A stretch of DNA of 60,287 nt from an uncultured Bacteroidota bacterium (lineage in GTDB: Bacteria; Bacteroidota; Bacteroidia; Flavobacteriales_D; Parvicellaceae). Location of the stretch: positions 1 through 60,287 of the forward strand of contig CACAYQ010000003.1 in the NCBI GenBank assembly GCA_902536695.1, in the 5' to 3' direction. A model generated the notes under the pieces. That model did not search any database and was not told the DNA's origin. It worked only from the letters and a program-made list of their open reading frames with translations. Position numbers and translations under genes: made by a program. Below are positions 1 to 60,287 of this stretch, one piece after another; position 1 is the stretch's first letter, and the number at the start of each line of letters is the position of its first letter.

Positions 1-9
1 AGACCAAAA

Positions 10-363
10 TTAATTTAAGTGTAAGCTATCTTTCTTTGCCAATAAATCGATTTCCTCTTCAGGCCAATCTTCATCAGGTACACAACAATCTACAGGGCAA
101 ACAGCTGCACACTGGGGTTCTTCATGAAATCCTTTACACTCTGTACATTTGTCGGTGACAATAAAATAAACGTCCATGTCTACAGGTTCATTCGGATTAT
201 CTGAATCAACAGTGATCATTGAATTTTTTCCAGTGTAGGGACCTTTTAATGATGTTCCCTCGGAAAACTTCCATTCTGCACCACCTTCATAGATTGCCGT
301 ATTTGGACATTCAGGCTCGCAGGCACCGCAGTTTATACATTCATCAGTTATTTTTATGGCCAT
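10..363 (-). CDS. 4Fe-4S dicluster ferredoxin
   Basis: CxxCGxCxxxCP and CxxCxGF...CAxVCPVDCC cysteine motifs; start probably at the internal Met ([13 protein letters not shown]). Confidence 0.9.
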
Positions 364-405
364 TCTACAATGGTTTATATTTTTGTGCAAATATAGAAAT
401 TGAAT

Positions 406-1470
406 ATGACTACAAATACTTTTGTTGATAGAAAAGCTGCATTATCTCAGTGGGGAGCTTCACTAAGATGGTTGTTAAAATCAGAGGAGTGGAATGGTTA
501 TGAAATGGGAATTGAAGAAAGTATTTACAATGAATTTAAATCGGTAGTTGAATTAGCTAATGTTAAAAACCCCTGGTTTACAGAAAAAATGATCCATCAT
601 TCGTTATCTGTGTGGTCAGATCAGATTACACCAGAAAATATAGACAATTGGCTTAACAGTTACTCCATACCAAATCACTCTTCTTCTAAATCAGTATTGC
701 TCATTTTGGCAGGAAATTTACCTATGGTGGGATGGCATGACTTTATTTGTTGTTACCTATTAGGTTTTAAGGTAAAGATTAAACTATCAAAAAGTGACGA
801 TGTGATTATTCAATTTATGATTAAAATTCTTTCATTATTTTCCACTGATCTCATGAATCAGACTGAGATAGTTAATGGGAAAGTGAAAGATTATGATATT
901 GTTATAGCTACAGGAAGTAATAATACCAATAGATACTTTGAATATTATTTTGGAAAAACCCCGCACTTGTTTAGAAAAAATAGAACGTCAGTTGCAATAG
1001 TTGACAATCAAACCACAGAAAATGATCTGAACAAACTTTCTAAAGATGTCTTTGATTATTTTGGACTAGGTTGTAGATCTGTAACTAAGTTATATATAGA
1101 AAAAGGGTTTGATATCAATTCCATATTTAAATCCTTTTATCATGCTAAAGAGGTAATGAATCATGTGAAATACATGAACAATTACGATTATAACAAAGCC
1201 ATTTATTTACTAGAAGATATTTCATTTTTGGACAACGGGTTTATGATTCTTAGAGAAAATGAAAATTTACATTCACCCGTTAGTGTGGTCAATTATGAGT
1301 ATTTTGAAAACATAGTTGAATTGAACGAAAAATTAAAGTATATTCAAGACGAAATCCAATGCAGAGTTGGAATAGAAGGTGTAGCTTACGGAACAGCACA
1401 GAATCCCTCGCTTTCTGATTATGCTGATGGAGTGGACACCATACAATTTTTAATTAATAATTTAAATTAA
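406..1470 (+). CDS. acyl-CoA reductase (LuxC-like)
   Basis: LuxC-type acyl-CoA reductase features ([40 protein letters not shown]); next to ferredoxin as in many Bacteroidota. Confidence 0.8.
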
Positions 1471-1475
1471 TAGAC

Positions 1476-2039
1476 ATGAACGTAAATCAAATCCAAGAGA
1501 GATTAAAAGAAGGCAACAAAAGATACGTGAGTGATCTAGAAAACCCCTCAAGTGATAAGGAATTAAGAGGTTCTTTAACTGGAGGACAACAACCCTTTGC
1601 AATCGTATTAAGTTGTGCTGACTCTAGAGTTGTACCAGAAATGATATTTGACTGTAATATTGGAGAACTATTTGTAGTTAGGGTTGCGGGAAATATTGCG
1701 AATAAAAGTTCGATTGCGAGTATAGAATATGCAGTTGCTCACCTAAATTGTAAAATGATTTTAGTTTTAGGACATGAAAGTTGCGGAGCTGTTACCGCTG
1801 CAGTTAATGGAGGAGATAATGGGCCAAATTTAAATCACTTGACTGATCATATTGCAAATGCAGTACATGCTGGACAGGGCAAGGAACTTGCAGATGTAAT
1901 TAAAATTAATGCGGCTGACAACGCAAAAGCTTTAGCATCTAACAGTCAAATAATCGGTGATGCTGTTGTAAATAATAGCGTTGTGATAAAATCAGCATAC
2001 TATAATTTAGGAAGTGGAGTAGTTGATTTTATAGACTGA
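1476..2039 (+). CDS. beta-carbonic anhydrase
   Basis: CADSRVVPE, RVAGN, GHESCGAV motifs. Confidence 0.93.
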   Translation: MNVNQIQERLKEGNKRYVSDLENPSSDKELRGSLTGGQQPFAIVLSCADSRVVPEMIFDCNIGELFVVRVAGNIANKSSIASIEYAVAHLNCKMILVLGHESCGAVTAAVNGGDNGPNLNHLTDHIANAVHAGQGKELADVIKINAADNAKALASNSQIIGDAVVNNSVVIKSAYYNLGSGVVDFID

Positions 2040-2040
2040 A

Positions 2041-2529
2041 CTAGACTAAAAACACTTCATATTTTCCACTAGTTATTTTTACGGATATGTGTTCCTGAAG
2101 GGTAGTAGACAGTGTTAATCCAGCCCAATCAGCCTTTATAGGAAATGATCTATGTCTTCTGTCAATAAGAGAAATTGTTTTCATTCCAGCGATTTGCATT
2201 GATGTTAAATAAGCTGCTGCGTGCATTAACGTCTTTCCCGTGTTAAGCACATCGTCTATTAAGATCACTTTTTTGTTCTTTAAGTTTATAACTGGACTAA
2301 GTTCGATATTTTCAATTGCTGGAGTTTTTTTATTGACTTTTAACTCTACAAGAGAGATGTTAAATTCACCTTTTAATTTTTCTGTAAAATATTCAGCTAA
2401 TGAAAATCCATTTTTACTAATTCCAACTAATACAAGATTTTTTTCATTGAAATTATCTTCTATTATTTGATGAGTAATTCGTTGAAGTTTTTTTATGACT
2501 TCTTCATGATTTAAAATTTGATTTTTCAC
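2041..2529 (-). CDS. phosphoribosyltransferase family protein (PyrR-like)
   Basis: PRPP loop VILIDDVLNTGKTL. Confidence 0.8.
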   Translation of the reverse strand: MKNQILNHEEVIKKLQRITHQIIEDNFNEKNLVLVGISKNGFSLAEYFTEKLKGEFNISLVELKVNKKTPAIENIELSPVINLKNKKVILIDDVLNTGKTLMHAAAYLTSMQIAGMKTISLIDRRHRSFPIKADWAGLTLSTTLQEHISVKITSGKYEVFLV

Positions 2530-2550
2530 CTTACTTCTTTTTTATGAAAT

Positions 2551-5199
2551 TCAAAATCTTGCTACTAATTTAAGATTTAATCTTCTGGAAGTTAAAAAAC
2601 TAGGAACGGAATATTTTCTTCCACTTACATCGTTAATCCAAGTATAATTCGTTGTATTTGATATATCTAGTAGATTAAACACTTCAAAAGCAATCCACAT
2701 GGCATCTATTTTATGAATAATTGATTTTTTGCTGTATTTTGATTTGTCCGTGGTCGATTGAATTAAATCTTTCGAAAATCCAATATCAATTCTTCTATAG
2801 AGAGATGATCTGAGAGTATCTGAAAATCGTTCATTTCCTGGCGGCCCATAAGGTAAACGCGTTCCAAACAGAATATTTATGTTCAGTTTCATTGTACTCC
2901 ACTTTATTTTCTCTGTGTCCCAATCATCAGGCATCTCATCTTGAAAAAATAGAGAAAAGGATAACCTCTGATCAGTAGGTCTTGGAATGTAGCCTGGTTC
3001 AATAAAAGAACTATCAGTTGCAATATTGTCTATTGTATATCCAGGTACTATTTTTTCGCCATTTGCATTGAAATAATGATAGTACCCATCATTTGTGATA
3101 TCCTCTTTGGTTTGCAACCAACTTAATGAAGCATAGGACTGTATTCCTTTCACAAATTCACCATTAATTTTAAAGTCAATTCCTCTTGCATATCCTGTTG
3201 CGTTATTTTCTCCGTAATAATTTACTCTTACATTTTCTATTTCATAAGGAATAATATCATCTAGTAACTTGTAATATAACTCAGAACCTGCCTTAAATTT
3301 TCTTCCCCACATATCAAACACCATATCTCCTCCTAACACAAAGTGGATGGATTTCTGTGCTCTTATTCCAGGGTTTAATTCACCCGACAAATTTCTTGCT
3401 GCCCTGAAAAAAGGAGGTTGATAATAATAACCCGTAGCTGCTCTAAAAGTAATATTTCTTCTGTAATAGGCATTATTTTCAAATTTGTATATGGCAGGTT
3501 TCCATTTGAAGTTAATTCTTGGAGAAAATACAGTTTGTTGATTATAAGTCCAATGGTTTCCTCGAATTCCAACTGTCAAGGTGAAATAATCGTCATCAAA
3601 GAAACTGGTATCTACATGTTTTTTTTGTAGAGAATCATGGTTTAGAAGTTCAATTTTTCTTTGCTTATTAAATCGAATTCTGTGTTGAAGAAAACCTGTT
3701 ATTCTAGAAGAATTCATTTCTGTATTGGCATGAACAGCTTTGCTTAGCTCAAGATATTGGTATGGAATATTTGCTGGGTTAGTATAACCTATGCTGTCTG
3801 ACGGTTTGGGAGTGTTAAAACGAGATGAATCAATGTAATTCCATTCATTTATATTATTAGTGACATAATCTCGTTGGAATTTTACTCCCCAATTTGTTCT
3901 ACTGTTGTCTTGCTGAAAATCGCCTTTATGGTAAATATTATATACATTGGCTTTCAACTCATTTCTTGCGTGATTTAAAAATGCACCAACTCCTCTGTTG
4001 TAGGCGACTTCGCCATATTCGTCACTCCCCAAATCCCGTTCTAATTCATCAAGCCTGTATTCACCTAATACATCGAAAAATTCAGTCTCATCTGTATTAA
4101 AAGTGGATACAAAGTAATTCAGATTTAATTTCTCTGATACCTGATGCTTTAGCGTTAGTGCACTCATCCATGTTTTAAATTGAGTATTCTCTTGTCCTTC
4201 ATAATACACCGTAAATCTCAAGGCTTCATTTATACTTCCAAAATTAGTTTCTCTGTTTTCAGGTTGGACTGAGAATAGATTATTCGCTAGGCTACCGTAA
4301 TAGCTTAATTTTATATCCTCGTTTACTTGATAGTTGATTAATCCTTGTACATCTGTAAATCGTGGCTTATATTCTCCTTTTGTATCCAAGACTCCTAATA
4401 AGTAAGCATTAGTTCTGTATCGAACACCCACATTGTAATTTAGTCTATTGTTTATTTTATCTTGAATTTGAAATTGTGCACCAAGTAAACTAGTTGTAAT
4501 ATTTGCTCCAAATGATTTTGGTTCTCTGTAAGTAATGTCTAATACACTAGAAAGTTTATCCCCATAAATGGCATCAAAACCACCTGCTGAAAAAAGGATG
4601 TTTTCAATCATAGAGGGATTTATAAAACTCAGTCCTTCTTGTTGCCCAGATCGAGCTAAAAATGGTCGGTATACTTCAATTCCGTTTACATATATTAAGT
4701 TTTCATCAAAGTTGCCTCCCCTTACATTAAATCCTGAAGATAATTCATTGTTTTGTCGTACTCCAAAACCTATGGATGAAAGCAGACCTTCAATATTTGA
4801 ACTCGGAAGAGCCACGTTTGAGGCATCAATAGTGGGTAATAATTCTATTGGTGAACTACCTGGGTCTACATATTCTACTTCTAGCGTTTTTAGGGTTTTG
4901 TTTTTAAGTTTAACATTTAATTCTATGTCATTTTTTGCCGATATTTTTTTCTCTACCTTTTTATAATTTACGTGAGAAAAATATATGGATACTTTTTTTT
5001 CTGTTGGGATATTTAATTGGTATTCTCCTTTATCGTTTGAAGTGGTTCCTTTATTGTGGTAGGGTTCTATTACACTTACATCACGAATTGGGTTCCCCTT
5101 TTCGTCTTTGATTACTCCACTAATTTTGATCGTTTGAGCCTGCATGAAAGCGCATATAAACGAGAAAAAAGCAATAGAAAATAATCGATTTAGCGTCAT
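2551..5199 (-). CDS. TonB-dependent receptor with carboxypeptidase-like regulatory domain
   Basis: GVIKDEKGNPIRDVSV regulatory domain, plug (GFNVRGGNFDENLIYVNGIEVYRP), beta-barrel C-terminus; start probably at MTLNRLF. Confidence 0.88.
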   Translation of the reverse strand: MTLNRLFSIAFFSFICAFMQAQTIKISGVIKDEKGNPIRDVSVIEPYHNKGTTSNDKGEYQLNIPTEKKVSIYFSHVNYKKVEKKISAKNDIELNVKLKNKTLKTLEVEYVDPGSSPIELLPTIDASNVALPSSNIEGLLSSIGFGVRQNNELSSGFNVRGGNFDENLIYVNGIEVYRPFLARSGQQEGLSFINPSMIENILFSAGGFDAIYGDKLSSVLDITYREPKSFGANITTSLLGAQFQIQDKINNRLNYNVGVRYRTNAYLLGVLDTKGEYKPRFTDVQGLINYQVNEDIKLSYYGSLANNLFSVQPENRETNFGSINEALRFTVYYEGQENTQFKTWMSALTLKHQVSEKLNLNYFVSTFNTDETEFFDVLGEYRLDELERDLGSDEYGEVAYNRGVGAFLNHARNELKANVYNIYHKGDFQQDNSRTNWGVKFQRDYVTNNINEWNYIDSSRFNTPKPSDSIGYTNPANIPYQYLELSKAVHANTEMNSSRITGFLQHRIRFNKQRKIELLNHDSLQKKHVDTSFFDDDYFTLTVGIRGNHWTYNQQTVFSPRINFKWKPAIYKFENNAYYRRNITFRAATGYYYQPPFFRAARNLSGELNPGIRAQKSIHFVLGGDMVFDMWGRKFKAGSELYYKLLDDIIPYEIENVRVNYYGENNATGYARGIDFKINGEFVKGIQSYASLSWLQTKEDITNDGYYHYFNANGEKIVPGYTIDNIATDSSFIEPGYIPRPTDQRLSFSLFFQDEMPDDWDTEKIKWSTMKLNINILFGTRLPYGPPGNERFSDTLRSSLYRRIDIGFSKDLIQSTTDKSKYSKKSIIHKIDAMWIAFEVFNLLDISNTTNYTWINDVSGRKYSVPSFLTSRRLNLKLVARF

Positions 5200-5201
5200 G
5201 T

Positions 5202-5825
5202 CTAATTTTTGAAATCCCCTCTTTTCCAAGCCTCGATAAATTTTGCCCAAGCAATTGGATTTAACAAATTGTTCGGTGGGTATTGACCAGCATAATATAA
5301 TTTACTTTGTATTTGCTGTTGTTGCCATTTGAAATTTAATCCACCATCCATCGGAGTGAACTGCATCCTTTCATTAAGTTGAGATCTGGACAAGTTTTTC
5401 ATTGCTCTTTTATAGTCATCATTTGGAATTTCTGTTTCTACAAAAGCTTTTGCAAATTGTTCTTTTGATGGCCATGGATATACAACGGCTGTTTTAAGCA
5501 AAATAGTATCTTGGAATAGAACCTGAATGAGAGAGTATTTATTTGTTGATAACGTGTCAGGTATGACAAAAGATGTTTTTTTATACCCAATACAACTGAA
5601 ATTTATAGTATCGCCCTTGTTAGCTACAAAAGAGAAATAGCCAAAATAATCTGATGTGGTTCCTCTTTTAGTCTTTTTATCGATGATGCTGCAATAGGGG
5701 ACAGGTTGCAAACTGTCTTGTGAAATTACAACTCCACTAAACTGAATTAAATTGGTTTGTGAAACTGAATTTTTGGTAATTCCAAAAAGCATTACTAGTA
5801 TGATACAACTGTAAACTCGGATCAA
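5202..5825 (-). CDS. carboxypeptidase-like regulatory domain-containing protein
   Basis: signal peptide; FSGVVISQDSLQPVPYCSIIDKKTKRGTTSDYFGYFSFVANKGDTINFSCIGYK. Confidence 0.75.
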   Translation of the reverse strand: MIRVYSCIILVMLFGITKNSVSQTNLIQFSGVVISQDSLQPVPYCSIIDKKTKRGTTSDYFGYFSFVANKGDTINFSCIGYKKTSFVIPDTLSTNKYSLIQVLFQDTILLKTAVVYPWPSKEQFAKAFVETEIPNDDYKRAMKNLSRSQLNERMQFTPMDGGLNFKWQQQQIQSKLYYAGQYPPNNLLNPIAWAKFIEAWKRGDFKN

Positions 5826-5854
5826 TTTTTAAATTTAATCATGTAAATTTAAAG

Positions 5855-6913
5855 ATGCTAAGTTTTAAATTGATATCAGCTAAACTGTTTTTTGTCATTT
5901 TTTGTGTATTACAGGGTTCATCGCAAATTATTTACCCAATTGCTAACTACAGTTCTGTTGGTGATATTGCTTACAGGTCTAACTTTAATCCAGATTTAAA
6001 CTTAGATTTTTATGCTGCTGGTCCAAACTTTAATTGGGATTTTTCATCTATTCTATATTTAGGTCAAGATTCTTTGGTAAACTCTGAAGTTAATCAAACC
6101 CCATTTGCTTATCAACTCTTTTTTAATAATATTTTTTTGTACCCAAACCATGTAGCCAATTTTGCCCAAAAAGGATTGGACATAGATGCAGTACCTAATT
6201 TACAAATAACAGACCGATTTGATTACTTTCGAACCTCCTCATCTAGTTTAAAAAAAGTAGGTTTTGGTGCAAATATTAATGGACTACCAGCTTCAGTTCG
6301 ATATGATACGATTGAAACCATATATAATTTTCCTCTTTCCTACGGAGATGCTGACTCTTCTAGGGCATATTATCTAGCTTCTTTACCATCGCTAGGCGCC
6401 TATGGACAATGGATAAGAAGAGAGTATGAGGTGGATGGCTGGGGTTCATTACAAACTCCTTTTCAAACTTATGACGTCATTAGAGTACGAACTACAATAA
6501 AACAAAGAGATACTTTATATGTGGATCAGTTTCAATTTGGAACCACATTTGATCAACCCGATATCACCTTATTACAATGGTTTAGTTTAAATGAAGGATT
6601 CCCTGTCTTAGAAGTGTCTTTTCAAGGTGGATTTCCTATTCAGTCATGGTATTTAGATCAATTACATGTTGGAGTTAATGATAAGGAAAAAGACATAACT
6701 TGTTATCCAAATCCAACAACAGATAGGGTTTCTTTCAATGCTAATAATCTCTCCAAAGGATTTATAGTTGAATTGCTGGATGGGGTTGGAAATCAAATTT
6801 TTTCTTGCGAAGAATGCCTTTCTATTTCATTAGGTCACCTGAGCAATGGGATTTATATTGTAAAAGTGTACTCAAATAAAGATCAAGAAGTTTTTAGGAT
6901 ATTAAAACAGTAA
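5855..6913 (+). CDS. T9SS type A sorting domain-containing protein
   Basis: signal peptide; C-terminal CYPNPTTDRVSFN...GIYIVKVYS sorting domain. Confidence 0.8.
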   Translation: MLSFKLISAKLFFVIFCVLQGSSQIIYPIANYSSVGDIAYRSNFNPDLNLDFYAAGPNFNWDFSSILYLGQDSLVNSEVNQTPFAYQLFFNNIFLYPNHVANFAQKGLDIDAVPNLQITDRFDYFRTSSSSLKKVGFGANINGLPASVRYDTIETIYNFPLSYGDADSSRAYYLASLPSLGAYGQWIRREYEVDGWGSLQTPFQTYDVIRVRTTIKQRDTLYVDQFQFGTTFDQPDITLLQWFSLNEGFPVLEVSFQGGFPIQSWYLDQLHVGVNDKEKDITCYPNPTTDRVSFNANNLSKGFIVELLDGVGNQIFSCEECLSISLGHLSNGIYIVKVYSNKDQEVFRILKQ

Positions 6914-7115
6914 AACCCCAATGCCAATTCATAAAATGAGGATAACAACATTTTAATATTTATTATTTGATTGACGGTGATCCCCTAAAACAATTTCTGT
7001 AGAGACATTAAAAGATAGAATATAATTTAGATAGGCTATAAAATATTTTCCAAATAGATCTGCTAAAGCTCATACAGGTATTACACTTAATATCAAAACA
7101 GTAATGAGCTTTAAT

Positions 7116-7868
7116 TCAAATTAATTTTTGAGCCCACAAAATTAATCTTTCGCTGTTAGTATGATAGTTTTCAAGTTCATAATTTCCAAACGTAGAGTGA
7201 ATAGTGTAGCCTGTTTTCAATAGCATTTCCTCAAAATCATTTAAATCAAATAGTTGTACTTTTTCATTGAAATGAAATTGTTTATTTCCATCCTTAATTT
7301 TAATTTTTTTAAGAATAAAATTTCCGGATATACATTTTTCAATATTAAAATGAACATCATTAATTCTTTTTTCTTCGGAGCTAAATTTATCATTTCTAAT
7401 GACATCAGGGTTTAAGAAATCAACTAGTAGATGACCGTTTTTTTTGAGTTGTTGATGAACACATTTTAGTACATCTAAATTTTCTTCAATGGTGTTAAAA
7501 TAACCAAAGCTTGTAAACAGGTTGAAAACGTAATCATATTTTGTATTGTGATTGAAATTTCTCATGTCACCTATGAAGAATTTCATGTTATCTTTTTTAG
7601 TTGAATTAGCAATTTTGATGTTGTTTTTAGATAAATCTAAGCCATGCACAGAGTTGAAAAAAGAGCTCATCTTTAAAGCATGCCTTCCTTTTCCACACCC
7701 TAAATCCAATACGGTAGCCTCAGGATCAAGTTTTAATTTTTGGACTATATTTTTAATGAATAAATCAGCTTCATTTTGACTTCTGTTTTGATATAGAAGG
7801 TGATAATATTCAGAATTGAACCAATCTTCAAACCATTCATTTTTTTTCACTCTTTCATTTTTATCCAA
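7116..7868 (-). CDS. class I SAM-dependent methyltransferase
   Basis: VLDLGCGKGRHAL motif I. Confidence 0.88.
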   Translation of the reverse strand: MDKNERVKKNEWFEDWFNSEYYHLLYQNRSQNEADLFIKNIVQKLKLDPEATVLDLGCGKGRHALKMSSFFNSVHGLDLSKNNIKIANSTKKDNMKFFIGDMRNFNHNTKYDYVFNLFTSFGYFNTIEENLDVLKCVHQQLKKNGHLLVDFLNPDVIRNDKFSSEEKRINDVHFNIEKCISGNFILKKIKIKDGNKQFHFNEKVQLFDLNDFEEMLLKTGYTIHSTFGNYELENYHTNSERLILWAQKLI

Positions 7869-7943
7869 AACTAGTATTTTAATTAGTTAGATCGTCCTAT
7901 TTAGTGCTAGAGCTAATAACAATTTATTATATTTGCATCTGTA

Positions 7944-8504
7944 ATGAACACGGATATTTTTGATTTATATAAATTGATGGAAAGAGATTATGTTCTCTTG
8001 GCCTTTAAAGGTTCTATCACTTCTGAGCTTTTAAGCTCAGTTTTTCAAATTATGGAGTCAAAAATGGAAGATTTACAAGATTCACCTAAAATAAGAAAAC
8101 GAGTATTCAATGTATTAGTTGAATGTTTACAAAATCTTTATCATCACATAGATGAATTTGAAATAGTTGGATCACCCGAAGAGCTTGCTGAAAAAAAGTC
8201 CGCTATTTTCAGTATTAGTAGAACCCCAGAGTCCTATGATATAGTCACAGGAAACTACATTGATCAGGCTAATGTAAAAGACATTTCCCAGAAAATTGAA
8301 TACATTAATTCTCTTGACAAAGATGAATTAAAAGCGTATTACAAAGAGGTGCTAAACAATGGGGTGTTGAGTAAAAAAGGTGGGGGTGGCTTAGGTCTTA
8401 TTGATATAGCAAGAAGATCGGGATCAAAATTAGATTACAATATCAGAGAAATTAGCGATAGTTTTTCTTTCTTTACATTAACAGTTAAAATTTTAAAAAA
8501 ATAG
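7944..8504 (+). CDS. SiaB family protein kinase
   Basis: SiaB-like ATPase/kinase (LVECLQNLYHHID, KKGGGGLGLIDIARRSG) directly upstream of a DUF1987/SiaC gene. Confidence 0.8.
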   Translation: MNTDIFDLYKLMERDYVLLAFKGSITSELLSSVFQIMESKMEDLQDSPKIRKRVFNVLVECLQNLYHHIDEFEIVGSPEELAEKKSAIFSISRTPESYDIVTGNYIDQANVKDISQKIEYINSLDKDELKAYYKEVLNNGVLSKKGGGGLGLIDIARRSGSKLDYNIREISDSFSFFTLTVKILKK

Positions 8505-8508
8505 AACC

Positions 8509-8883
8509 ATGGGAGATTTTATATTAGAAGGGTCAGCTAAAACACCAGTAGTAGAACTAAAAAGCAGTGGTGATTTGCTTTTGAAAGGTAGATCTATTCC
8601 AGAAAATTCAATTGAATTTTACAAGCCAATAATTGATTGGATTGATTCTTATAGTCAATCTGTAAGCGAAAAAACTGTTTTAAGTGTTCAACTGGAATAT
8701 TTCAATACCAGTTCCTCTAAATGTATACTAGATGTATTTAAAAAATTAGAATCTTTAAGTGGAACTAATGTGGAAGTTAAATGGTATTATGAAGAAGATG
8801 ACGAGGATATGTTAGAAGCAGGTGAAGATTATGAAGCCATTATTGATTTACCTTTTGAAATGATTGAAGTAGAAGAAATCTAA
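8509..8883 (+). CDS. DUF1987 / SiaC family regulatory phosphoprotein
   Basis: small acidic protein with GRSIPENSIEFYKPIIDWI and FNTSSSKCILDVFKKLE. Confidence 0.83.
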   Translation: MGDFILEGSAKTPVVELKSSGDLLLKGRSIPENSIEFYKPIIDWIDSYSQSVSEKTVLSVQLEYFNTSSSKCILDVFKKLESLSGTNVEVKWYYEEDDEDMLEAGEDYEAIIDLPFEMIEVEEI

Positions 8884-8907
8884 TATTAACCATATTTAGT
8901 TAATTTT

Positions 8908-8938
8908 AAGGCTGTCATTCACGACAGCCTTTTTTTTT
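8908..8938 (+). terminator. Rho-independent terminator
   Basis: AAGGCTGTC-attcac-GACAGCCTT followed by T run. Confidence 0.85.
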
Positions 8939-9625
8939 ATGAAAAATTATATTATTTCCATAGATGGCCATTCAGGATGTGGAAAAAGTACTCTAGCTAA
9001 AAAACTAGCTTTAGAGTTGCGGTACACCTACGTTGATACTGGTGCTATGTATAGAGCGGTAGCTCTTTTTGCTCTTCAAAATGGTTTGATAGATGAAAAA
9101 GGTAAATTAAAAGCGGATGCAATCAATGAGGTAGAAAAACTAGTAATTGATTTTACCGAGCCAAATGAACAGGGGGAGAGTTATATTCAATTGAATGGTC
9201 TCGTTGTGGAAAAAGAAATTAGATCCATTGAGGTTTCTGACAGAGTAAGCGAAGTTAGTAAACATGAATTCATCAGAAGAAAATTAGTATTAATTCAACA
9301 AAAATTCGGTAAAGAACAAAATATAGTAATGGATGGAAGAGATATAGGAACAGTAGTTTTTCCAAATGCCGATATCAAATTTTGGATAAAGGCATCTGCT
9401 CAAAAAAGAGCAGAAAGAAGGTGGGAAGAGTATAAGTCCAAGGGTGAGTATGTTGAATTTCAAAAAGTACTTGATAATATTATTTCAAGAGACAAGCAAG
9501 ATTCTAACAGAGAAGTAAGTCCCCTAAAAAAACCAAAAGGAGCAATTGAGATAGACACTTCTAATATTAATATAGAGCAGACTTGTGATTTGGCATTGTC
9601 CTATGTAAAAAAATTATTACCCTAG
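8939..9625 (+). CDS. cmk: (d)CMP kinase
   Basis: SIDGHSGCGKSTLAKKLA; VDTGAMYRA; MDGRDIGTVVFP. Confidence 0.95.
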   Translation: MKNYIISIDGHSGCGKSTLAKKLALELRYTYVDTGAMYRAVALFALQNGLIDEKGKLKADAINEVEKLVIDFTEPNEQGESYIQLNGLVVEKEIRSIEVSDRVSEVSKHEFIRRKLVLIQQKFGKEQNIVMDGRDIGTVVFPNADIKFWIKASAQKRAERRWEEYKSKGEYVEFQKVLDNIISRDKQDSNREVSPLKKPKGAIEIDTSNINIEQTCDLALSYVKKLLP

Positions 9626-9629
9626 CTAA

Positions 9630-10382
9630 ATGCGATATTTTTTTGAAATAGCATTCAATGGTAAACCTTATCACGGCTGGCAGATTCAAGAAAACGCGAT
9701 TACCGTTCAACAAATAGTTCAAGAAAAACTTCAACTTATTTACAAAAATGAAAAACCGATTGTTACTGGTTGTGGGAGGACAGATGCAGGTGTACATGCA
9801 GAACAGTTTTTTTTTCATGTGGATATTTCCACCATTGTAAACCTTGATAAGTGCTGTTTTCAAATAAATAATATGTTGCCGATTGAAATACAGTTAAAGA
9901 ATATATATCTTGTAAAAGATGATGCTCACGCCAGATTTGATGCCTTGAGCAGAACGTATGAATACCGTTTTACCACCCTTAAATCACCATTTAATACAGG
10001 ATTTGTAGCCTACATCTCTGGAAAAATCAATGTAAATAGCATGAACGAGTGCTGTGAAATGATTAAAGGTAAACATGATTTTACTTCGTTTAGTAAAACT
10101 CATACTGATGTAAATCACTTTTTCTGTGAGATTTTAGAGGCCGAATGGATTAAAAAAGATGAACAAATTATTTTCCGGGTGAAAGCCAACCGATTTTTGA
10201 GAAATATGGTTAGGGCATTAGTTGGAACGATGGTTTTGGTTGGAAAAGAAAAAATTTCTTCGTCTGATTTTGAAAAAATCTTGATGTCAAAGGATCGAAC
10301 TAATGCTGGTCCTTCTGCGAAAGCGCACGGATTGTTTCTAACGAATATCTCATATCCAAATCAGATTTATGTCAAAGAGTAA
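9630..10382 (+). CDS. truA: tRNA pseudouridine(38-40) synthase TruA
   Basis: FNGKPYHGWQIQ, GCGRTDAGVHA, RFLRNMVRALVGT. Confidence 0.95.
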   Translation: MRYFFEIAFNGKPYHGWQIQENAITVQQIVQEKLQLIYKNEKPIVTGCGRTDAGVHAEQFFFHVDISTIVNLDKCCFQINNMLPIEIQLKNIYLVKDDAHARFDALSRTYEYRFTTLKSPFNTGFVAYISGKINVNSMNECCEMIKGKHDFTSFSKTHTDVNHFFCEILEAEWIKKDEQIIFRVKANRFLRNMVRALVGTMVLVGKEKISSSDFEKILMSKDRTNAGPSAKAHGLFLTNISYPNQIYVKE

Positions 10383-12144
10383 AGTTTGGGATACACCTTT
10401 ATTTAAAAGGATCTTATGGGCTTCAAAACCTCATCGTTCGTTACTTATAAGGGGAATACTATTGACAGTTTTCCTTGCTTTATTATCGCCCGTTAAACCC
10501 TTTATTATTGGAAAGTTAGTAGGTGATTATGTGAGATTAGGGGATGAAAAGGGTTTATTAATAGGAACTATCTTAGTTATTGGTTTACTTGTCATTGAAT
10601 CTGTTTTTCTAATTGTGGTTTCCTACACTTCTAGCGATTTGGGTCAACGCGTAGTTAAAGATCTTAGAAACCGGTTATTTACGCATATAACTAAATTGAG
10701 ATTAAAATATTTTGATCAAAATCCTATTGGTATGCTTGTTACAAGATCGGTAAGTGATATGGAAACTATTGCTGAAATTTTTTCTCAAGGAATATTAGTA
10801 ATTATAGGTGATTTATTAAAACTATTCGGTGTTTTAATATTTATGTTTTACATCAATTGGAAATTGACACTTTTAGTGCTCATACCCATACCTTTATTAA
10901 TCGTAAGTACAAACATATTTAAGAGGGCTATTAAAAATTCTTTCCAAGAAGTTAGAAAACAAGTATCTTCTCTAAATTCATTTGTTCAAGAACACATTAC
11001 TGGTATGAATGTGGTTCAAATTTTTAGCAGAGAAAATGTAGAGGCAAAAAAATTCAATAAGATTAATCTAGCCCACAAAAAAGCTCACATAAAGGGCATT
11101 ATGGCCTATTCTGTTTTTTTTCCTGTTGTGGAGACGTTGAGTGCTTTATCCATTGCTATTTTAGTTATTTATAGCGTATGGTCAATTTCCTACGGAAACA
11201 CAGACTATGGTACTGTAACTACCGAAATGATGTCATTTATTTTATATGTCCATATGTTATTTAGACCGATTAGAATGTTAGCAGATCGATTTAATACCCT
11301 GCAAATGGGTATGGTAAGTTCGGCTAGGGTTTTTGATCTTCTTGATAATGATGAGATTATTCATCAATCGGGAAATAATCAACTGGAATCATTTAACGGA
11401 CAGATAAGCTTTAAAAATGTTCATTTCAGTTACGATGGACGATCAAAAGTTTTTGATGGCCTATCATTAGATGTTAGATCAGGAGAGACCATTGCTGTGG
11501 TTGGTCCGACAGGTGCAGGTAAAACTTCTCTAATTAATTTAATATCAAGATATTATGAATTTCAAGAAGGAGAAATATTATTAGATGGAATGGATATTAG
11601 ATCCATATCGCTTTCTTCTTTGCGTTCAAAAGTTGCAGTGGTTTTACAAGATGTATTTTTATTTAATACATCCGTACTAGAGAATATAACCCTAGGGAAA
11701 GAAGAAATTGAATTAGAGGAGGTTATAGAGGCTGCTAAAAAAGTGGGCGTACACGGTTTTATTTCTCAGCTTGACGGTAGTTATGAATTTCAAGTTAAAG
11801 AGAGAGGAGGTGTTCTTTCTTCTGGGCAAAGACAACTTATTTCATTTTTGAGGGCATACATTTGTAAGCCAGATCTATTGATTTTGGACGAAGCTACATC
11901 TTCTGTTGATTCTGGTGCTGAAGAGTTGATTCAAAAAGCTACCAAAGTAATAACGAAGGACAGAACTTCTATTATTATTGCACATCGCTTATCAACTATT
12001 AAAAATGCAGATAGAATATTAGTTATTGATAGGGGTAAGATTATCGAAGAGGGCAACCATAATACATTAATTCAAAAGAAAGGTCATTATTTTGATCTTT
12101 ATGAGAATCAATTTCTAAAGGAAGAATCTATACTGCCGTCTTAG
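10369..12144 (+). CDS. ABC transporter ATP-binding protein/permease (MsbA-like exporter)
   Basis: TMD plus NBD: VVGPTGAGKTSLINL (Walker A), LSSGQRQL signature, LLILDEATSSVD. Confidence 0.93.
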   Translation: MSKSKVWDTPLFKRILWASKPHRSLLIRGILLTVFLALLSPVKPFIIGKLVGDYVRLGDEKGLLIGTILVIGLLVIESVFLIVVSYTSSDLGQRVVKDLRNRLFTHITKLRLKYFDQNPIGMLVTRSVSDMETIAEIFSQGILVIIGDLLKLFGVLIFMFYINWKLTLLVLIPIPLLIVSTNIFKRAIKNSFQEVRKQVSSLNSFVQEHITGMNVVQIFSRENVEAKKFNKINLAHKKAHIKGIMAYSVFFPVVETLSALSIAILVIYSVWSISYGNTDYGTVTTEMMSFILYVHMLFRPIRMLADRFNTLQMGMVSSARVFDLLDNDEIIHQSGNNQLESFNGQISFKNVHFSYDGRSKVFDGLSLDVRSGETIAVVGPTGAGKTSLINLISRYYEFQEGEILLDGMDIRSISLSSLRSKVAVVLQDVFLFNTSVLENITLGKEEIELEEVIEAAKKVGVHGFISQLDGSYEFQVKERGGVLSSGQRQLISFLRAYICKPDLLILDEATSSVDSGAEELIQKATKVITKDRTSIIIAHRLSTIKNADRILVIDRGKIIEEGNHNTLIQKKGHYFDLYENQFLKEESILPS

Positions 12145-14918
12145 ATGTATTTCTTAAGATGTTCTTTGGTGTAGGATTGGATATTGCTTTTTACCATATT
12201 TTCAGGTGTGCCTTGAAAATTTAAATTACCTCCCTCATCGCCTCCTTCAGGGCCAAGGTCAATAATCCAATCTGCTGTTTTAATAATATCCATATGATGC
12301 TCGATGATTATGACATGGTGGCCAATATTGATGAGATTTTGTAGTGATTTAATGAGTTTGTTCACATCGTGAAAATGAAGTCCTGTGGTAGGTTCGTCAA
12401 ATATGAAAAGTTTTCTTTGTGTGGTTTTTTTACTGGTTAAGAAAGAGGCTAATTTTATTCGTTGTGCTTCACCACCACTCAAAGTATTGGAAGATTGACC
12501 AAGTTGAACATATTCTAAACCGACATCGTTCAGCGCTTCAATTTTCGATTTTATTTTTTTGCAATAGGTGTCGTTTTCATCAAAAAATGATAAACTTTCC
12601 TCCACAGTCATTTCTAGGATTTCAGCTATATTTTTATTTTTAAACTTTACTTCAAGTACTTCTTCCTTAAAACGCTTTCCATTGCAATCTTCGCATGTTA
12701 AATGAACATCTGCCATAAATTGCATGGAAATGGTTATTTGTCCTTCTCCTTGGCATTTTTCGCATCTGCCACCGTCTACATTAAAGCTGAAAAACCCTGG
12801 CTTGAAACCATTTATTTTTGCATGCTGTTGTCGAGCAAATAATTGCCTGATGTCATCATAGCCTTTAATGTAAGTTATAGGGTTTGACCTTGAACTTTTT
12901 CCAATAGGGTTTTGATCTACAAATTCCACACTGTCTATTAAGTTATGATCCACCTTAACACTTTTAGCATGGACAGGTTGTTTTATGCCTGTAATGAAAA
13001 ATCGTTCAAAATATTTGAACAGAATTTCGCCTACTAAAGTTGATTTTCCACTTCCGCTGACACCTGTAACCACACAAAAAGCACCCAATGGGAATGAGAC
13101 ATCTATATTTTTTAAATTGTGCAAAAATGCTCCTTTGACTTTTATAAAATCTTTAGCTTTTCTTCTAAATTTTGGTAATTCAATGTTTAATTGTTGGGTG
13201 AGGTACTTTGCTGTTAAGCTATCTTTTGAAGCAATCAGTTTTTGGTGATTACCTTTAAAAACTATCTCTCCACCATTTCTTCCTGCTCCTGGGCCAATGT
13301 CAATAATTTCATCAGCAGACATCATCATATCTTCATCATGTTCAACAACAATCACAGAGTTACCAATGTCTCGTAATTTCTTTAATACTTCAATTAGTTG
13401 TAAACTATCTCTTGGATGTAATCCTATTGAGGGTTCATCAAGGATATACATGGAGCCAATTAATGAACTTCCTATAGATGTAGCTAGGTTAATTCGTTGG
13501 GATTCACCTCCTGAAAGTGTATTGGTGGGTCTGCTTAACGTAAGGTAATTTAATCCTACATCACTTAAATACTTTAGTCTAGATTTTATTTCAGTTATTA
13601 ATCGATTAGCTATTTGAAATTCTTCTTTTTCAAGTGATATGGAATTAAAAAATAATAGTGCATCTTTAATGCTAAGAGCGTTGATTTCGCTGATGGATTT
13701 CCCATCCACTTTAACATAATTTGCATCTTTTCTTAATCGATTTCCATTACAGGAAGTACACATCGTTTTGCCTCTGTAACGAGCTAGCATTACCCTGAAT
13801 TGAATTTTATACGTTTTTTGTTCTAAGTATTTGAAAAAGGCATTTAACCCCTTGAAATATTGATTCCCTTCCCATATCAATGACTTATTTTCATCACTTA
13901 ATTCAAAATATGGATCATGAACGGGGAAATTGAAATGATGTGCGTTTTGAATGAGCTTGTTTTTCCATCTACTCATTTTTTCGCCCTTCCAGCATGTTAT
14001 GGCGTCTTCATAAATACTCAAACTGGGGTTAGGGATTACTAAATTAGGGTCAATACCAATTATTTTACCAAAACCTTCACAAGTTTTACAAGCTCCAAAG
14101 GGATTATTGAAGGAGAAAAAATCCAAAGAGGGCTCTTGAAAGATTAGACCATCCTTTTCAAACAGGTTATTAAAATCTTTTTCTACAGCTTCATTAGTAT
14201 TGAAATAAATGATTTTACAGCGTCCTTTCCCCTCGTGAAATGCCATTTCTAAAGACTCACTTATTCTGGATTGGTTTTCGTCAGAAGAATCATTTGTTAT
14301 ACGATCAATAATCAACAAATCATCTTTTTCTACTCCTTCCTTTTCAATAGATATAATTTTATTTTTTTTCCATTTTTTACTGAACCCTTGCTGTAAATAA
14401 ATATTAGCTTGATCTGTATTTAATCTTCCTTTAGGAATTTGGATAGGGGAGCAAATCAAAATTTTTGTTTTCTCAGGAAGTTGAAGTATCCAGTTTAGAA
14501 CATCTTCGGGAAAATCTTTAGTAACTTGTTCTTGACTAACCGGAGAAATGGTCTTTCCTATACGAGCAAATAACAATTTGAGAAAGTCATGAATTTCGGT
14601 AGTTGTACCTACAGTACTTCTCGGATTAGATGAATTTACTTTTTGTTCAATAGCTATTGCAGGCGAAATTCCTTTGATATCGTCCACATCAGGTTTTTCA
14701 ATTCTTCCTAGAAACAATCGAGCATAAGCGCTCAAACTCTCGATGTATCTCCTGTGTCCTTCGGCATATAATGTATCAAAGGCTAAAGAGGATTTTCCTG
14801 ACCCAGATACTCCAGTAATAACCGTTAACTTATTTCTTGGTATGGATACATTAATGTTTTTTAGGTTATGTACTCTTGCCCCTTTAATTTCTATGTGCTC
14901 TCTCTTTTCTTTACTCAA
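12141..14918 (-). CDS. uvrA: excinuclease ABC subunit UvrA
   Basis: duplicated ABC domains (VITGVSGSGKSSLAFDTLYAEGHRRYIESLSAYARLFLG; NTLSGGESQRINLA; NTLSGGEAQRIKLA), zinc motifs. Confidence 0.97.
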   Translation of the reverse strand: MSKEKREHIEIKGARVHNLKNINVSIPRNKLTVITGVSGSGKSSLAFDTLYAEGHRRYIESLSAYARLFLGRIEKPDVDDIKGISPAIAIEQKVNSSNPRSTVGTTTEIHDFLKLLFARIGKTISPVSQEQVTKDFPEDVLNWILQLPEKTKILICSPIQIPKGRLNTDQANIYLQQGFSKKWKKNKIISIEKEGVEKDDLLIIDRITNDSSDENQSRISESLEMAFHEGKGRCKIIYFNTNEAVEKDFNNLFEKDGLIFQEPSLDFFSFNNPFGACKTCEGFGKIIGIDPNLVIPNPSLSIYEDAITCWKGEKMSRWKNKLIQNAHHFNFPVHDPYFELSDENKSLIWEGNQYFKGLNAFFKYLEQKTYKIQFRVMLARYRGKTMCTSCNGNRLRKDANYVKVDGKSISEINALSIKDALLFFNSISLEKEEFQIANRLITEIKSRLKYLSDVGLNYLTLSRPTNTLSGGESQRINLATSIGSSLIGSMYILDEPSIGLHPRDSLQLIEVLKKLRDIGNSVIVVEHDEDMMMSADEIIDIGPGAGRNGGEIVFKGNHQKLIASKDSLTAKYLTQQLNIELPKFRRKAKDFIKVKGAFLHNLKNIDVSFPLGAFCVVTGVSGSGKSTLVGEILFKYFERFFITGIKQPVHAKSVKVDHNLIDSVEFVDQNPIGKSSRSNPITYIKGYDDIRQLFARQQHAKINGFKPGFFSFNVDGGRCEKCQGEGQITISMQFMADVHLTCEDCNGKRFKEEVLEVKFKNKNIAEILEMTVEESLSFFDENDTYCKKIKSKIEALNDVGLEYVQLGQSSNTLSGGEAQRIKLASFLTSKKTTQRKLFIFDEPTTGLHFHDVNKLIKSLQNLINIGHHVIIIEHHMDIIKTADWIIDLGPEGGDEGGNLNFQGTPENMVKSNIQSYTKEHLKKYI

Positions 14919-15051
14919 AACTAATTTAACAGGTGACTAAATTAACAGAATTGCTTTCAGTTATGAATTTTGTTTCTTATATTTGAATCAAATTTAAATC
15001 ATCGCCTATACAACAATTCTACTTCAACCTTTATTAATTAAAACGTAGAAT

Positions 15052-15645
15052 ATGTATGCTTCAAAAAGCGATGAGTTTCTCATTCTTCAATTTAAATCTG
15101 GTAATGATAGTGCATTTGACGTGCTATTGTCTCGCTACCAAACCAAAGTATTTTCTTATATAATGCAATTAGTTAAGGACTATGATTTAGCTAATGATGT
15201 TTTTCAAGAAGTATTTATAAAAGTAGTTATTAACCTAAAAAAAGAGTCCTACCACCACGAAGGTAAGCTGCTTTCCTGGATTCTTAGAATTGCACATAAT
15301 CAAGTAATAGATCATTTTAGAAAGTCAGCAAAGATGCCTATTGCCGGTAGAACTACAGCTAATCCAGATTTTGATATTTTTAGCGTGATTAAATTGGAAG
15401 AAAGTTCAGTTGAAGACGTGATGATAAATGAGCAAATACTAAAAGAAGTTCGTTATTTAATTGAGGAATTACCTCAAGATCAAAAAGAAGTGGTTAAAAT
15501 GCGATTTTTCATGAAAATGAGTTTCAAAGAAATATCAGAAAAAACCAATGTAAGTATCAATACCTCTTTGGGTAGAATGAGATATGCATTGATTAATCTT
15601 AGAAAACTCATAAACGAAAAGGATTTAGTATTAACAAATTATTGA
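15052..15645 (+). CDS. RNA polymerase sigma factor, ECF (sigma-70 family)
   Basis: DYDLANDVFQEVFIKV region 2; MKMSFKEISEKTNVSINTSLGRMRYAL region 4. Confidence 0.92.
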   Translation: MYASKSDEFLILQFKSGNDSAFDVLLSRYQTKVFSYIMQLVKDYDLANDVFQEVFIKVVINLKKESYHHEGKLLSWILRIAHNQVIDHFRKSAKMPIAGRTTANPDFDIFSVIKLEESSVEDVMINEQILKEVRYLIEELPQDQKEVVKMRFFMKMSFKEISEKTNVSINTSLGRMRYALINLRKLINEKDLVLTNY

Positions 15646-15706
15646 ATTAGTAACAATAAGTAGGAATCATTCTCGTTCTTAGTTAAAACAACTAAAAGCC
15701 TATGGT

Positions 15707-15847
15707 ATGAATTCTACTAAAAATGTTACAATTAAAAAAAATAAGCCTAATAGTGAAGTGCTCTTTTCCATTAGGTCATTTGCAAGAGCATATCAAAACA
15801 GCACTTCAAAAAAATATGTGAAATCTATTGCTTGGGTTGAAAATTAA
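15707..15847 (+). CDS. small 46-aa ORF downstream of ECF sigma factor
   Basis: MNSTKNVTIKKNKPNSEVLFSIRSFARAYQNSTSKKYVKSIAWVEN, read manually (below the track length cutoff). Confidence 0.4.
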   Translation: MNSTKNVTIKKNKPNSEVLFSIRSFARAYQNSTSKKYVKSIAWVEN

Positions 15848-16734
15848 GCCTTGAAATTATCTGAAACAATGAGTTCTTTAGTTCCATGGCTCCAATTGTA
15901 AAATCCTTCGCCTGATTTAACACCTAATTTCCCTGCAGTGACCATATTCACTAACAGTGGACATGGTGCATATTTAGGATTCCCGAAACCATCCTGAAGA
16001 ACTTTAAGTATGGCTAGACATACATCTAGTCCTATGAAATCAGCTAATTGTAGAGGCCCCATTGGGTGTGCCATTCCGAGTTTCATTACGGTATCAATCT
16101 CTTCCACACCTGCTACACCTTCATGAAGGGTAATAATTGCTTCATTGATCATGGGCATCAAAATTTTATTAGCCACAAAACCTGGAAAATCGTTTACCTC
16201 AACTGGAACTTTTCCAATTATTTTAGATAGTTCCATTATGGTTTGAAGCGTTTCATTTGATGTAGAATAGCCTTTTATTACTTCAACCAATTTCATTACG
16301 GGTACAGGGTTCATAAAATGCATTCCAATAACCTTATCGGCTCTTTTTGTTACCGCTGCAATTTTGGTTATGGAAATAGAAGAAGTATTGGTAGATAAAA
16401 TGCAATTTGCAGGCGCAAACTGATCCATTTGTTTGAAAATAGACAGCTTTATATCCATGTTTTCTGTGGCTGCTTCCACTACAAGATCGGCATCAGATAC
16501 TCCTTCTTTTAGATTGGTAATTTTATGAAGATTTGAGAGTGTTTTTTCTTTGGTTTCTGTTGTAATTTTTTCTTTAGAAAGCATTCTATCTAGATTTTTT
16601 TCAATTGTTTTGAATGCCTTGTCCAGTGCTTCAGTTGAAATATCAATAAGATTTACCTTATAACCATTTTGAGCGAATACATGTGCAATCCCATTTCCCA
16701 TTGTACCGGCTCCAATTACAGCAATATTTTCCAT
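15844..16734 (-). CDS. 3-hydroxybutyryl-CoA dehydrogenase
   Basis: GAGTMGNGIAHVFAQNGY; STNTSSISIT; GMHFMNPVPVMKLVE. Confidence 0.95.
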   Translation of the reverse strand: MENIAVIGAGTMGNGIAHVFAQNGYKVNLIDISTEALDKAFKTIEKNLDRMLSKEKITTETKEKTLSNLHKITNLKEGVSDADLVVEAATENMDIKLSIFKQMDQFAPANCILSTNTSSISITKIAAVTKRADKVIGMHFMNPVPVMKLVEVIKGYSTSNETLQTIMELSKIIGKVPVEVNDFPGFVANKILMPMINEAIITLHEGVAGVEEIDTVMKLGMAHPMGPLQLADFIGLDVCLAILKVLQDGFGNPKYAPCPLLVNMVTAGKLGVKSGEGFYNWSHGTKELIVSDNFKA

Positions 16735-16768
16735 AAATTTTTTTCGGCAAATATAGGATACTTTTTAA

Positions 16769-18166
16769 CTATTTGCCATCTCCTTTGATCATTATAATAG
16801 CAGTGTAAAAAAGGATTTTTACATCTAGAGATAACGACATGTTTTCTACATATAACAGATCAAATTTTAATCTAGCTACCATTTCATCTACATTTTCTGC
16901 GTAGCCAAATTTTATTTGTCCCCAACTGGTAATTCCAGGTTTCACTTTTAATACGTGTTTGTAATGAGGCGCCTTCGCTACAATTTTTTCGATGTAATAT
17001 TCGCGCTCAGGTCTTGGTCCTACTATAGCCATATCTCCTTTGATTACATTGAAAAACTGGGGAGTTTCGTCTAAACGTGTTTTACGCATAAATTTTCCAA
17101 TAGCAGTAATTCTTGGATCATTTTGACTAGAAAGTTGAGGTCCGTCTTTTTCAGCTTCTGTTATCATAGATCTGAATTTGAAAATCCAAAAAGGGTTTCC
17201 ATACAGACCAATTCGTTTCTGTTTAAAGATAATGGGGCCTTTTGACCCTGTTTTAATAAGAAAAGAAAGTAGTATAAAAACTGGAAGTAAAATCAGAATA
17301 GCTAGGATCGATAAAAGAACATCCACAATTCTCTTCGTTATCTTTTCCCAAGGACTTAATATTTCTGGATTAACTGAAATTAATAAAGCTCCAAAGATGG
17401 AACTCATTTTAACAGAACCAGTTAAAATGTTATACATATCTGCTATTACTTTTATGCTTACGTTAAGATCTGCTACATCATTTATGATATTATTTATTTT
17501 CTCATGTTCCTTTGGCTCTGTAGCAATGATAACTTCTTCAATTCCATTGCTTTGAATGACGTTCTTAAGCGCTTCGTAATCTCCAAGTTTTTTTAGGCCG
17601 GTATCCAACATCATATCAGGCCCACCATTAGTTGAGATATATCCCTTGAAAAAATAGCCTGAAGATTTTTTTAGGTTCTGTATTTCCAATAACGTTTCCT
17701 TTGCTTTGTTTCTACTTCCAATAATTAACGTATTAAATCCGATGAATCCATTGTGGACTTTTCTTACGATATTTGTCGTGATAATAATTCTAGGGATAAA
17801 GGTCAAAGTGGTGTGGAGCACTATCAATGCTAAAATGAGGTTATAATAGTCCTGATACGAATTGATTTGGTCATCCAGTAGAAAAGCAAAAAAGATTAAG
17901 ATAATACCTAAAAAGGATTGAGATAGAGTTTGTGTAATTTCTTTTATTCTGTACTTTTTATAAACGGATTTATATTGACCCATTGCAGCATAAATGAATA
18001 GCCAGAAAATGGATAATAGAATGGTGCTTAATACGAGCTTTTGATTTATTTCAAAAGGATACTCCTCTATGTATGTTTTTCTAAAAAAATTAAAACAGAC
18101 CCATGATGTGGAGGCTGTAACCCAGTCAAAAATTAGAAATACTATCCAAAAGTATTTTTTTTTCAT
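16769..18166 (-). CDS. undecaprenyl-phosphate sugar phosphotransferase / exopolysaccharide glycosyltransferase
   Basis: N-terminal TM helices; KRIVDVLLSILAI, IIFKQKRIGLYGNPFWIFKFRSM, RKTRLDETPQFFNVIKGDMAIVGPRPE. Confidence 0.92.
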   Translation of the reverse strand: MKKKYFWIVFLIFDWVTASTSWVCFNFFRKTYIEEYPFEINQKLVLSTILLSIFWLFIYAAMGQYKSVYKKYRIKEITQTLSQSFLGIILIFFAFLLDDQINSYQDYYNLILALIVLHTTLTFIPRIIITTNIVRKVHNGFIGFNTLIIGSRNKAKETLLEIQNLKKSSGYFFKGYISTNGGPDMMLDTGLKKLGDYEALKNVIQSNGIEEVIIATEPKEHEKINNIINDVADLNVSIKVIADMYNILTGSVKMSSIFGALLISVNPEILSPWEKITKRIVDVLLSILAILILLPVFILLSFLIKTGSKGPIIFKQKRIGLYGNPFWIFKFRSMITEAEKDGPQLSSQNDPRITAIGKFMRKTRLDETPQFFNVIKGDMAIVGPRPEREYYIEKIVAKAPHYKHVLKVKPGITSWGQIKFGYAENVDEMVARLKFDLLYVENMSLSLDVKILFYTAIIMIKGDGK

Positions 18167-19047
18167 GGTCTAAAAATCACTTTTATATTGTCCAGTCTAA
18201 CCCGGATATCGTCTTGCTGATCAGTGTTTTGAATTCTAAAGTAGAGGTCAAATTCTGTTGCGCTAGGAAAAAAGTTGGTGGCATCAGGAATGTACAAATA
18301 GGTTTTATTCCACACTACTGTATCTAAAAAATCATAAGTAGGGATGAAGGTAATTAGAGGTTGTCTTACATAAGATGGTATAAAATTGTCTTTGTGAAGG
18401 ATACCTACTTCAAACGGGTAGTTATTAGCATAGTTTATTTCCATAAATGCAGGTACATTTATATTTTTAGGAAACTGATTGAATTCCAATTCATTTGTCC
18501 TCATTTCAAATATTTCTTGATTTGAACTTAACGCGATTTCACCTATGTTAGAACCATCAAATAAAATATCTGCTGGCTGATCTATAATCACTAAATCAGT
18601 GTCAGAAATGATGAAGGTTTCAAATTTAGATTGTGGGTCTTCGAAATCTTCTAGCCAAATGTAAAGTTGTTCTTCATACTCAGTTTCGGGGTATAACCAT
18701 ATAATGCTATCTGGTATTAGATTTACATCTAAAATGTAAGGTTTGTAAAAAGGATACTTGGTTCTATCTACAGAAATGCCATTTTGTTTTATTCCAGGGT
18801 GAAGTTTTAAGGCATGATTGCCTTCAAAGTGAAGTGGGATGGTGTTAGGTAATTCATATACTCCTGCAAGGTTCCCGTCAACATAAACCCATACGTCTGT
18901 AATTTTTTCACTAGCAGACCCCTGACTACTGTGTGTTATATCAAAATCAAATTCTTCTACGTGAATAAAGGAGGGTATTTTTTCAGGTCTATCAAAAGTC
19001 TCGCAGCTCCAGAACAAAAAAATGAATATAACCCAACTATGCTTCAT
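18163..19047 (-). CDS. hypothetical lipoprotein
   Basis: lipobox-like FLFWSCETF; no recognised domain. Confidence 0.6.
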   Translation of the reverse strand: MKHSWVIFIFLFWSCETFDRPEKIPSFIHVEEFDFDITHSSQGSASEKITDVWVYVDGNLAGVYELPNTIPLHFEGNHALKLHPGIKQNGISVDRTKYPFYKPYILDVNLIPDSIIWLYPETEYEEQLYIWLEDFEDPQSKFETFIISDTDLVIIDQPADILFDGSNIGEIALSSNQEIFEMRTNELEFNQFPKNINVPAFMEINYANNYPFEVGILHKDNFIPSYVRQPLITFIPTYDFLDTVVWNKTYLYIPDATNFFPSATEFDLYFRIQNTDQQDDIRVRLDNIKVIFRP

Positions 19048-19091
19048 TAAAAATTGAACGCGAAAATATCAAATTTATTATGATTTCGAGG

Positions 19092-20063
19092 TTAATTTTG
19101 ACCTACTGTGATTTGTTCTGAAATTTCAATAGCTAACTGCAATACTTTTTGTGCTGATAGGAGATCAACTTCTGGGCTTTTATTTTGATGTATTGAATTC
19201 ACAAAAGATTTTAATTCTTCTTCAATGGGATTAGTTTCTGAAGATTTTTCAGTTTGCATCACAACTTTTTTCTTTCCTTTCGGGCCCAAATCAATGATCG
19301 GGACAAATGGTTCTGGTTCCTTTAGTTCTTCTAGGCAAATTAATTCAAATTGTTTATTCAAAAAATCTACCGATATGTAAGAGTCTTTTTGAAAAAAGCG
19401 AGATTTCCTCATATTTTTAAGGGACATTCTACTGGCCGTTAAGTTGGCAACACACCCATTTAAGAATTCAATTCTTGCATTCGCTATATCTGGTGTGTCG
19501 CTTAGTACCGAAACACCGCTAGCATGAATACTTTTAATGGGAGAATTAACGACATGTAAAAGAATGTCTAAATCATGAATCATAAGATCTAATACAACAG
19601 ATACGTCTGTTCCTCTAGGGTTAAATTGAGCAAGTCTATGGGTTTCGATAAACTTAGGCTTGGAAATTTCTTTTGATGCTTTTTTGAAAGCAGGATTAAA
19701 CCTTTCAACGTGACCAACTTGGGCTTTTACATGATGCTTATTGGCTAGCTTAATTAGATTTTTTACTTCTGAAATGGTGTGAGTAACAGGCTTTTCAATA
19801 AAAACATGTTTTCCGTTCACTATCGCTTGTTGTGCACAATAATAGTGGGAGAGTGTTGGCGTGACAATATCCACAATATCGCAAACTTTTATTAAATCAT
19901 CTAGACTTTCAAACGATTTTACATCAAGAGAAGTGGTAACCTGCTTACTTACATCATCATTGATGTCATAGAACCCCATTAAATCTACAAATGAGGATTC
20001 CTTTAAAATTTTAAGATGAATTTTCCCTAGATGACCAGCTCCTACGACTCCAATTTTTAGCAT
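19092..20063 (-). CDS. Gfo/Idh/MocA family oxidoreductase
   Basis: GVVGAGHLGKIHLKIL; HVFIEKPVTHT. Confidence 0.92.
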   Translation of the reverse strand: MLKIGVVGAGHLGKIHLKILKESSFVDLMGFYDINDDVSKQVTTSLDVKSFESLDDLIKVCDIVDIVTPTLSHYYCAQQAIVNGKHVFIEKPVTHTISEVKNLIKLANKHHVKAQVGHVERFNPAFKKASKEISKPKFIETHRLAQFNPRGTDVSVVLDLMIHDLDILLHVVNSPIKSIHASGVSVLSDTPDIANARIEFLNGCVANLTASRMSLKNMRKSRFFQKDSYISVDFLNKQFELICLEELKEPEPFVPIIDLGPKGKKKVVMQTEKSSETNPIEEELKSFVNSIHQNKSPEVDLLSAQKVLQLAIEISEQITVGQN

Positions 20064-20184
20064 AACTATACTGAAACGACCAAATTTAATAAATATTGGT
20101 TTTTATCATAAATTATTAACACCAGATGTTAGCAATATTTGATATTCTAGTTGTAATTTTTCGTTAAATGATAGTTCTTTTGTA

Positions 20185-20832
20185 TTGATGAATGAAGCGA
20201 AGTATATTGGTTTAAGAGGAAAGTTAGTTGAAGAACTTGAAAGCAAGGGGATTACAGATAGAAAGGTGCTAGATGCGATAAATGTAATTCCAAGGCATCT
20301 TTTTCTAGATCCTGTCTTTCGAGATAAATTTGCATATGAGGATGCTGCTTTTCCGATAGGTGAAGGGCAAACCATTAGTCAACCATACACGGTAGCTTAT
20401 CAAACTGAGCTTCTACATGCGAAAAAAGGGAGTAAGGTGTTAGAGATTGGAACCGGTTCTGGATACCAAACGGCTGTTTTGTGTCAGCTGGGTGTAAAGG
20501 TGCATTCTATTGAAAGACAGAAGAATTTGTTCAATAATGCAAAGCTTTTTTTAAATCAAAATGGATATAGGGCCCATCTTTATTTTGGAGATGGATTCAA
20601 AGGGAAGCCTGCATTTGCCCCTTTTGATGGTATTATTGTAACCTGCGGTGCCCCATACGTTCCTGAAGAACTGAAATATCAATTGACCGTGGGTGGAAGA
20701 ATGGTTATACCTGTAGGTGAGCAAGATGTGCAACAAATGAAAGTAATTGTCCGTTTAGAAGGTGAAGTATTCGAAGAAAACACCTATGGAGACTTTAAAT
20801 TTGTGCCTATGATAAAAAATATAAAAAACTAA
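20185..20832 (+). CDS. pcm: protein-L-isoaspartate(D-aspartate) O-methyltransferase
   Basis: PRHLFLDP, GQTISQPYTVA, VLEIGTGSGYQTAVL. Confidence 0.95.
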   Translation: MMNEAKYIGLRGKLVEELESKGITDRKVLDAINVIPRHLFLDPVFRDKFAYEDAAFPIGEGQTISQPYTVAYQTELLHAKKGSKVLEIGTGSGYQTAVLCQLGVKVHSIERQKNLFNNAKLFLNQNGYRAHLYFGDGFKGKPAFAPFDGIIVTCGAPYVPEELKYQLTVGGRMVIPVGEQDVQQMKVIVRLEGEVFEENTYGDFKFVPMIKNIKN

Positions 20833-20838
20833 AAATCA

Positions 20839-21546
20839 ATGACTTATAATAATTCATATAAACAAATAATTAAATACTTTATCATTTTATTATTTCTGTT
20901 AGCATCTCCTTTTTATCATGCTCAAGATAGCATAAATACAACAGAAAATTACGTATCCATTGAAGGTCAAATATACCCTTCTTTTAATATGGATCAGTAT
21001 AGACCAAAAATAAAGTTAAGGTACTTTTTAAATGAAAAATCTGCCCTCCGGTTTAATATCAACGTAAATAGAGAATCGGATTATTTTGAGATTAGAGAAA
21101 TCAATGGCAATGGAGTGGGAAGCGTAGAAAGAATTAATGCATTACATCATTTTTCTTTTGGTTATGAGGGATATAAAAAATATAATAACACGTCAATATA
21201 CACTGGAATTGAAGGTATCGTTGGTTTTGGAAGAAATGATGAATATGGATCAAGAACGGATTCTCTCATTTTTATTCCGGACCAGAATTATAACATCAAA
21301 AGGCCTATCAGGCAATATGGTATACGATTATTATGTGGTTTAGATCAATATCTGACAACAAATTTATTTATTGGAACAGAGATGGGAATTCAATTTATTC
21401 AAACCAATTATTTAGATGGCTCGTATCAAGTTTTAGATCAAAGTTCTCAAACTTCTTCAAATGTCACCTCAATTATTCCAAAGTCCAATGAGCAAGTATT
21501 CTCATTAGGAGGTGTAGGTTGCTTGAGAATTGGTTGGGTTTTTTAA
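20839..21546 (+). CDS. outer-membrane beta-barrel-like protein
   Basis: signal peptide; beta-strand-rich sequence; no specific family recognised. Confidence 0.5.
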   Translation: MTYNNSYKQIIKYFIILLFLLASPFYHAQDSINTTENYVSIEGQIYPSFNMDQYRPKIKLRYFLNEKSALRFNINVNRESDYFEIREINGNGVGSVERINALHHFSFGYEGYKKYNNTSIYTGIEGIVGFGRNDEYGSRTDSLIFIPDQNYNIKRPIRQYGIRLLCGLDQYLTTNLFIGTEMGIQFIQTNYLDGSYQVLDQSSQTSSNVTSIIPKSNEQVFSLGGVGCLRIGWVF

Positions 21547-21643
21547 TCTGTTTACAGTTATTTAACATTGAATTACGTGTATGTAATGTATTTCGTATAT
21601 ATTTGCTGCCGTTTAGCATTACAATAACTTAAATAGTGTTGAT

Positions 21644-21913
21644 ATGTATTTAGATTCAGAAAAGAAAAGAGAATTTTTTAAAAAGCACGGTAAGGGGGAG
21701 TCCGACACCGGTTCAGCAGAAGGTCAAATTGCATTGTTTACTTACAGAATTAGTCATTTGACCCAACATTTAAAGGCCAACAAGAAAGACTATAATACTC
21801 AAAGATCACTTATTAGATTAGTTGGGAAGAGAAGAAGTCAGTTGGATTATTTAAAGGATAAAGATATTGAACGATACAGAGCGATTATCAAAAAATTAAA
21901 AATCAGAAGATAA
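21644..21913 (+). CDS. rpsO: 30S ribosomal protein S15
   Basis: GESDTGSAEGQIALFTYRISHLTQHLK...RRSQLDYLK. Confidence 0.97.
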   Translation: MYLDSEKKREFFKKHGKGESDTGSAEGQIALFTYRISHLTQHLKANKKDYNTQRSLIRLVGKRRSQLDYLKDKDIERYRAIIKKLKIRR

Positions 21914-21935
21914 TTTAACTGTTAACATGTATTTG

Positions 21936-21971
21936 AGGGGACTATTGCGCTAGCGTAATGGTCCTTTTTTT
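21936..21971 (+). terminator. Rho-independent terminator between rpsO and pnp
   Basis: GGACTATTGCG-ctag-CGTAATGGTCC followed by T run. Confidence 0.8.
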
Positions 21972-21992
21972 GTTAAAATTAAAATAAAATAA

Positions 21993-24143
21993 ATGAATAT
22001 AATCAATGAAAAAATCAGTCTTCCGGGAGGAAAAGAAATCTCCATTGAGACTGGTAAATTAGCTAAGCAGGCAGATGGTTCTGTGATAGTAAGGATGGGA
22101 GACACCATGTTATTGGCTACCGTAGTTTCCAATCCAGATGTAAAAGACGGAGTAGACTTTATGCCTTTGACCGTAGATTACAGAGAAAAGTTTACATCTA
22201 CAGGTCGTTTTCCAGGAGGATTTCTCAAGAGGGAGGCAAGACCAAGTGATGAAGAAATATTAACCATGCGTTTAGTTGATAGGGCATTAAGACCGTTATT
22301 CCCAGATGATTTTCACGGAGATACACAAGTTATGATTCAGTTGATATCATCTGAAAAAGAAAATATGCCGGATGCTCTAGCTTGTTTGGCAGCTTCAACA
22401 GCTTTAGCTGTGTCAGATATTCCATTTAATGGACCTGTTTCGGAAGTTAGAATTGCTAAAAAGGACGGAAATCACATCATAAATCCCACATTTGAAGAAT
22501 TAAAAGGGGCAGATATGGATATGGTCATTGCTGGAACATTGGACAGCATTGTGATGGTGGAAGGTGAAATGAATGAAGTAAGTGAAGCGGATATGCTTGA
22601 AGCTATAAAGGCTGCTCACGAGGTTATTAAAGACCAATGTAACTTACAGTTGACCATTGCATCTAAAGTGGCTAAATCAAGCCCAAAGAGAGAATATAGC
22701 CACGAAACACATGATGAAGAATTAAAAAATAAAATTCATGCTTTTGCCTATGATAAGTTTTATGACATTGCTAAGCAAGGTCTTGCTGATAAGAAGAAAA
22801 GAGGTGAACTTTTTGGTGCAGTAAAAGAGGAGTTTAAAGTTACTTTAACTGAAGAAGAACTAGCTGAAAATGGATTTTTATTAGGTCAGTATTTTAAAGC
22901 TACCCAAAAAGAAGCTGTAAGAAGAGTAGTGCTTGATGAAAAAATCAGATTAGATGGCAGAACAACAACAGAAATAAGACCTATAGCATGTGAAGTAGAT
23001 TTCTTACCTGGATTTGTTCATGGTTCTGCCTTGTTTACAAGGGGTGAAACACAGTCTTTAACCGCTTTAACCTTAGGAAGTTCTCTAGATGTACAGCGTA
23101 AAGATGGAGCTTTAATGCAGGATGATTTAGATTTCTTATTACACTACAATTTCCCTCCTTTCTCCACAGGAGAAGCTAGACCAATTAGAGGGGTAAGTAG
23201 AAGAGAAGTAGGTCATGGAAATTTGGCACTAAGAGCTCTTAAACCTATGTTACCTGGAAAAGACGTTAATCCATATACAATCCGATTAGTTTCGGATATC
23301 TTGGAATCTAATGGTTCTTCATCTATGGCTACCGTATGTGCCGGTACGTTGGCGTTAATGGACGGTGGTGTAAAGATGAAAAGACCGGTTTCTGGAATTG
23401 CTATGGGATTAATTACAGATAACGAAGGTAAGTATGCTATTCTTTCAGATATTCTTGGTGACGAGGATCACTTAGGAGATATGGACTTTAAAGTGACTGG
23501 TACCGAAAATGGAATTACAGCATGTCAAATGGATATTAAGATTGATGGTTTAGATTATGAAATGCTTGAAAATGCACTTAATCAAGCTAAAGATGGTAGA
23601 ATGCATATCCTAGGGGAAATGATGAAAGCTATGGATGCACCGAGAGCAGATTATAAATCATTTGTTCCTAGAATTGAAACGGTTGAAGTTCCAGAAGATA
23701 CCATTGGTGGAATCATTGGTAAAGGTGGAGAGACTATTCAGAAAATGCAAGAAGAAACCAATACTTCCATAAGCATTGGAGATCCTGAAGATGGAATGGC
23801 TATCGTAGAAGTCTTTGCAGACGATAAAGAAGGAATGGAAGAGGCGCTTAGAAGAATTAACCTTATTGCATATCCTCCAATACCTGAAGTAGGAGAGGTG
23901 TACAATGGTAAGGTGAAAAACATCGTTACTTTCGGAGCTTTCCTTGAGATTTTACCTGGAAACGATGCTTTGTTGCACATTTCTGAAATTGATCATAAGC
24001 GAGTAGAAAAGGTGGAAGATTACTTAAAAGTAGGAGATGAGCTTGAAGTAAAGCTAATTGGTAAAGATCCTAAGTCTGGTAAGCTTAAAATTTCAAGAAA
24101 AGCTCTTCTTGAAAAGCCTGCTCCAAAGCAAGAATCGGAGTAA
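21993..24143 (+). CDS. pnp: polyribonucleotide nucleotidyltransferase
   Basis: two RNase PH domains, KH ([16 protein letters not shown]) and S1 domains. Confidence 0.97.
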
Positions 24144-24162
24144 TTCAAATCAAATAATTATA

Positions 24163-24192
24163 GAAAAGCCATATTTATTGTGGCTTTTTTTG
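24163..24192 (+). terminator. Rho-independent terminator after pnp
   Basis: AAAGCCAT-atttatt-GTGGCTTTTTTT. Confidence 0.75.
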
Positions 24193-24272
24193 TTTATTTT
24201 TAAAAGGAATGTAACCTAATTTCGTTTTGGGACGTTATAGTATTTCCCATTTTCAATGGTTAACACACATAG

Positions 24273-25139
24273 ATGAGACAACTAAAAATAACCAAACAGG
24301 TCACCAATAGGGAGACCGCTTCGCTTGATAAATATCTTCAGGAAATTGGCCGTGTTGATTTGATTACAGCAGAGGAAGAAGTAGAATTGGCTAAGCGAAT
24401 TAAAGAAGGAGATCATATTGCTCTTGAGCGTTTGGTTAAAGCAAACCTTCGTTTTGTAGTTTCTGTATCAAAGCAGTATCAAAATCAAGGGTTAACCTTA
24501 CCAGATTTAATTAACGAAGGAAATCTAGGGTTGATCAAAGCTGCTCAACGATTTGACGAAACCAGAGGTTTTAAATTTATTTCTTATGCAGTTTGGTGGA
24601 TTAGGCAATCTATTTTACAGGCGTTGGCTGAACAATCTAGAATTGTACGTTTACCGTTGAATAAAATTGGTTCTATTAATAAGATCAACAAACAGTTTTC
24701 TGCACTAGAACAAAAATTTGGACGCTCTCCAACACCAGAAGAAATTGCGGAATCGTTGGATATTACTATCGAAGAGGTGAAGCAATCCATTAAAAATAGT
24801 GGTAGACACCTATCGATGGACGCTCCGCTATCTGATTCTGAAGATAGTAACAACATGTATGAGGTAATGTCGTCTGATGAGTCGCCTAAGCCCGATAAGA
24901 TTCTGATGAATGAATCGTTGAGAAGAGAAATTGAACGTTCTTTATCTACTTTAACACCAAGAGAGGCGGATGTCATTCGTTTGTATTTTGGTTTGAGTGG
25001 TAAACACCCTATGACTTTAGAAGAAATAGGAGAAAAGTTCGATTTAACCAGAGAACGAGTCCGTCAGATCAAAGAAAAGTCTATTCGAAGATTAAAACAC
25101 ACTTCTCGTAGTAAGTTGTTAAAATCTTACTTAGGTTAA
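24273..25139 (+). CDS. rpoD: primary RNA polymerase sigma factor (RpoD/SigA)
   Basis: [55 protein letters not shown]. Confidence 0.95.
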
Positions 25140-25194
25140 TATTTCCAAAGCTTTAATTCTTTTGTTTTCTTTGCGGTGAATTTAATTCTTCTTC

Positions 25195-25845
25195 ATGAGT
25201 CATCTTATTGCGCCATCTTTATTAGCTTCTGATTTTGCTAACCTCCAAAAAGAGTGTGAAATGCTTAATAACAGTAAGGCAGATTGGTATCATTTAGATG
25301 TAATGGATGGGGTTTTTGTTCCCAATATTTCCTTTGGAATTCCAGTGATTGACTTCATTAATAAACATACCTTAAAGCCTCTTGATGTACATTTAATGAT
25401 TATTCAACCAGAACGTTATATAACACACTTTAAAAATGTGGGAGCCAATATTTTAACTGTTCATATAGAAGCTTCCACACACCTCCATAGAACGTTACAA
25501 GCTATCAAGCAAGACGGCATGAAAGCTGGTGTGGCGTTGAACCCTCATACCAACGTGGAGCAGTTAGAGCCCACCTTAGAAGAAATTGATTTGGTGTGCC
25601 TAATGTCAGTTAATCCTGGATTTGGTGGTCAGGCTTTTATTGAAGGTACTTACAGAAAAGTAGAAAAGCTAAAATCCATGATAGCTAAAGCGGGTTTAGA
25701 AACTAAAATTGAAATAGATGGTGGAGTAACTTCAGCCAATGCCAAGCAATTGATTGATGCTGGTGCAGATGTATTGGTAGCAGGTAGTTTTGTATTTAAG
25801 GCTAAAAACCCAACACAGACCATAGCAGATTTAAAAAATATTTAA
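25195..25845 (+). CDS. rpe: ribulose-phosphate 3-epimerase
   Basis: IAPSLLASDFANL, HLDVMDGVFVPNISFG, SVNPGFGGQAFI. Confidence 0.96.
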   Translation: MSHLIAPSLLASDFANLQKECEMLNNSKADWYHLDVMDGVFVPNISFGIPVIDFINKHTLKPLDVHLMIIQPERYITHFKNVGANILTVHIEASTHLHRTLQAIKQDGMKAGVALNPHTNVEQLEPTLEEIDLVCLMSVNPGFGGQAFIEGTYRKVEKLKSMIAKAGLETKIEIDGGVTSANAKQLIDAGADVLVAGSFVFKAKNPTQTIADLKNI

Positions 25846-27050
25846 TCCTTTCCCTCTAAGTAATCTTGTAGATATGCAAAATGTGGAGTAAGTTTCCCGT
25901 CTTTGGTTTCAGATGCTCTGTAAATGATATCCTCTGGATCGTTTCCCAGTAATGGTTCTAATACATGTTCAATAAACATTTCTCCAAAAGATACAGAAGC
26001 GTCCTTGGGTAGTTCACACGGTAGATTGTCCACCGCCATTACTCCAATACAATCTTCTTTGTAAAAATCTACTTCTTCTTCGCTTTGTGCATCATATCCA
26101 TAAAACGGGTTAGCTATAGTAGATGGACGAAGTGTAGTGGCCACAGGACCATCAATATCGCAACTTACATCTGCTACTAAAGAAATATTCCAGTCTGGAT
26201 TTTTGACATCACCTCTTGAAAAAATAAACGGAGAGCGATTATCCCAGTAATGACAGGCTACATAGACATCCGCTGCAGTTGCATATCTCATAAAGTTGGA
26301 GGAATGTCCACTAGGATTTTTGAAGAATGCGGGTATATCAAAGGATGCACCATCATCTCTTTTTACATAATCCTCTACGTCCAGTTGAGTATATACTGGC
26401 TCACCGAAATTAGTACTTAGAAAATCCTCAGGTGAAACTCGTTTTATGTTGGTTTTTTCTAATACTTCTATGGCACCTCCAGCCACTCTCCCTCCTCCTG
26501 TAATGATCAACCTAAAGTTCTTTGGCAAATCCAACATACTTAGTTCACCTTCCATTTCCTTTCTATCCTCACACAAATGAGCGCTTTTAAGCTTATATCG
26601 CTTTGTTTTTAGTCCGTACCCCAATAATCCATTAAAACACCCTACGATGCCTGCAAAACGACCAAATGCGATTAATCTTTGCCCATTCGAATTGGTTATG
26701 GTTTCCCAGTCGATGAGTTGGATATTTTTTTCGATTATGGCTTGTAATAAATCTCTGTTGTAAGGTTGCTTTTTAAACGTGTGGGAAAAGAAGAAGTATT
26801 TTTTATTAGCTATTAAATCTTCAATGGGAACTTCTTTAACGCCTAGGAGTACATCGCAATCTGTGATCTCATCGACAAGATCTATCCCAGCATTAGCGTA
26901 ATCTTCGTCTTTAAATTTTCGAATGTTACTTTTTTGAACGACTAAATCTATCTGGGGGTATTTTTGCTTGATTTCTTGACATTGAGTAGGAGATAGGGGT
27001 ACTCTTTTATCTGGTGGTGTTTTTCCTTCTTTAATGATCCCGATTTTCAT
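25842..27050 (-). CDS. NAD(P)-dependent alanine/saccharopine dehydrogenase-like protein
   Basis: GIIKEGKTPPDKRVPLSPTQ N-terminus; GGGRVAGGAIEVL. Confidence 0.8.
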   Translation of the reverse strand: MKIGIIKEGKTPPDKRVPLSPTQCQEIKQKYPQIDLVVQKSNIRKFKDEDYANAGIDLVDEITDCDVLLGVKEVPIEDLIANKKYFFFSHTFKKQPYNRDLLQAIIEKNIQLIDWETITNSNGQRLIAFGRFAGIVGCFNGLLGYGLKTKRYKLKSAHLCEDRKEMEGELSMLDLPKNFRLIITGGGRVAGGAIEVLEKTNIKRVSPEDFLSTNFGEPVYTQLDVEDYVKRDDGASFDIPAFFKNPSGHSSNFMRYATAADVYVACHYWDNRSPFIFSRGDVKNPDWNISLVADVSCDIDGPVATTLRPSTIANPFYGYDAQSEEEVDFYKEDCIGVMAVDNLPCELPKDASVSFGEMFIEHVLEPLLGNDPEDIIYRASETKDGKLTPHFAYLQDYLEGKD

Positions 27051-27124
27051 GCTATGAATTTTGCGTCAAATATAACATTTGTTCCCATTGATAAATTAGC
27101 TAATTTTGTGTCACTTAATTTATT

Positions 27125-27522
27125 GGGGCCGATTTTGGATTTGACAGCAAGAGAAATAGTTAAGTAAGCATGTCGAGCGTTGTGAATGGTCTCGTAAAAC
27201 ACAATTCACAAGCCTATAAACGGCAATAACAACTACGCGCTTGCAGCTTAATTACAGATGTAATTAGGCCTAATCTCGCAGATAAGATCTGCCTGACAAG
27301 CTGCCCAGCTATGGTTACCTGTTCAGCGGCTATAGTAATTGGGTATCGTTGGTCTGAACTAAGTGGTGTAGCGTCTTGATGCACTGACAAAAACCTAAAA
27401 GACTAAGGATAAATTGGGGTGTTTGTGCTCAGCTTTATTTCTACAATTAATCACAAACTAAGCATGTAGAAAGTTTAATTGTTCCTTGTTTGGACGAGGG
27501 TTCGAAACCCTCCGGCTCCACT
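27125..27522 (+). ncRNA. ssrA: transfer-messenger RNA (tmRNA)
   Basis: 5' GGGGCCG pairs with 3' CGGCTCC; T-arm GAGGG-TTCGAAA-CCCTC; tag frame GGC AAT AAC AAC TAC GCG CTT GCA GCT TAA (27222-27251) = GNNNYALAA*. Confidence 0.95.
27497..27522 (+). repeat. tmRNA 3'-end core (native att site, core 0)
   Basis: AGGGTTCGAAACCCTCCGGCTCCACT; reappears exactly or near-exactly downstream. Confidence 0.9.
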
Positions 27523-27630
27523 ATTTGATATGTTGTTAATAATTAAATAAGCAAAAATAGACAAATAACAGGTTAATATCTCATATTTGAAAAACAAATG
27601 AGATTAAATAGAGACAAATAATTACCTAAA

Positions 27631-27673
27631 ATGTTTGACCTATGTTTGACCTGCTAAATTAAATGTTTGACCT
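27631..27673 (+). promoter_or_regulatory. three direct ATGTTTGACCT repeats in front of the integrase gene (putative arm-type integrase sites)
   Basis: ATGTTTGACCT at 27631, 27642 and 27663 (start spacing 11 and 21 bp). Confidence 0.7.
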
Positions 27674-27681
27674 TTTTGCTT

Positions 27682-28887
27682 ATGACAAGAATTAGTTTCA
27701 CTACCCGCTTTTTTATTAAACACCGAAATAACAATGATCATTTATATGTTAGAATCATTGTAAATAGAAAGTCATCAGAAATATCCTTAAAGAGAACAGT
27801 TTATTTAAGACATTGGGATGATAAACGACAACAATTTAAAGGTGGCAGTGAAGTTTCCCAGTCATTAAATCATTATATGAACGATGTTAGAGGAAAGTTA
27901 ATAGCTATTCACACTCATCTAACTAGCAACGAGGAATACTATGATTCCAAAATAATCAAAAACATATTTCTAGGCCATGAACTGAGAAAACATTTTATCA
28001 TAAAAGAGTTTGACATTCACAATGAAAAAATTAAAGTTTTAGCTAATGAAAATAAAGAATATAGCATTGGCACTTATAAAAGATTTAAAACTGCTAGAAA
28101 TCATTTAAATGACTTTATTAGATATAAAGGAAACAATGATCTAGTTTTTGGAGCTATAACTAGTGAATGGATACACGACTATGAATATTTTTTAAAAACT
28201 CAAAAGAATATTAGTCATAATACAAGTCTAAGATATATCAAGCTATTTAAAAAAATATATGGGATTGCTCTTAGAAATGGATGGGTTAAGAAAGATCCTT
28301 TTAATTCATTTAAGATACGATTCCAAACAGTCAACAGAGAACATCTTTCCTTGAATGAAATAAAAACAATTAAAGAAAAAGAACTCCACACTGATCGATT
28401 AAATCAGGTAAGAGATGTCTTTCTTTTTTGTTGTTTAACTGGTTTTAGATATTCTGATGTTAAGGATCTTACCAAACATGATATTCATATTAATACTGAT
28501 GGAAGTAAGAGTATTATCAAGAAAATAAAAAAGACAAAAGGAACAGTTAGAATTCCATTAATAAAACCAGCTTTAGAGATCGTTAATAAATATGAAGATG
28601 ATTTTTATTGTAAAGTAAAAGGGGTACTTCTTCCAGTTGTTAGCAATCAAAATACCAATGCCTACTTAAAAGAGATAGCAACATTATGCGGAATTGAAAA
28701 AAACTTAACCTTTCACATTGCAAGGCACACTTTTGCAACAGTCTTTTTAGAGCTTGGTATTTCAATGGAGTCAGTAAAAGCTATGCTAGGTCATTCTGAT
28801 ATAACAACAACCCAGATTTATGGTAAGATAACTGATAAAAAATTAATGGAAGAAATGGATAATTTAAAAACAAAAATTAAGTTATGA
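27682..28887 (+). CDS. site-specific tyrosine recombinase/integrase
   Basis: CLTGFRYSDVKDL box I; HIARHTFATVFLELGISMESVKAMLGHSDITTTQIYGKI (HxxR...H...Y); sits at the tmRNA 3' end. ATG start at 27682 preferred to the TTG at 27667 in the track. Confidence 0.95.
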   Translation: MTRISFTTRFFIKHRNNNDHLYVRIIVNRKSSEISLKRTVYLRHWDDKRQQFKGGSEVSQSLNHYMNDVRGKLIAIHTHLTSNEEYYDSKIIKNIFLGHELRKHFIIKEFDIHNEKIKVLANENKEYSIGTYKRFKTARNHLNDFIRYKGNNDLVFGAITSEWIHDYEYFLKTQKNISHNTSLRYIKLFKKIYGIALRNGWVKKDPFNSFKIRFQTVNREHLSLNEIKTIKEKELHTDRLNQVRDVFLFCCLTGFRYSDVKDLTKHDIHINTDGSKSIIKKIKKTKGTVRIPLIKPALEIVNKYEDDFYCKVKGVLLPVVSNQNTNAYLKEIATLCGIEKNLTFHIARHTFATVFLELGISMESVKAMLGHSDITTTQIYGKITDKKLMEEMDNLKTKIKL

Positions 28888-29513
28888 TTGAAATAGATTC
28901 AAATACAATAGTTACAGAAATATTTCTAGAATGTTTTAAAGAGTTGCATCTAAAAAAGCAATCAAACCATGAGGATTTAAAGATGTCAGTTCAAAAATAT
29001 TGCGAACAACTTAATTCTGGAAGAGTAAAATATTTAAGAGAAAAGATTTTATTTATCTCTAATAAAATTGATTTAAAATCATTGAATTTAGAACAAAAGA
29101 AATCGTTGTTTTACATTAATACATTCCTTGATTCATATTCACAAATTGTAAAAAAATCAGATTCTGATATTTTAGATGAAATTTTAAATCCTGAATTTGA
29201 AGAATTAAATAAAGCCGAGGATCCAATAAAGCTAGATTTAACTCAAGCAGAAATACTCGGAATTATTGAAGGGATTTTTCAAGTTTTTTCAAAAGAAAAG
29301 ATTAGTTCAACTAAACTTTTTAAGTTTTGCTCTAATAATTTCAATTCAATTAGATCTAAATCAGATATTCAAACTATTGAATCGTACAAGGAATGTTATT
29401 ATGGTAAACTTAATGTCATAGGTAATAAGACTGGTAAACATAAAATTCGTTATGAAAAAGAAAAAATCATTCAAAAGCTTGAAATGATAATTTCTCATAT
29501 AAATACAAATTAG
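28884..29513 (+). CDS. hypothetical protein, 4-bp overlap with integrase stop
   Basis: ORF translationally coupled to int; no family recognised. Confidence 0.6.
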   Translation: MIEIDSNTIVTEIFLECFKELHLKKQSNHEDLKMSVQKYCEQLNSGRVKYLREKILFISNKIDLKSLNLEQKKSLFYINTFLDSYSQIVKKSDSDILDEILNPEFEELNKAEDPIKLDLTQAEILGIIEGIFQVFSKEKISSTKLFKFCSNNFNSIRSKSDIQTIESYKECYYGKLNVIGNKTGKHKIRYEKEKIIQKLEMIISHINTN

Positions 29514-29575
29514 TAAGACTTACAGTAAGGTTACTAATTAGTTTCACATTGGTTTATTTGTCTAAAAGAAAGACA

Positions 29576-29851
29576 ATGAATCTTGATTTAATTACAAAAA
29601 ACGACTTAAATGACTTTAAACTTGAACTAGTCAATCTAATCACTGACATTCTAAGTAAAAGTCAACCTAAAAAAAAAGAAATTCTTTCCAACGAAGATGT
29701 AAAAGACCTATTAGGAATTTCTACAGGCACTCTGAGAAAATATAGAATTACAGGAAAAATTTCCTACACCAAAATTGATGGCATTTTGTATTATAAATAC
29801 GAAGATGTTATAAAACTTATTGAGTCTAATAAATTTAACTCATTAGGTTAA
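29576..29851 (+). CDS. helix-turn-helix protein, excisionase-like
   Basis: ILSNEDVKDLLGISTGTLRKYRITGKISYTKIDGILYYKYEDVIKLIE winged-HTH of the Bacteroidota mobile-element Xis/HTH_17 type; start likely at internal Met. Confidence 0.8.
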   Translation: MNLDLITKNDLNDFKLELVNLITDILSKSQPKKKEILSNEDVKDLLGISTGTLRKYRITGKISYTKIDGILYYKYEDVIKLIESNKFNSLG

Positions 29852-29998
29852 AAAATATTGATTAGGCTCTGGTGAAGACCAACCTGATTGGACATGACCG
29901 AGGGATATACTGAGGTTGACTTTTAAGGGATGTCAAATAACCTTTGGCATCCTAAGAGAGTGTTCCGAAAAACTTAAAACCAACTTGATAATTCGGCA

Positions 29999-30029
29999 AG
30001 TTCGCCCAGTTATCTTGTATGGGCGAACT
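29999..30029 (+). repeat. perfect 10-bp inverted repeat upstream of the HUH-Rep-like gene
   Basis: AGTTCGCCCA-gttatcttgta-TGGGCGAACT. Confidence 0.85.
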
Positions 30030-30047
30030 GTACCTAATTGAGAAATA

Positions 30048-30530
30048 ATGATAGGAAAAATATACGAAGAGAACACTAAATCAATACCAAGTATGAAAGA
30101 AGCATATATAAAATGGCTAAATGAAGAAGATTGGATTTTTTTTACAACCCTTACAACTAGTTATGAATTGACACAAAAGTCTGCTAGGAGAGCAGCAGAG
30201 AGATTTCATAAATATTTAAAAAACATATCAGATGATCATTGCAAGATGTTCTTTGTTTCAGAAAAGTTTGAATTAAAAGATGGGTATCATCTTCATGCTT
30301 TAATTAATTTACCAGATAAATTTCATGAGTTTATTTATTTCAATAAAATCATATCATCTTGGCAATTAGCAGCTGGTACATTTAATAAAAAAATGGATGA
30401 AAATGGATTTTATCAAGATCAAAAACCATCGAGAATAGATCTTCAAAAATATGACAAGAAGAAAGGGGCCAAAGGTTATTGTGCCAAATATATTTTTAAA
30501 AAGAATTGCGATTACGATATATTAACATGA
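30048..30530 (+). CDS. HUH-type replication/relaxase-like protein
   Basis: motif order FFTTLTT, DGYHLHALINL, KGYCAKYIFK resembles rolling-circle Rep motifs 1-3. Confidence 0.65.
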   Translation: MIGKIYEENTKSIPSMKEAYIKWLNEEDWIFFTTLTTSYELTQKSARRAAERFHKYLKNISDDHCKMFFVSEKFELKDGYHLHALINLPDKFHEFIYFNKIISSWQLAAGTFNKKMDENGFYQDQKPSRIDLQKYDKKKGAKGYCAKYIFKKNCDYDILT

Positions 30531-30760
30531 TTAAAGATTTATCAATAAAGGAAAGAAAGGCTATAAAAAAGTATTTAGTTCATGGAGATTTAAAAAGAGT
30601 AGCTAAAAAACTCAATTTATCCAACTCAGCAATACATGGTTTTTTCAATGGAAAGTCAAATAATCCAGAAATTTTAGATGAGTTGCTTAAATTATTGAGG
30701 AAATATGCTAAAAACAGGGAAGATATTGGTACTATTTTGGGCAAAATAAATGCAGAATAA
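30506..30760 (+). CDS. small helix-turn-helix protein
   Basis: VAKKLNLSNSAIHGFFNGKSNNPEILDELLKLL. Confidence 0.5.
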   Translation: MRLRYINMIKDLSIKERKAIKKYLVHGDLKRVAKKLNLSNSAIHGFFNGKSNNPEILDELLKLLRKYAKNREDIGTILGKINAE

Positions 30761-30836
30761 GTGAAGAAACAATACAGAGTTTACTCAAAAAATATTCAGA
30801 ATTAGCAAATAAATACTTTAAAAAATATGTAGCCTA

Positions 30837-31526
30837 CTATCTAAATACAGCCTTAAGACGCTTAAGTAATTCAGAAAGTACTTTGTCATCTAGTTCTAAA
30901 TCAAAGTTGTCAGCTACATTACTATGAAACCTTATTGCATCTTTAATATATTTTTCTTGACGTTCATAATTAAAACGTTTCCAAGATTTATTGTTTTTTT
31001 TACTGTTATGAAATTTTAATAATAATTGAATATTATCTGGATGATGATTTCCCTGTTCTTTTTTATTTAGAAGGGCTTGTGCATGATCAAGTTCAAAGTC
31101 CAAGCTAAAAAAATCTTTAAAAGCTTTTTGAATATTTCTAAATTCATCTAACCTGTATAACTCAAAAATTTTTAAGTTGTCTTTAGCTTGACTTATAATT
31201 TCAGAACGTTTGATTGGCTCAATATCGTCATTTACATCTCTTTCTAAATTGATTTGTTGTTCTTGATCTGTTAGGTATTTAACTTTTCTTGGTCGTTCAC
31301 TTTCGTCTATAATTACATTCTTGAACCCACCTGCTGAAAGTCTTGATGAAATTCTTGCAGCAATTTCTCTTAGTCCAGTTGTATCATTTTTCTGCCCCTT
31401 AGCTTCTTTTTCAGCTTTTTTATATAAATCTGGATACATTTCGCTTACTTTCTGAGCCCATTCAGAAACGGTAATAAAATCATTAAATGTTTTTAAAGCC
31501 TCTGCATATTTTTCATAAATTTTCAT
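30837..31526 (-). CDS. HNH-motif nuclease-like protein
   Basis: FELDHAQALLNKKEQGNHHPDNIQLLLKFHNSKKNNKSW (DH...N...HN arrangement). Confidence 0.6.
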   Translation of the reverse strand: MKIYEKYAEALKTFNDFITVSEWAQKVSEMYPDLYKKAEKEAKGQKNDTTGLREIAARISSRLSAGGFKNVIIDESERPRKVKYLTDQEQQINLERDVNDDIEPIKRSEIISQAKDNLKIFELYRLDEFRNIQKAFKDFFSLDFELDHAQALLNKKEQGNHHPDNIQLLLKFHNSKKNNKSWKRFNYERQEKYIKDAIRFHSNVADNFDLELDDKVLSELLKRLKAVFR

Positions 31527-32071
31527 TTTAATAGTCCTGTCTTCAGTGCTTCTTGTTTAATAGTATCTAAATGCTTTATAAAGTCCTTACATAACCACAT
31601 TAATTTTACAGGGTCTTTTATGTCACAGAAGTCAGTCAGTTTACCGCAAACCTGTCGGGAAGGTACAGGTGTCTCAGAGTTCTTGTGGTCAATAAATATT
31701 TTGTCGTAGGCCTGCCAGCGACTGTCAACTAAGTCACCATATTCTTCGTTTGTCTCGATCTCAATGTCTACCTGCTCCAATTGGCTGAGCATTCCTTTTC
31801 CGAGTTTACCTTGATTGAAAACTTCTCCGATAATTATCTCTGAAAGTGTTGGTTGTGAGGAGAACAGTCGGAACCCCAACTGTGTCGTCCAAGCACGAAA
31901 GACGAATAGTTCCGCTATTGTTTTCTTTTTATTGTCAACACCATCCAAAAAGTCCGAATAATGTCCACTGTAGTTCATTAGGTAGAAGTGTTGTCCAAGT
32001 TTGATTCTCTCATTTATGTTGTCTGCTGTCAAGGTGTCTTGCTTGCCGAAAAGTTTTCCTAAAAGTCCCAT
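31523..32071 (-). CDS. hypothetical protein, coupled to downstream HNH gene
   Basis: 4-bp stop/start overlap with 30837-31526; no family recognised. Confidence 0.6.
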   Translation of the reverse strand: MGLLGKLFGKQDTLTADNINERIKLGQHFYLMNYSGHYSDFLDGVDNKKKTIAELFVFRAWTTQLGFRLFSSQPTLSEIIIGEVFNQGKLGKGMLSQLEQVDIEIETNEEYGDLVDSRWQAYDKIFIDHKNSETPVPSRQVCGKLTDFCDIKDPVKLMWLCKDFIKHLDTIKQEALKTGLLK

Positions 32072-32125
32072 TTTCTATTTTTTAATGTGCGATAACGTTT
32101 TGGCTAAGCTGCGTTTTAATGCAGT

Positions 32126-32809
32126 TTAGGTTTTGTTGGCAGTAGTGTTTTTTATTATCTTCAAATTTTTAAGTTCAGTATTATCAATTACCAAATCTGC
32201 TTGTTCTTCGGGTTTATTCTCGTCAATATAGATTTTTGAAGCTTTATGGTATCTATTGTCATATTTCTCTTTGGTCGCTTTTAATCCGCCCAAAAGTTTA
32301 ATATCTCTATTCATTCCACGAAGCAAAGCTGTTTTGAAATCTGTTTTTAAATAAATTTTCAAATCCCAATGATTTCTATATTTTGGCTTAAATAAATATG
32401 CCCCATCCGTTATAAGAACAGTTTCGTTGTCAATTTTGGTTGGTTTTAAATTCAAATACTCATCTGTTTCCAAATCATGAGTTGCTTTTGTAATATTTGG
32501 AATTTCAGATTGTGATGATTTTAGTACTTTCTCAACAAAGGCTACTTCATCATAGGAATCTTCATAATAACCTTTAGCGGAATCACGTCCTTGTTTATAT
32601 CGGACTTCTTTATTAAAGTGAAAACCATCAATTGAAATCTGTTTCGCATTTATATTTTCAGAATTTAGATATTCTGTAAGTTTTCCCGCAAAAATAGTTT
32701 TCCCTGTTCCTTCAATTCCATTTATCGCAACTCTGATAGGTTTAGATTTTTTCGCCCTAATTGAGACTATGCTATTTTTAATCAGTTCTAAAGTTTCTGT
32801 TTCGTTCAT
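32126..32809 (-). CDS. uridine kinase-like P-loop NTPase
   Basis: VAINGIEGTGKTIFAGKL Walker A; ISIDGFHFNKEVRY; TDGAYLFKPKYRNHWDLKIYL. Confidence 0.8.
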   Translation of the reverse strand: MNETETLELIKNSIVSIRAKKSKPIRVAINGIEGTGKTIFAGKLTEYLNSENINAKQISIDGFHFNKEVRYKQGRDSAKGYYEDSYDEVAFVEKVLKSSQSEIPNITKATHDLETDEYLNLKPTKIDNETVLITDGAYLFKPKYRNHWDLKIYLKTDFKTALLRGMNRDIKLLGGLKATKEKYDNRYHKASKIYIDENKPEEQADLVIDNTELKNLKIIKNTTANKT

Positions 32810-32825
32810 CTGTTATATTACTGCC

Positions 32826-32857
32826 AACGAGGGAATATACGTATTACGTTTATTTCC
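32826..32857. repeat. partial B-type repeat block
   Basis: AACGAGGGAATATACGTATTACGTTTATTTC matches 37607 and 48235 blocks. Confidence 0.7.
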
Positions 32858-32911
32858 TTTATAAATATACATGAAAACTTAAATAAACGTAAATAGCATT
32901 AAGTTATGGTC

Positions 32912-33009
32912 AAAATGTTTGACCTATGTTTGACCTCTGGATTTTTAGATTTGTAACCAACTGGAAATAAACAGATTACAAGTAGGGTTCGAAACCCTCC
33001 GGCTCCACT
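32912..33009 (+). repeat. A-type repeat 1 (arm + hairpin + exact 26-bp core at 32984-33009)
   Basis: AAAATGTTTGACCTATGTTTGACCTCTGGATTTTTAGATTTGTAACCAACTGGAAATAAACAGATTACAAGTAGGGTTCGAAACCCTCCGGCTCCACT. Confidence 0.93.
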
Positions 33010-33033
33010 AATTATTGATTTATTAGTTGTTTT

Positions 33034-33828
33034 TTATTTACCTAACTTTAATATTCTAAATGCTCCTTGAATTACCAATACAAAAACGATTGTTCCTATA
33101 ATTAAATCAGGCGTACTTGAATTTAGCCAATTTACCAAAAGTCCAGCTATTATAACTCCAAAATTGATAATTACATCATTAGAGGTGAAAATCATACTCG
33201 CTTTCAAATGAGCTTCTTCTTTATTATTTGACTTTTGTAAAATGTAAAGACAAATTCCGTTTGCAATAAGTGCGAAAACCGAAACGATAATCATTGTCGA
33301 AAAGTCAGGAAGTTTCTCGTCTACAATAAATCGCCTTAAAACTTCCGAAAATCCGATAACAGCAAGTATTATTTGAAAATATCCAGCAAGTTTTGCTATC
33401 CGCTTTTTTCTTGTTAAAGTTCCACCAACTGCAAACAAACTAATTCCGTATACAAAGCTGTCGGCAAGCATATCTAGACTGTCTGCAACTAATCCCATTG
33501 ATTTTGAGATTATTCCAGTTGTCATTTCGATTAGAAAAAAGGCAAAGTTTATCAATAGAATTGTCCAGAGCAGTTTTTTCTGGTTTGAGTTTTCATTAAA
33601 TTCAGTTTGGTAGGTTTTTTTAGTAGAGATTTTCTTACCACCTAAATTCAGTTCAATAATAGACTTTTCGATTTGGTCAATTTCTCCGTTATGAAAAACA
33701 GTCAATTTTCGGTTTGGTATATCAAAAGTCAAATTCGCAATATTTGAAATTCCATCCAGTTTCATACGGATTAGATTTTCCTCCGAAGGACAATCCATTT
33801 TAGTAATCTCAAATATTGATTTATTCAT
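33034..33828 (-). CDS. cation diffusion facilitator-type transporter with N-terminal HMA-like domain
   Basis: MDCPSEENLIRMKLDGI N-terminus; SMGLVADSLDMLADSFVYGISLFAVG CDF motif. Confidence 0.85.
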   Translation of the reverse strand: MNKSIFEITKMDCPSEENLIRMKLDGISNIANLTFDIPNRKLTVFHNGEIDQIEKSIIELNLGGKKISTKKTYQTEFNENSNQKKLLWTILLINFAFFLIEMTTGIISKSMGLVADSLDMLADSFVYGISLFAVGGTLTRKKRIAKLAGYFQIILAVIGFSEVLRRFIVDEKLPDFSTMIIVSVFALIANGICLYILQKSNNKEEAHLKASMIFTSNDVIINFGVIIAGLLVNWLNSSTPDLIIGTIVFVLVIQGAFRILKLGK

Positions 33829-33943
33829 TTAGTTTCTTGGTTTTTTGATGTTAAACAAAAGGAGGTAATAAAATTGATGGTTTTACTTTTTTTAAAGATA
33901 TAAGCAAAAAATCATTAGAGTTAAATAAGAACAATTAGTTAGT

Positions 33944-34019
33944 AAAAATGTGTGACCTATGGGTTTTTATATTTGTAATTCACTAGAAATAAAATTAATG
34001 TGGCAACGGCTCAATCCAC
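33944..34019 (+). repeat. degenerate A-type repeat (A1')
   Basis: AAAAATGTGTGACCTATGGGTTTTTATATTTGTAATTCACTAGAAATAAAATTAATG, eroded match to the A consensus without the T-arm core. Confidence 0.6.
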
Positions 34020-34155
34020 TTTTAGTTCTTTAAATGAATCTCAAGACCAAGATATGCAAAATCAGTTAGCTTCTTTTGAAAAAGAATTCAACTCTTGGAA
34101 AGGTGATAGAGAACAGATAGACGATGTATGTGTAATGGGAGTTAGAATAACTTAA
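34000..34155 (+). pseudogene. C-terminal remnant of a SpoIIE/PP2C-family phosphatase
   Basis: in-frame VATAQSTFSSLNESQDQDMQNQLASFEKEFNSWKGDREQIDDVCVMGVRIT*; FxxWKGDxEQxDDVCVxGVR is the typical SpoIIE C-terminus; catalytic part absent. Confidence 0.7.
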
Positions 34156-34192
34156 TGTACAAATTGATTTAAATAAGCACATTTTATGTCAT

Positions 34193-34290
34193 AAAATGTT
34201 TGACCTATGTTTGACCTCTGGATTTTTAGATTTGTAACTAATTGGAAATAAACAGGTTACAAGTAGGGTTCGAAACCCTCCGGCTCCACT
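34193..34290 (+). repeat. A-type repeat 2 (exact core 34265-34290)
   Basis: near-identical to A1 over its whole length. Confidence 0.93.
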
Positions 34291-34325
34291 ATAGAATCTT
34301 ACACTACAATTTTTTTTAATGGACA

Positions 34326-36572
34326 CTAATTTTTGTATACCGTTTTATCAAGGTATTCACTTATTTGATCAAACGAAAATGAAATTGTACTACCATTATC
34401 TACACTTCTGCAAGCATTAGATAAATTCCAATCAGCAAAAAAACTGATACCATCATTTGAAATACTGATTTCTAGCTCATTCATGTCATATTTTAAATCT
34501 TCAGGCAGTATTCCAAAACAATCTGTTGATTCATTAAAATATTTTTCATAATCTTCTCTGATCAGTTTATTAATTTCTTTGATTAAATTTAGTTGTTTAG
34601 CATTAAAAATTTGGGAATTATTAACCATTAAATATTTGTCGTCAATTTTTAAGTAAAGTATTTGACTTTTTTCCAAATATCCTCTGTAATCCTCGACTTC
34701 AGTGGTTGTTACAATTCTTATATTTTCATACTCACAAGTTGTTACAGTTTTTTCATTATTGAGGTATCCTTCAATCAAATCATTATATTCTTCTTTTGAG
34801 TAATCTTTTTCAGTACACATTACTTGTTTTTCTTGACGACTAACTTCGAACTTCAATTTTTTTAAATTTTTAGAATTTTTCCAATATCCATAAAGAATAC
34901 TTCCTTTAATAGATCCTTCAAAAATTCCAGTATTATCTCCTTTTTGATTAAATTCTTCAATTGTAAAAATTCCATCATAAATTTCTCCTGCTAATTGCAA
35001 AAATGTGTTGCTCGTCTTATATCTGTATCTTCCTCCAATTTTGTTGTCGGAGCTATTTAAATACATTTCAATTGCATATTTATCATCAATTAAGCCTAGA
35101 TACTTTCCTTCAATTATGTTGTTTGAAAATATTCCTTCATTTTTTATAATGTACGACACTTTCCAAGGCTTATACTTAAAAACTCCTTTTTCTTTTTTTC
35201 TATAATTACCATATAAAAAATGCGTTCCTGGTTTAGCTGGAACTACTATACTATCTGTGGAATATCCACTAAACTCTATCACGTTTAATTTATTTTGTTG
35301 CCTTTTCGGTAATAAATATTGCGAAGAGTCATCAACCCAATAACTTATGTCAATATATTCTGGGTAATCTTTTTTGAATATTGGAATTTTAGTAAAACCC
35401 TTATCAGTATTCACAGTAAAAGTTCTAGTATTTGAGTCTATTGGTCCACTCTTGAGAAGATCTTCAATAAATCTTGAAGGTAAAGTAGCTCTTAGATGTA
35501 TTTTATCAAGTGCTGTAGTAAGCGCTTCTTGAATTTGTAACAAAAAATAATTGGGGTTTTCATTTTTATCAATAGAAAGTATAGTTAATATTTCTTTAAT
35601 AGCATCTTTGTCCTCTGAATTAATCTTAGAAGTCATAATTTGCAAATTTAAAATCGAGTCTATTGCTTTTTCATTATAATCTCCGCTTTTAACAATTTTT
35701 CTTAGAAGTTTAGTGTCAAAACTATAGAAGTAATTTTGGTCCAAAGATGTATTTTTTACATAAAAATTATTTGCTTGATAATTTGAAAGATATAGAACAA
35801 GATCATATTTAAGCTTATCTATTAAATACATGGTAGTATCTAATTTTAAATCAATTTTTTGTCTTTTTATTTTTTTTAAAAGCTTGGTGGTGTAACTGTT
35901 AGAGTCAAAAGTTTTAAAATCAAATTCAGAAATTGTATATGGTCTGATTATTAAGCTGGAAATTAATTTATCAAAATTTAGATTATTATCAGAAACTAAT
36001 GCTGTGCTTAATTGTTCTGAAAATTCAATTAGTTGATCTTCCAAGATATAAAAATCAGTTTGGTCGCATGTATTTCTAAGTCCGTTTGTTAGTTTATTAA
36101 GGTCTTTTTGATTTTTTCTAAGAGCTTTGTTAAAGGATTCAAGTTTTTTTGGGTTTTGACTAATTTCCCAAATGTTTTGTAACTGAGAAAAAAGAGTAGA
36201 CTGTTCTAATAAAATAAAATATTCATTCCAAATTTTATGGCAATCACTTAATTGTTCATCACTTAATAAATTAACCTCTTTATTATAATTACTTACAATA
36301 AAATTATTCAAGTTTGCACAACTATGAAATATACTATCACTAACAATTTTTAGGTATTGTATGTAACGAAAAGACTCTGTGCCCATCCCTTTCATAGCCT
36401 GTAAACTGTATTCAGTTTGGATATCAGACATAAGCTTGTAATTATAATTTAAGCGATTATTAATTTCCTCGTTGAGTTTTAAATCTAGTTCAACAAAATC
36501 ATTAGGATTGGAATTACAACCTAGTAAGCTAAAAAATATTACAAAAGCTACACTAAAAATTACTTTATTCAT
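34326..36572 (-). CDS. large lipoprotein of unknown function (748 aa)
   Basis: lipobox FSLLGCNSN; single gene between repeats A2 and A3. Confidence 0.7.
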   Translation of the reverse strand: MNKVIFSVAFVIFFSLLGCNSNPNDFVELDLKLNEEINNRLNYNYKLMSDIQTEYSLQAMKGMGTESFRYIQYLKIVSDSIFHSCANLNNFIVSNYNKEVNLLSDEQLSDCHKIWNEYFILLEQSTLFSQLQNIWEISQNPKKLESFNKALRKNQKDLNKLTNGLRNTCDQTDFYILEDQLIEFSEQLSTALVSDNNLNFDKLISSLIIRPYTISEFDFKTFDSNSYTTKLLKKIKRQKIDLKLDTTMYLIDKLKYDLVLYLSNYQANNFYVKNTSLDQNYFYSFDTKLLRKIVKSGDYNEKAIDSILNLQIMTSKINSEDKDAIKEILTILSIDKNENPNYFLLQIQEALTTALDKIHLRATLPSRFIEDLLKSGPIDSNTRTFTVNTDKGFTKIPIFKKDYPEYIDISYWVDDSSQYLLPKRQQNKLNVIEFSGYSTDSIVVPAKPGTHFLYGNYRKKEKGVFKYKPWKVSYIIKNEGIFSNNIIEGKYLGLIDDKYAIEMYLNSSDNKIGGRYRYKTSNTFLQLAGEIYDGIFTIEEFNQKGDNTGIFEGSIKGSILYGYWKNSKNLKKLKFEVSRQEKQVMCTEKDYSKEEYNDLIEGYLNNEKTVTTCEYENIRIVTTTEVEDYRGYLEKSQILYLKIDDKYLMVNNSQIFNAKQLNLIKEINKLIREDYEKYFNESTDCFGILPEDLKYDMNELEISISNDGISFFADWNLSNACRSVDNGSTISFSFDQISEYLDKTVYKN

Positions 36573-36624
36573 CTCAATTTTACTTGAACAATAAAATTAT
36601 ATAAAATATCAAATCATTTCACTT

Positions 36625-36721
36625 AAATGTTTGACCTATGTTTGACCTCCGGATTTTTCGTTTTGTAACTAGCTGGTAATAAATAGGTTACAAGTAGGGT
36701 TCGAAACCCTCCGGCTCCACT
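36625..36721 (+). repeat. A-type repeat 3 (exact core 36696-36721)
   Basis: near-identical to A1/A2. Confidence 0.93.
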
Positions 36722-36785
36722 TAGTGATTTACTTAAGAAAAACGACTAAATTAAACTTTGTAGTGCGTATCCCGAAGGGTATGCA

Positions 36786-37583
36786 CTATACAAAATGTTG
36801 TAGCCAGTTTCTTTTCATTAAAAGTGTATTCTTATTAATTTCAAACTTGATTCCTTTTTTTAATTTGTATAGAACTGTTAACCCAATAATAAAAACAACT
36901 GTAATAATTCTAAAAATATTCGCATAAGTTCCCCCAAACGCATTATCGGAAACAGAGAACATCATCCAAAATAAATTCATAAAGAGATGTAAAAAAATGG
37001 AAACCCATAGGTTGTAATTCCACTCTACGTATACCCAAGCAAATAAAATCGCTCCTAAAAACGTAGTTAAGAAAATCCCGACTAACGTTGTAAAATCTTG
37101 ACTTTGATATAAGTGACCTAAGGCAAATACTAATGCACCAAATACAATTGACAGAATAAATCCAATATTCGTAAATCTATATATTTGTCCAAATAAAATT
37201 CCTCTAAAAAATAATTCTTCTACAAATGCTGCAATTAAAGCACCCATTAGAATTCTTGTAAAGGTTAATTCTGTATTAAAGTCAAAAAGAACAGCATAAC
37301 CTATAAGCATTGGAAATGAACATATTAAAGCAAATAAAAATCCTTTTCCTATTGATCCATTTAGTCCCAATACATCAGGGAAGTTTTTGAATTTATGAAT
37401 TATTCCAACCCCTGTGAATAGAGGAATTCCGATAATCAGATATGTTATAAAATGACAAACTCCAATATTACTTATAAATTCATTTAACAATTTACGTATG
37501 TCAGAAAAGAACATCTGTTGGAGTGCATAATAGACTCCAAAGAACATAATCGTTATCAATACTACTTTTATTGTTTTATTCAT
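36786..37583 (-). CDS. CPBP family intramembrane metalloprotease
   Basis: FVEELFFRGILFG, FALGHLYQS, HLFMNLFW motifs. Confidence 0.9.
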   Translation of the reverse strand: MNKTIKVVLITIMFFGVYYALQQMFFSDIRKLLNEFISNIGVCHFITYLIIGIPLFTGVGIIHKFKNFPDVLGLNGSIGKGFLFALICSFPMLIGYAVLFDFNTELTFTRILMGALIAAFVEELFFRGILFGQIYRFTNIGFILSIVFGALVFALGHLYQSQDFTTLVGIFLTTFLGAILFAWVYVEWNYNLWVSIFLHLFMNLFWMMFSVSDNAFGGTYANIFRIITVVFIIGLTVLYKLKKGIKFEINKNTLLMKRNWLQHFV

Positions 37584-37605
37584 TTAGTTTTTTTTCAAAA
37601 ATTGG

Positions 37606-37772
37606 CTACAACGAGGGAATAAACGTAATACGTTTATTTCTTCACTTTTAAGTATGTTTTAAATTTATAAACAAAACGAATAAGTCCTTTCAAATCAGAG
37701 TGAAAAGAGTTCGAAATCTGTCCCTTTGGGTCCACTATTTAATATGTTGTTAATAATTAAATTAGCAAGGGG
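37606..37772 (+). repeat. B-type repeat 1
   Basis: AACGAGGGAATAAACGTAATACGTTTATTTC ... AGTTCGAAATCTGTCCCTTTGGGTCCACTATTTAATATGTTGTTAATAATTAAAT; right part matches the sequence just downstream of tmRNA (27517-27550). Confidence 0.85.
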
Positions 37773-37775
37773 GGT

Positions 37776-38120
37776 TTAATTCTTTACATATCTCATTCCC
37801 TCAATCCCTCTATTAAGTTTTACTTCAATTTTTACAAGTTTATTATTTTCATTAATAAGTTTTACTATTTCAAAATTATTAACTAAAATTCTTATTTCAT
37901 CTTTAGAAGCTAATTGCGATTCTTGAATAAGTTCACTAGTATTTTTATTTTCTTTTTTAAGTTTGATTGCTAAGTTTGATTTGTTTATAAGCTCAGCTGA
38001 ATAGTTTTTTTTATTTTCTTCACCAAGAATAAATGTTTCGTTTGGTGGAATTGATAATTCTGATTTTAGAGTTGTACAAGAGAACGCTAAAACAAAAGTT
38101 ACAAAAATCAATCTCTTCAT
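37776..38120 (-). CDS. small lipoprotein, unknown function
   Basis: VLAFSCTTL lipobox. Confidence 0.6.
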   Translation of the reverse strand: MKRLIFVTFVLAFSCTTLKSELSIPPNETFILGEENKKNYSAELINKSNLAIKLKKENKNTSELIQESQLASKDEIRILVNNFEIVKLINENNKLVKIEVKLNRGIEGMRYVKN

Positions 38121-38200
38121 TTCATAAGTTTTAAACCATTAAAGTAAAAAAAAGTTAAGAAAGCAAAGGGAGGTTAGAGATATAGCTGGAAATATTAAAC

Positions 38201-38566
38201 TTAATTTTCACCTGAAAAAACATAATGATTATTTAAATTGTCATAGTAGACTAATGATAAATATAAACCAGTTGCAGTTCCTCCAATTTCTAATTCCAAG
38301 TTTGTATATGAATCACCATAATGGAAGTAAGTAACAGAACCAAAATATCTTTGTTTTTCAATTTCTATTTCATTGATATTAAAATAATCGCCTTCTATAG
38401 AAATTCTTTTATTGGATATTTCAGAAATTATAATATTGGAGTTCATGTATTTGATAGAGTCATTAATTGATATTTGTCCAATATAAGTTCCAGCAACCTT
38501 GTCAGAGTATTTATTACAACTTGCCAAGATCAACGTAGAAAATACAAATACTATAAGTTTGTTCAT
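38201..38566 (-). CDS. small lipoprotein, unknown function
   Basis: TLILASCNKY lipobox. Confidence 0.6.
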   Translation of the reverse strand: MNKLIVFVFSTLILASCNKYSDKVAGTYIGQISINDSIKYMNSNIIISEISNKRISIEGDYFNINEIEIEKQRYFGSVTYFHYGDSYTNLELEIGGTATGLYLSLVYYDNLNNHYVFSGEN

Positions 38567-38643
38567 TTTATGAGTTTTAAAATATTTTAATAAAAATTAA
38601 TCATATATTATTATGTAATTGTTAATCCAATTTTATAAATTAT

Positions 38644-38856
38644 TTAATTGACAGCATAAGATATTTGAATATTACCCAAACAAGGGTGAGTTATTGCTAT
38701 TTGTTCTTCTATATTTCCATGGTCTAAATTGCAAAAAGGTATCTCCCATTTAGTAGAATCACTGCCATATATGGAGCTATAAGAATGAACACTTATAGTT
38801 GATGGAATTAAACATTGTAGAGCAAGTAACAGAATTAATGTTTTATAGGTCTTCAT
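38644..38856 (-). CDS. small secreted hypothetical protein
   Basis: signal-peptide-like N-terminus; in line with neighbouring genes. Confidence 0.4.
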   Translation of the reverse strand: MKTYKTLILLLALQCLIPSTISVHSYSSIYGSDSTKWEIPFCNLDHGNIEEQIAITHPCLGNIQISYAVN

Positions 38857-38865
38857 TTCTAAGCT

Positions 38866-39075
38866 TTATTTGCCTTCTAAACTAAATTCTAAAATGTCAC
38901 CTGGTTGGCATTCCAAAACTTTACATATTGACTCAAGTGTGGTAAATCTAATTGCTTTTGCCTTACCCTTTTTTAAAATAGATAAATTAGCCATGGTTAT
39001 TCCTACTTTTTGGGAAAGTTCAGTAAGGCTCATTTTTCTTTTAGCTAAGACAATATCTAAATTCACAATAATCAT
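38866..39075 (-). CDS. XRE/Cro-family helix-turn-helix regulator
   Basis: MSLTELSQKVGITMANLSILKKGKAKAIRFTTLESICKVLECQPGDILE. Confidence 0.88.
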   Translation of the reverse strand: MIIVNLDIVLAKRKMSLTELSQKVGITMANLSILKKGKAKAIRFTTLESICKVLECQPGDILEFSLEGK

Positions 39076-39078
39076 AGG

Positions 39079-39627
39079 TTAAATGGTTAAATCATTAAGT
39101 TTTTTCATTTTCGCTCCCTGAGAAAATATATGACTTAATACCCATAGGATCAAAGCAAAAATCGGTAGGCTTAATGAAATATTATCTGCCTGAAAATTTA
39201 AGTTTGAGGACAAACTATCGTTAAAACTACTATCAATGGTAATTAAAAACTCAGAAAAAATACCAACTAAAAAAATGGATAATAGTAAATATGAAATCCA
39301 CTTTAAAAATTTGATTGTTTCAATTTCAAAGTATTTACCATTGTATACCAAATTCATGAATTTTGAAAAAAAATGAGTAATTAATATAACTGGAGTGATA
39401 GCTAATGCAGTAATTATTAGTAGCCATAATTTCGATAAAAATGAAACTTCATTAAAGTTTTTATAGTTATTATCACCAAATTTTATGTCACCCTCCAAAT
39501 TGCCTCCGAACAAAAGATAAATAATAACAAATAATATAATTATAGATACCCCAACAGTGAACCAAAAAGATACTTTTGATAAGGTGTTTAGTAGTTTTAT
39601 ACTTCTAGGAATATGATTGTTTTTCAT
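39079..39627 (-). CDS. DUF2975-like membrane protein paired with XRE regulator
   Basis: four hydrophobic segments; gene order typical of DUF2975-XRE pairs. Confidence 0.7.
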   Translation of the reverse strand: MKNNHIPRSIKLLNTLSKVSFWFTVGVSIIILFVIIYLLFGGNLEGDIKFGDNNYKNFNEVSFLSKLWLLIITALAITPVILITHFFSKFMNLVYNGKYFEIETIKFLKWISYLLLSIFLVGIFSEFLITIDSSFNDSLSSNLNFQADNISLSLPIFALILWVLSHIFSQGAKMKKLNDLTI

Positions 39628-39753
39628 CTTAAATATTAATTTTAGTAAAGATAATAAAATTATTGATAAACAATAAATATTTATTATAAAACAATAAATT
39701 ACATAATGAATTTACTCTTAAAAATAGGGTTATATAAGCACATTTAGCGACTT

Positions 39754-39850
39754 AAAATGTTTGACCTATGTTTGACCTCCGGATTTTCGATTTTGTAACT
39801 AATTGGAAATAAATAGGTTACAAGCAGGGTTCGAAACCCTCCGGCTCCAC
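39754..39850 (+). repeat. A-type repeat 4 (core 39826-39850)
   Basis: near-identical to A1-A3; core lacks only the last T. Confidence 0.93.
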
Positions 39851-40027
39851 CTTGTGGGACAGTTTCAATTTTTTCGAAAACTGTCCCTTATTTTTTTCTT
39901 CTAAGTTCTTGTCTGTCTGTAAGATATATCTAAGTGCATCGTTGATTCTAGGTGTTCGACATTTTTTTCCATCAAATTGTAGTTTTTCTGGAAAAATCGA
40001 ACTTATAATTTCCTGTTTTTGAGCCAC
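39818..40027 (-). pseudogene. C-terminal remnant of a large serine recombinase, reading antisense through repeat A4
   Basis: IISSIFPEKLQFDGKKCRTPRINDALRYIL resembles Bacteroidota recombinase C-termini; the tail VEPEGFEPCL is encoded by the antisense tmRNA core. Confidence 0.65.
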
Positions 40028-40063
40028 AGTTGATTTATCATGTGGGCAATATTTTCTTCATGT

Positions 40064-40651
40064 TTAACCATGACAGTTAGTGGTTATAAAGAGTTTGTTT
40101 TTGCACGATTCCTCAGCAAGAGCGATTCGTATCACCTCTGCATAGCCCAGTGCAATTCGGAATGAATTTTCGAGTGGTAAATCTAGTACAAAACTGATAA
40201 AACTCCGGATACAACCGGCATGAGTAATGATAACTACATTTTTATACTCGGTTGTTTGTAGTTCCTCCATAAATGAAACAATACGTTGATGCAATTCTGC
40301 ATAGGATTCAGCACCTCCTGCTTTTTCATTTACAAAATCCTGCATCCATACTGAAAGTGATGTTGGTTCGATTTTATCCCATGATTTATTTTCCCATTCA
40401 CCAAAATTCAATTCCATCAATCTGTCATCAAACACAGGATCATTGCTTAGTTTTGCCGCCAGTTTTGAGCATCGTTGCAATGGGCTTGAATATACTTTAT
40501 CGAATTGTTTGGGCAATTTTTTTAGAATGGCTATAAACTCCTTTTCAAACAAATGCTCCTCAGGAGGTAAATCAGTTTGCCCGTAGCAAATGCCTTTTTC
40601 TATTGCTGGATTTGTATGTCTGATTAAATGAACTTCCATACACCAAGACAA
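40064..40651 (-). CDS. cobC: alpha-ribazole phosphatase / histidine phosphatase family
   Basis: EVHLIRHTNPAIEKGICYGQTDLP; KVYSSPLQRCSKLA; FGEWE; first gene upstream is cobS. Confidence 0.85.
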   Translation of the reverse strand: MSWCMEVHLIRHTNPAIEKGICYGQTDLPPEEHLFEKEFIAILKKLPKQFDKVYSSPLQRCSKLAAKLSNDPVFDDRLMELNFGEWENKSWDKIEPTSLSVWMQDFVNEKAGGAESYAELHQRIVSFMEELQTTEYKNVVIITHAGCIRSFISFVLDLPLENSFRIALGYAEVIRIALAEESCKNKLFITTNCHG

Positions 40652-41394
40652 TAGATTAAGGTTACCACTTCATTAATTTGTTGGGCAGCGCCCAGGCAAT
40701 CGCCCGTGTAGCCATCAATCCACTTTTGAAAATAAGCAGCCAGATAAACCTTCATGCCATAAACCGGAACAAACACTGCCACTATCCACCAGTTATTGAA
40801 TAAAACAAGGGCTGGCAGCACCCAAACACTTCCTATTAATAGGTTTTTAAAGGTAAGCTCCTTGGCTATGGGTTTGATTTTACTGCTGGCATCTTCGCGT
40901 GAATAACTGTGCGTGTAAACAATCGTTAATGAACTCCAACGACTTAGCACATGTGCCAGAACCAAGCTTTTAAGTGCAAACCATTGATTTAATTCAAGCA
41001 AGGAAATAAGTACAGCCATTTTTAAAGCAAATAATAAAATAAATCCAACCACAGAATAAGTGCCTACACGACTGTCTTTCATGATTTCAAGAATTTGGGA
41101 TTTGGTCCAGCCACCGCCGAAACCATCGCACACATCTCCAAAGCCATCTTCATGAAAAGCGCCTGTCATCAATACAGAAACTGCCAGAGCCAATATTACG
41201 CACACTGAAATAGGAAGGATGAAAAGACTGCCGTATATTACAAGTGCCATAGCCAAACCTATCAGCCAACCAATCAACGGAAAATATCGCGTTGCCTTAT
41301 TGAGATAATCTTCCGAATGGTCCACCCAAACCGGGCATGGAATGCGAGTATAGAACATCAATGCGGTAAAAAATATGCGTAATTCTTTTTTCAT
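40624..41394 (-). CDS. cobS: adenosylcobinamide-GDP ribazoletransferase
   Basis: FYTRIPCPVW, YFPLIGWLIG, GAFHEDGFGDVCDGFGGG. Confidence 0.93.
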   Translation of the reverse strand: MKKELRIFFTALMFYTRIPCPVWVDHSEDYLNKATRYFPLIGWLIGLAMALVIYGSLFILPISVCVILALAVSVLMTGAFHEDGFGDVCDGFGGGWTKSQILEIMKDSRVGTYSVVGFILLFALKMAVLISLLELNQWFALKSLVLAHVLSRWSSLTIVYTHSYSREDASSKIKPIAKELTFKNLLIGSVWVLPALVLFNNWWIVAVFVPVYGMKVYLAAYFQKWIDGYTGDCLGAAQQINEVVTLIYCLGVWKFI

Positions 41395-42392
41395 TTTTTA
41401 TTTGTTACACCTGCATTTTCAAAACTTGCCATTTCATTCATAAACCTTACGGCACTTTCAATAATGGGGTATGCCAAGGCGCAACCCGTTCCTTCTCCTA
41501 GTCGCAGACCTAAATTTAAAACTGGCTTCTCCCCTAAATAATTAAGTAATAAAGCATGGCCTTTTTCATCGCTCAAATGGCAAGACAAGGCATTGTTTTT
41601 TATGGCAGGGTTGATGTTGAATGCACACAGATACGCACAACCTGCAATAAATCCATCTATGAGCAGCAACATGTTTTTATCATATGCGGCAAGCATTGCT
41701 CCGCACATTTGGGCAATTTCAAATCCTCCGAAATACTGCAATGCTTCTATAGCATTTGTAGGTTGATCATGCTTTTTTTGAACTTCTAGAAGTGTATTTA
41801 TTTTAAAAGATAGTTGTTTATCATTTAAACCCGCTCCTTTTCCAGCACATTGTTCTAAAGGAATGCCGCTGATTGAACTCATTAATAAACTAGCCGAAGA
41901 AGTATTGCCAATGCCCATTTCGCCAAAGCCTACCACATTACAACCTTCTTTATGTAGTTCCTTCACTATTATTTCTGCTTTTTCAAAGCAGTTTATTAAA
42001 TGTGCTTCAGTCATGGCAGGTTTCTCCAGCATATTAGCAGTGCCCTTTGCAATTTTAGCATCTACAAGTACTTCGTTAGGATCAAATTCATAATTAACTC
42101 CTGCGTCAATTACTTTAAGGTTTATGCCATGCTGTTTGCAAAAAACATTAATAGCTGCACCACCGTTTAAGAAGTTTAGCACCATCTGAGAGGTTACTTC
42201 TTGCGGGTAGGCACTCACTCCGCATTTGGCAATGCCGTGGTCGGCTGCAAAAACAAGCATGGTTGGATTTTTCAGTTCCGGCTTTTCACTTTGTTGAACA
42301 AGACAAATTTTGGCTGCTATTTCTTCCAGCATCGCCAATGATCCTATGGGCTTTGTTTTGTGGTCAATTATATGTTGAATACGTTCGATCAT
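41391..42392 (-). CDS. cobT: nicotinate-nucleotide--dimethylbenzimidazole phosphoribosyltransferase
   Basis: DHKTKPIGSLAMLEEIA, FAADHGIAKCGVSAYPQEVT, GFGEMGIGNTSSA, GEGTGCALAYPII. Confidence 0.95.
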   Translation of the reverse strand: MIERIQHIIDHKTKPIGSLAMLEEIAAKICLVQQSEKPELKNPTMLVFAADHGIAKCGVSAYPQEVTSQMVLNFLNGGAAINVFCKQHGINLKVIDAGVNYEFDPNEVLVDAKIAKGTANMLEKPAMTEAHLINCFEKAEIIVKELHKEGCNVVGFGEMGIGNTSSASLLMSSISGIPLEQCAGKGAGLNDKQLSFKINTLLEVQKKHDQPTNAIEALQYFGGFEIAQMCGAMLAAYDKNMLLLIDGFIAGCAYLCAFNINPAIKNNALSCHLSDEKGHALLLNYLGEKPVLNLGLRLGEGTGCALAYPIIESAVRFMNEMASFENAGVTNKK

Positions 42393-42395
42393 ATT

Positions 42396-43091
42396 TTAAT
42401 TTACAGGCAGTAAATCGCAAAACCAAAAACTGCTTTTTGTTCCATTATTGTTATATTCCCTTAAAATCGTTTCACCCTTTGTGAAGGCCACTTCTTTTTT
42501 ATAGTAGGGAGCATAAAAGCAAAACGTATGAAACTCCCCGTTTTCTCCACAAGGGTCAATACCTAAAGGCAAATCATTAATGAAATCCTCGTCAATTACT
42601 TTACCTGCAAATGATTTATCAAGCAAAGTCGCATTTACACACACTACCACTGCTTTGAAACCTGAATCAATAAATTCATGCATTAACTCTTTTGTATTTC
42701 TTTTCCAAAGCGGAAAAGCACATTGAATTGCGAAGGCTTGCAATTGTTGCTCTCGATACTTCTTTAAATCTTCCAGAAAAATATCACCAAAGCCTGAATG
42801 GGTAAAACCTTTATTTTTTAAATCCTGCACCTTTGAGCGCATAAGGTTTTCGTAGGTCTGATTATCCGTTTGTTCGGGCAGCAGCAGTTGTTCGTTTATT
42901 ATACCAATGGCTTTTAACTGCTTATTCAAAAGTTCAGTGCGCAAGCCGTGCATACTTACCCGATTGTGATGTGCATTGATCGATGTGAGCAAACACTCTA
43001 TGCTAAAGCGTTCATCCTGCAACAAATAATGCAGGGCCAAGGCTGAATCTTTCCCAGTACTCCAATTGAAATATGTTTTATACTGAGGCAT
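42396..43091 (-). CDS. Dph6-like ATP-pyrophosphatase (adenine nucleotide alpha hydrolase family)
   Basis: FNWSTGKDSALALHYLL PP-loop; HGLRTELLNKQ; GIDPCGENGEFHTF. Confidence 0.85.
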   Translation of the reverse strand: MPQYKTYFNWSTGKDSALALHYLLQDERFSIECLLTSINAHHNRVSMHGLRTELLNKQLKAIGIINEQLLLPEQTDNQTYENLMRSKVQDLKNKGFTHSGFGDIFLEDLKKYREQQLQAFAIQCAFPLWKRNTKELMHEFIDSGFKAVVVCVNATLLDKSFAGKVIDEDFINDLPLGIDPCGENGEFHTFCFYAPYYKKEVAFTKGETILREYNNNGTKSSFWFCDLLPVN

Positions 43092-43650
43092 TTCTTAATT
43101 TTAATACAGGAAATTGTTTTTGTGCCATTGCAAATACTCCAAACAATACGCCTGAGTAAAATAAATCTCCGAAAAATGTTCCTTTCAAAAACGGAATACC
43201 TGCGGCATAGCAAGTCATTAAGCCTTCAAATGTTTTCGGATACATCGTTCCGTCCGCCCACACGCCAAAATTTGAAACCAAAAAGAAAATTGCGGTAGAC
43301 GTTAATGCTCCTGCAAATACTCTTTGTGGATTAGTTTTCTGCAAAATGAAAATTCCTGCAAGCGTGATGAAAAGGTAACTGCCGTATTGCCAATAGAACC
43401 CTTTATAAAACCAGGTAAATTCAGGGTAATATTGTGCATAGATTAGATTATTAATAAACAAATCGCTTAACCAGGTGGTAGCTGTAGGAATTAAGAACGC
43501 TTGCCACTTTTTTGCGAAATAAGCCGCACCAAATAATCCGATAGCACCAAGTGGTGAAAAATTGGGCATGTGGGGAGTGATGCGACTGAAAGCTGCTAAA
43601 ACAATAAGCAGCGTCAATACACTAAAACGAAGGTTGATGGATTGTTTCAT
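43078..43650 (-). CDS. multi-pass membrane protein (DUF6580-like, ECF-substrate-binding-like)
   Basis: FSRITPHMPNFSPLGAIGLFGAAYF; YAAGIPFLKGTFFGDLFYSGVLFG. Confidence 0.7.
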   Translation of the reverse strand: MKQSINLRFSVLTLLIVLAAFSRITPHMPNFSPLGAIGLFGAAYFAKKWQAFLIPTATTWLSDLFINNLIYAQYYPEFTWFYKGFYWQYGSYLFITLAGIFILQKTNPQRVFAGALTSTAIFFLVSNFGVWADGTMYPKTFEGLMTCYAAGIPFLKGTFFGDLFYSGVLFGVFAMAQKQFPVLKLRNASV

Positions 43651-43655
43651 ATTGA

Positions 43656-44696
43656 TTAATTTTTGAAATAAAAGTCACCGGGAATTATTCCGGCTAAATA
43701 CGTTTTTACTAAAGTTCCATTGGCTTGATACACATAAATTTTCCCACGCTGAACATAGTCAATGGCATCAGCCACTAAAATTTCTTTGGTTTGGGGATGA
43801 ATACCAAGCCCATAAAAATTTCTTCCATCTGTGGGTATCAAAGTTGTTGAAGGAAGCGCATTAGCATTTATCGGCATTTGAACCACGCCTTCATTCAAAA
43901 AATACAATGTGTCGTTGGTGCCGTTTATATCCAATCTTCTGGGTAAATCATTTGCGAGGTTAAACGTAAAAGAAATCTCAACCGTATTTTCAATGGGATT
44001 GATGCGATGGAGTGTTGCATTGATGTTATTGCTGTTACTGCCACTGCACAGTACCCAAAGTTTGCCGTTCCGGTCTTCTATAATAGAGTTAGCCCCTGCA
44101 CCAATTTCTATGCTGTCTGTAAGTTGATCGTTCATGGTATTGATAATGTACAATTGATTTCGTTCTCTGTTGGTTACAAAGGCTTTGCCATAAGCCAACA
44201 CTAATTCTTCTGTCCAGCCAGCACAGGCAATTTCGCCTGTACGTTGGTTGCTGCTTAGGTCAACAATCGAAATGGCATCATCATATAAGTCGGTAACATA
44301 GGCTTTGCTATTGCTTACAGGTAAAAAATATCGTGGCGAGTTGAATCCGGTGATGGTTGCAACTGATACAAAAGTATTTGCATTGACCACCTCAATTTTG
44401 TTGGAATTATTTACCACAATATAAGCCAAGCCATTAAAAAAATACATGGATTGGCACACGTCACCCAAAGGTCTATTATTGGTAGGTTCAAATAAATCAG
44501 GTACAGCATCCGCCAATCCTTCTTCATAGAAACTCACCGCGGCATTGCCAAATTGAAAGTTGCCTTCGTTGGTTATATATACACCATCTTCACTGCCCGT
44601 AAGAATCGGATTTTCAGGTAAAGGTGGTATATCTTTTCTACATGCTTGTAGAAAAATGATAACCAAGAATAAACTCCATATTCGCTTTCTAATCAT
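43656..44696 (-). CDS. YncE/DUF5074-type beta-propeller surface lipoprotein
   Basis: LQACRKD lipobox; repeated beta-propeller blades (VYITNEGNFQFGNAAVSFY, KAYVTDLYDDAISIVDL). Confidence 0.8.
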   Translation of the reverse strand: MIRKRIWSLFLVIIFLQACRKDIPPLPENPILTGSEDGVYITNEGNFQFGNAAVSFYEEGLADAVPDLFEPTNNRPLGDVCQSMYFFNGLAYIVVNNSNKIEVVNANTFVSVATITGFNSPRYFLPVSNSKAYVTDLYDDAISIVDLSSNQRTGEIACAGWTEELVLAYGKAFVTNRERNQLYIINTMNDQLTDSIEIGAGANSIIEDRNGKLWVLCSGSNSNNINATLHRINPIENTVEISFTFNLANDLPRRLDINGTNDTLYFLNEGVVQMPINANALPSTTLIPTDGRNFYGLGIHPQTKEILVADAIDYVQRGKIYVYQANGTLVKTYLAGIIPGDFYFKN

Positions 44697-45684
44697 TTTG
44701 TATGAGTAATCTTTGAGTAATATTTCCCTGTGTAGTTTGAATGTTTAAATAATACATACCTGGCTGATAACCGCTTAAATCTAGCGAAAGTTGACTATTT
44801 TGTTTTTCTTCAGAAGAAATTGTAGAGATTTGCCCTAACGCGTTGATTAAATTAATTTCCTGTATAAGTGTATTTTCGAAAAATTGAATAGTTACAAAAG
44901 TATGCGCAGGGTTAGGAAACACTTGAACATTTTTTGAGAAAATGTGTGTTTCCACACTCACTGTACTTTGTTCGATCACACCTACAGCATCCAAATCAAA
45001 ACCGCTTGAAGCAAAGGGAGTATTCCACGGGTCGTTTATTTTGTTACCCAACTGATCGAATGTGGCAAACGAATCTTGAATACAGCCAACTACATCAATC
45101 ACTTTTACATGTGTAATTGCATTCACATTCAAACCCGCTTGATTTGCAAGTTCATCTAAGTCAAAAGGAGTCCCATATTGTGCCCGATATTTTCCCGCAA
45201 GGTTATTTATTTTAGTGGCATCTATATTACCAAAACCTCCCACTTGCACAATGTCTTGTGTAAGCGAAGTGGCAGGAAAACGGAAAAAATTGATTCCATC
45301 AGAGCTGACCTCTACAAAAGCTAATTCCAAAAAATCGTCACTGAAACTGTTTTCAAAAACAGCAAAATCCCAGCCCAGTCCATTGTCTATGGGTTCATCA
45401 AAAGTGAGGATACCATAGCCTCCATCTCCCAAACTTACTACGCCACTGCTACCGCCAGCCATTCCAATAGCCATAGAGCTGTCTCCTACCGAAGCAAAAC
45501 CTAAAGAAGTATTTGAAATATCTTGATAACCTCTTACAACGGTGCAACCACTTGCCCATGATGTAATAATAGAACTGTCTTTAAAAATAGCCGTAGAGCT
45601 GGGCTGTCCTGCGGGCGGGGCAAATTGAGCATAGGAGCACTTGGCACCTATGCTTATTAATGTGATTAGAATAAATGATTTCAT
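44689..45684 (-). CDS. T9SS type A sorting domain-containing surface protein of B12 locus
   Basis: signal peptide; VSLGDGGYGILTFDEPIDNGLGWDFAVFENSF; C-terminal QVFPNPAHTFVTIQF sorting domain. Confidence 0.85.
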   Translation of the reverse strand: MKSFILITLISIGAKCSYAQFAPPAGQPSSTAIFKDSSIITSWASGCTVVRGYQDISNTSLGFASVGDSSMAIGMAGGSSGVVSLGDGGYGILTFDEPIDNGLGWDFAVFENSFSDDFLELAFVEVSSDGINFFRFPATSLTQDIVQVGGFGNIDATKINNLAGKYRAQYGTPFDLDELANQAGLNVNAITHVKVIDVVGCIQDSFATFDQLGNKINDPWNTPFASSGFDLDAVGVIEQSTVSVETHIFSKNVQVFPNPAHTFVTIQFFENTLIQEINLINALGQISTISSEEKQNSQLSLDLSGYQPGMYYLNIQTTQGNITQRLLIQND

Positions 45685-45899
45685 TTTTTCAAAAATCTTG
45701 AATGGTTGATATTAGAGACTCTAGAAATTATCAAATTATTTTCCCAAGTGGCGTCCTGAAAATCTACTACTAAAATAGAAGAATCTGTTCCCCTGCCTGT
45801 CCAGTATTGAGCATCTGATAAGGTAAACTGTGCTTTAATCGTGGTGCTGCACAGTAAAATGAATAAGGCAAACATTAATTGTTGAAATTGTTTTTTCAT
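45681..45899 (-). CDS. short secreted protein, possibly truncated N-terminus of a B12-locus surface protein
   Basis: signal peptide then YWTGRGTDSSILVVDFQDATWENN, then an early stop overlapping the next gene. Confidence 0.5.
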   Translation of the reverse strand: MKKQFQQLMFALFILLCSTTIKAQFTLSDAQYWTGRGTDSSILVVDFQDATWENNLIISRVSNINHSRFLKK

Positions 45900-45910
45900 T
45901 ATTTTTTGAT

Positions 45911-47848
45911 TTAGTTGTTAAAAAATAAATTGTTGGGTTTATTAAATTGAAAAGAAATTCCTCCTAGAAAATTGATGCCCGGCATGGGGCGGTTACTCAT
46001 AATCTGATATTCTTCATTCCAGATATTGTTGATTTCAAAAAATATTCTTCCTGGATAAGATTTGAACTGAACACGGTAAGATGCCTGTATAGCACCTAAA
46101 TCAAAGGGCTTTAAATATTGAGTATTGTCTGTTGAAGTGTATCTATAACCGGTATAATTATGGCGATAGCTGATTATAAAGGTTTGATAGGTAACAGCCA
46201 CTTTTGCTACTCCACTGTACATTGGAGTGTAAATCAATTGCCTACCAATTGAAGCATCATTTTGTGTTTTGGCTTGTTGATTTTCAGACAACACATAATT
46301 CGTTAACAGCGTTAAGGCAACACGAAATTTTTTATGGTTGTAAGCAAATGTGTTGTTGGTTTCCATGCCTCTGCTCCAAACTTGCATTAAGTTTTGTGGG
46401 CTCCAAAAACTTACGCCTGGCAACCAGATAATCCAATTGTTAATGTTTCGATTAAATAAAGTAAGATTAGAATTGAATGAAGTACTCTTTTGTTGAAACT
46501 GAATCTGGAGTCCTCCTTCTTGTGCGTATCCTGATTCAGGCAAGAGATTAGGATTGCCACCGGGTGTCCAATACAAATCGTTCATCGTAGGTATGCGATA
46601 TACTTTAGATACAGAAGCTCTGGCAGTAAGCCATTTAAATATTTTATAATTATTTCCTAAAGAAAAAGTAAAGGGTACAAACTCATTGTCCATCGACTCT
46701 GCTCTGCCTGTTATTCGAGTTTGAAATTTTTTATTCTTAGTTTGAAATTGATAGGCGGCAAACAATGCGATTCTGCTTTGTGTGGGATTTTGTTCAAAAC
46801 TCTCATTTCTGGCGGTGGCAAGAGTGTGGTGCAAACCTATATTAATCTGATGTAAAGGATGTAAAGTGATTTTAGTTTCTGCTTCAGAGACAAGTTGCTG
46901 AGTTCTGCTTGTTGTATGGATTTCTGAAAGTGCATCAGCAAAAACTAATTTCTCATTTAGCCAGGCGGTACGAACATAAGTGGCAAACTTTCCTCTTTGA
47001 TATGTCCACTCTGCATGCAATCGCAAGGCATTATCTTCTTGCGAGGCAAGGCTTTGTTGTTGTAGCATTGTAGGAGGTAAATTGCGGTTGGTGGTTTGCA
47101 ACCAGGCATTCAAACTGAGTGCGCTATATTTGCCAATTAGCCATTTATTTTCGTTAATGATGGCCCTGTTGCTAAGATTGGCATGGGTTTGTCTTTTTTC
47201 AGTTTCAATGGTGCTGTATATATTGGTGAATGGAAAATTATTTTGGGCTGTGGCATTTAAAAATTGAATTGATGAAACCCATTTTTTTTGGCTGACTTCC
47301 AAAAATAAATTTTGACGATAATCAGCAAAACATCCGAACGAAGCATCTCCTTTAATGGTGAGGCCTTGATTGAATCTGGGCTTATTGGCAAAGTGAATCA
47401 CTCCAGCAACAGCTCCACTTCCAAACAATGCACTGCCTGCTCCGTGTTGAATATATAATTCGTCTGCAGCAGCTACAGGGACTAAAGACAAATCTAATTG
47501 CCCATTCATGGGGCTTGAAAGTGAAATGCCGTTCCACAAAACGGCTGTATGATTCGCACTGCCTCCTCTAAAAGCAGTGGTTGCCAGAGAACCTAAGCCA
47601 TAAGATTTGATAAAGATCGGACTTTCATCTGCCAATATTTCAGCAACATTTCTGTGCAGATAGTTTTGTTTTTGAATAGAATCGAAAGTAGTGGTTTGTA
47701 AGCCTGTTTGGTGATGTGTAAAACGGAATGCCTCAACCTTTACCTCTTTCAGCAATATTATAGAATCAGGCTCTACAGCTTGCGTCCACACCAACTGAAC
47801 TTTCAGGACGAGAACTGCCCATAAGATGTAATTAAAAATTGACTTCAT
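45911..47848 (-). CDS. TonB-dependent receptor, BtuB-like (downstream of cobalamin riboswitch)
   Basis: plug motifs (LGSLATTAFRGGSANHTAVLWNGISLSSPMNG), barrel C-terminus; preceded by cobalamin riboswitch. Confidence 0.88.
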   Translation of the reverse strand: MKSIFNYILWAVLVLKVQLVWTQAVEPDSIILLKEVKVEAFRFTHHQTGLQTTTFDSIQKQNYLHRNVAEILADESPIFIKSYGLGSLATTAFRGGSANHTAVLWNGISLSSPMNGQLDLSLVPVAAADELYIQHGAGSALFGSGAVAGVIHFANKPRFNQGLTIKGDASFGCFADYRQNLFLEVSQKKWVSSIQFLNATAQNNFPFTNIYSTIETEKRQTHANLSNRAIINENKWLIGKYSALSLNAWLQTTNRNLPPTMLQQQSLASQEDNALRLHAEWTYQRGKFATYVRTAWLNEKLVFADALSEIHTTSRTQQLVSEAETKITLHPLHQINIGLHHTLATARNESFEQNPTQSRIALFAAYQFQTKNKKFQTRITGRAESMDNEFVPFTFSLGNNYKIFKWLTARASVSKVYRIPTMNDLYWTPGGNPNLLPESGYAQEGGLQIQFQQKSTSFNSNLTLFNRNINNWIIWLPGVSFWSPQNLMQVWSRGMETNNTFAYNHKKFRVALTLLTNYVLSENQQAKTQNDASIGRQLIYTPMYSGVAKVAVTYQTFIISYRHNYTGYRYTSTDNTQYLKPFDLGAIQASYRVQFKSYPGRIFFEINNIWNEEYQIMSNRPMPGINFLGGISFQFNKPNNLFFNN

Positions 47849-47979
47849 TCTTTTCCATTAAGTTCATTACTTATTTTGTAATGCTTCGGAAAGAATAGAA
47901 AAGACAGAATAAGCCCACAGAATAGGGGAAACTTATTTAACTCGACTAAAAGCTTCAATCCACGAAAGCATTGTCAATT

Positions 47980-48150
47980 CGGAATAGGCAGGTCTCCTGA
48001 CTTGTAACGGTGTTTGCCGTCCTTCCCGCTTTTGGCAGTGGACATTATTTGCAAAACCTTTGTTGCGTTACTTACAGTTGCGGGACAGTTTGCGATTTTC
48101 ACACAATTCCCTTTCAATCTACAATTAAGTAAAACCTTTCCGGTTGATAA
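47980..48150 (-). promoter_or_regulatory. cobalamin riboswitch
   Basis: minus strand: AGGGAATTGTGTGAAAATCGCAAACTGTCCCGCAACTGTAAGTAACGC...CCACTGCCAAAAGCGGGAAGGACGGCAAACACCGTTACAAGTCAGGAGACCTGCC. Confidence 0.93.
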
Positions 48151-48230
48151 AATAAAGTAAAGAACTTTTCGGTTGTAAATTTATGTTTTTTTTTAGTTTT
48201 CTCAGTATTTTTTTTGGGTGCTGAACAATG

Positions 48231-48391
48231 TTGGGATAAACGTAATACGTTTATTTTTTCTCTGTTAAGCATGATTTAAATTTATAAATAAAACCAATAA
48301 GTCTTTTCAAATCTTATTGAAAAGTGTTATAAATCTGTCCCTTTGGCTCCACTATTTAATGTGATGTTGATAATTAAATCATCAAAATGAA
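48231..48391 (+). repeat. B-type repeat 2
   Basis: GGGATAAACGTAATACGTTTATTTT ... GTTATAAATCTGTCCCTTTGGCTCCACTATTTAATGTGATGTTGATAATTAAAT. Confidence 0.85.
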
Positions 48392-48488
48392 TTTAAACAA
48401 ATTGAAATTAAATTACGTCACTAAATCGCTACTGGCTTACATAATAAATGTTGAAAGTGAACTTTTCTACTATATTGCATATAAATAG

Positions 48489-49067
48489 TTAATAATTGCC
48501 TGCTTCTTCTGCTGTTGCAATGTCAGCCAGTTCTTTTGTTGTAAGATCTCTAGAATTTACCCAAAATGCAATTATTTTATCATTTTTATTAAAATAAGCT
48601 TGGATCAGCTCATTGGTCCTTATAGTTGTGTCAGGTAAAATAGTGGTATTATCAAAAACACTTAATACCATACATCCATTATCGTCATTAACATTTTTAA
48701 TTGATGTTCCCCAAATAGGTTTCCAAGTGGTATTGGCATTTTTAAACCATTCTTTTAAAATAGCTATATGTTCGTCACTTCCATTTATACTTTCGCCATT
48801 TGGACCGCTTATTTGTATAGAATCGGAGTTCATTTCACGAATTTTCTCATAATTTCTTTCATTGTGAAACTTGATGTATTCGTTTAGAAGATCGACACTC
48901 TTTTGATTGCCAATCATTAATCCACCACTAGCATTATAATCCCATATATTTGAGAAACCTGCAGTGGTTACGGGGGTTTTTTCTTCTACGTTATTATTTG
49001 AAATTTCTTGTTGTGTACAATTAGATAAAATTAAAATTATTAAAATTGATGTGATAGTTTTTTTCAT
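48489..49067 (-). CDS. SnoaL/NTF2-like lipoprotein
   Basis: LILSNCTQQ lipobox; LLNEYIKFHNERNYEKIREMNSDSIQISGPNGESINGSDEHIAILKEWF. Confidence 0.7.
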   Translation of the reverse strand: MKKTITSILIILILSNCTQQEISNNNVEEKTPVTTAGFSNIWDYNASGGLMIGNQKSVDLLNEYIKFHNERNYEKIREMNSDSIQISGPNGESINGSDEHIAILKEWFKNANTTWKPIWGTSIKNVNDDNGCMVLSVFDNTTILPDTTIRTNELIQAYFNKNDKIIAFWVNSRDLTTKELADIATAEEAGNY

Positions 49068-49200
49068 ATTAAATACTGGTTTTTTATAAAAATAATAAAT
49101 TTATTAGTAAACAATAAAAAATTGTTATTTGACAATAAACTTTTGATTTAATTAATTTTTTTCGGATCGAAAATTAAATATACTTAACTCCGTAAAATGT
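49068..49200. repeat. ~130-bp duplicated upstream segment, copy 1 (includes start of A5)
   Basis: near-identical to 53499-53631: TTAAATACTGGTTTTTTATAAAAATAATAAATTTATTAGTAAACAATAAAAAATTGTTATTTGACAA... Confidence 0.88.
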
Positions 49201-49290
49201 TTGACTTATGTTTGACTTCCGGATTTTTCAGTTTGTAACTATCTGAATATAAATAGGTTACAATTAGGGTTAGAAACCCTCCGGCTCCAC
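49194..49290 (+). repeat. A-type repeat 5 (core with one mismatch, 49266-49290)
   Basis: TTTGACTTATGTTTGACTTCC...TTGTAACTATCTGAATATAAATAGGTTACAATTAGGGTTAGAAACCCTCCGGCTCCAC. Confidence 0.9.
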
Positions 49291-49358
49291 CTAAGATACA
49301 TAACACGGATAAAAATTGGAAAATTTCATGTTGGCAATCCTTTAATCTTGTTTTGTAC

Positions 49359-50615
49359 TCATTTAATAATGAATTGTTTTGAAACAATGTGCTGAGAAGA
49401 TTGAAATCGAAGGTAGTAAATTCCTCCATTCATTTCTTTCAGTTCTATAAAATTTCCAACAGGTTTACCCTGTTCCATTATTTTTTGACCAATTGTGTTA
49501 AAGATAGTTATTTTATCTATCTCGATATCCGTATTAAATTTCATAATGTGAGTAGCTGGATTAGGATACAGATGTATTTCTGGTGCTGAAGAAATTCTAT
49601 TTTCTACTTTACTAAGGTTGTAAAATGATCTGGCAAAGTCATAGTTATCCACTTGAAGTTCATAGAAATAATCATTATTTGATAGCGGGGTAGATGCCAG
49701 TATGATTCCACTAATTACATCAACCATTTTTAAATAGGTTCCTACTTCGTTTTGCACGTAAATGATATACGTTTGAGTTGATTGATCGAAGCATAACCCC
49801 CCAATGGCATATCCAGGTAAATAACCGCTGATAACTGGATTTTGAGTATTTACTGAAACTATGGATCCTGTGTTAATATCAATTTCTGCTAATTTTAAAT
49901 GAGTATAATAGCTAAAGAATGAAGGACTAAAATTGGACGAATCTACGTCTTGCACAAGCCCATAAAGTGTATTGTTATTCACGTTGAATTCTAAAGCAGA
50001 GAATCGATATCCACTTTGAAATAGAGTAGGGGAAGATAAAATACTCCCATCCAACACATTTATACTGTACAATTTGGTTTGATTTCCGCTGACACCCATG
50101 AATAAAAATCTTCCTGTATTGGAGTCAAATGTAGAGTTTCCAATCGCCACTGCATTAACACCAGGTAAAGTAGTGATTGAAGTGGCTTGTCCAGTTTGAG
50201 TATCAATTTCACCAAAGTGTTCCATAGATCCATCCCACCATAATCCATACAGTTTATCGTGTTGTAGATCATATTCAATTTCAATGGGTTGAACACCCGT
50301 TAAGTTAAAATCATTAGAAGTACTATCGTCAATGTCCATTACATAAAGTCTATTACTATTATTGGAATTAAATCCCCAGCAGAAATAGCGTTTGTTTTGT
50401 TGATCGTATGCAGTTGCTCCTGCAGCTACAGCTACTAGGGAATTAGTACTAACTTTAAAAGTTGTATTTCCATTAGATGGATTAATGTTGACTACATCAA
50501 ATGGGATTGACATATTTCCGTTTACTGTTTTTTTAAGTCCGTAGAGTGTTTGCCCTATTAGTATTTGCGAAGAAAAAGAAATAAAAACGAAAACGATTAT
50601 TGTAGATGTTTTCAT
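49359..50615 (-). CDS. T9SS type A sorting domain-containing protein
   Basis: signal peptide; C-terminal HLYPNPATHIMKFN...GGIYYLRFQ. Confidence 0.85.
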   Translation of the reverse strand: MKTSTIIVFVFISFSSQILIGQTLYGLKKTVNGNMSIPFDVVNINPSNGNTTFKVSTNSLVAVAAGATAYDQQNKRYFCWGFNSNNSNRLYVMDIDDSTSNDFNLTGVQPIEIEYDLQHDKLYGLWWDGSMEHFGEIDTQTGQATSITTLPGVNAVAIGNSTFDSNTGRFLFMGVSGNQTKLYSINVLDGSILSSPTLFQSGYRFSALEFNVNNNTLYGLVQDVDSSNFSPSFFSYYTHLKLAEIDINTGSIVSVNTQNPVISGYLPGYAIGGLCFDQSTQTYIIYVQNEVGTYLKMVDVISGIILASTPLSNNDYFYELQVDNYDFARSFYNLSKVENRISSAPEIHLYPNPATHIMKFNTDIEIDKITIFNTIGQKIMEQGKPVGNFIELKEMNGGIYYLRFQSSQHIVSKQFIIK

Positions 50616-50683
50616 ATTTTAATTTTAAAATTTAATCCGAATTTCCAATTTTTTTTAAATGTAGATTTAATCCAGTACAATGC

Positions 50684-50804
50684 AAAATGTTTGACCTATG
50701 TTTGACCTCCAGATTTTCAGATTTGTAACTATCTGGAAATAAACTGGTTAAAAGCAGGGTTCGAATCCACCTGTGGATCATGAAATAAACCCTCCGGCTC
50801 CACT
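50684..50804 (+). repeat. A-type repeat 6 with 23-bp insertion inside the core
   Basis: AGGGTTCGAA-tccacctgtggatcatgaaataa-ACCCTCCGGCTCCACT. Confidence 0.88.
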
Positions 50805-50816
50805 ATTATTTCTTAA

Positions 50817-51695
50817 TTATTTTCGAATAAATTTTTTATTCAAGGGATCATATTCTAATTCAATATCATTTAGATTTAAAAATATTGTTGACCAATCTTC
50901 ATTGTCTATTTCAACTTGACTTTCAAGCCAATATTCTCTAGAATATGGTGCAAACTCTAAAGTGGCTATCAATTTATTTCCTTTTTGAGGAAATAAGTAT
51001 GTAATGTTAAAAAAATCACCTATTACATCATTAATTGTTTCAACAGTTTTGTTTGCTTCTTTAAACTTTGGTAAATATTTTTCTATAATATAATCAACTG
51101 TATCTGATATTAAATCTCTAGCTATTAATTTTGGTATCATGTTTTCATTTATTACATTTTGTATGCTATCCATAGATTTTGATATGTTATAAAAACTAGT
51201 TTTGTGATCAAAGTCTTGACCATCATATTCAGCAATTGTTATTCCTAAGGTTGCAGAACTATCTAAATTTTGGAATACTTTTACTTGACTTATTATATGC
51301 TTTTTATTTACTAAATATAACCCTTTGAAAAAAGCATCTTCTGCCACTTGTTCATATTCGCTAAAAAGCTCAAAATATCCGTTATCTACATCTATAATTG
51401 AATCCCAAGGTTTTAATTCATCAGGTAAATAATCAACACCTATGAGATTATGTTTCAGTTCTAGTGCTTCAAGAATATTGACGGGGTAAATAGAAGTCTT
51501 ATTATTTAAATTAGGTTCTTCTTCCAAATTATTTGTGGAATCATTTTCCTTTAGAATGGAATCTTCAAAGTTTGCATTGGTACTGTCTACAGCTATAAGA
51601 TTAAACGATTCAATAACTGATTTTTCATTGAGTTGTTCATTATTCTGACAAGAAAAAAGAATTGAAATTGGAATAAGTATGAATATTCTTTTCAT
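50817..51695 (-). CDS. hypothetical lipoprotein
   Basis: SILFSCQNNEQ lipobox. Confidence 0.6.
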   Translation of the reverse strand: MKRIFILIPISILFSCQNNEQLNEKSVIESFNLIAVDSTNANFEDSILKENDSTNNLEEEPNLNNKTSIYPVNILEALELKHNLIGVDYLPDELKPWDSIIDVDNGYFELFSEYEQVAEDAFFKGLYLVNKKHIISQVKVFQNLDSSATLGITIAEYDGQDFDHKTSFYNISKSMDSIQNVINENMIPKLIARDLISDTVDYIIEKYLPKFKEANKTVETINDVIGDFFNITYLFPQKGNKLIATLEFAPYSREYWLESQVEIDNEDWSTIFLNLNDIELEYDPLNKKFIRK

Positions 51696-51737
51696 AAGTA
51701 AGCAATAAATATAAAAAAACTAACCAGCAGCACCATT

Positions 51738-52169
51738 TTATCGAAATTCAAAATCACCATTTTCTTTTTTTGTAAAAATGAAATAATAACAACTTAAAAA
51801 GGGTAATTTTATTTCCGCCCCTTGATAAGTTGATCTTAATGAAATATAATTTGAAATAAATCCATCATCAAGTATGACCATATATAATTCTTCCTCGTTT
51901 TTATATTTATCTAAAATTGATTTTCCATGAGTTTTTTTAATTTGGAAACAAACAAAATCATTTGATTTTAGTAATCCTTCTTTCAACGCTTGGTTAATTA
52001 TGGATTTTAATTGAATATTAATTTCACTTGACAATTTTAAAACTTCATTATTGGGAATTATTATAGCGGTTGCCATAACAGATTCATGAGAGTAAATAGA
52101 GTCTTTTTGTGAATTATTCGTTTGTACAATCAAAGAAGAAACTTCATTTGAGGATTTTTGCACTTCCAA
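51738..52169 (-). CDS. hypothetical protein
   Basis: ORF in line with the minus-strand block; no family recognised. Confidence 0.4.
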   Translation of the reverse strand: MEVQKSSNEVSSLIVQTNNSQKDSIYSHESVMATAIIIPNNEVLKLSSEINIQLKSIINQALKEGLLKSNDFVCFQIKKTHGKSILDKYKNEEELYMVILDDGFISNYISLRSTYQGAEIKLPFLSCYYFIFTKKENGDFEFR

Positions 52170-52289
52170 ATTGCAACTAACTTAAGTAAATAGTAAGCAA
52201 AATAAGATTATAAGGTTTGATTTTTCAATCATTAATCAAATTTATAAATCAATAGGCAAATAGATGTATATAGGTATATTTTATGTTAT

Positions 52290-52326
52290 TAAATGTTTGA
52301 CCTATGTTTGACCTCGGGATTTTTAT
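52290..52326 (+). repeat. A-type half repeat (left arm only, A7)
   Basis: AAATGTTTGACCTATGTTTGACCTCGGGATTTTTAT; hairpin and core absent. Confidence 0.85.
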
Positions 52327-52379
52327 TACCCTAATGGTTCAATACTTACAAACTAAATACGAAATGTAGTATTTAAGAA

Positions 52380-53498
52380 TTATTTTGAAATTATAAACTT
52401 TCTTTTAATATTATCTCCAGCACTAAACAAATAAATACCATGAGATAAATTTTCAGTATTAAGTCTTGTTAAGTTTGAACTTATCAGACCAGTTAGAACA
52501 ATCTTACCACTGTTGTCTATAATAGCATATTTAGTCCCAATATATTTCGAGTCCGACTTTATATTTAAAATATTGTTTGCAGGGTTTGGATAAATATCCA
52601 TATCAATACTTTCAATTTCATTAGTTGAAACTGTACTAGTGATTTCTAAATCATCAAAATGAATTTGAAACATGTCAGAGACTCCATGATGTCTTAGAGC
52701 AATATATCCTTCATTATGAGTGTATCCAGATATTGCAAAGGATCTTTGTGCCCAACTCGTACCACATGCATCTCCTCCTGATGCAATGGTCTCATTAAAA
52801 AAATAGGTCGAATTTTCAAGAGATGAAATGTTATAATCATTACCAAAATATATAGTGTAATTTTCCTGACACCAGGCAGGATCAACTCCTCTTACTTTCC
52901 ATGCCAAATTTGCGTCAGTAATTCCAGTCATATCAATTGGCCCAAAGACTACCCAACAGTCTGGACTTAATGCTCCTTGGTTTAGAGTCCAAGAATCTGA
53001 ACCGGCAAAAGTGTTTCCAGTGTTGTCTGATGTATAATACCAATAATTTCCAGGATTTCCATTATTCGTATGCCATGGTGGACCAAAAGGCCAACATGAA
53101 GCTGTTTCAAAATCATTAAAATAAGGAATTGCATCTGGGCAGTCAGCAGATGTAGTCCATAAATCAGGACCATTATTTCCATTATCATACCAACTTCCAG
53201 TATCACTTGCGCATATTGATCTTATTGTGAAATAATAGTCTGTAGCAATTGAAAGTCCTGTAATTGAAGAAGGAAAGGATGTAAAAGTGAAAGTTTGAAC
53301 TCCTGCAGGAGCAGGTGTTCCCGGAGTAAAGGTACTTCCTTCATTATATTGAATTTCATAAGAAATTATGGATGGGTCGTTGGTTCCATTAAAATCTGCT
53401 GATGTACTGGTCATCATCCAAGAAGTTATTGTTGGATTAGGACATTGACTAAAATAAGTAGCTGATAATAAAATAAAAAGGATGGTAATTTTTTTCAT
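52380..53498 (-). CDS. T9SS type A sorting domain protein with fibronectin III-like / choice-of-anchor domains
   Basis: signal peptide MKKITILFILLS; FND.. anchor-like region; C-terminal DIYPNPANNILNIKSD sorting domain; track start extended upstream. Confidence 0.85.
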   Translation of the reverse strand: MKKITILFILLSATYFSQCPNPTITSWMMTSTSADFNGTNDPSIISYEIQYNEGSTFTPGTPAPAGVQTFTFTSFPSSITGLSIATDYYFTIRSICASDTGSWYDNGNNGPDLWTTSADCPDAIPYFNDFETASCWPFGPPWHTNNGNPGNYWYYTSDNTGNTFAGSDSWTLNQGALSPDCWVVFGPIDMTGITDANLAWKVRGVDPAWCQENYTIYFGNDYNISSLENSTYFFNETIASGGDACGTSWAQRSFAISGYTHNEGYIALRHHGVSDMFQIHFDDLEITSTVSTNEIESIDMDIYPNPANNILNIKSDSKYIGTKYAIIDNSGKIVLTGLISSNLTRLNTENLSHGIYLFSAGDNIKRKFIISK

Positions 53499-53631
53499 GT
53501 TAAATACTGGTTTTTTTATAAAAATAATAAATTTATTAGTAAACAATAAAAAATTGTTATTTGACAACAAATTTTTGATTTAATTAATTTTTTTCGCACC
53601 GAAAATAAACATATTTAACTCCGTAAAATGT
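53499..53631. repeat. ~130-bp duplicated upstream segment, copy 2 (includes start of A8)
   Basis: near-identical to 49068-49200. Confidence 0.88.
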
Positions 53632-53735
53632 TTGACCTCAGGATTTTTCAGTTTGTAACTAGCTGAAAATAAATAGGTTAAAATTAGGGTTCTAATCCGC
53701 TTATGAATCACAAAAAAATCTAGCCCTTCAGTATT
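53625..53735 (+). repeat. A-type repeat 8, degenerate, core interrupted
   Basis: AAAATGTTTGACCTCAGGATTTTTCAGTTTGTAACTAGCTGAAAATAAATAGGTTAAAATTAGGGTTCTAATCCGCTTATGAATCACAAAAAAATCTAGCCCT. Confidence 0.8.
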
Positions 53736-53888
53736 GCTCCGTAATTTATCTTAAACAAAAGTTTAAATTATGATACCACAATCGTGTTAAATATGTAGAT
53801 TCAAATTCTAAATCATCAAAACGAATAAAAATTGTATTTACTTATAATAATGCCTTTTAGGTTGATTTATTAATTTAACTTTAATTAC

Positions 53889-54473
53889 ATGAAAAATCTC
53901 ATAATAATTGGTCATCCAGATAAAAATTCGTTTTGTTACAATGGAATATTTAAAACTGTTTTAAGTGAGTTGCAGAATAAATCAGAAGAGATTGAAATTA
54001 TTGATTTATATAGATGTAGTTTTGCAAGACCCAGAGATCAATTAGTAGAATCGTTTAAAAAACTAATAACCTGGTCCGAAAATATTTACATCATATCTCC
54101 AGTATGGTGGTTTAGACTTACACCTAGGACAGAAACTTTTTTTGACGAAGTTTTTACCCCTGGCTTTGCTTACAAATTCATTAATATAACTAAAACATAT
54201 GCATATCCTAAACCATTTCTAAAGGATAAAAAAGTTAGAACTTATATTACCCATGGGTCTCCTTCGTTACCTGTGCTAACATTGTATGTGAATTCTGTAA
54301 AACTTAGACTCGTTATGGGAGTCTATACATTTGTATTTGGATGGAGGTTGTCCTTATTTACAAAAACTAAGCAATTTTGGTCTGTTCCTTTTGTCTCTGA
54401 TGCAAAGAGAAAAAAGTATTTAGAGTCCGTTAAAAGAGATATAAAAAAAGATATTTTAAAAAACACTAGATGA
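53889..54473 (+). CDS. NAD(P)H-dependent quinone oxidoreductase (flavodoxin-like fold)
   Basis: IIGHPDKNSFCYNGIFK; ISPVWWFRLTPRTETFFDEVFTPGFAY. Confidence 0.88.
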   Translation: MKNLIIIGHPDKNSFCYNGIFKTVLSELQNKSEEIEIIDLYRCSFARPRDQLVESFKKLITWSENIYIISPVWWFRLTPRTETFFDEVFTPGFAYKFINITKTYAYPKPFLKDKKVRTYITHGSPSLPVLTLYVNSVKLRLVMGVYTFVFGWRLSLFTKTKQFWSVPFVSDAKRKKYLESVKRDIKKDILKNTR

Positions 54474-55000
54474 GAAAAATAGTTTTTTTATTGAGTTTTT
54501 ATTGTTGGTTTTCATGTGGTTCTCACGAAACAAACAATAATACTAAAGCGATCACCGCTGTTTGTCTGTTAAATTCAGCAAGTGGCAGCTCAGTAGTGGG
54601 TAAAGCGGTATTCACAGAAATAAATAATAAAGTTACATTGGAGATTGATGTAAAAGGCCTAAGTTTTGGATATCATGCATTTCATATTCATGAATTTGGT
54701 GACTGCAGTTCTATTGATGCAAAGTCAGCTGGTGGCCACTGGAATCCAGATAATCATAAACATGGAAAATGGGGGACCGAATCTCATCATAAGGGAGACA
54801 TTGCTAATTTGTTCGCTGATTCCTCGGGTAGGAGTAGTTTAAAGTTCGAAACTGATTTGTGGTGTTTGGATTGCGATGATGAATCAAAGAATATTTTAAA
54901 TAAATCCTTAATTATTCATCAAGGACCAGATGATTTTCACTCTCAACCTTCGGGAAATGCAGGAAAAAGAATCGCCTGTGGGGTAATCAATTTGAATTAA
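54470..55000 (+). CDS. sodC: Cu/Zn superoxide dismutase family protein
   Basis: GYHAFHIHEFGDCSSIDAKSAGGHWNP; LIIHQGPDDFHSQPSGNAGKRIACGVI. Confidence 0.92.
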   Translation: MRKIVFLLSFYCWFSCGSHETNNNTKAITAVCLLNSASGSSVVGKAVFTEINNKVTLEIDVKGLSFGYHAFHIHEFGDCSSIDAKSAGGHWNPDNHKHGKWGTESHHKGDIANLFADSSGRSSLKFETDLWCLDCDDESKNILNKSLIIHQGPDDFHSQPSGNAGKRIACGVINLN

Positions 55001-55019
55001 AATAATACAGTAAGCAATT

Positions 55020-55140
55020 AAAAGGCTAACCTATGTTTGACTATTGATTTATAACTAATTGAAAATATAGGTTATGAGTATGATTTGTAATCAATCTTGG
55101 ATTTTAAATATAGATTACAGTACCCCTCCTAACTCTACTT
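55020..55140 (+). repeat. highly degenerate A-type repeat (A9)
   Basis: CTAACCTATGTTTGACTATTGATTTATAACTAATTGAAAATATAGGTTATGAGTATG ... ACCCCTCCTAACTCTACTTA. Confidence 0.55.
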
Positions 55141-55178
55141 ACCCAAAAAATCTTTCTTTACAGAGATTAGCATCTTCA

Positions 55179-56207
55179 TTATTTTTTCCCTTCTAAAAGT
55201 ACTTTGATCATGCTATGTTCGGCTTCTAAAAATATTCCTTGCTTATATGTGAAATGTCCATATCCCAAATTATCTGATCTGAAATTTACTTTAATACCTA
55301 ATTTATTTTGGTAATAATTACGGAGCCAATTACCAATTTCATGTGGACATAATTTATCATCAGAAGCGTGCCAAATACAAATATTACTATTCTTTATTTT
55401 GCGAGGATCAAATCCCCAATCGTAACATACATCATATGCTGTTTCATAAGTAACTCCAATACTTCCTCTTATTACAGCTCTTTTTATAGTATTTCTCATG
55501 ATTTTGAAAGTATCAGATGTGCTTGGTATTTTAATTGCTTTCAGTGTTAGCCAAGGAGACATTTTAACTAACATTAAATGCATCACAGAAAAATACCATA
55601 GCATGTAAAATTTTTGAATGGTGGCTGTATTGGGTAATGAATCAGAGCCAATTGCTGAGATTATATCTTCTTCCTTACTTACCTTAGATGGCAGTAATGG
55701 AGCATTAAGTCCGAAACCTTCGCAGCGTTCTTGAAAATAATACGCTGCAGCCATTGCGTGTGCGGTTCCTTGAGAGTGCCCCATAATCATAAACTTTTCA
55801 ACACCCTCTTTTTTAAGAACAGCCTCTAAATCCTCCCTTGGCCAATCTACAACTTGTCTCCCCGGCTTCATATCCGAAAATCCATAACCAGGCAAACTAA
55901 TGGCAATACCTTTTAGGCCTAATTCTATGCAGCATTTTTCATTAAAATTAACTTCACTTAAAGCTTCAGGACCTGAACCATGAATGCATATTATAACCTT
56001 GGATTGAGGATCCGTGTTTCCAAAAACAAAATATTCTACTTTTCGAGAATCATCGGTTATAACATATTTCCCTCCATCATTCTCAAGAACTTGATAATCG
56101 AATGATTGTTGTCCTTTTTTTAAAATTAAGAAACCTGAAAGTGAAAGGATCAGATAGATAGAAATTAATATGATTATAAAATATCCTAAAATATAAATTA
56201 CAATCAT
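55179..56207 (-). CDS. alpha/beta hydrolase
   Basis: IICIHGSGPEAL; IMGHSQGTAHAMAAAY nucleophile elbow. Confidence 0.88.
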   Translation of the reverse strand: MIVIYILGYFIIILISIYLILSLSGFLILKKGQQSFDYQVLENDGGKYVITDDSRKVEYFVFGNTDPQSKVIICIHGSGPEALSEVNFNEKCCIELGLKGIAISLPGYGFSDMKPGRQVVDWPREDLEAVLKKEGVEKFMIMGHSQGTAHAMAAAYYFQERCEGFGLNAPLLPSKVSKEEDIISAIGSDSLPNTATIQKFYMLWYFSVMHLMLVKMSPWLTLKAIKIPSTSDTFKIMRNTIKRAVIRGSIGVTYETAYDVCYDWGFDPRKIKNSNICIWHASDDKLCPHEIGNWLRNYYQNKLGIKVNFRSDNLGYGHFTYKQGIFLEAEHSMIKVLLEGKK

Positions 56208-56298
56208 TTTAAATTTTAATTACAAATTGTTGAGTAGATCTCCGATTAAAATAACTTTCTAAAATTTAAGTCTTCGCCTCAATTGGTAGAATAAATAA

Positions 56299-56565
56299 CT
56301 AAATGGTCAGTGGCTCAAAAGTATATCTAGTTGGAACAAAATTATGTTCTTTAAAAATTTGTTGTGTTGATGGTTTAGCTAGCCATTCTTTTAGTTTTGC
56401 AGGATTTACATCAAAAAAAAGTTCTAAAACAGTTTGCTCATCAATTTTACTAAAAATACTTTTTGAAGAATCGCACCAATTTGAAAACTCAGATTTTACT
56501 TTATCATACCCATTAGTTTTAAAATCATCAGCGTCATTGCAACTAGCCATAAGCATTAAATTCAT
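56299..56565 (-). CDS. small hypothetical protein
   Basis: 88-aa ORF, no family recognised. Confidence 0.4.
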   Translation of the reverse strand: MNLMLMASCNDADDFKTNGYDKVKSEFSNWCDSSKSIFSKIDEQTVLELFFDVNPAKLKEWLAKPSTQQIFKEHNFVPTRYTFEPLTI

Positions 56566-56679
56566 ACTATTTAATTTAAGTTATACGTAGTTAAATGTAA
56601 GAATAAACAAATAGACCTTTCATATTGGATCGTAAAGTTTTTCAGATCTATCTACTTTTAACCACTTATTTTTTGGATT

Positions 56680-57717
56680 TTATTTATGAATAATTTTTTT
56701 CACAACAGTTCCATCATCATAGATATAAAGAAGAAGTTGGTTCGCCTTTTGCCTGGCTTCTTTACCCAGTAAATCAACTATTTTTTCAAGTCTTCTATAA
56801 TTTACAATATTAGTATTTAAGATATTAAGAGAATTACATCCAATCAGACCCATCATATCATATTTAGATACAAAATTCCATACTTCAATATTTGCATTTA
56901 TATCTTGATTTGCCCAAAATGACAGAGGAGAAGGCCAATCGTGATCTCCATTAATAATTTTTAATTCTTCAACTGAAACACATCCGTCACCATTTTGCCA
57001 TGAATATCTTTCTACGGTACTCCCATCAGATGTATTTATATTAGGAATTTGAGATATGATTGGGTTAATATCTGTATTATTATTAGTTGCCCAAAAATTA
57101 TTTATTTCTGAAACAGAAAAATAAACTCCGTTCAGCCCACTGTAGGGGTGTGTGCCATCAATAGTTCCATTAATTGTTAAGACAGCGGTTGGATGAGTTA
57201 AATTGCAATTATTAAAAGCGCCTATAAAAGCTCCTCCAGCAACTGAAGCTACTGCGCTAATCCTAGAATTTAATTGACAAGCTAAGTCATATGTGAACAT
57301 CCCTCCAAGTGAATATCCACAGGCATAAATTCTATCCATGTCTACATTGTAGCTAGAAGAGATAGTATTTATAAGTGTTTCAACAAAAAGTATATCATTA
57401 TGATTTGTTGGTTCCTTGTGAATCCAATTTGTCGAATTACCATCATTTGGATCTGCAAGTGCTTGAGGGTATACTAAAATAAAGCCGGCAGTATCAGAAA
57501 CAGATCTAAAGTCAGCTTCATAATTCATAAAGTCATTAGCAAATCCTGATCCTCCATGAAAAGCAAATAATAATGGAGTTGAAACAGATGGAGAATAAGT
57601 CTGTGGGACGTAAATAATATATTCTCTATTATTACCATCATAAAAAATATTTTCAGTACTTAATTGTTGCGTAAGACCCAAACATGGGATACATAATAAA
57701 AAGAGAATTTTTTTCAT
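56680..57717 (-). CDS. PHB-depolymerase/feruloyl-esterase-like secreted esterase with C-terminal sorting tail
   Basis: LLFAFHGGSGFANDF; YACGYSLGGMFTYDLACQL; C-term VDLLGKEARQKANQLLLYIYDDGTVVKKIIHK. Confidence 0.85.
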   Translation of the reverse strand: MKKILFLLCIPCLGLTQQLSTENIFYDGNNREYIIYVPQTYSPSVSTPLLFAFHGGSGFANDFMNYEADFRSVSDTAGFILVYPQALADPNDGNSTNWIHKEPTNHNDILFVETLINTISSSYNVDMDRIYACGYSLGGMFTYDLACQLNSRISAVASVAGGAFIGAFNNCNLTHPTAVLTINGTIDGTHPYSGLNGVYFSVSEINNFWATNNNTDINPIISQIPNINTSDGSTVERYSWQNGDGCVSVEELKIINGDHDWPSPLSFWANQDINANIEVWNFVSKYDMMGLIGCNSLNILNTNIVNYRRLEKIVDLLGKEARQKANQLLLYIYDDGTVVKKIIHK

Positions 57718-57762
57718 GTAGAATCTAATTTACAAATGAATTTAAAAATTAGGTTAAATGAG

Positions 57763-59544
57763 CTATTCGATTTTTACAAATTCAAATCCACTGTAGTATA
57801 AGTTTCCATTTTCTAGTATTCTGAGTACATCACCATTACCCCTTCCAATTCCTCCTAGTACTGCAGATTTATCTGAAATCATATCAAAATGAAGAGTTCC
57901 TGAAAACATGGATTTAGATTTTAAATCCACTTTTAAAAATCCACTCTTCTCAGATGCGGTTAGTTTTAAATCAGAAAAATCATATAATCTATTTGTAGTT
58001 TCATAGATTTTACCAGTTAACTCATATTTTCCATACATTGATTTCCAGCTTTCGGGGTATGGTAAATTGACTTTATTTTTTTTCCCTAGATAAAATTCGT
58101 ACTTAGTTTTTGTATCTAACCTTTTAGCGTATATTTCATCGTTTACTTTCGTGAATTTAAATTCTTGATCTTTAATTTTGATGGGAATAAACCCAAAAAC
58201 CCATACTTTGAGCGAATAATTATTACTGTTTGTTTTCTTGTATAGTATAGCTTTTACAGGTCCCTGTTTAAATTTGATTTTATTTATATCCTTTACATCC
58301 ATTATTAGTTGACCTAAATTATATTTTCCAAAAATTTCATCGTCTTTAGGTGTGACTCCCTTGTAGGAAATCGGTGTGATGTAATCTAAATCCACCTCGA
58401 TGTCCTTAGATCTTTCTAGATAAATTTTTAAAAGCTTAGAAGCTTCTGACATACTTCTTCCGTTAACTGAATTGGTAAGAACAACAGCCCCAACTTTTTG
58501 TTCCGGTATATACGCAAAGTCGGCATGAAATGCATGTGTGTCTCCTCCATGTCCGATTATACTTACAATAGTACTATCCTTTTTTTTATGGTTTTTTATC
58601 TTAATACTGTCTATCATAAGAGCATAGCCATAAGCAAAAGGTTGAGTTAACGAAACGTTCGTAAGCTGATCACTTTCCATATCTACTATTGAGTTCGATG
58701 ATATAATTTGATTGCTTTTAAAAGAACCATCACCGATAAGCATGGATATAAAATTGCTCATATCAATAACATTGCTAGAAATAAAACCAGCAGCTACGTC
58801 TCTAACAGTAGGCTCTACAGTTTCCTTATTGCCATCATACGTTTTTGAAGTATTACTCAATTGATAACCAATAGAACTAGACGTCATATTTAGGGGAGTA
58901 AATATATTTTGTCTTAAGTAATCACCGTAGCTTAGACCGCTTACTCTTGATATAACTTCACCAAGTAACCCATAACCCACATTGGAGTATGCCGATATGT
59001 ATCGTCTTGGTGATATCAATCTTTGCTTGTTCAGTTCTTTAATTACCCATGAAATGGTAGGTGGATTATCCACAAAAAAGCCATTAGCGATATCGCTGGG
59101 TAGTCCGGATGTATGGCTAAGTATGTCGTTTATATAAATTTGGTTGCCGTCATTAAATGGGTTTTCTATTTTTAAATCAGTCAAATAATCCTTAATTGAA
59201 TTGGTCACACTTAGCTTATTTTGTTCTTGTAATTGCATGATGGATAGGGCAGTAAATGCTTTAGTAATTGACCCGATACCATAGATTGTATTTGCATTTG
59301 CTTTCTTCTTATTTTCTAAATCAGAAAACCCATAGCCCGTTGCATACACTATTTCTCCTTTATCCACAATAGCAATACTGGTTCCCGTGACTTTATTTCT
59401 TTTTAGAAGAGTAGTATATGTGCTGTCTATTTTAGCTCTCAGCTCCTCAGAAATCGTATTAATTTGAGCTGCCCCAGAGTAGGACATGGTGAAGCATACA
59501 GCTATTAATATGACAGAATTTTTATACATTTTAACCAAATTCAA
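57763..59544 (-). CDS. beta-lactamase-family serine hydrolase
   Basis: YGIGSITKAFTAL (SxxK); YSNVGYGLLG (YxN); GHGGDTHAF. Confidence 0.92.
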   Translation of the reverse strand: MNLVKMYKNSVILIAVCFTMSYSGAAQINTISEELRAKIDSTYTTLLKRNKVTGTSIAIVDKGEIVYATGYGFSDLENKKKANANTIYGIGSITKAFTALSIMQLQEQNKLSVTNSIKDYLTDLKIENPFNDGNQIYINDILSHTSGLPSDIANGFFVDNPPTISWVIKELNKQRLISPRRYISAYSNVGYGLLGEVISRVSGLSYGDYLRQNIFTPLNMTSSSIGYQLSNTSKTYDGNKETVEPTVRDVAAGFISSNVIDMSNFISMLIGDGSFKSNQIISSNSIVDMESDQLTNVSLTQPFAYGYALMIDSIKIKNHKKKDSTIVSIIGHGGDTHAFHADFAYIPEQKVGAVVLTNSVNGRSMSEASKLLKIYLERSKDIEVDLDYITPISYKGVTPKDDEIFGKYNLGQLIMDVKDINKIKFKQGPVKAILYKKTNSNNYSLKVWVFGFIPIKIKDQEFKFTKVNDEIYAKRLDTKTKYEFYLGKKNKVNLPYPESWKSMYGKYELTGKIYETTNRLYDFSDLKLTASEKSGFLKVDLKSKSMFSGTLHFDMISDKSAVLGGIGRGNGDVLRILENGNLYYSGFEFVKIE

Positions 59545-59673
59545 CTCGTTTATAAACTAATCTATCGAAATTGTTTTTAAATATAAATTCATATTATTTT
59601 TTCTTTTTAAGTACATCTGTTATAATATCAGTAATAAAATAAATAAGTGTTTAAAAATGGTTAACATTTTAAT

Positions 59674-60270
59674 TTATGGGCTAGCCTTACATACCTTCTC
59701 TGCCGTTCCGTCACTGAAGATGTAGATTAATGGTTTATTAGCTTTAAACCCCGTTTCTCTGCCTAGTAAATCTATTATTTTAACCAATTCTTTGTTAGGA
59801 TCAACCACATTTTCTATATGATTGATACAAGGATGCGAATGGTTCCCAGGAATTTGAATTTGATTAAATCCGGTATTTATTCGCTCATTGAGATATTCCG
59901 CTACTCCCTTCTTCACGTGTGCACCAAAACTGTGGTTAACAGCATACAGGAAATCAGTAAATTGAAAACCATAATCCATGGAATAATAGGTATCGGATTG
60001 AACAGCACTGCTCAATAAACTAACTTTCAGCTGTAATTCATTATACCAATCTGATGAATTTAAATCAGTTAAAATTTGATCTAGGTAGGTATTAAACAGA
60101 TCATTGTAAAAGGGATAAGAAAGTAACCTTACTATTAGCGGTCTGTTGGTGTTATGCCAGCTGTTTAAATCCCTATTGGCCCAATCGATACCAAACCAGT
60201 CAATACCAAACGTATTATCCATATCGTATTCAATAAATACAAATTTCCCGGTTGATGGTTGTCGATACAA
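59674..60270 (-). CDS. CotH kinase-family protein, partial at window edge
   Basis: FVFIEYDMDNTFGIDW; same C-terminal tail IDLLGRETGFKANKPLIYIFSDGTAEKV; probably continues beyond the window. Confidence 0.7.
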   Translation of the reverse strand: MYRQPSTGKFVFIEYDMDNTFGIDWFGIDWANRDLNSWHNTNRPLIVRLLSYPFYNDLFNTYLDQILTDLNSSDWYNELQLKVSLLSSAVQSDTYYSMDYGFQFTDFLYAVNHSFGAHVKKGVAEYLNERINTGFNQIQIPGNHSHPCINHIENVVDPNKELVKIIDLLGRETGFKANKPLIYIFSDGTAEKVCKASP

Positions 60271-60287
60271 GTAATAATTATTCTTGT

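Follow-up and report, generated by a model that had tools for sequence, protein, structure and literature searches.

Integrases of the IntCTnDOT subgroup, such as those of CTnDOT and NBU1, occur in Bacteroidota, combine AB, CB and CAT domains and have arm sites beside the core (PMC8138268). In CIME and microCIME accretion, units that lack int, measure about 1-3 kb and have att sites stand in tandem with an int element at the 3' end of a gene (PMC7563491). In the KplE1 intS type, the target is tRNA-like and the int promoter region contains the attL arm sites; autoregulation is expected where attL overlaps the int promoter (PMC2951348). Finally, chromosomal integrons have one integrase and many small cassettes, each with one recombination site, in an array downstream of a fixed site. 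We analysed a window of 60,287 nucleotides (the whole stretch of contig CACAYQ010000003.1 considered here, from an uncultured marine Parvicellaceae bacterium of the Bacteroidota), in which an array of repeats and cargo genes behind ssrA resembles each of these systems in the features just named.

The integrase element and its repeated motif

The window contains one element with an integrase gene (int), which extends from the core in ssrA to the first further core copy (27523-33010). Its features are as follows.

27125..27523, plus strand: ssrA (tmRNA; ARAGORN; Rfam RF00023, 160.8 bits)
27497-27523, plus strand: att core, the ssrA 3' end AGGGTTCGAAACCCTCCGGCTCCACTA (core copies found in the window)
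27631..27641, plus strand: putative arm site 1 of the left arm, ATGTTTGACCT, 109 bp past the tmRNA end at 27521
27642..27652, plus strand: putative arm site 2 of the left arm (exact motif copy)
27663..27673, plus strand: putative arm site 3 of the left arm, ending 8 bp before the int ATG
27682..28887, plus strand: int, tyrosine recombinase with arm-binding (Arm-DNA-bind_5), SAM-like core-binding and catalytic domains (Pfam, AlphaFold2, Foldseek)
28884..29513, plus strand: 209-aa ORF overlapping the int stop, without family match (ORF list, profile searches)
29549..29851, plus strand: HTH_17 protein, excisionase-like, candidate directionality factor (PF12728; PHROG excisionases weak)
30048..30530, plus strand: replication-initiator-like protein, HUH type (Pfam; REP_ORF2-G2P just below cut-off)
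32915..32936, plus strand: A repeat 1, putative arm pair at the right end of the int element; 54 bp separate it from the last 18 nt of the core
32984..33010, plus strand: core copy 1, right end of the int element and left end of the cation-efflux unit (core scan)

Three domains of Int scored above the Pfam cut-off, namely PF17293 (arm), PF13102 and PF00589. In the AlphaFold2 model (mean pLDDT 85), beta strands at residues 6-15, 18-27 and 30-39 are followed by a helix at 57-82, and lambda Int on DNA (1z1b) was among the Foldseek matches of the model, with 386 columns aligned. By its domains and its host group, Int is of the IntCTnDOT kind in the classification of PMC8138268, and it apparently retains Arg I, as do NBU1, NBU2 and Tn4555 (PMC8138268). 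Among the other ORFs of the int element no transfer genes were recognised, and the HUH-type initiator-like gene (30048-30530) hints at replication of the excised circle.

The motif ATGTTTGACCT was found exactly where the preliminary description had placed it, in three copies 5' of int with start spacings of 11 and 21 bp. The third copy had been said to overlap a TTG start candidate and to lie about 9 bp before the likely ATG. TTG 27667 does fall inside this copy, while the gap to ATG 27682 is 8 bp and not 9. Since a close relative (G018, L130) has one T missing between motif and ATG and thereby loses the TTG frame, TTG 27667 is very probably not the start, and int very probably begins at ATG 27682. 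Over the whole window we counted 16 exact copies of the motif on the plus strand and 0 on the minus strand; with one mismatch allowed there were 20 copies, against a mean of 1.7 and a maximum of 4 in dinucleotide shuffles.

A repeats, cores and cargo units

Besides the pair before int, exact pairs with copies 11 bp apart start at 32915, 34196, 36627, 39757, 50687 and 52293, and a pair of the same spacing with one mismatch per copy lies at 49197/49208. Lone copies were seen at 53628 and, with one mismatch, at 33948. That well-kept A repeats open with two copies 11 bp apart had been noticed before, and a pair was indeed located at every such repeat. The remaining assembly (1.70 Mb, 62% complete) held one further exact pair, at C39:276, within an A repeat with core and near the contig start; the sole other match to the pair, on C5 with 3 mismatches, looks like a decayed A repeat. 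Because exact pairs are confined to core-bearing or decayed A repeats and to the int leader, the motif pair is tied to att structures. The features behind the int element are listed below.

33034..33828, minus strand: cation efflux family protein, cargo (Pfam)
34196..34217, plus strand: arm pair, A repeat 2 (motif scan)
34265..34291, plus strand: core copy 2 (core scan)
34326..36572, minus strand: 748-aa ORF without family, cargo (ORF list, Pfam)
36627..36648, plus strand: arm pair, A repeat 3 (motif scan)
36696..36722, plus strand: core copy 3 (core scan)
36786..37583, minus strand: CPBP/Rce1-like protease, cargo (domain search)
39757..39778, plus strand: arm pair, A repeat 4 (motif scan)
39826..39852, plus strand: core copy 4 (core scan)
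49197..49218, plus strand: arm pair, A repeat 5, ATGTTTGACTT twice (motif scan)
49266..49292, plus strand: core copy 5 (core scan)
50687..50708, plus strand: arm pair, A repeat 6, with interrupted core (3' half 50782-50805; motif and core scan)
52293..52314, plus strand: arm pair without core, decayed (motif and core scan)
53628..53638, plus strand: single arm copy with decayed core (motif and core scan)

The core follows the pair at a constant distance in five of the seven pairs, being interrupted at 50687 and absent at 52293. Its copies differ from one another at the final one or two positions, and copy 5 has a single internal change as well. Across 132 bp the A repeats are 66-87% alike, with the invariant columns concentrated in the arm pair and the core. 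Units such as 33010-34291 and 34291-36722 have an att core at both ends and no int and stand in tandem with the int element, and the int-less units of the window carry arm pair and core at their right end. As read from these sequences, the A repeats are copies of the right end of the int element (arm pair plus core) that end int-less cargo units. A bilateral location of the arms had been proposed. It stands for the int element, whose putative arm sites flank the core (27631-27673 on one side and 32915-32936 on the other, with an arm-to-arm distance of 181 bp), and not for the six int-less units following A cores, in which no 10-11/11 arm copy was found within 220 bp of the left core. A weak 9/11 match at +209 after core 4 was the sole one among these six left ends. 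With no left arm, the six units are therefore one-armed. Similarly, the motif had been thought to mark all cargo boundaries; it does so at A-type repeats, but the B-type boundaries near 37.7 and 48.3 kb are without it.

This second repeat type (B), at 37609-37768 and 48226-48385 and also in three further loci (L121, L123 and L125), consists of a GGATAAACGTAATACGTTTAT block and a variant core GTTCGAAATCTGTCCCTTTGGGTCCACTA without ATGTTTGACCT arms, and its core is followed by the same 35 bp or so as ssrA in the window. B repeats are possibly the right ends of another element family at the ssrA site. Between the arm pair and the core of A repeat 1 (32954-32978), and at the equivalent place in other A repeats, we observed an inverted repeat, TTTGTAAC...GTTACAA. 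In G017 it reads TGTCTGTAA...TTACAGACA, so that the sequence is changed and the symmetry kept; it may serve as a site for another protein. Several int-less units of different genomes (36722, L115, L118, L122, L126) have similar left ends immediately behind the core, of the form CTTAGTAATTCTCTCGAGGAAAACGACT. On another contig of the window's own genome (C93, L128), a tRNA-like gene is directly followed by an ssrA core copy, GGTTCGAAACCCTCCGGCTTTACTA (2700-2811), a possible secondary integration at another T-arm. As for cargo functions, the interval between A repeat 4 and B repeat 2 (39852-48154) holds cobalamin salvage genes and a TonB receptor-like gene, named from their translations only, as well as a cobalamin riboswitch (47970-48154, minus strand). 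A defence role of the cargo was considered and rejected, PADLOC giving two very weak matches only.

Probable arm words of other elements and of related integrases

The exact 22-mer formed by the pair was found in 24 stretches of a 264 Gb genome collection, where about 0.03 would be expected from base counts alone. Various Bacteroidota have it next to tRNA genes: sixteen of the stretches are on the 3' side of such a gene, at a distance of 47-56 bp for tRNA-Asn, tRNA-Met and tRNA-Phe, 60 bp for tRNA-Leu, 111 bp for tRNA-Val and 138 bp for tRNA-Arg. Two more belong to ssrA arrays. In one locus (L057), the pair immediately precedes the int ATG, 111 bp beyond the tRNA, the same placement as in the window. 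Four elements, from Flavobacterium enshiense, Gelidibacter gilvus, F. haoranii and one MAG, have the pair at both ends, where the 3' part of the tRNA recurs as a direct repeat (core) of 43-46 bp. The pair is about 48 bp from the core at one end and about 114 bp at the other, and the coordinates give an arm-to-arm distance of about 204-208 bp. None of 356 order members outside the window's family had the 22-mer at up to one mismatch; the word is therefore rare and not background sequence. A genome-wide scan had been suggested as a check of the link to ssrA cores: in its own genome the pair is not common away from these cores, and elsewhere it is tied to other tRNA cores. A literature text search for TGTTTGACC gave no relevant match among the matches listed. 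In the Gelidibacter gilvus locus (L051), two tRNA-Asn core copies lie 556 bp apart at the distal end (4993 and 5549), a doubled core that forms a tandem mini-unit in another family.

Integrases of other groups that have the same motif share only about 25% identity with the window Int (15-22% in the N-terminal domain, NTD), while the closest integrases (about 40% identical), which also adjoin tRNA or tmRNA genes, lack the word. For this reason we first doubted that Int reads the motif. The doubt was resolved by arrays of variable sequence found at the same place in the closer integrases: their leaders contain a direct pair 11-12 bp apart, of other sequence, and then a third copy, usually inverted and at +36-44, whereas the third copy of the window is direct and at +32. 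A search of the genome contig collection with the single Int as query gave no relative, and a single close relative of the integrase in the tRNA-Met element turned up in 89 Flavobacteriaceae genomes. With 60 further relatives added, one scoring rule was applied to all 67 loci with a neighbouring tRNA or tmRNA gene, the window's own included. An array (pair 11-12 bp apart plus third copy) started 100-139 bp past the tRNA or tmRNA in 30 of the 67, compared with 0.15 (maximum 2) in shuffles and 0, 0 and 3 in other stretches of the same leaders; the remaining 37 had no array above threshold under the same rule.

The variable words also bear on a reading of the motif as a Bacteroidota promoter element (the TAnnTTTG -7 box) repeated as a driver of transcription. 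The junction of two copies reads TATGTTTG, as such a box might, and copies precede int. However, single and third copies are without the TA, no TTTG lies about 20 bp upstream of the junction, the motif of the A repeats points away from the minus-strand cargo, and TTCTGTCACC, TTGCGCCGAC and AATCAGACAA occupy the same place in relatives, so that we find a promoter role hardly credible.

If an A repeat is a normal attR, relatives should have their own arm pair at a similar distance before the distal core. Among 13 elements checked, a distal core was present in four, the other nine having none inside the DNA covered. All four had their own arm copy, 54, 55, 55 and 61 bp before the core, with the full pair 12 bp apart at two of these ends; the gap in the window, measured likewise, is 54 bp (32936 to 32991).

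Across the relatives, arm similarity correlated with NTD identity at r = 0.45 and with identity in the other domains at 0.11. In a partial Mantel test, uncorrected for phylogeny, the NTD given both other domains had r = 0.44 (p = 0.0005, 2000 permutations) and the catalytic domain given the NTD had r about 0. By this measure, the arm sequence tracks the N-terminal domain of Int and not its catalytic domain. Two residues, R29 and S31 (401-aa numbering), which lie where the third strand begins or just ahead of it, are common to the window Int and most of the same-word integrases and nearly absent from the relatives; residues 29-31 are RKS in the window Int and GKR in a TTCGGTTACCT-type relative. 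This is only suggestive of R29 and S31 being residues tied to the word.

Direct repeats spaced by about one helical turn are a frequent target of excisionases, and the repeats could accordingly be sites of an excisionase or directionality factor such as the HTH_17 protein at 29549. The excisionase-like gene lies inside the int element, and similar-looking HTH genes are found in the tRNA-Met and tRNA-Asn elements. We nevertheless give this possibility little weight: the motif occurs on either side of the core and also precedes int, its sequence tracks the Int arm-binding domain once the rest of Int is corrected for, and the HTH_17 proteins of the motif-sharing elements are too dissimilar for phmmer at E<0.1. 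Altogether, the placement at both ends of independent elements, the arrays fixed in position and variable in sequence, the distal ends and the covariation with the NTD bear out the earlier proposal, and ATGTTTGACCT is very likely an arm-type site for the NTD of the 27682-28887 integrase, an enzyme of the IntCTnDOT type targeting the T-arm and 3' end of ssrA.

Related ssrA loci share parts of the array. In G008, the DNA that adjoins ssrA matches the core and the next ~190 bp of the unit behind A repeat 4 at 98% identity, although the ssrA regions of G008 and the window are only 81% identical. G016, in which int is shortened, contains a copy of the int leader with 96.5% identity, and in G007 (97% identical to the window in the ssrA region) and G023 ssrA is immediately followed by int-less units. 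The 98% unit start, the 96.5% leader and the units behind ssrA fit an exchange at cores between species. An int-less unit of G017 (L122) has a left triple and a right pair, both TTTTGCC/T, both ends being changed together, and in G011 (L126) the TTTTGCC and TTTGACC arm forms occur within one array. Cargo of G017 resembles cargo of G021, and the arm dialects in front of the two differ. Because the genome is an incomplete metagenome assembly and several relatives' contigs end at or near ssrA, all array lengths are minimum values.

The same comparison speaks to whether the A repeats are mere DNA duplications without a role in mobility, the motif being a passenger. Their likeness over 132 bp would agree with this, as homologous duplication could spread them. 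Yet the invariant columns cluster in the arm pair and core, the same geometry recurs in independent elements, and the unit behind A repeat 4 matches the ssrA-adjacent DNA of G008 far better than the ssrA regions match each other, all of which makes simple duplication extremely improbable.

Proposed mechanism and comparison with known systems

In the mechanism that we propose for an arm-reading Int, the left arm of the int element would consist of the three sites that lie about 110 bp inward of one end, and its right arm of the two sites at the opposite end, 54 bp away from the core. Like lambda Int, the enzyme would bridge arms and core, and an excisionase, for which the HTH_17 protein is a candidate, would set the direction. 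Acting in trans, Int would excise or insert int-less units by core-core recombination, and this single enzyme could plausibly move all cargo units. Int bound at copies 1-3 would dampen its own expression. Judged from sequence, then, the array is made of attR copies of an IntCTnDOT-type integrase at ssrA together with tandem CIME-like accretion. A wider reading, tentative and somewhat doubtful to us, is that a phage-type, arm-dependent integrase has turned into an integron-like platform, in which one-armed units are captured, shuffled and stacked at ssrA by Int in trans and exchanged between species of the family, with the TTTGACC and TTTTGCC dialects separating compatible sets.

With these results, the arm sites of a large family of Bacteroidota integrases can be read from sequence alone. 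The pattern to look for is two direct copies 11-12 bp apart, joined by a third one, at 100-139 bp from the tRNA, with a matching pair that precedes the distal core by about 54 bp; orphan cargo units can therefore be assigned to the integrase that could move them. Which NTD residues read which arm base becomes testable. If one-armed units are mobile, there would be integron-like gene shuffling without an integron.

Compared with CTnDOT and NBU1, the window element targets the ssrA T-arm and has a replication-initiator-like gene and no recognised transfer genes; its putative arms are ATGTTTGACCT, the likeness being one of domains and host group. With respect to CIMEs, the window is a long array in one genome, whereas PMC7563491 counts composites of two or three elements, and arms at both attL and attR were not found in the six int-less units following A cores, which have them at the right end only, while the G017 int-less unit has both. 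KplE1 intS differs in its arm sequences and integrase family, and autoregulation in the window would follow by analogy. Unlike in a chromosomal integron, the A repeat lies at the 5' side of the cargo gene and double-strand arm sites are present. An integron proper was tried and rejected: the IntI model TIGR02249 gave 51 bits on Int against a cut-off of 265, and attC-like folding was absent, four A repeats folding no better than shuffles (z-scores 0.28 to -0.68). In the literature searched we found no description of such an array, in which many small one-armed units in a row share the attR of a single integrase at ssrA. Each ingredient is already known, namely arm sites of the IntCTnDOT type, CIME-like tandem units and an int promoter overlapping attL.
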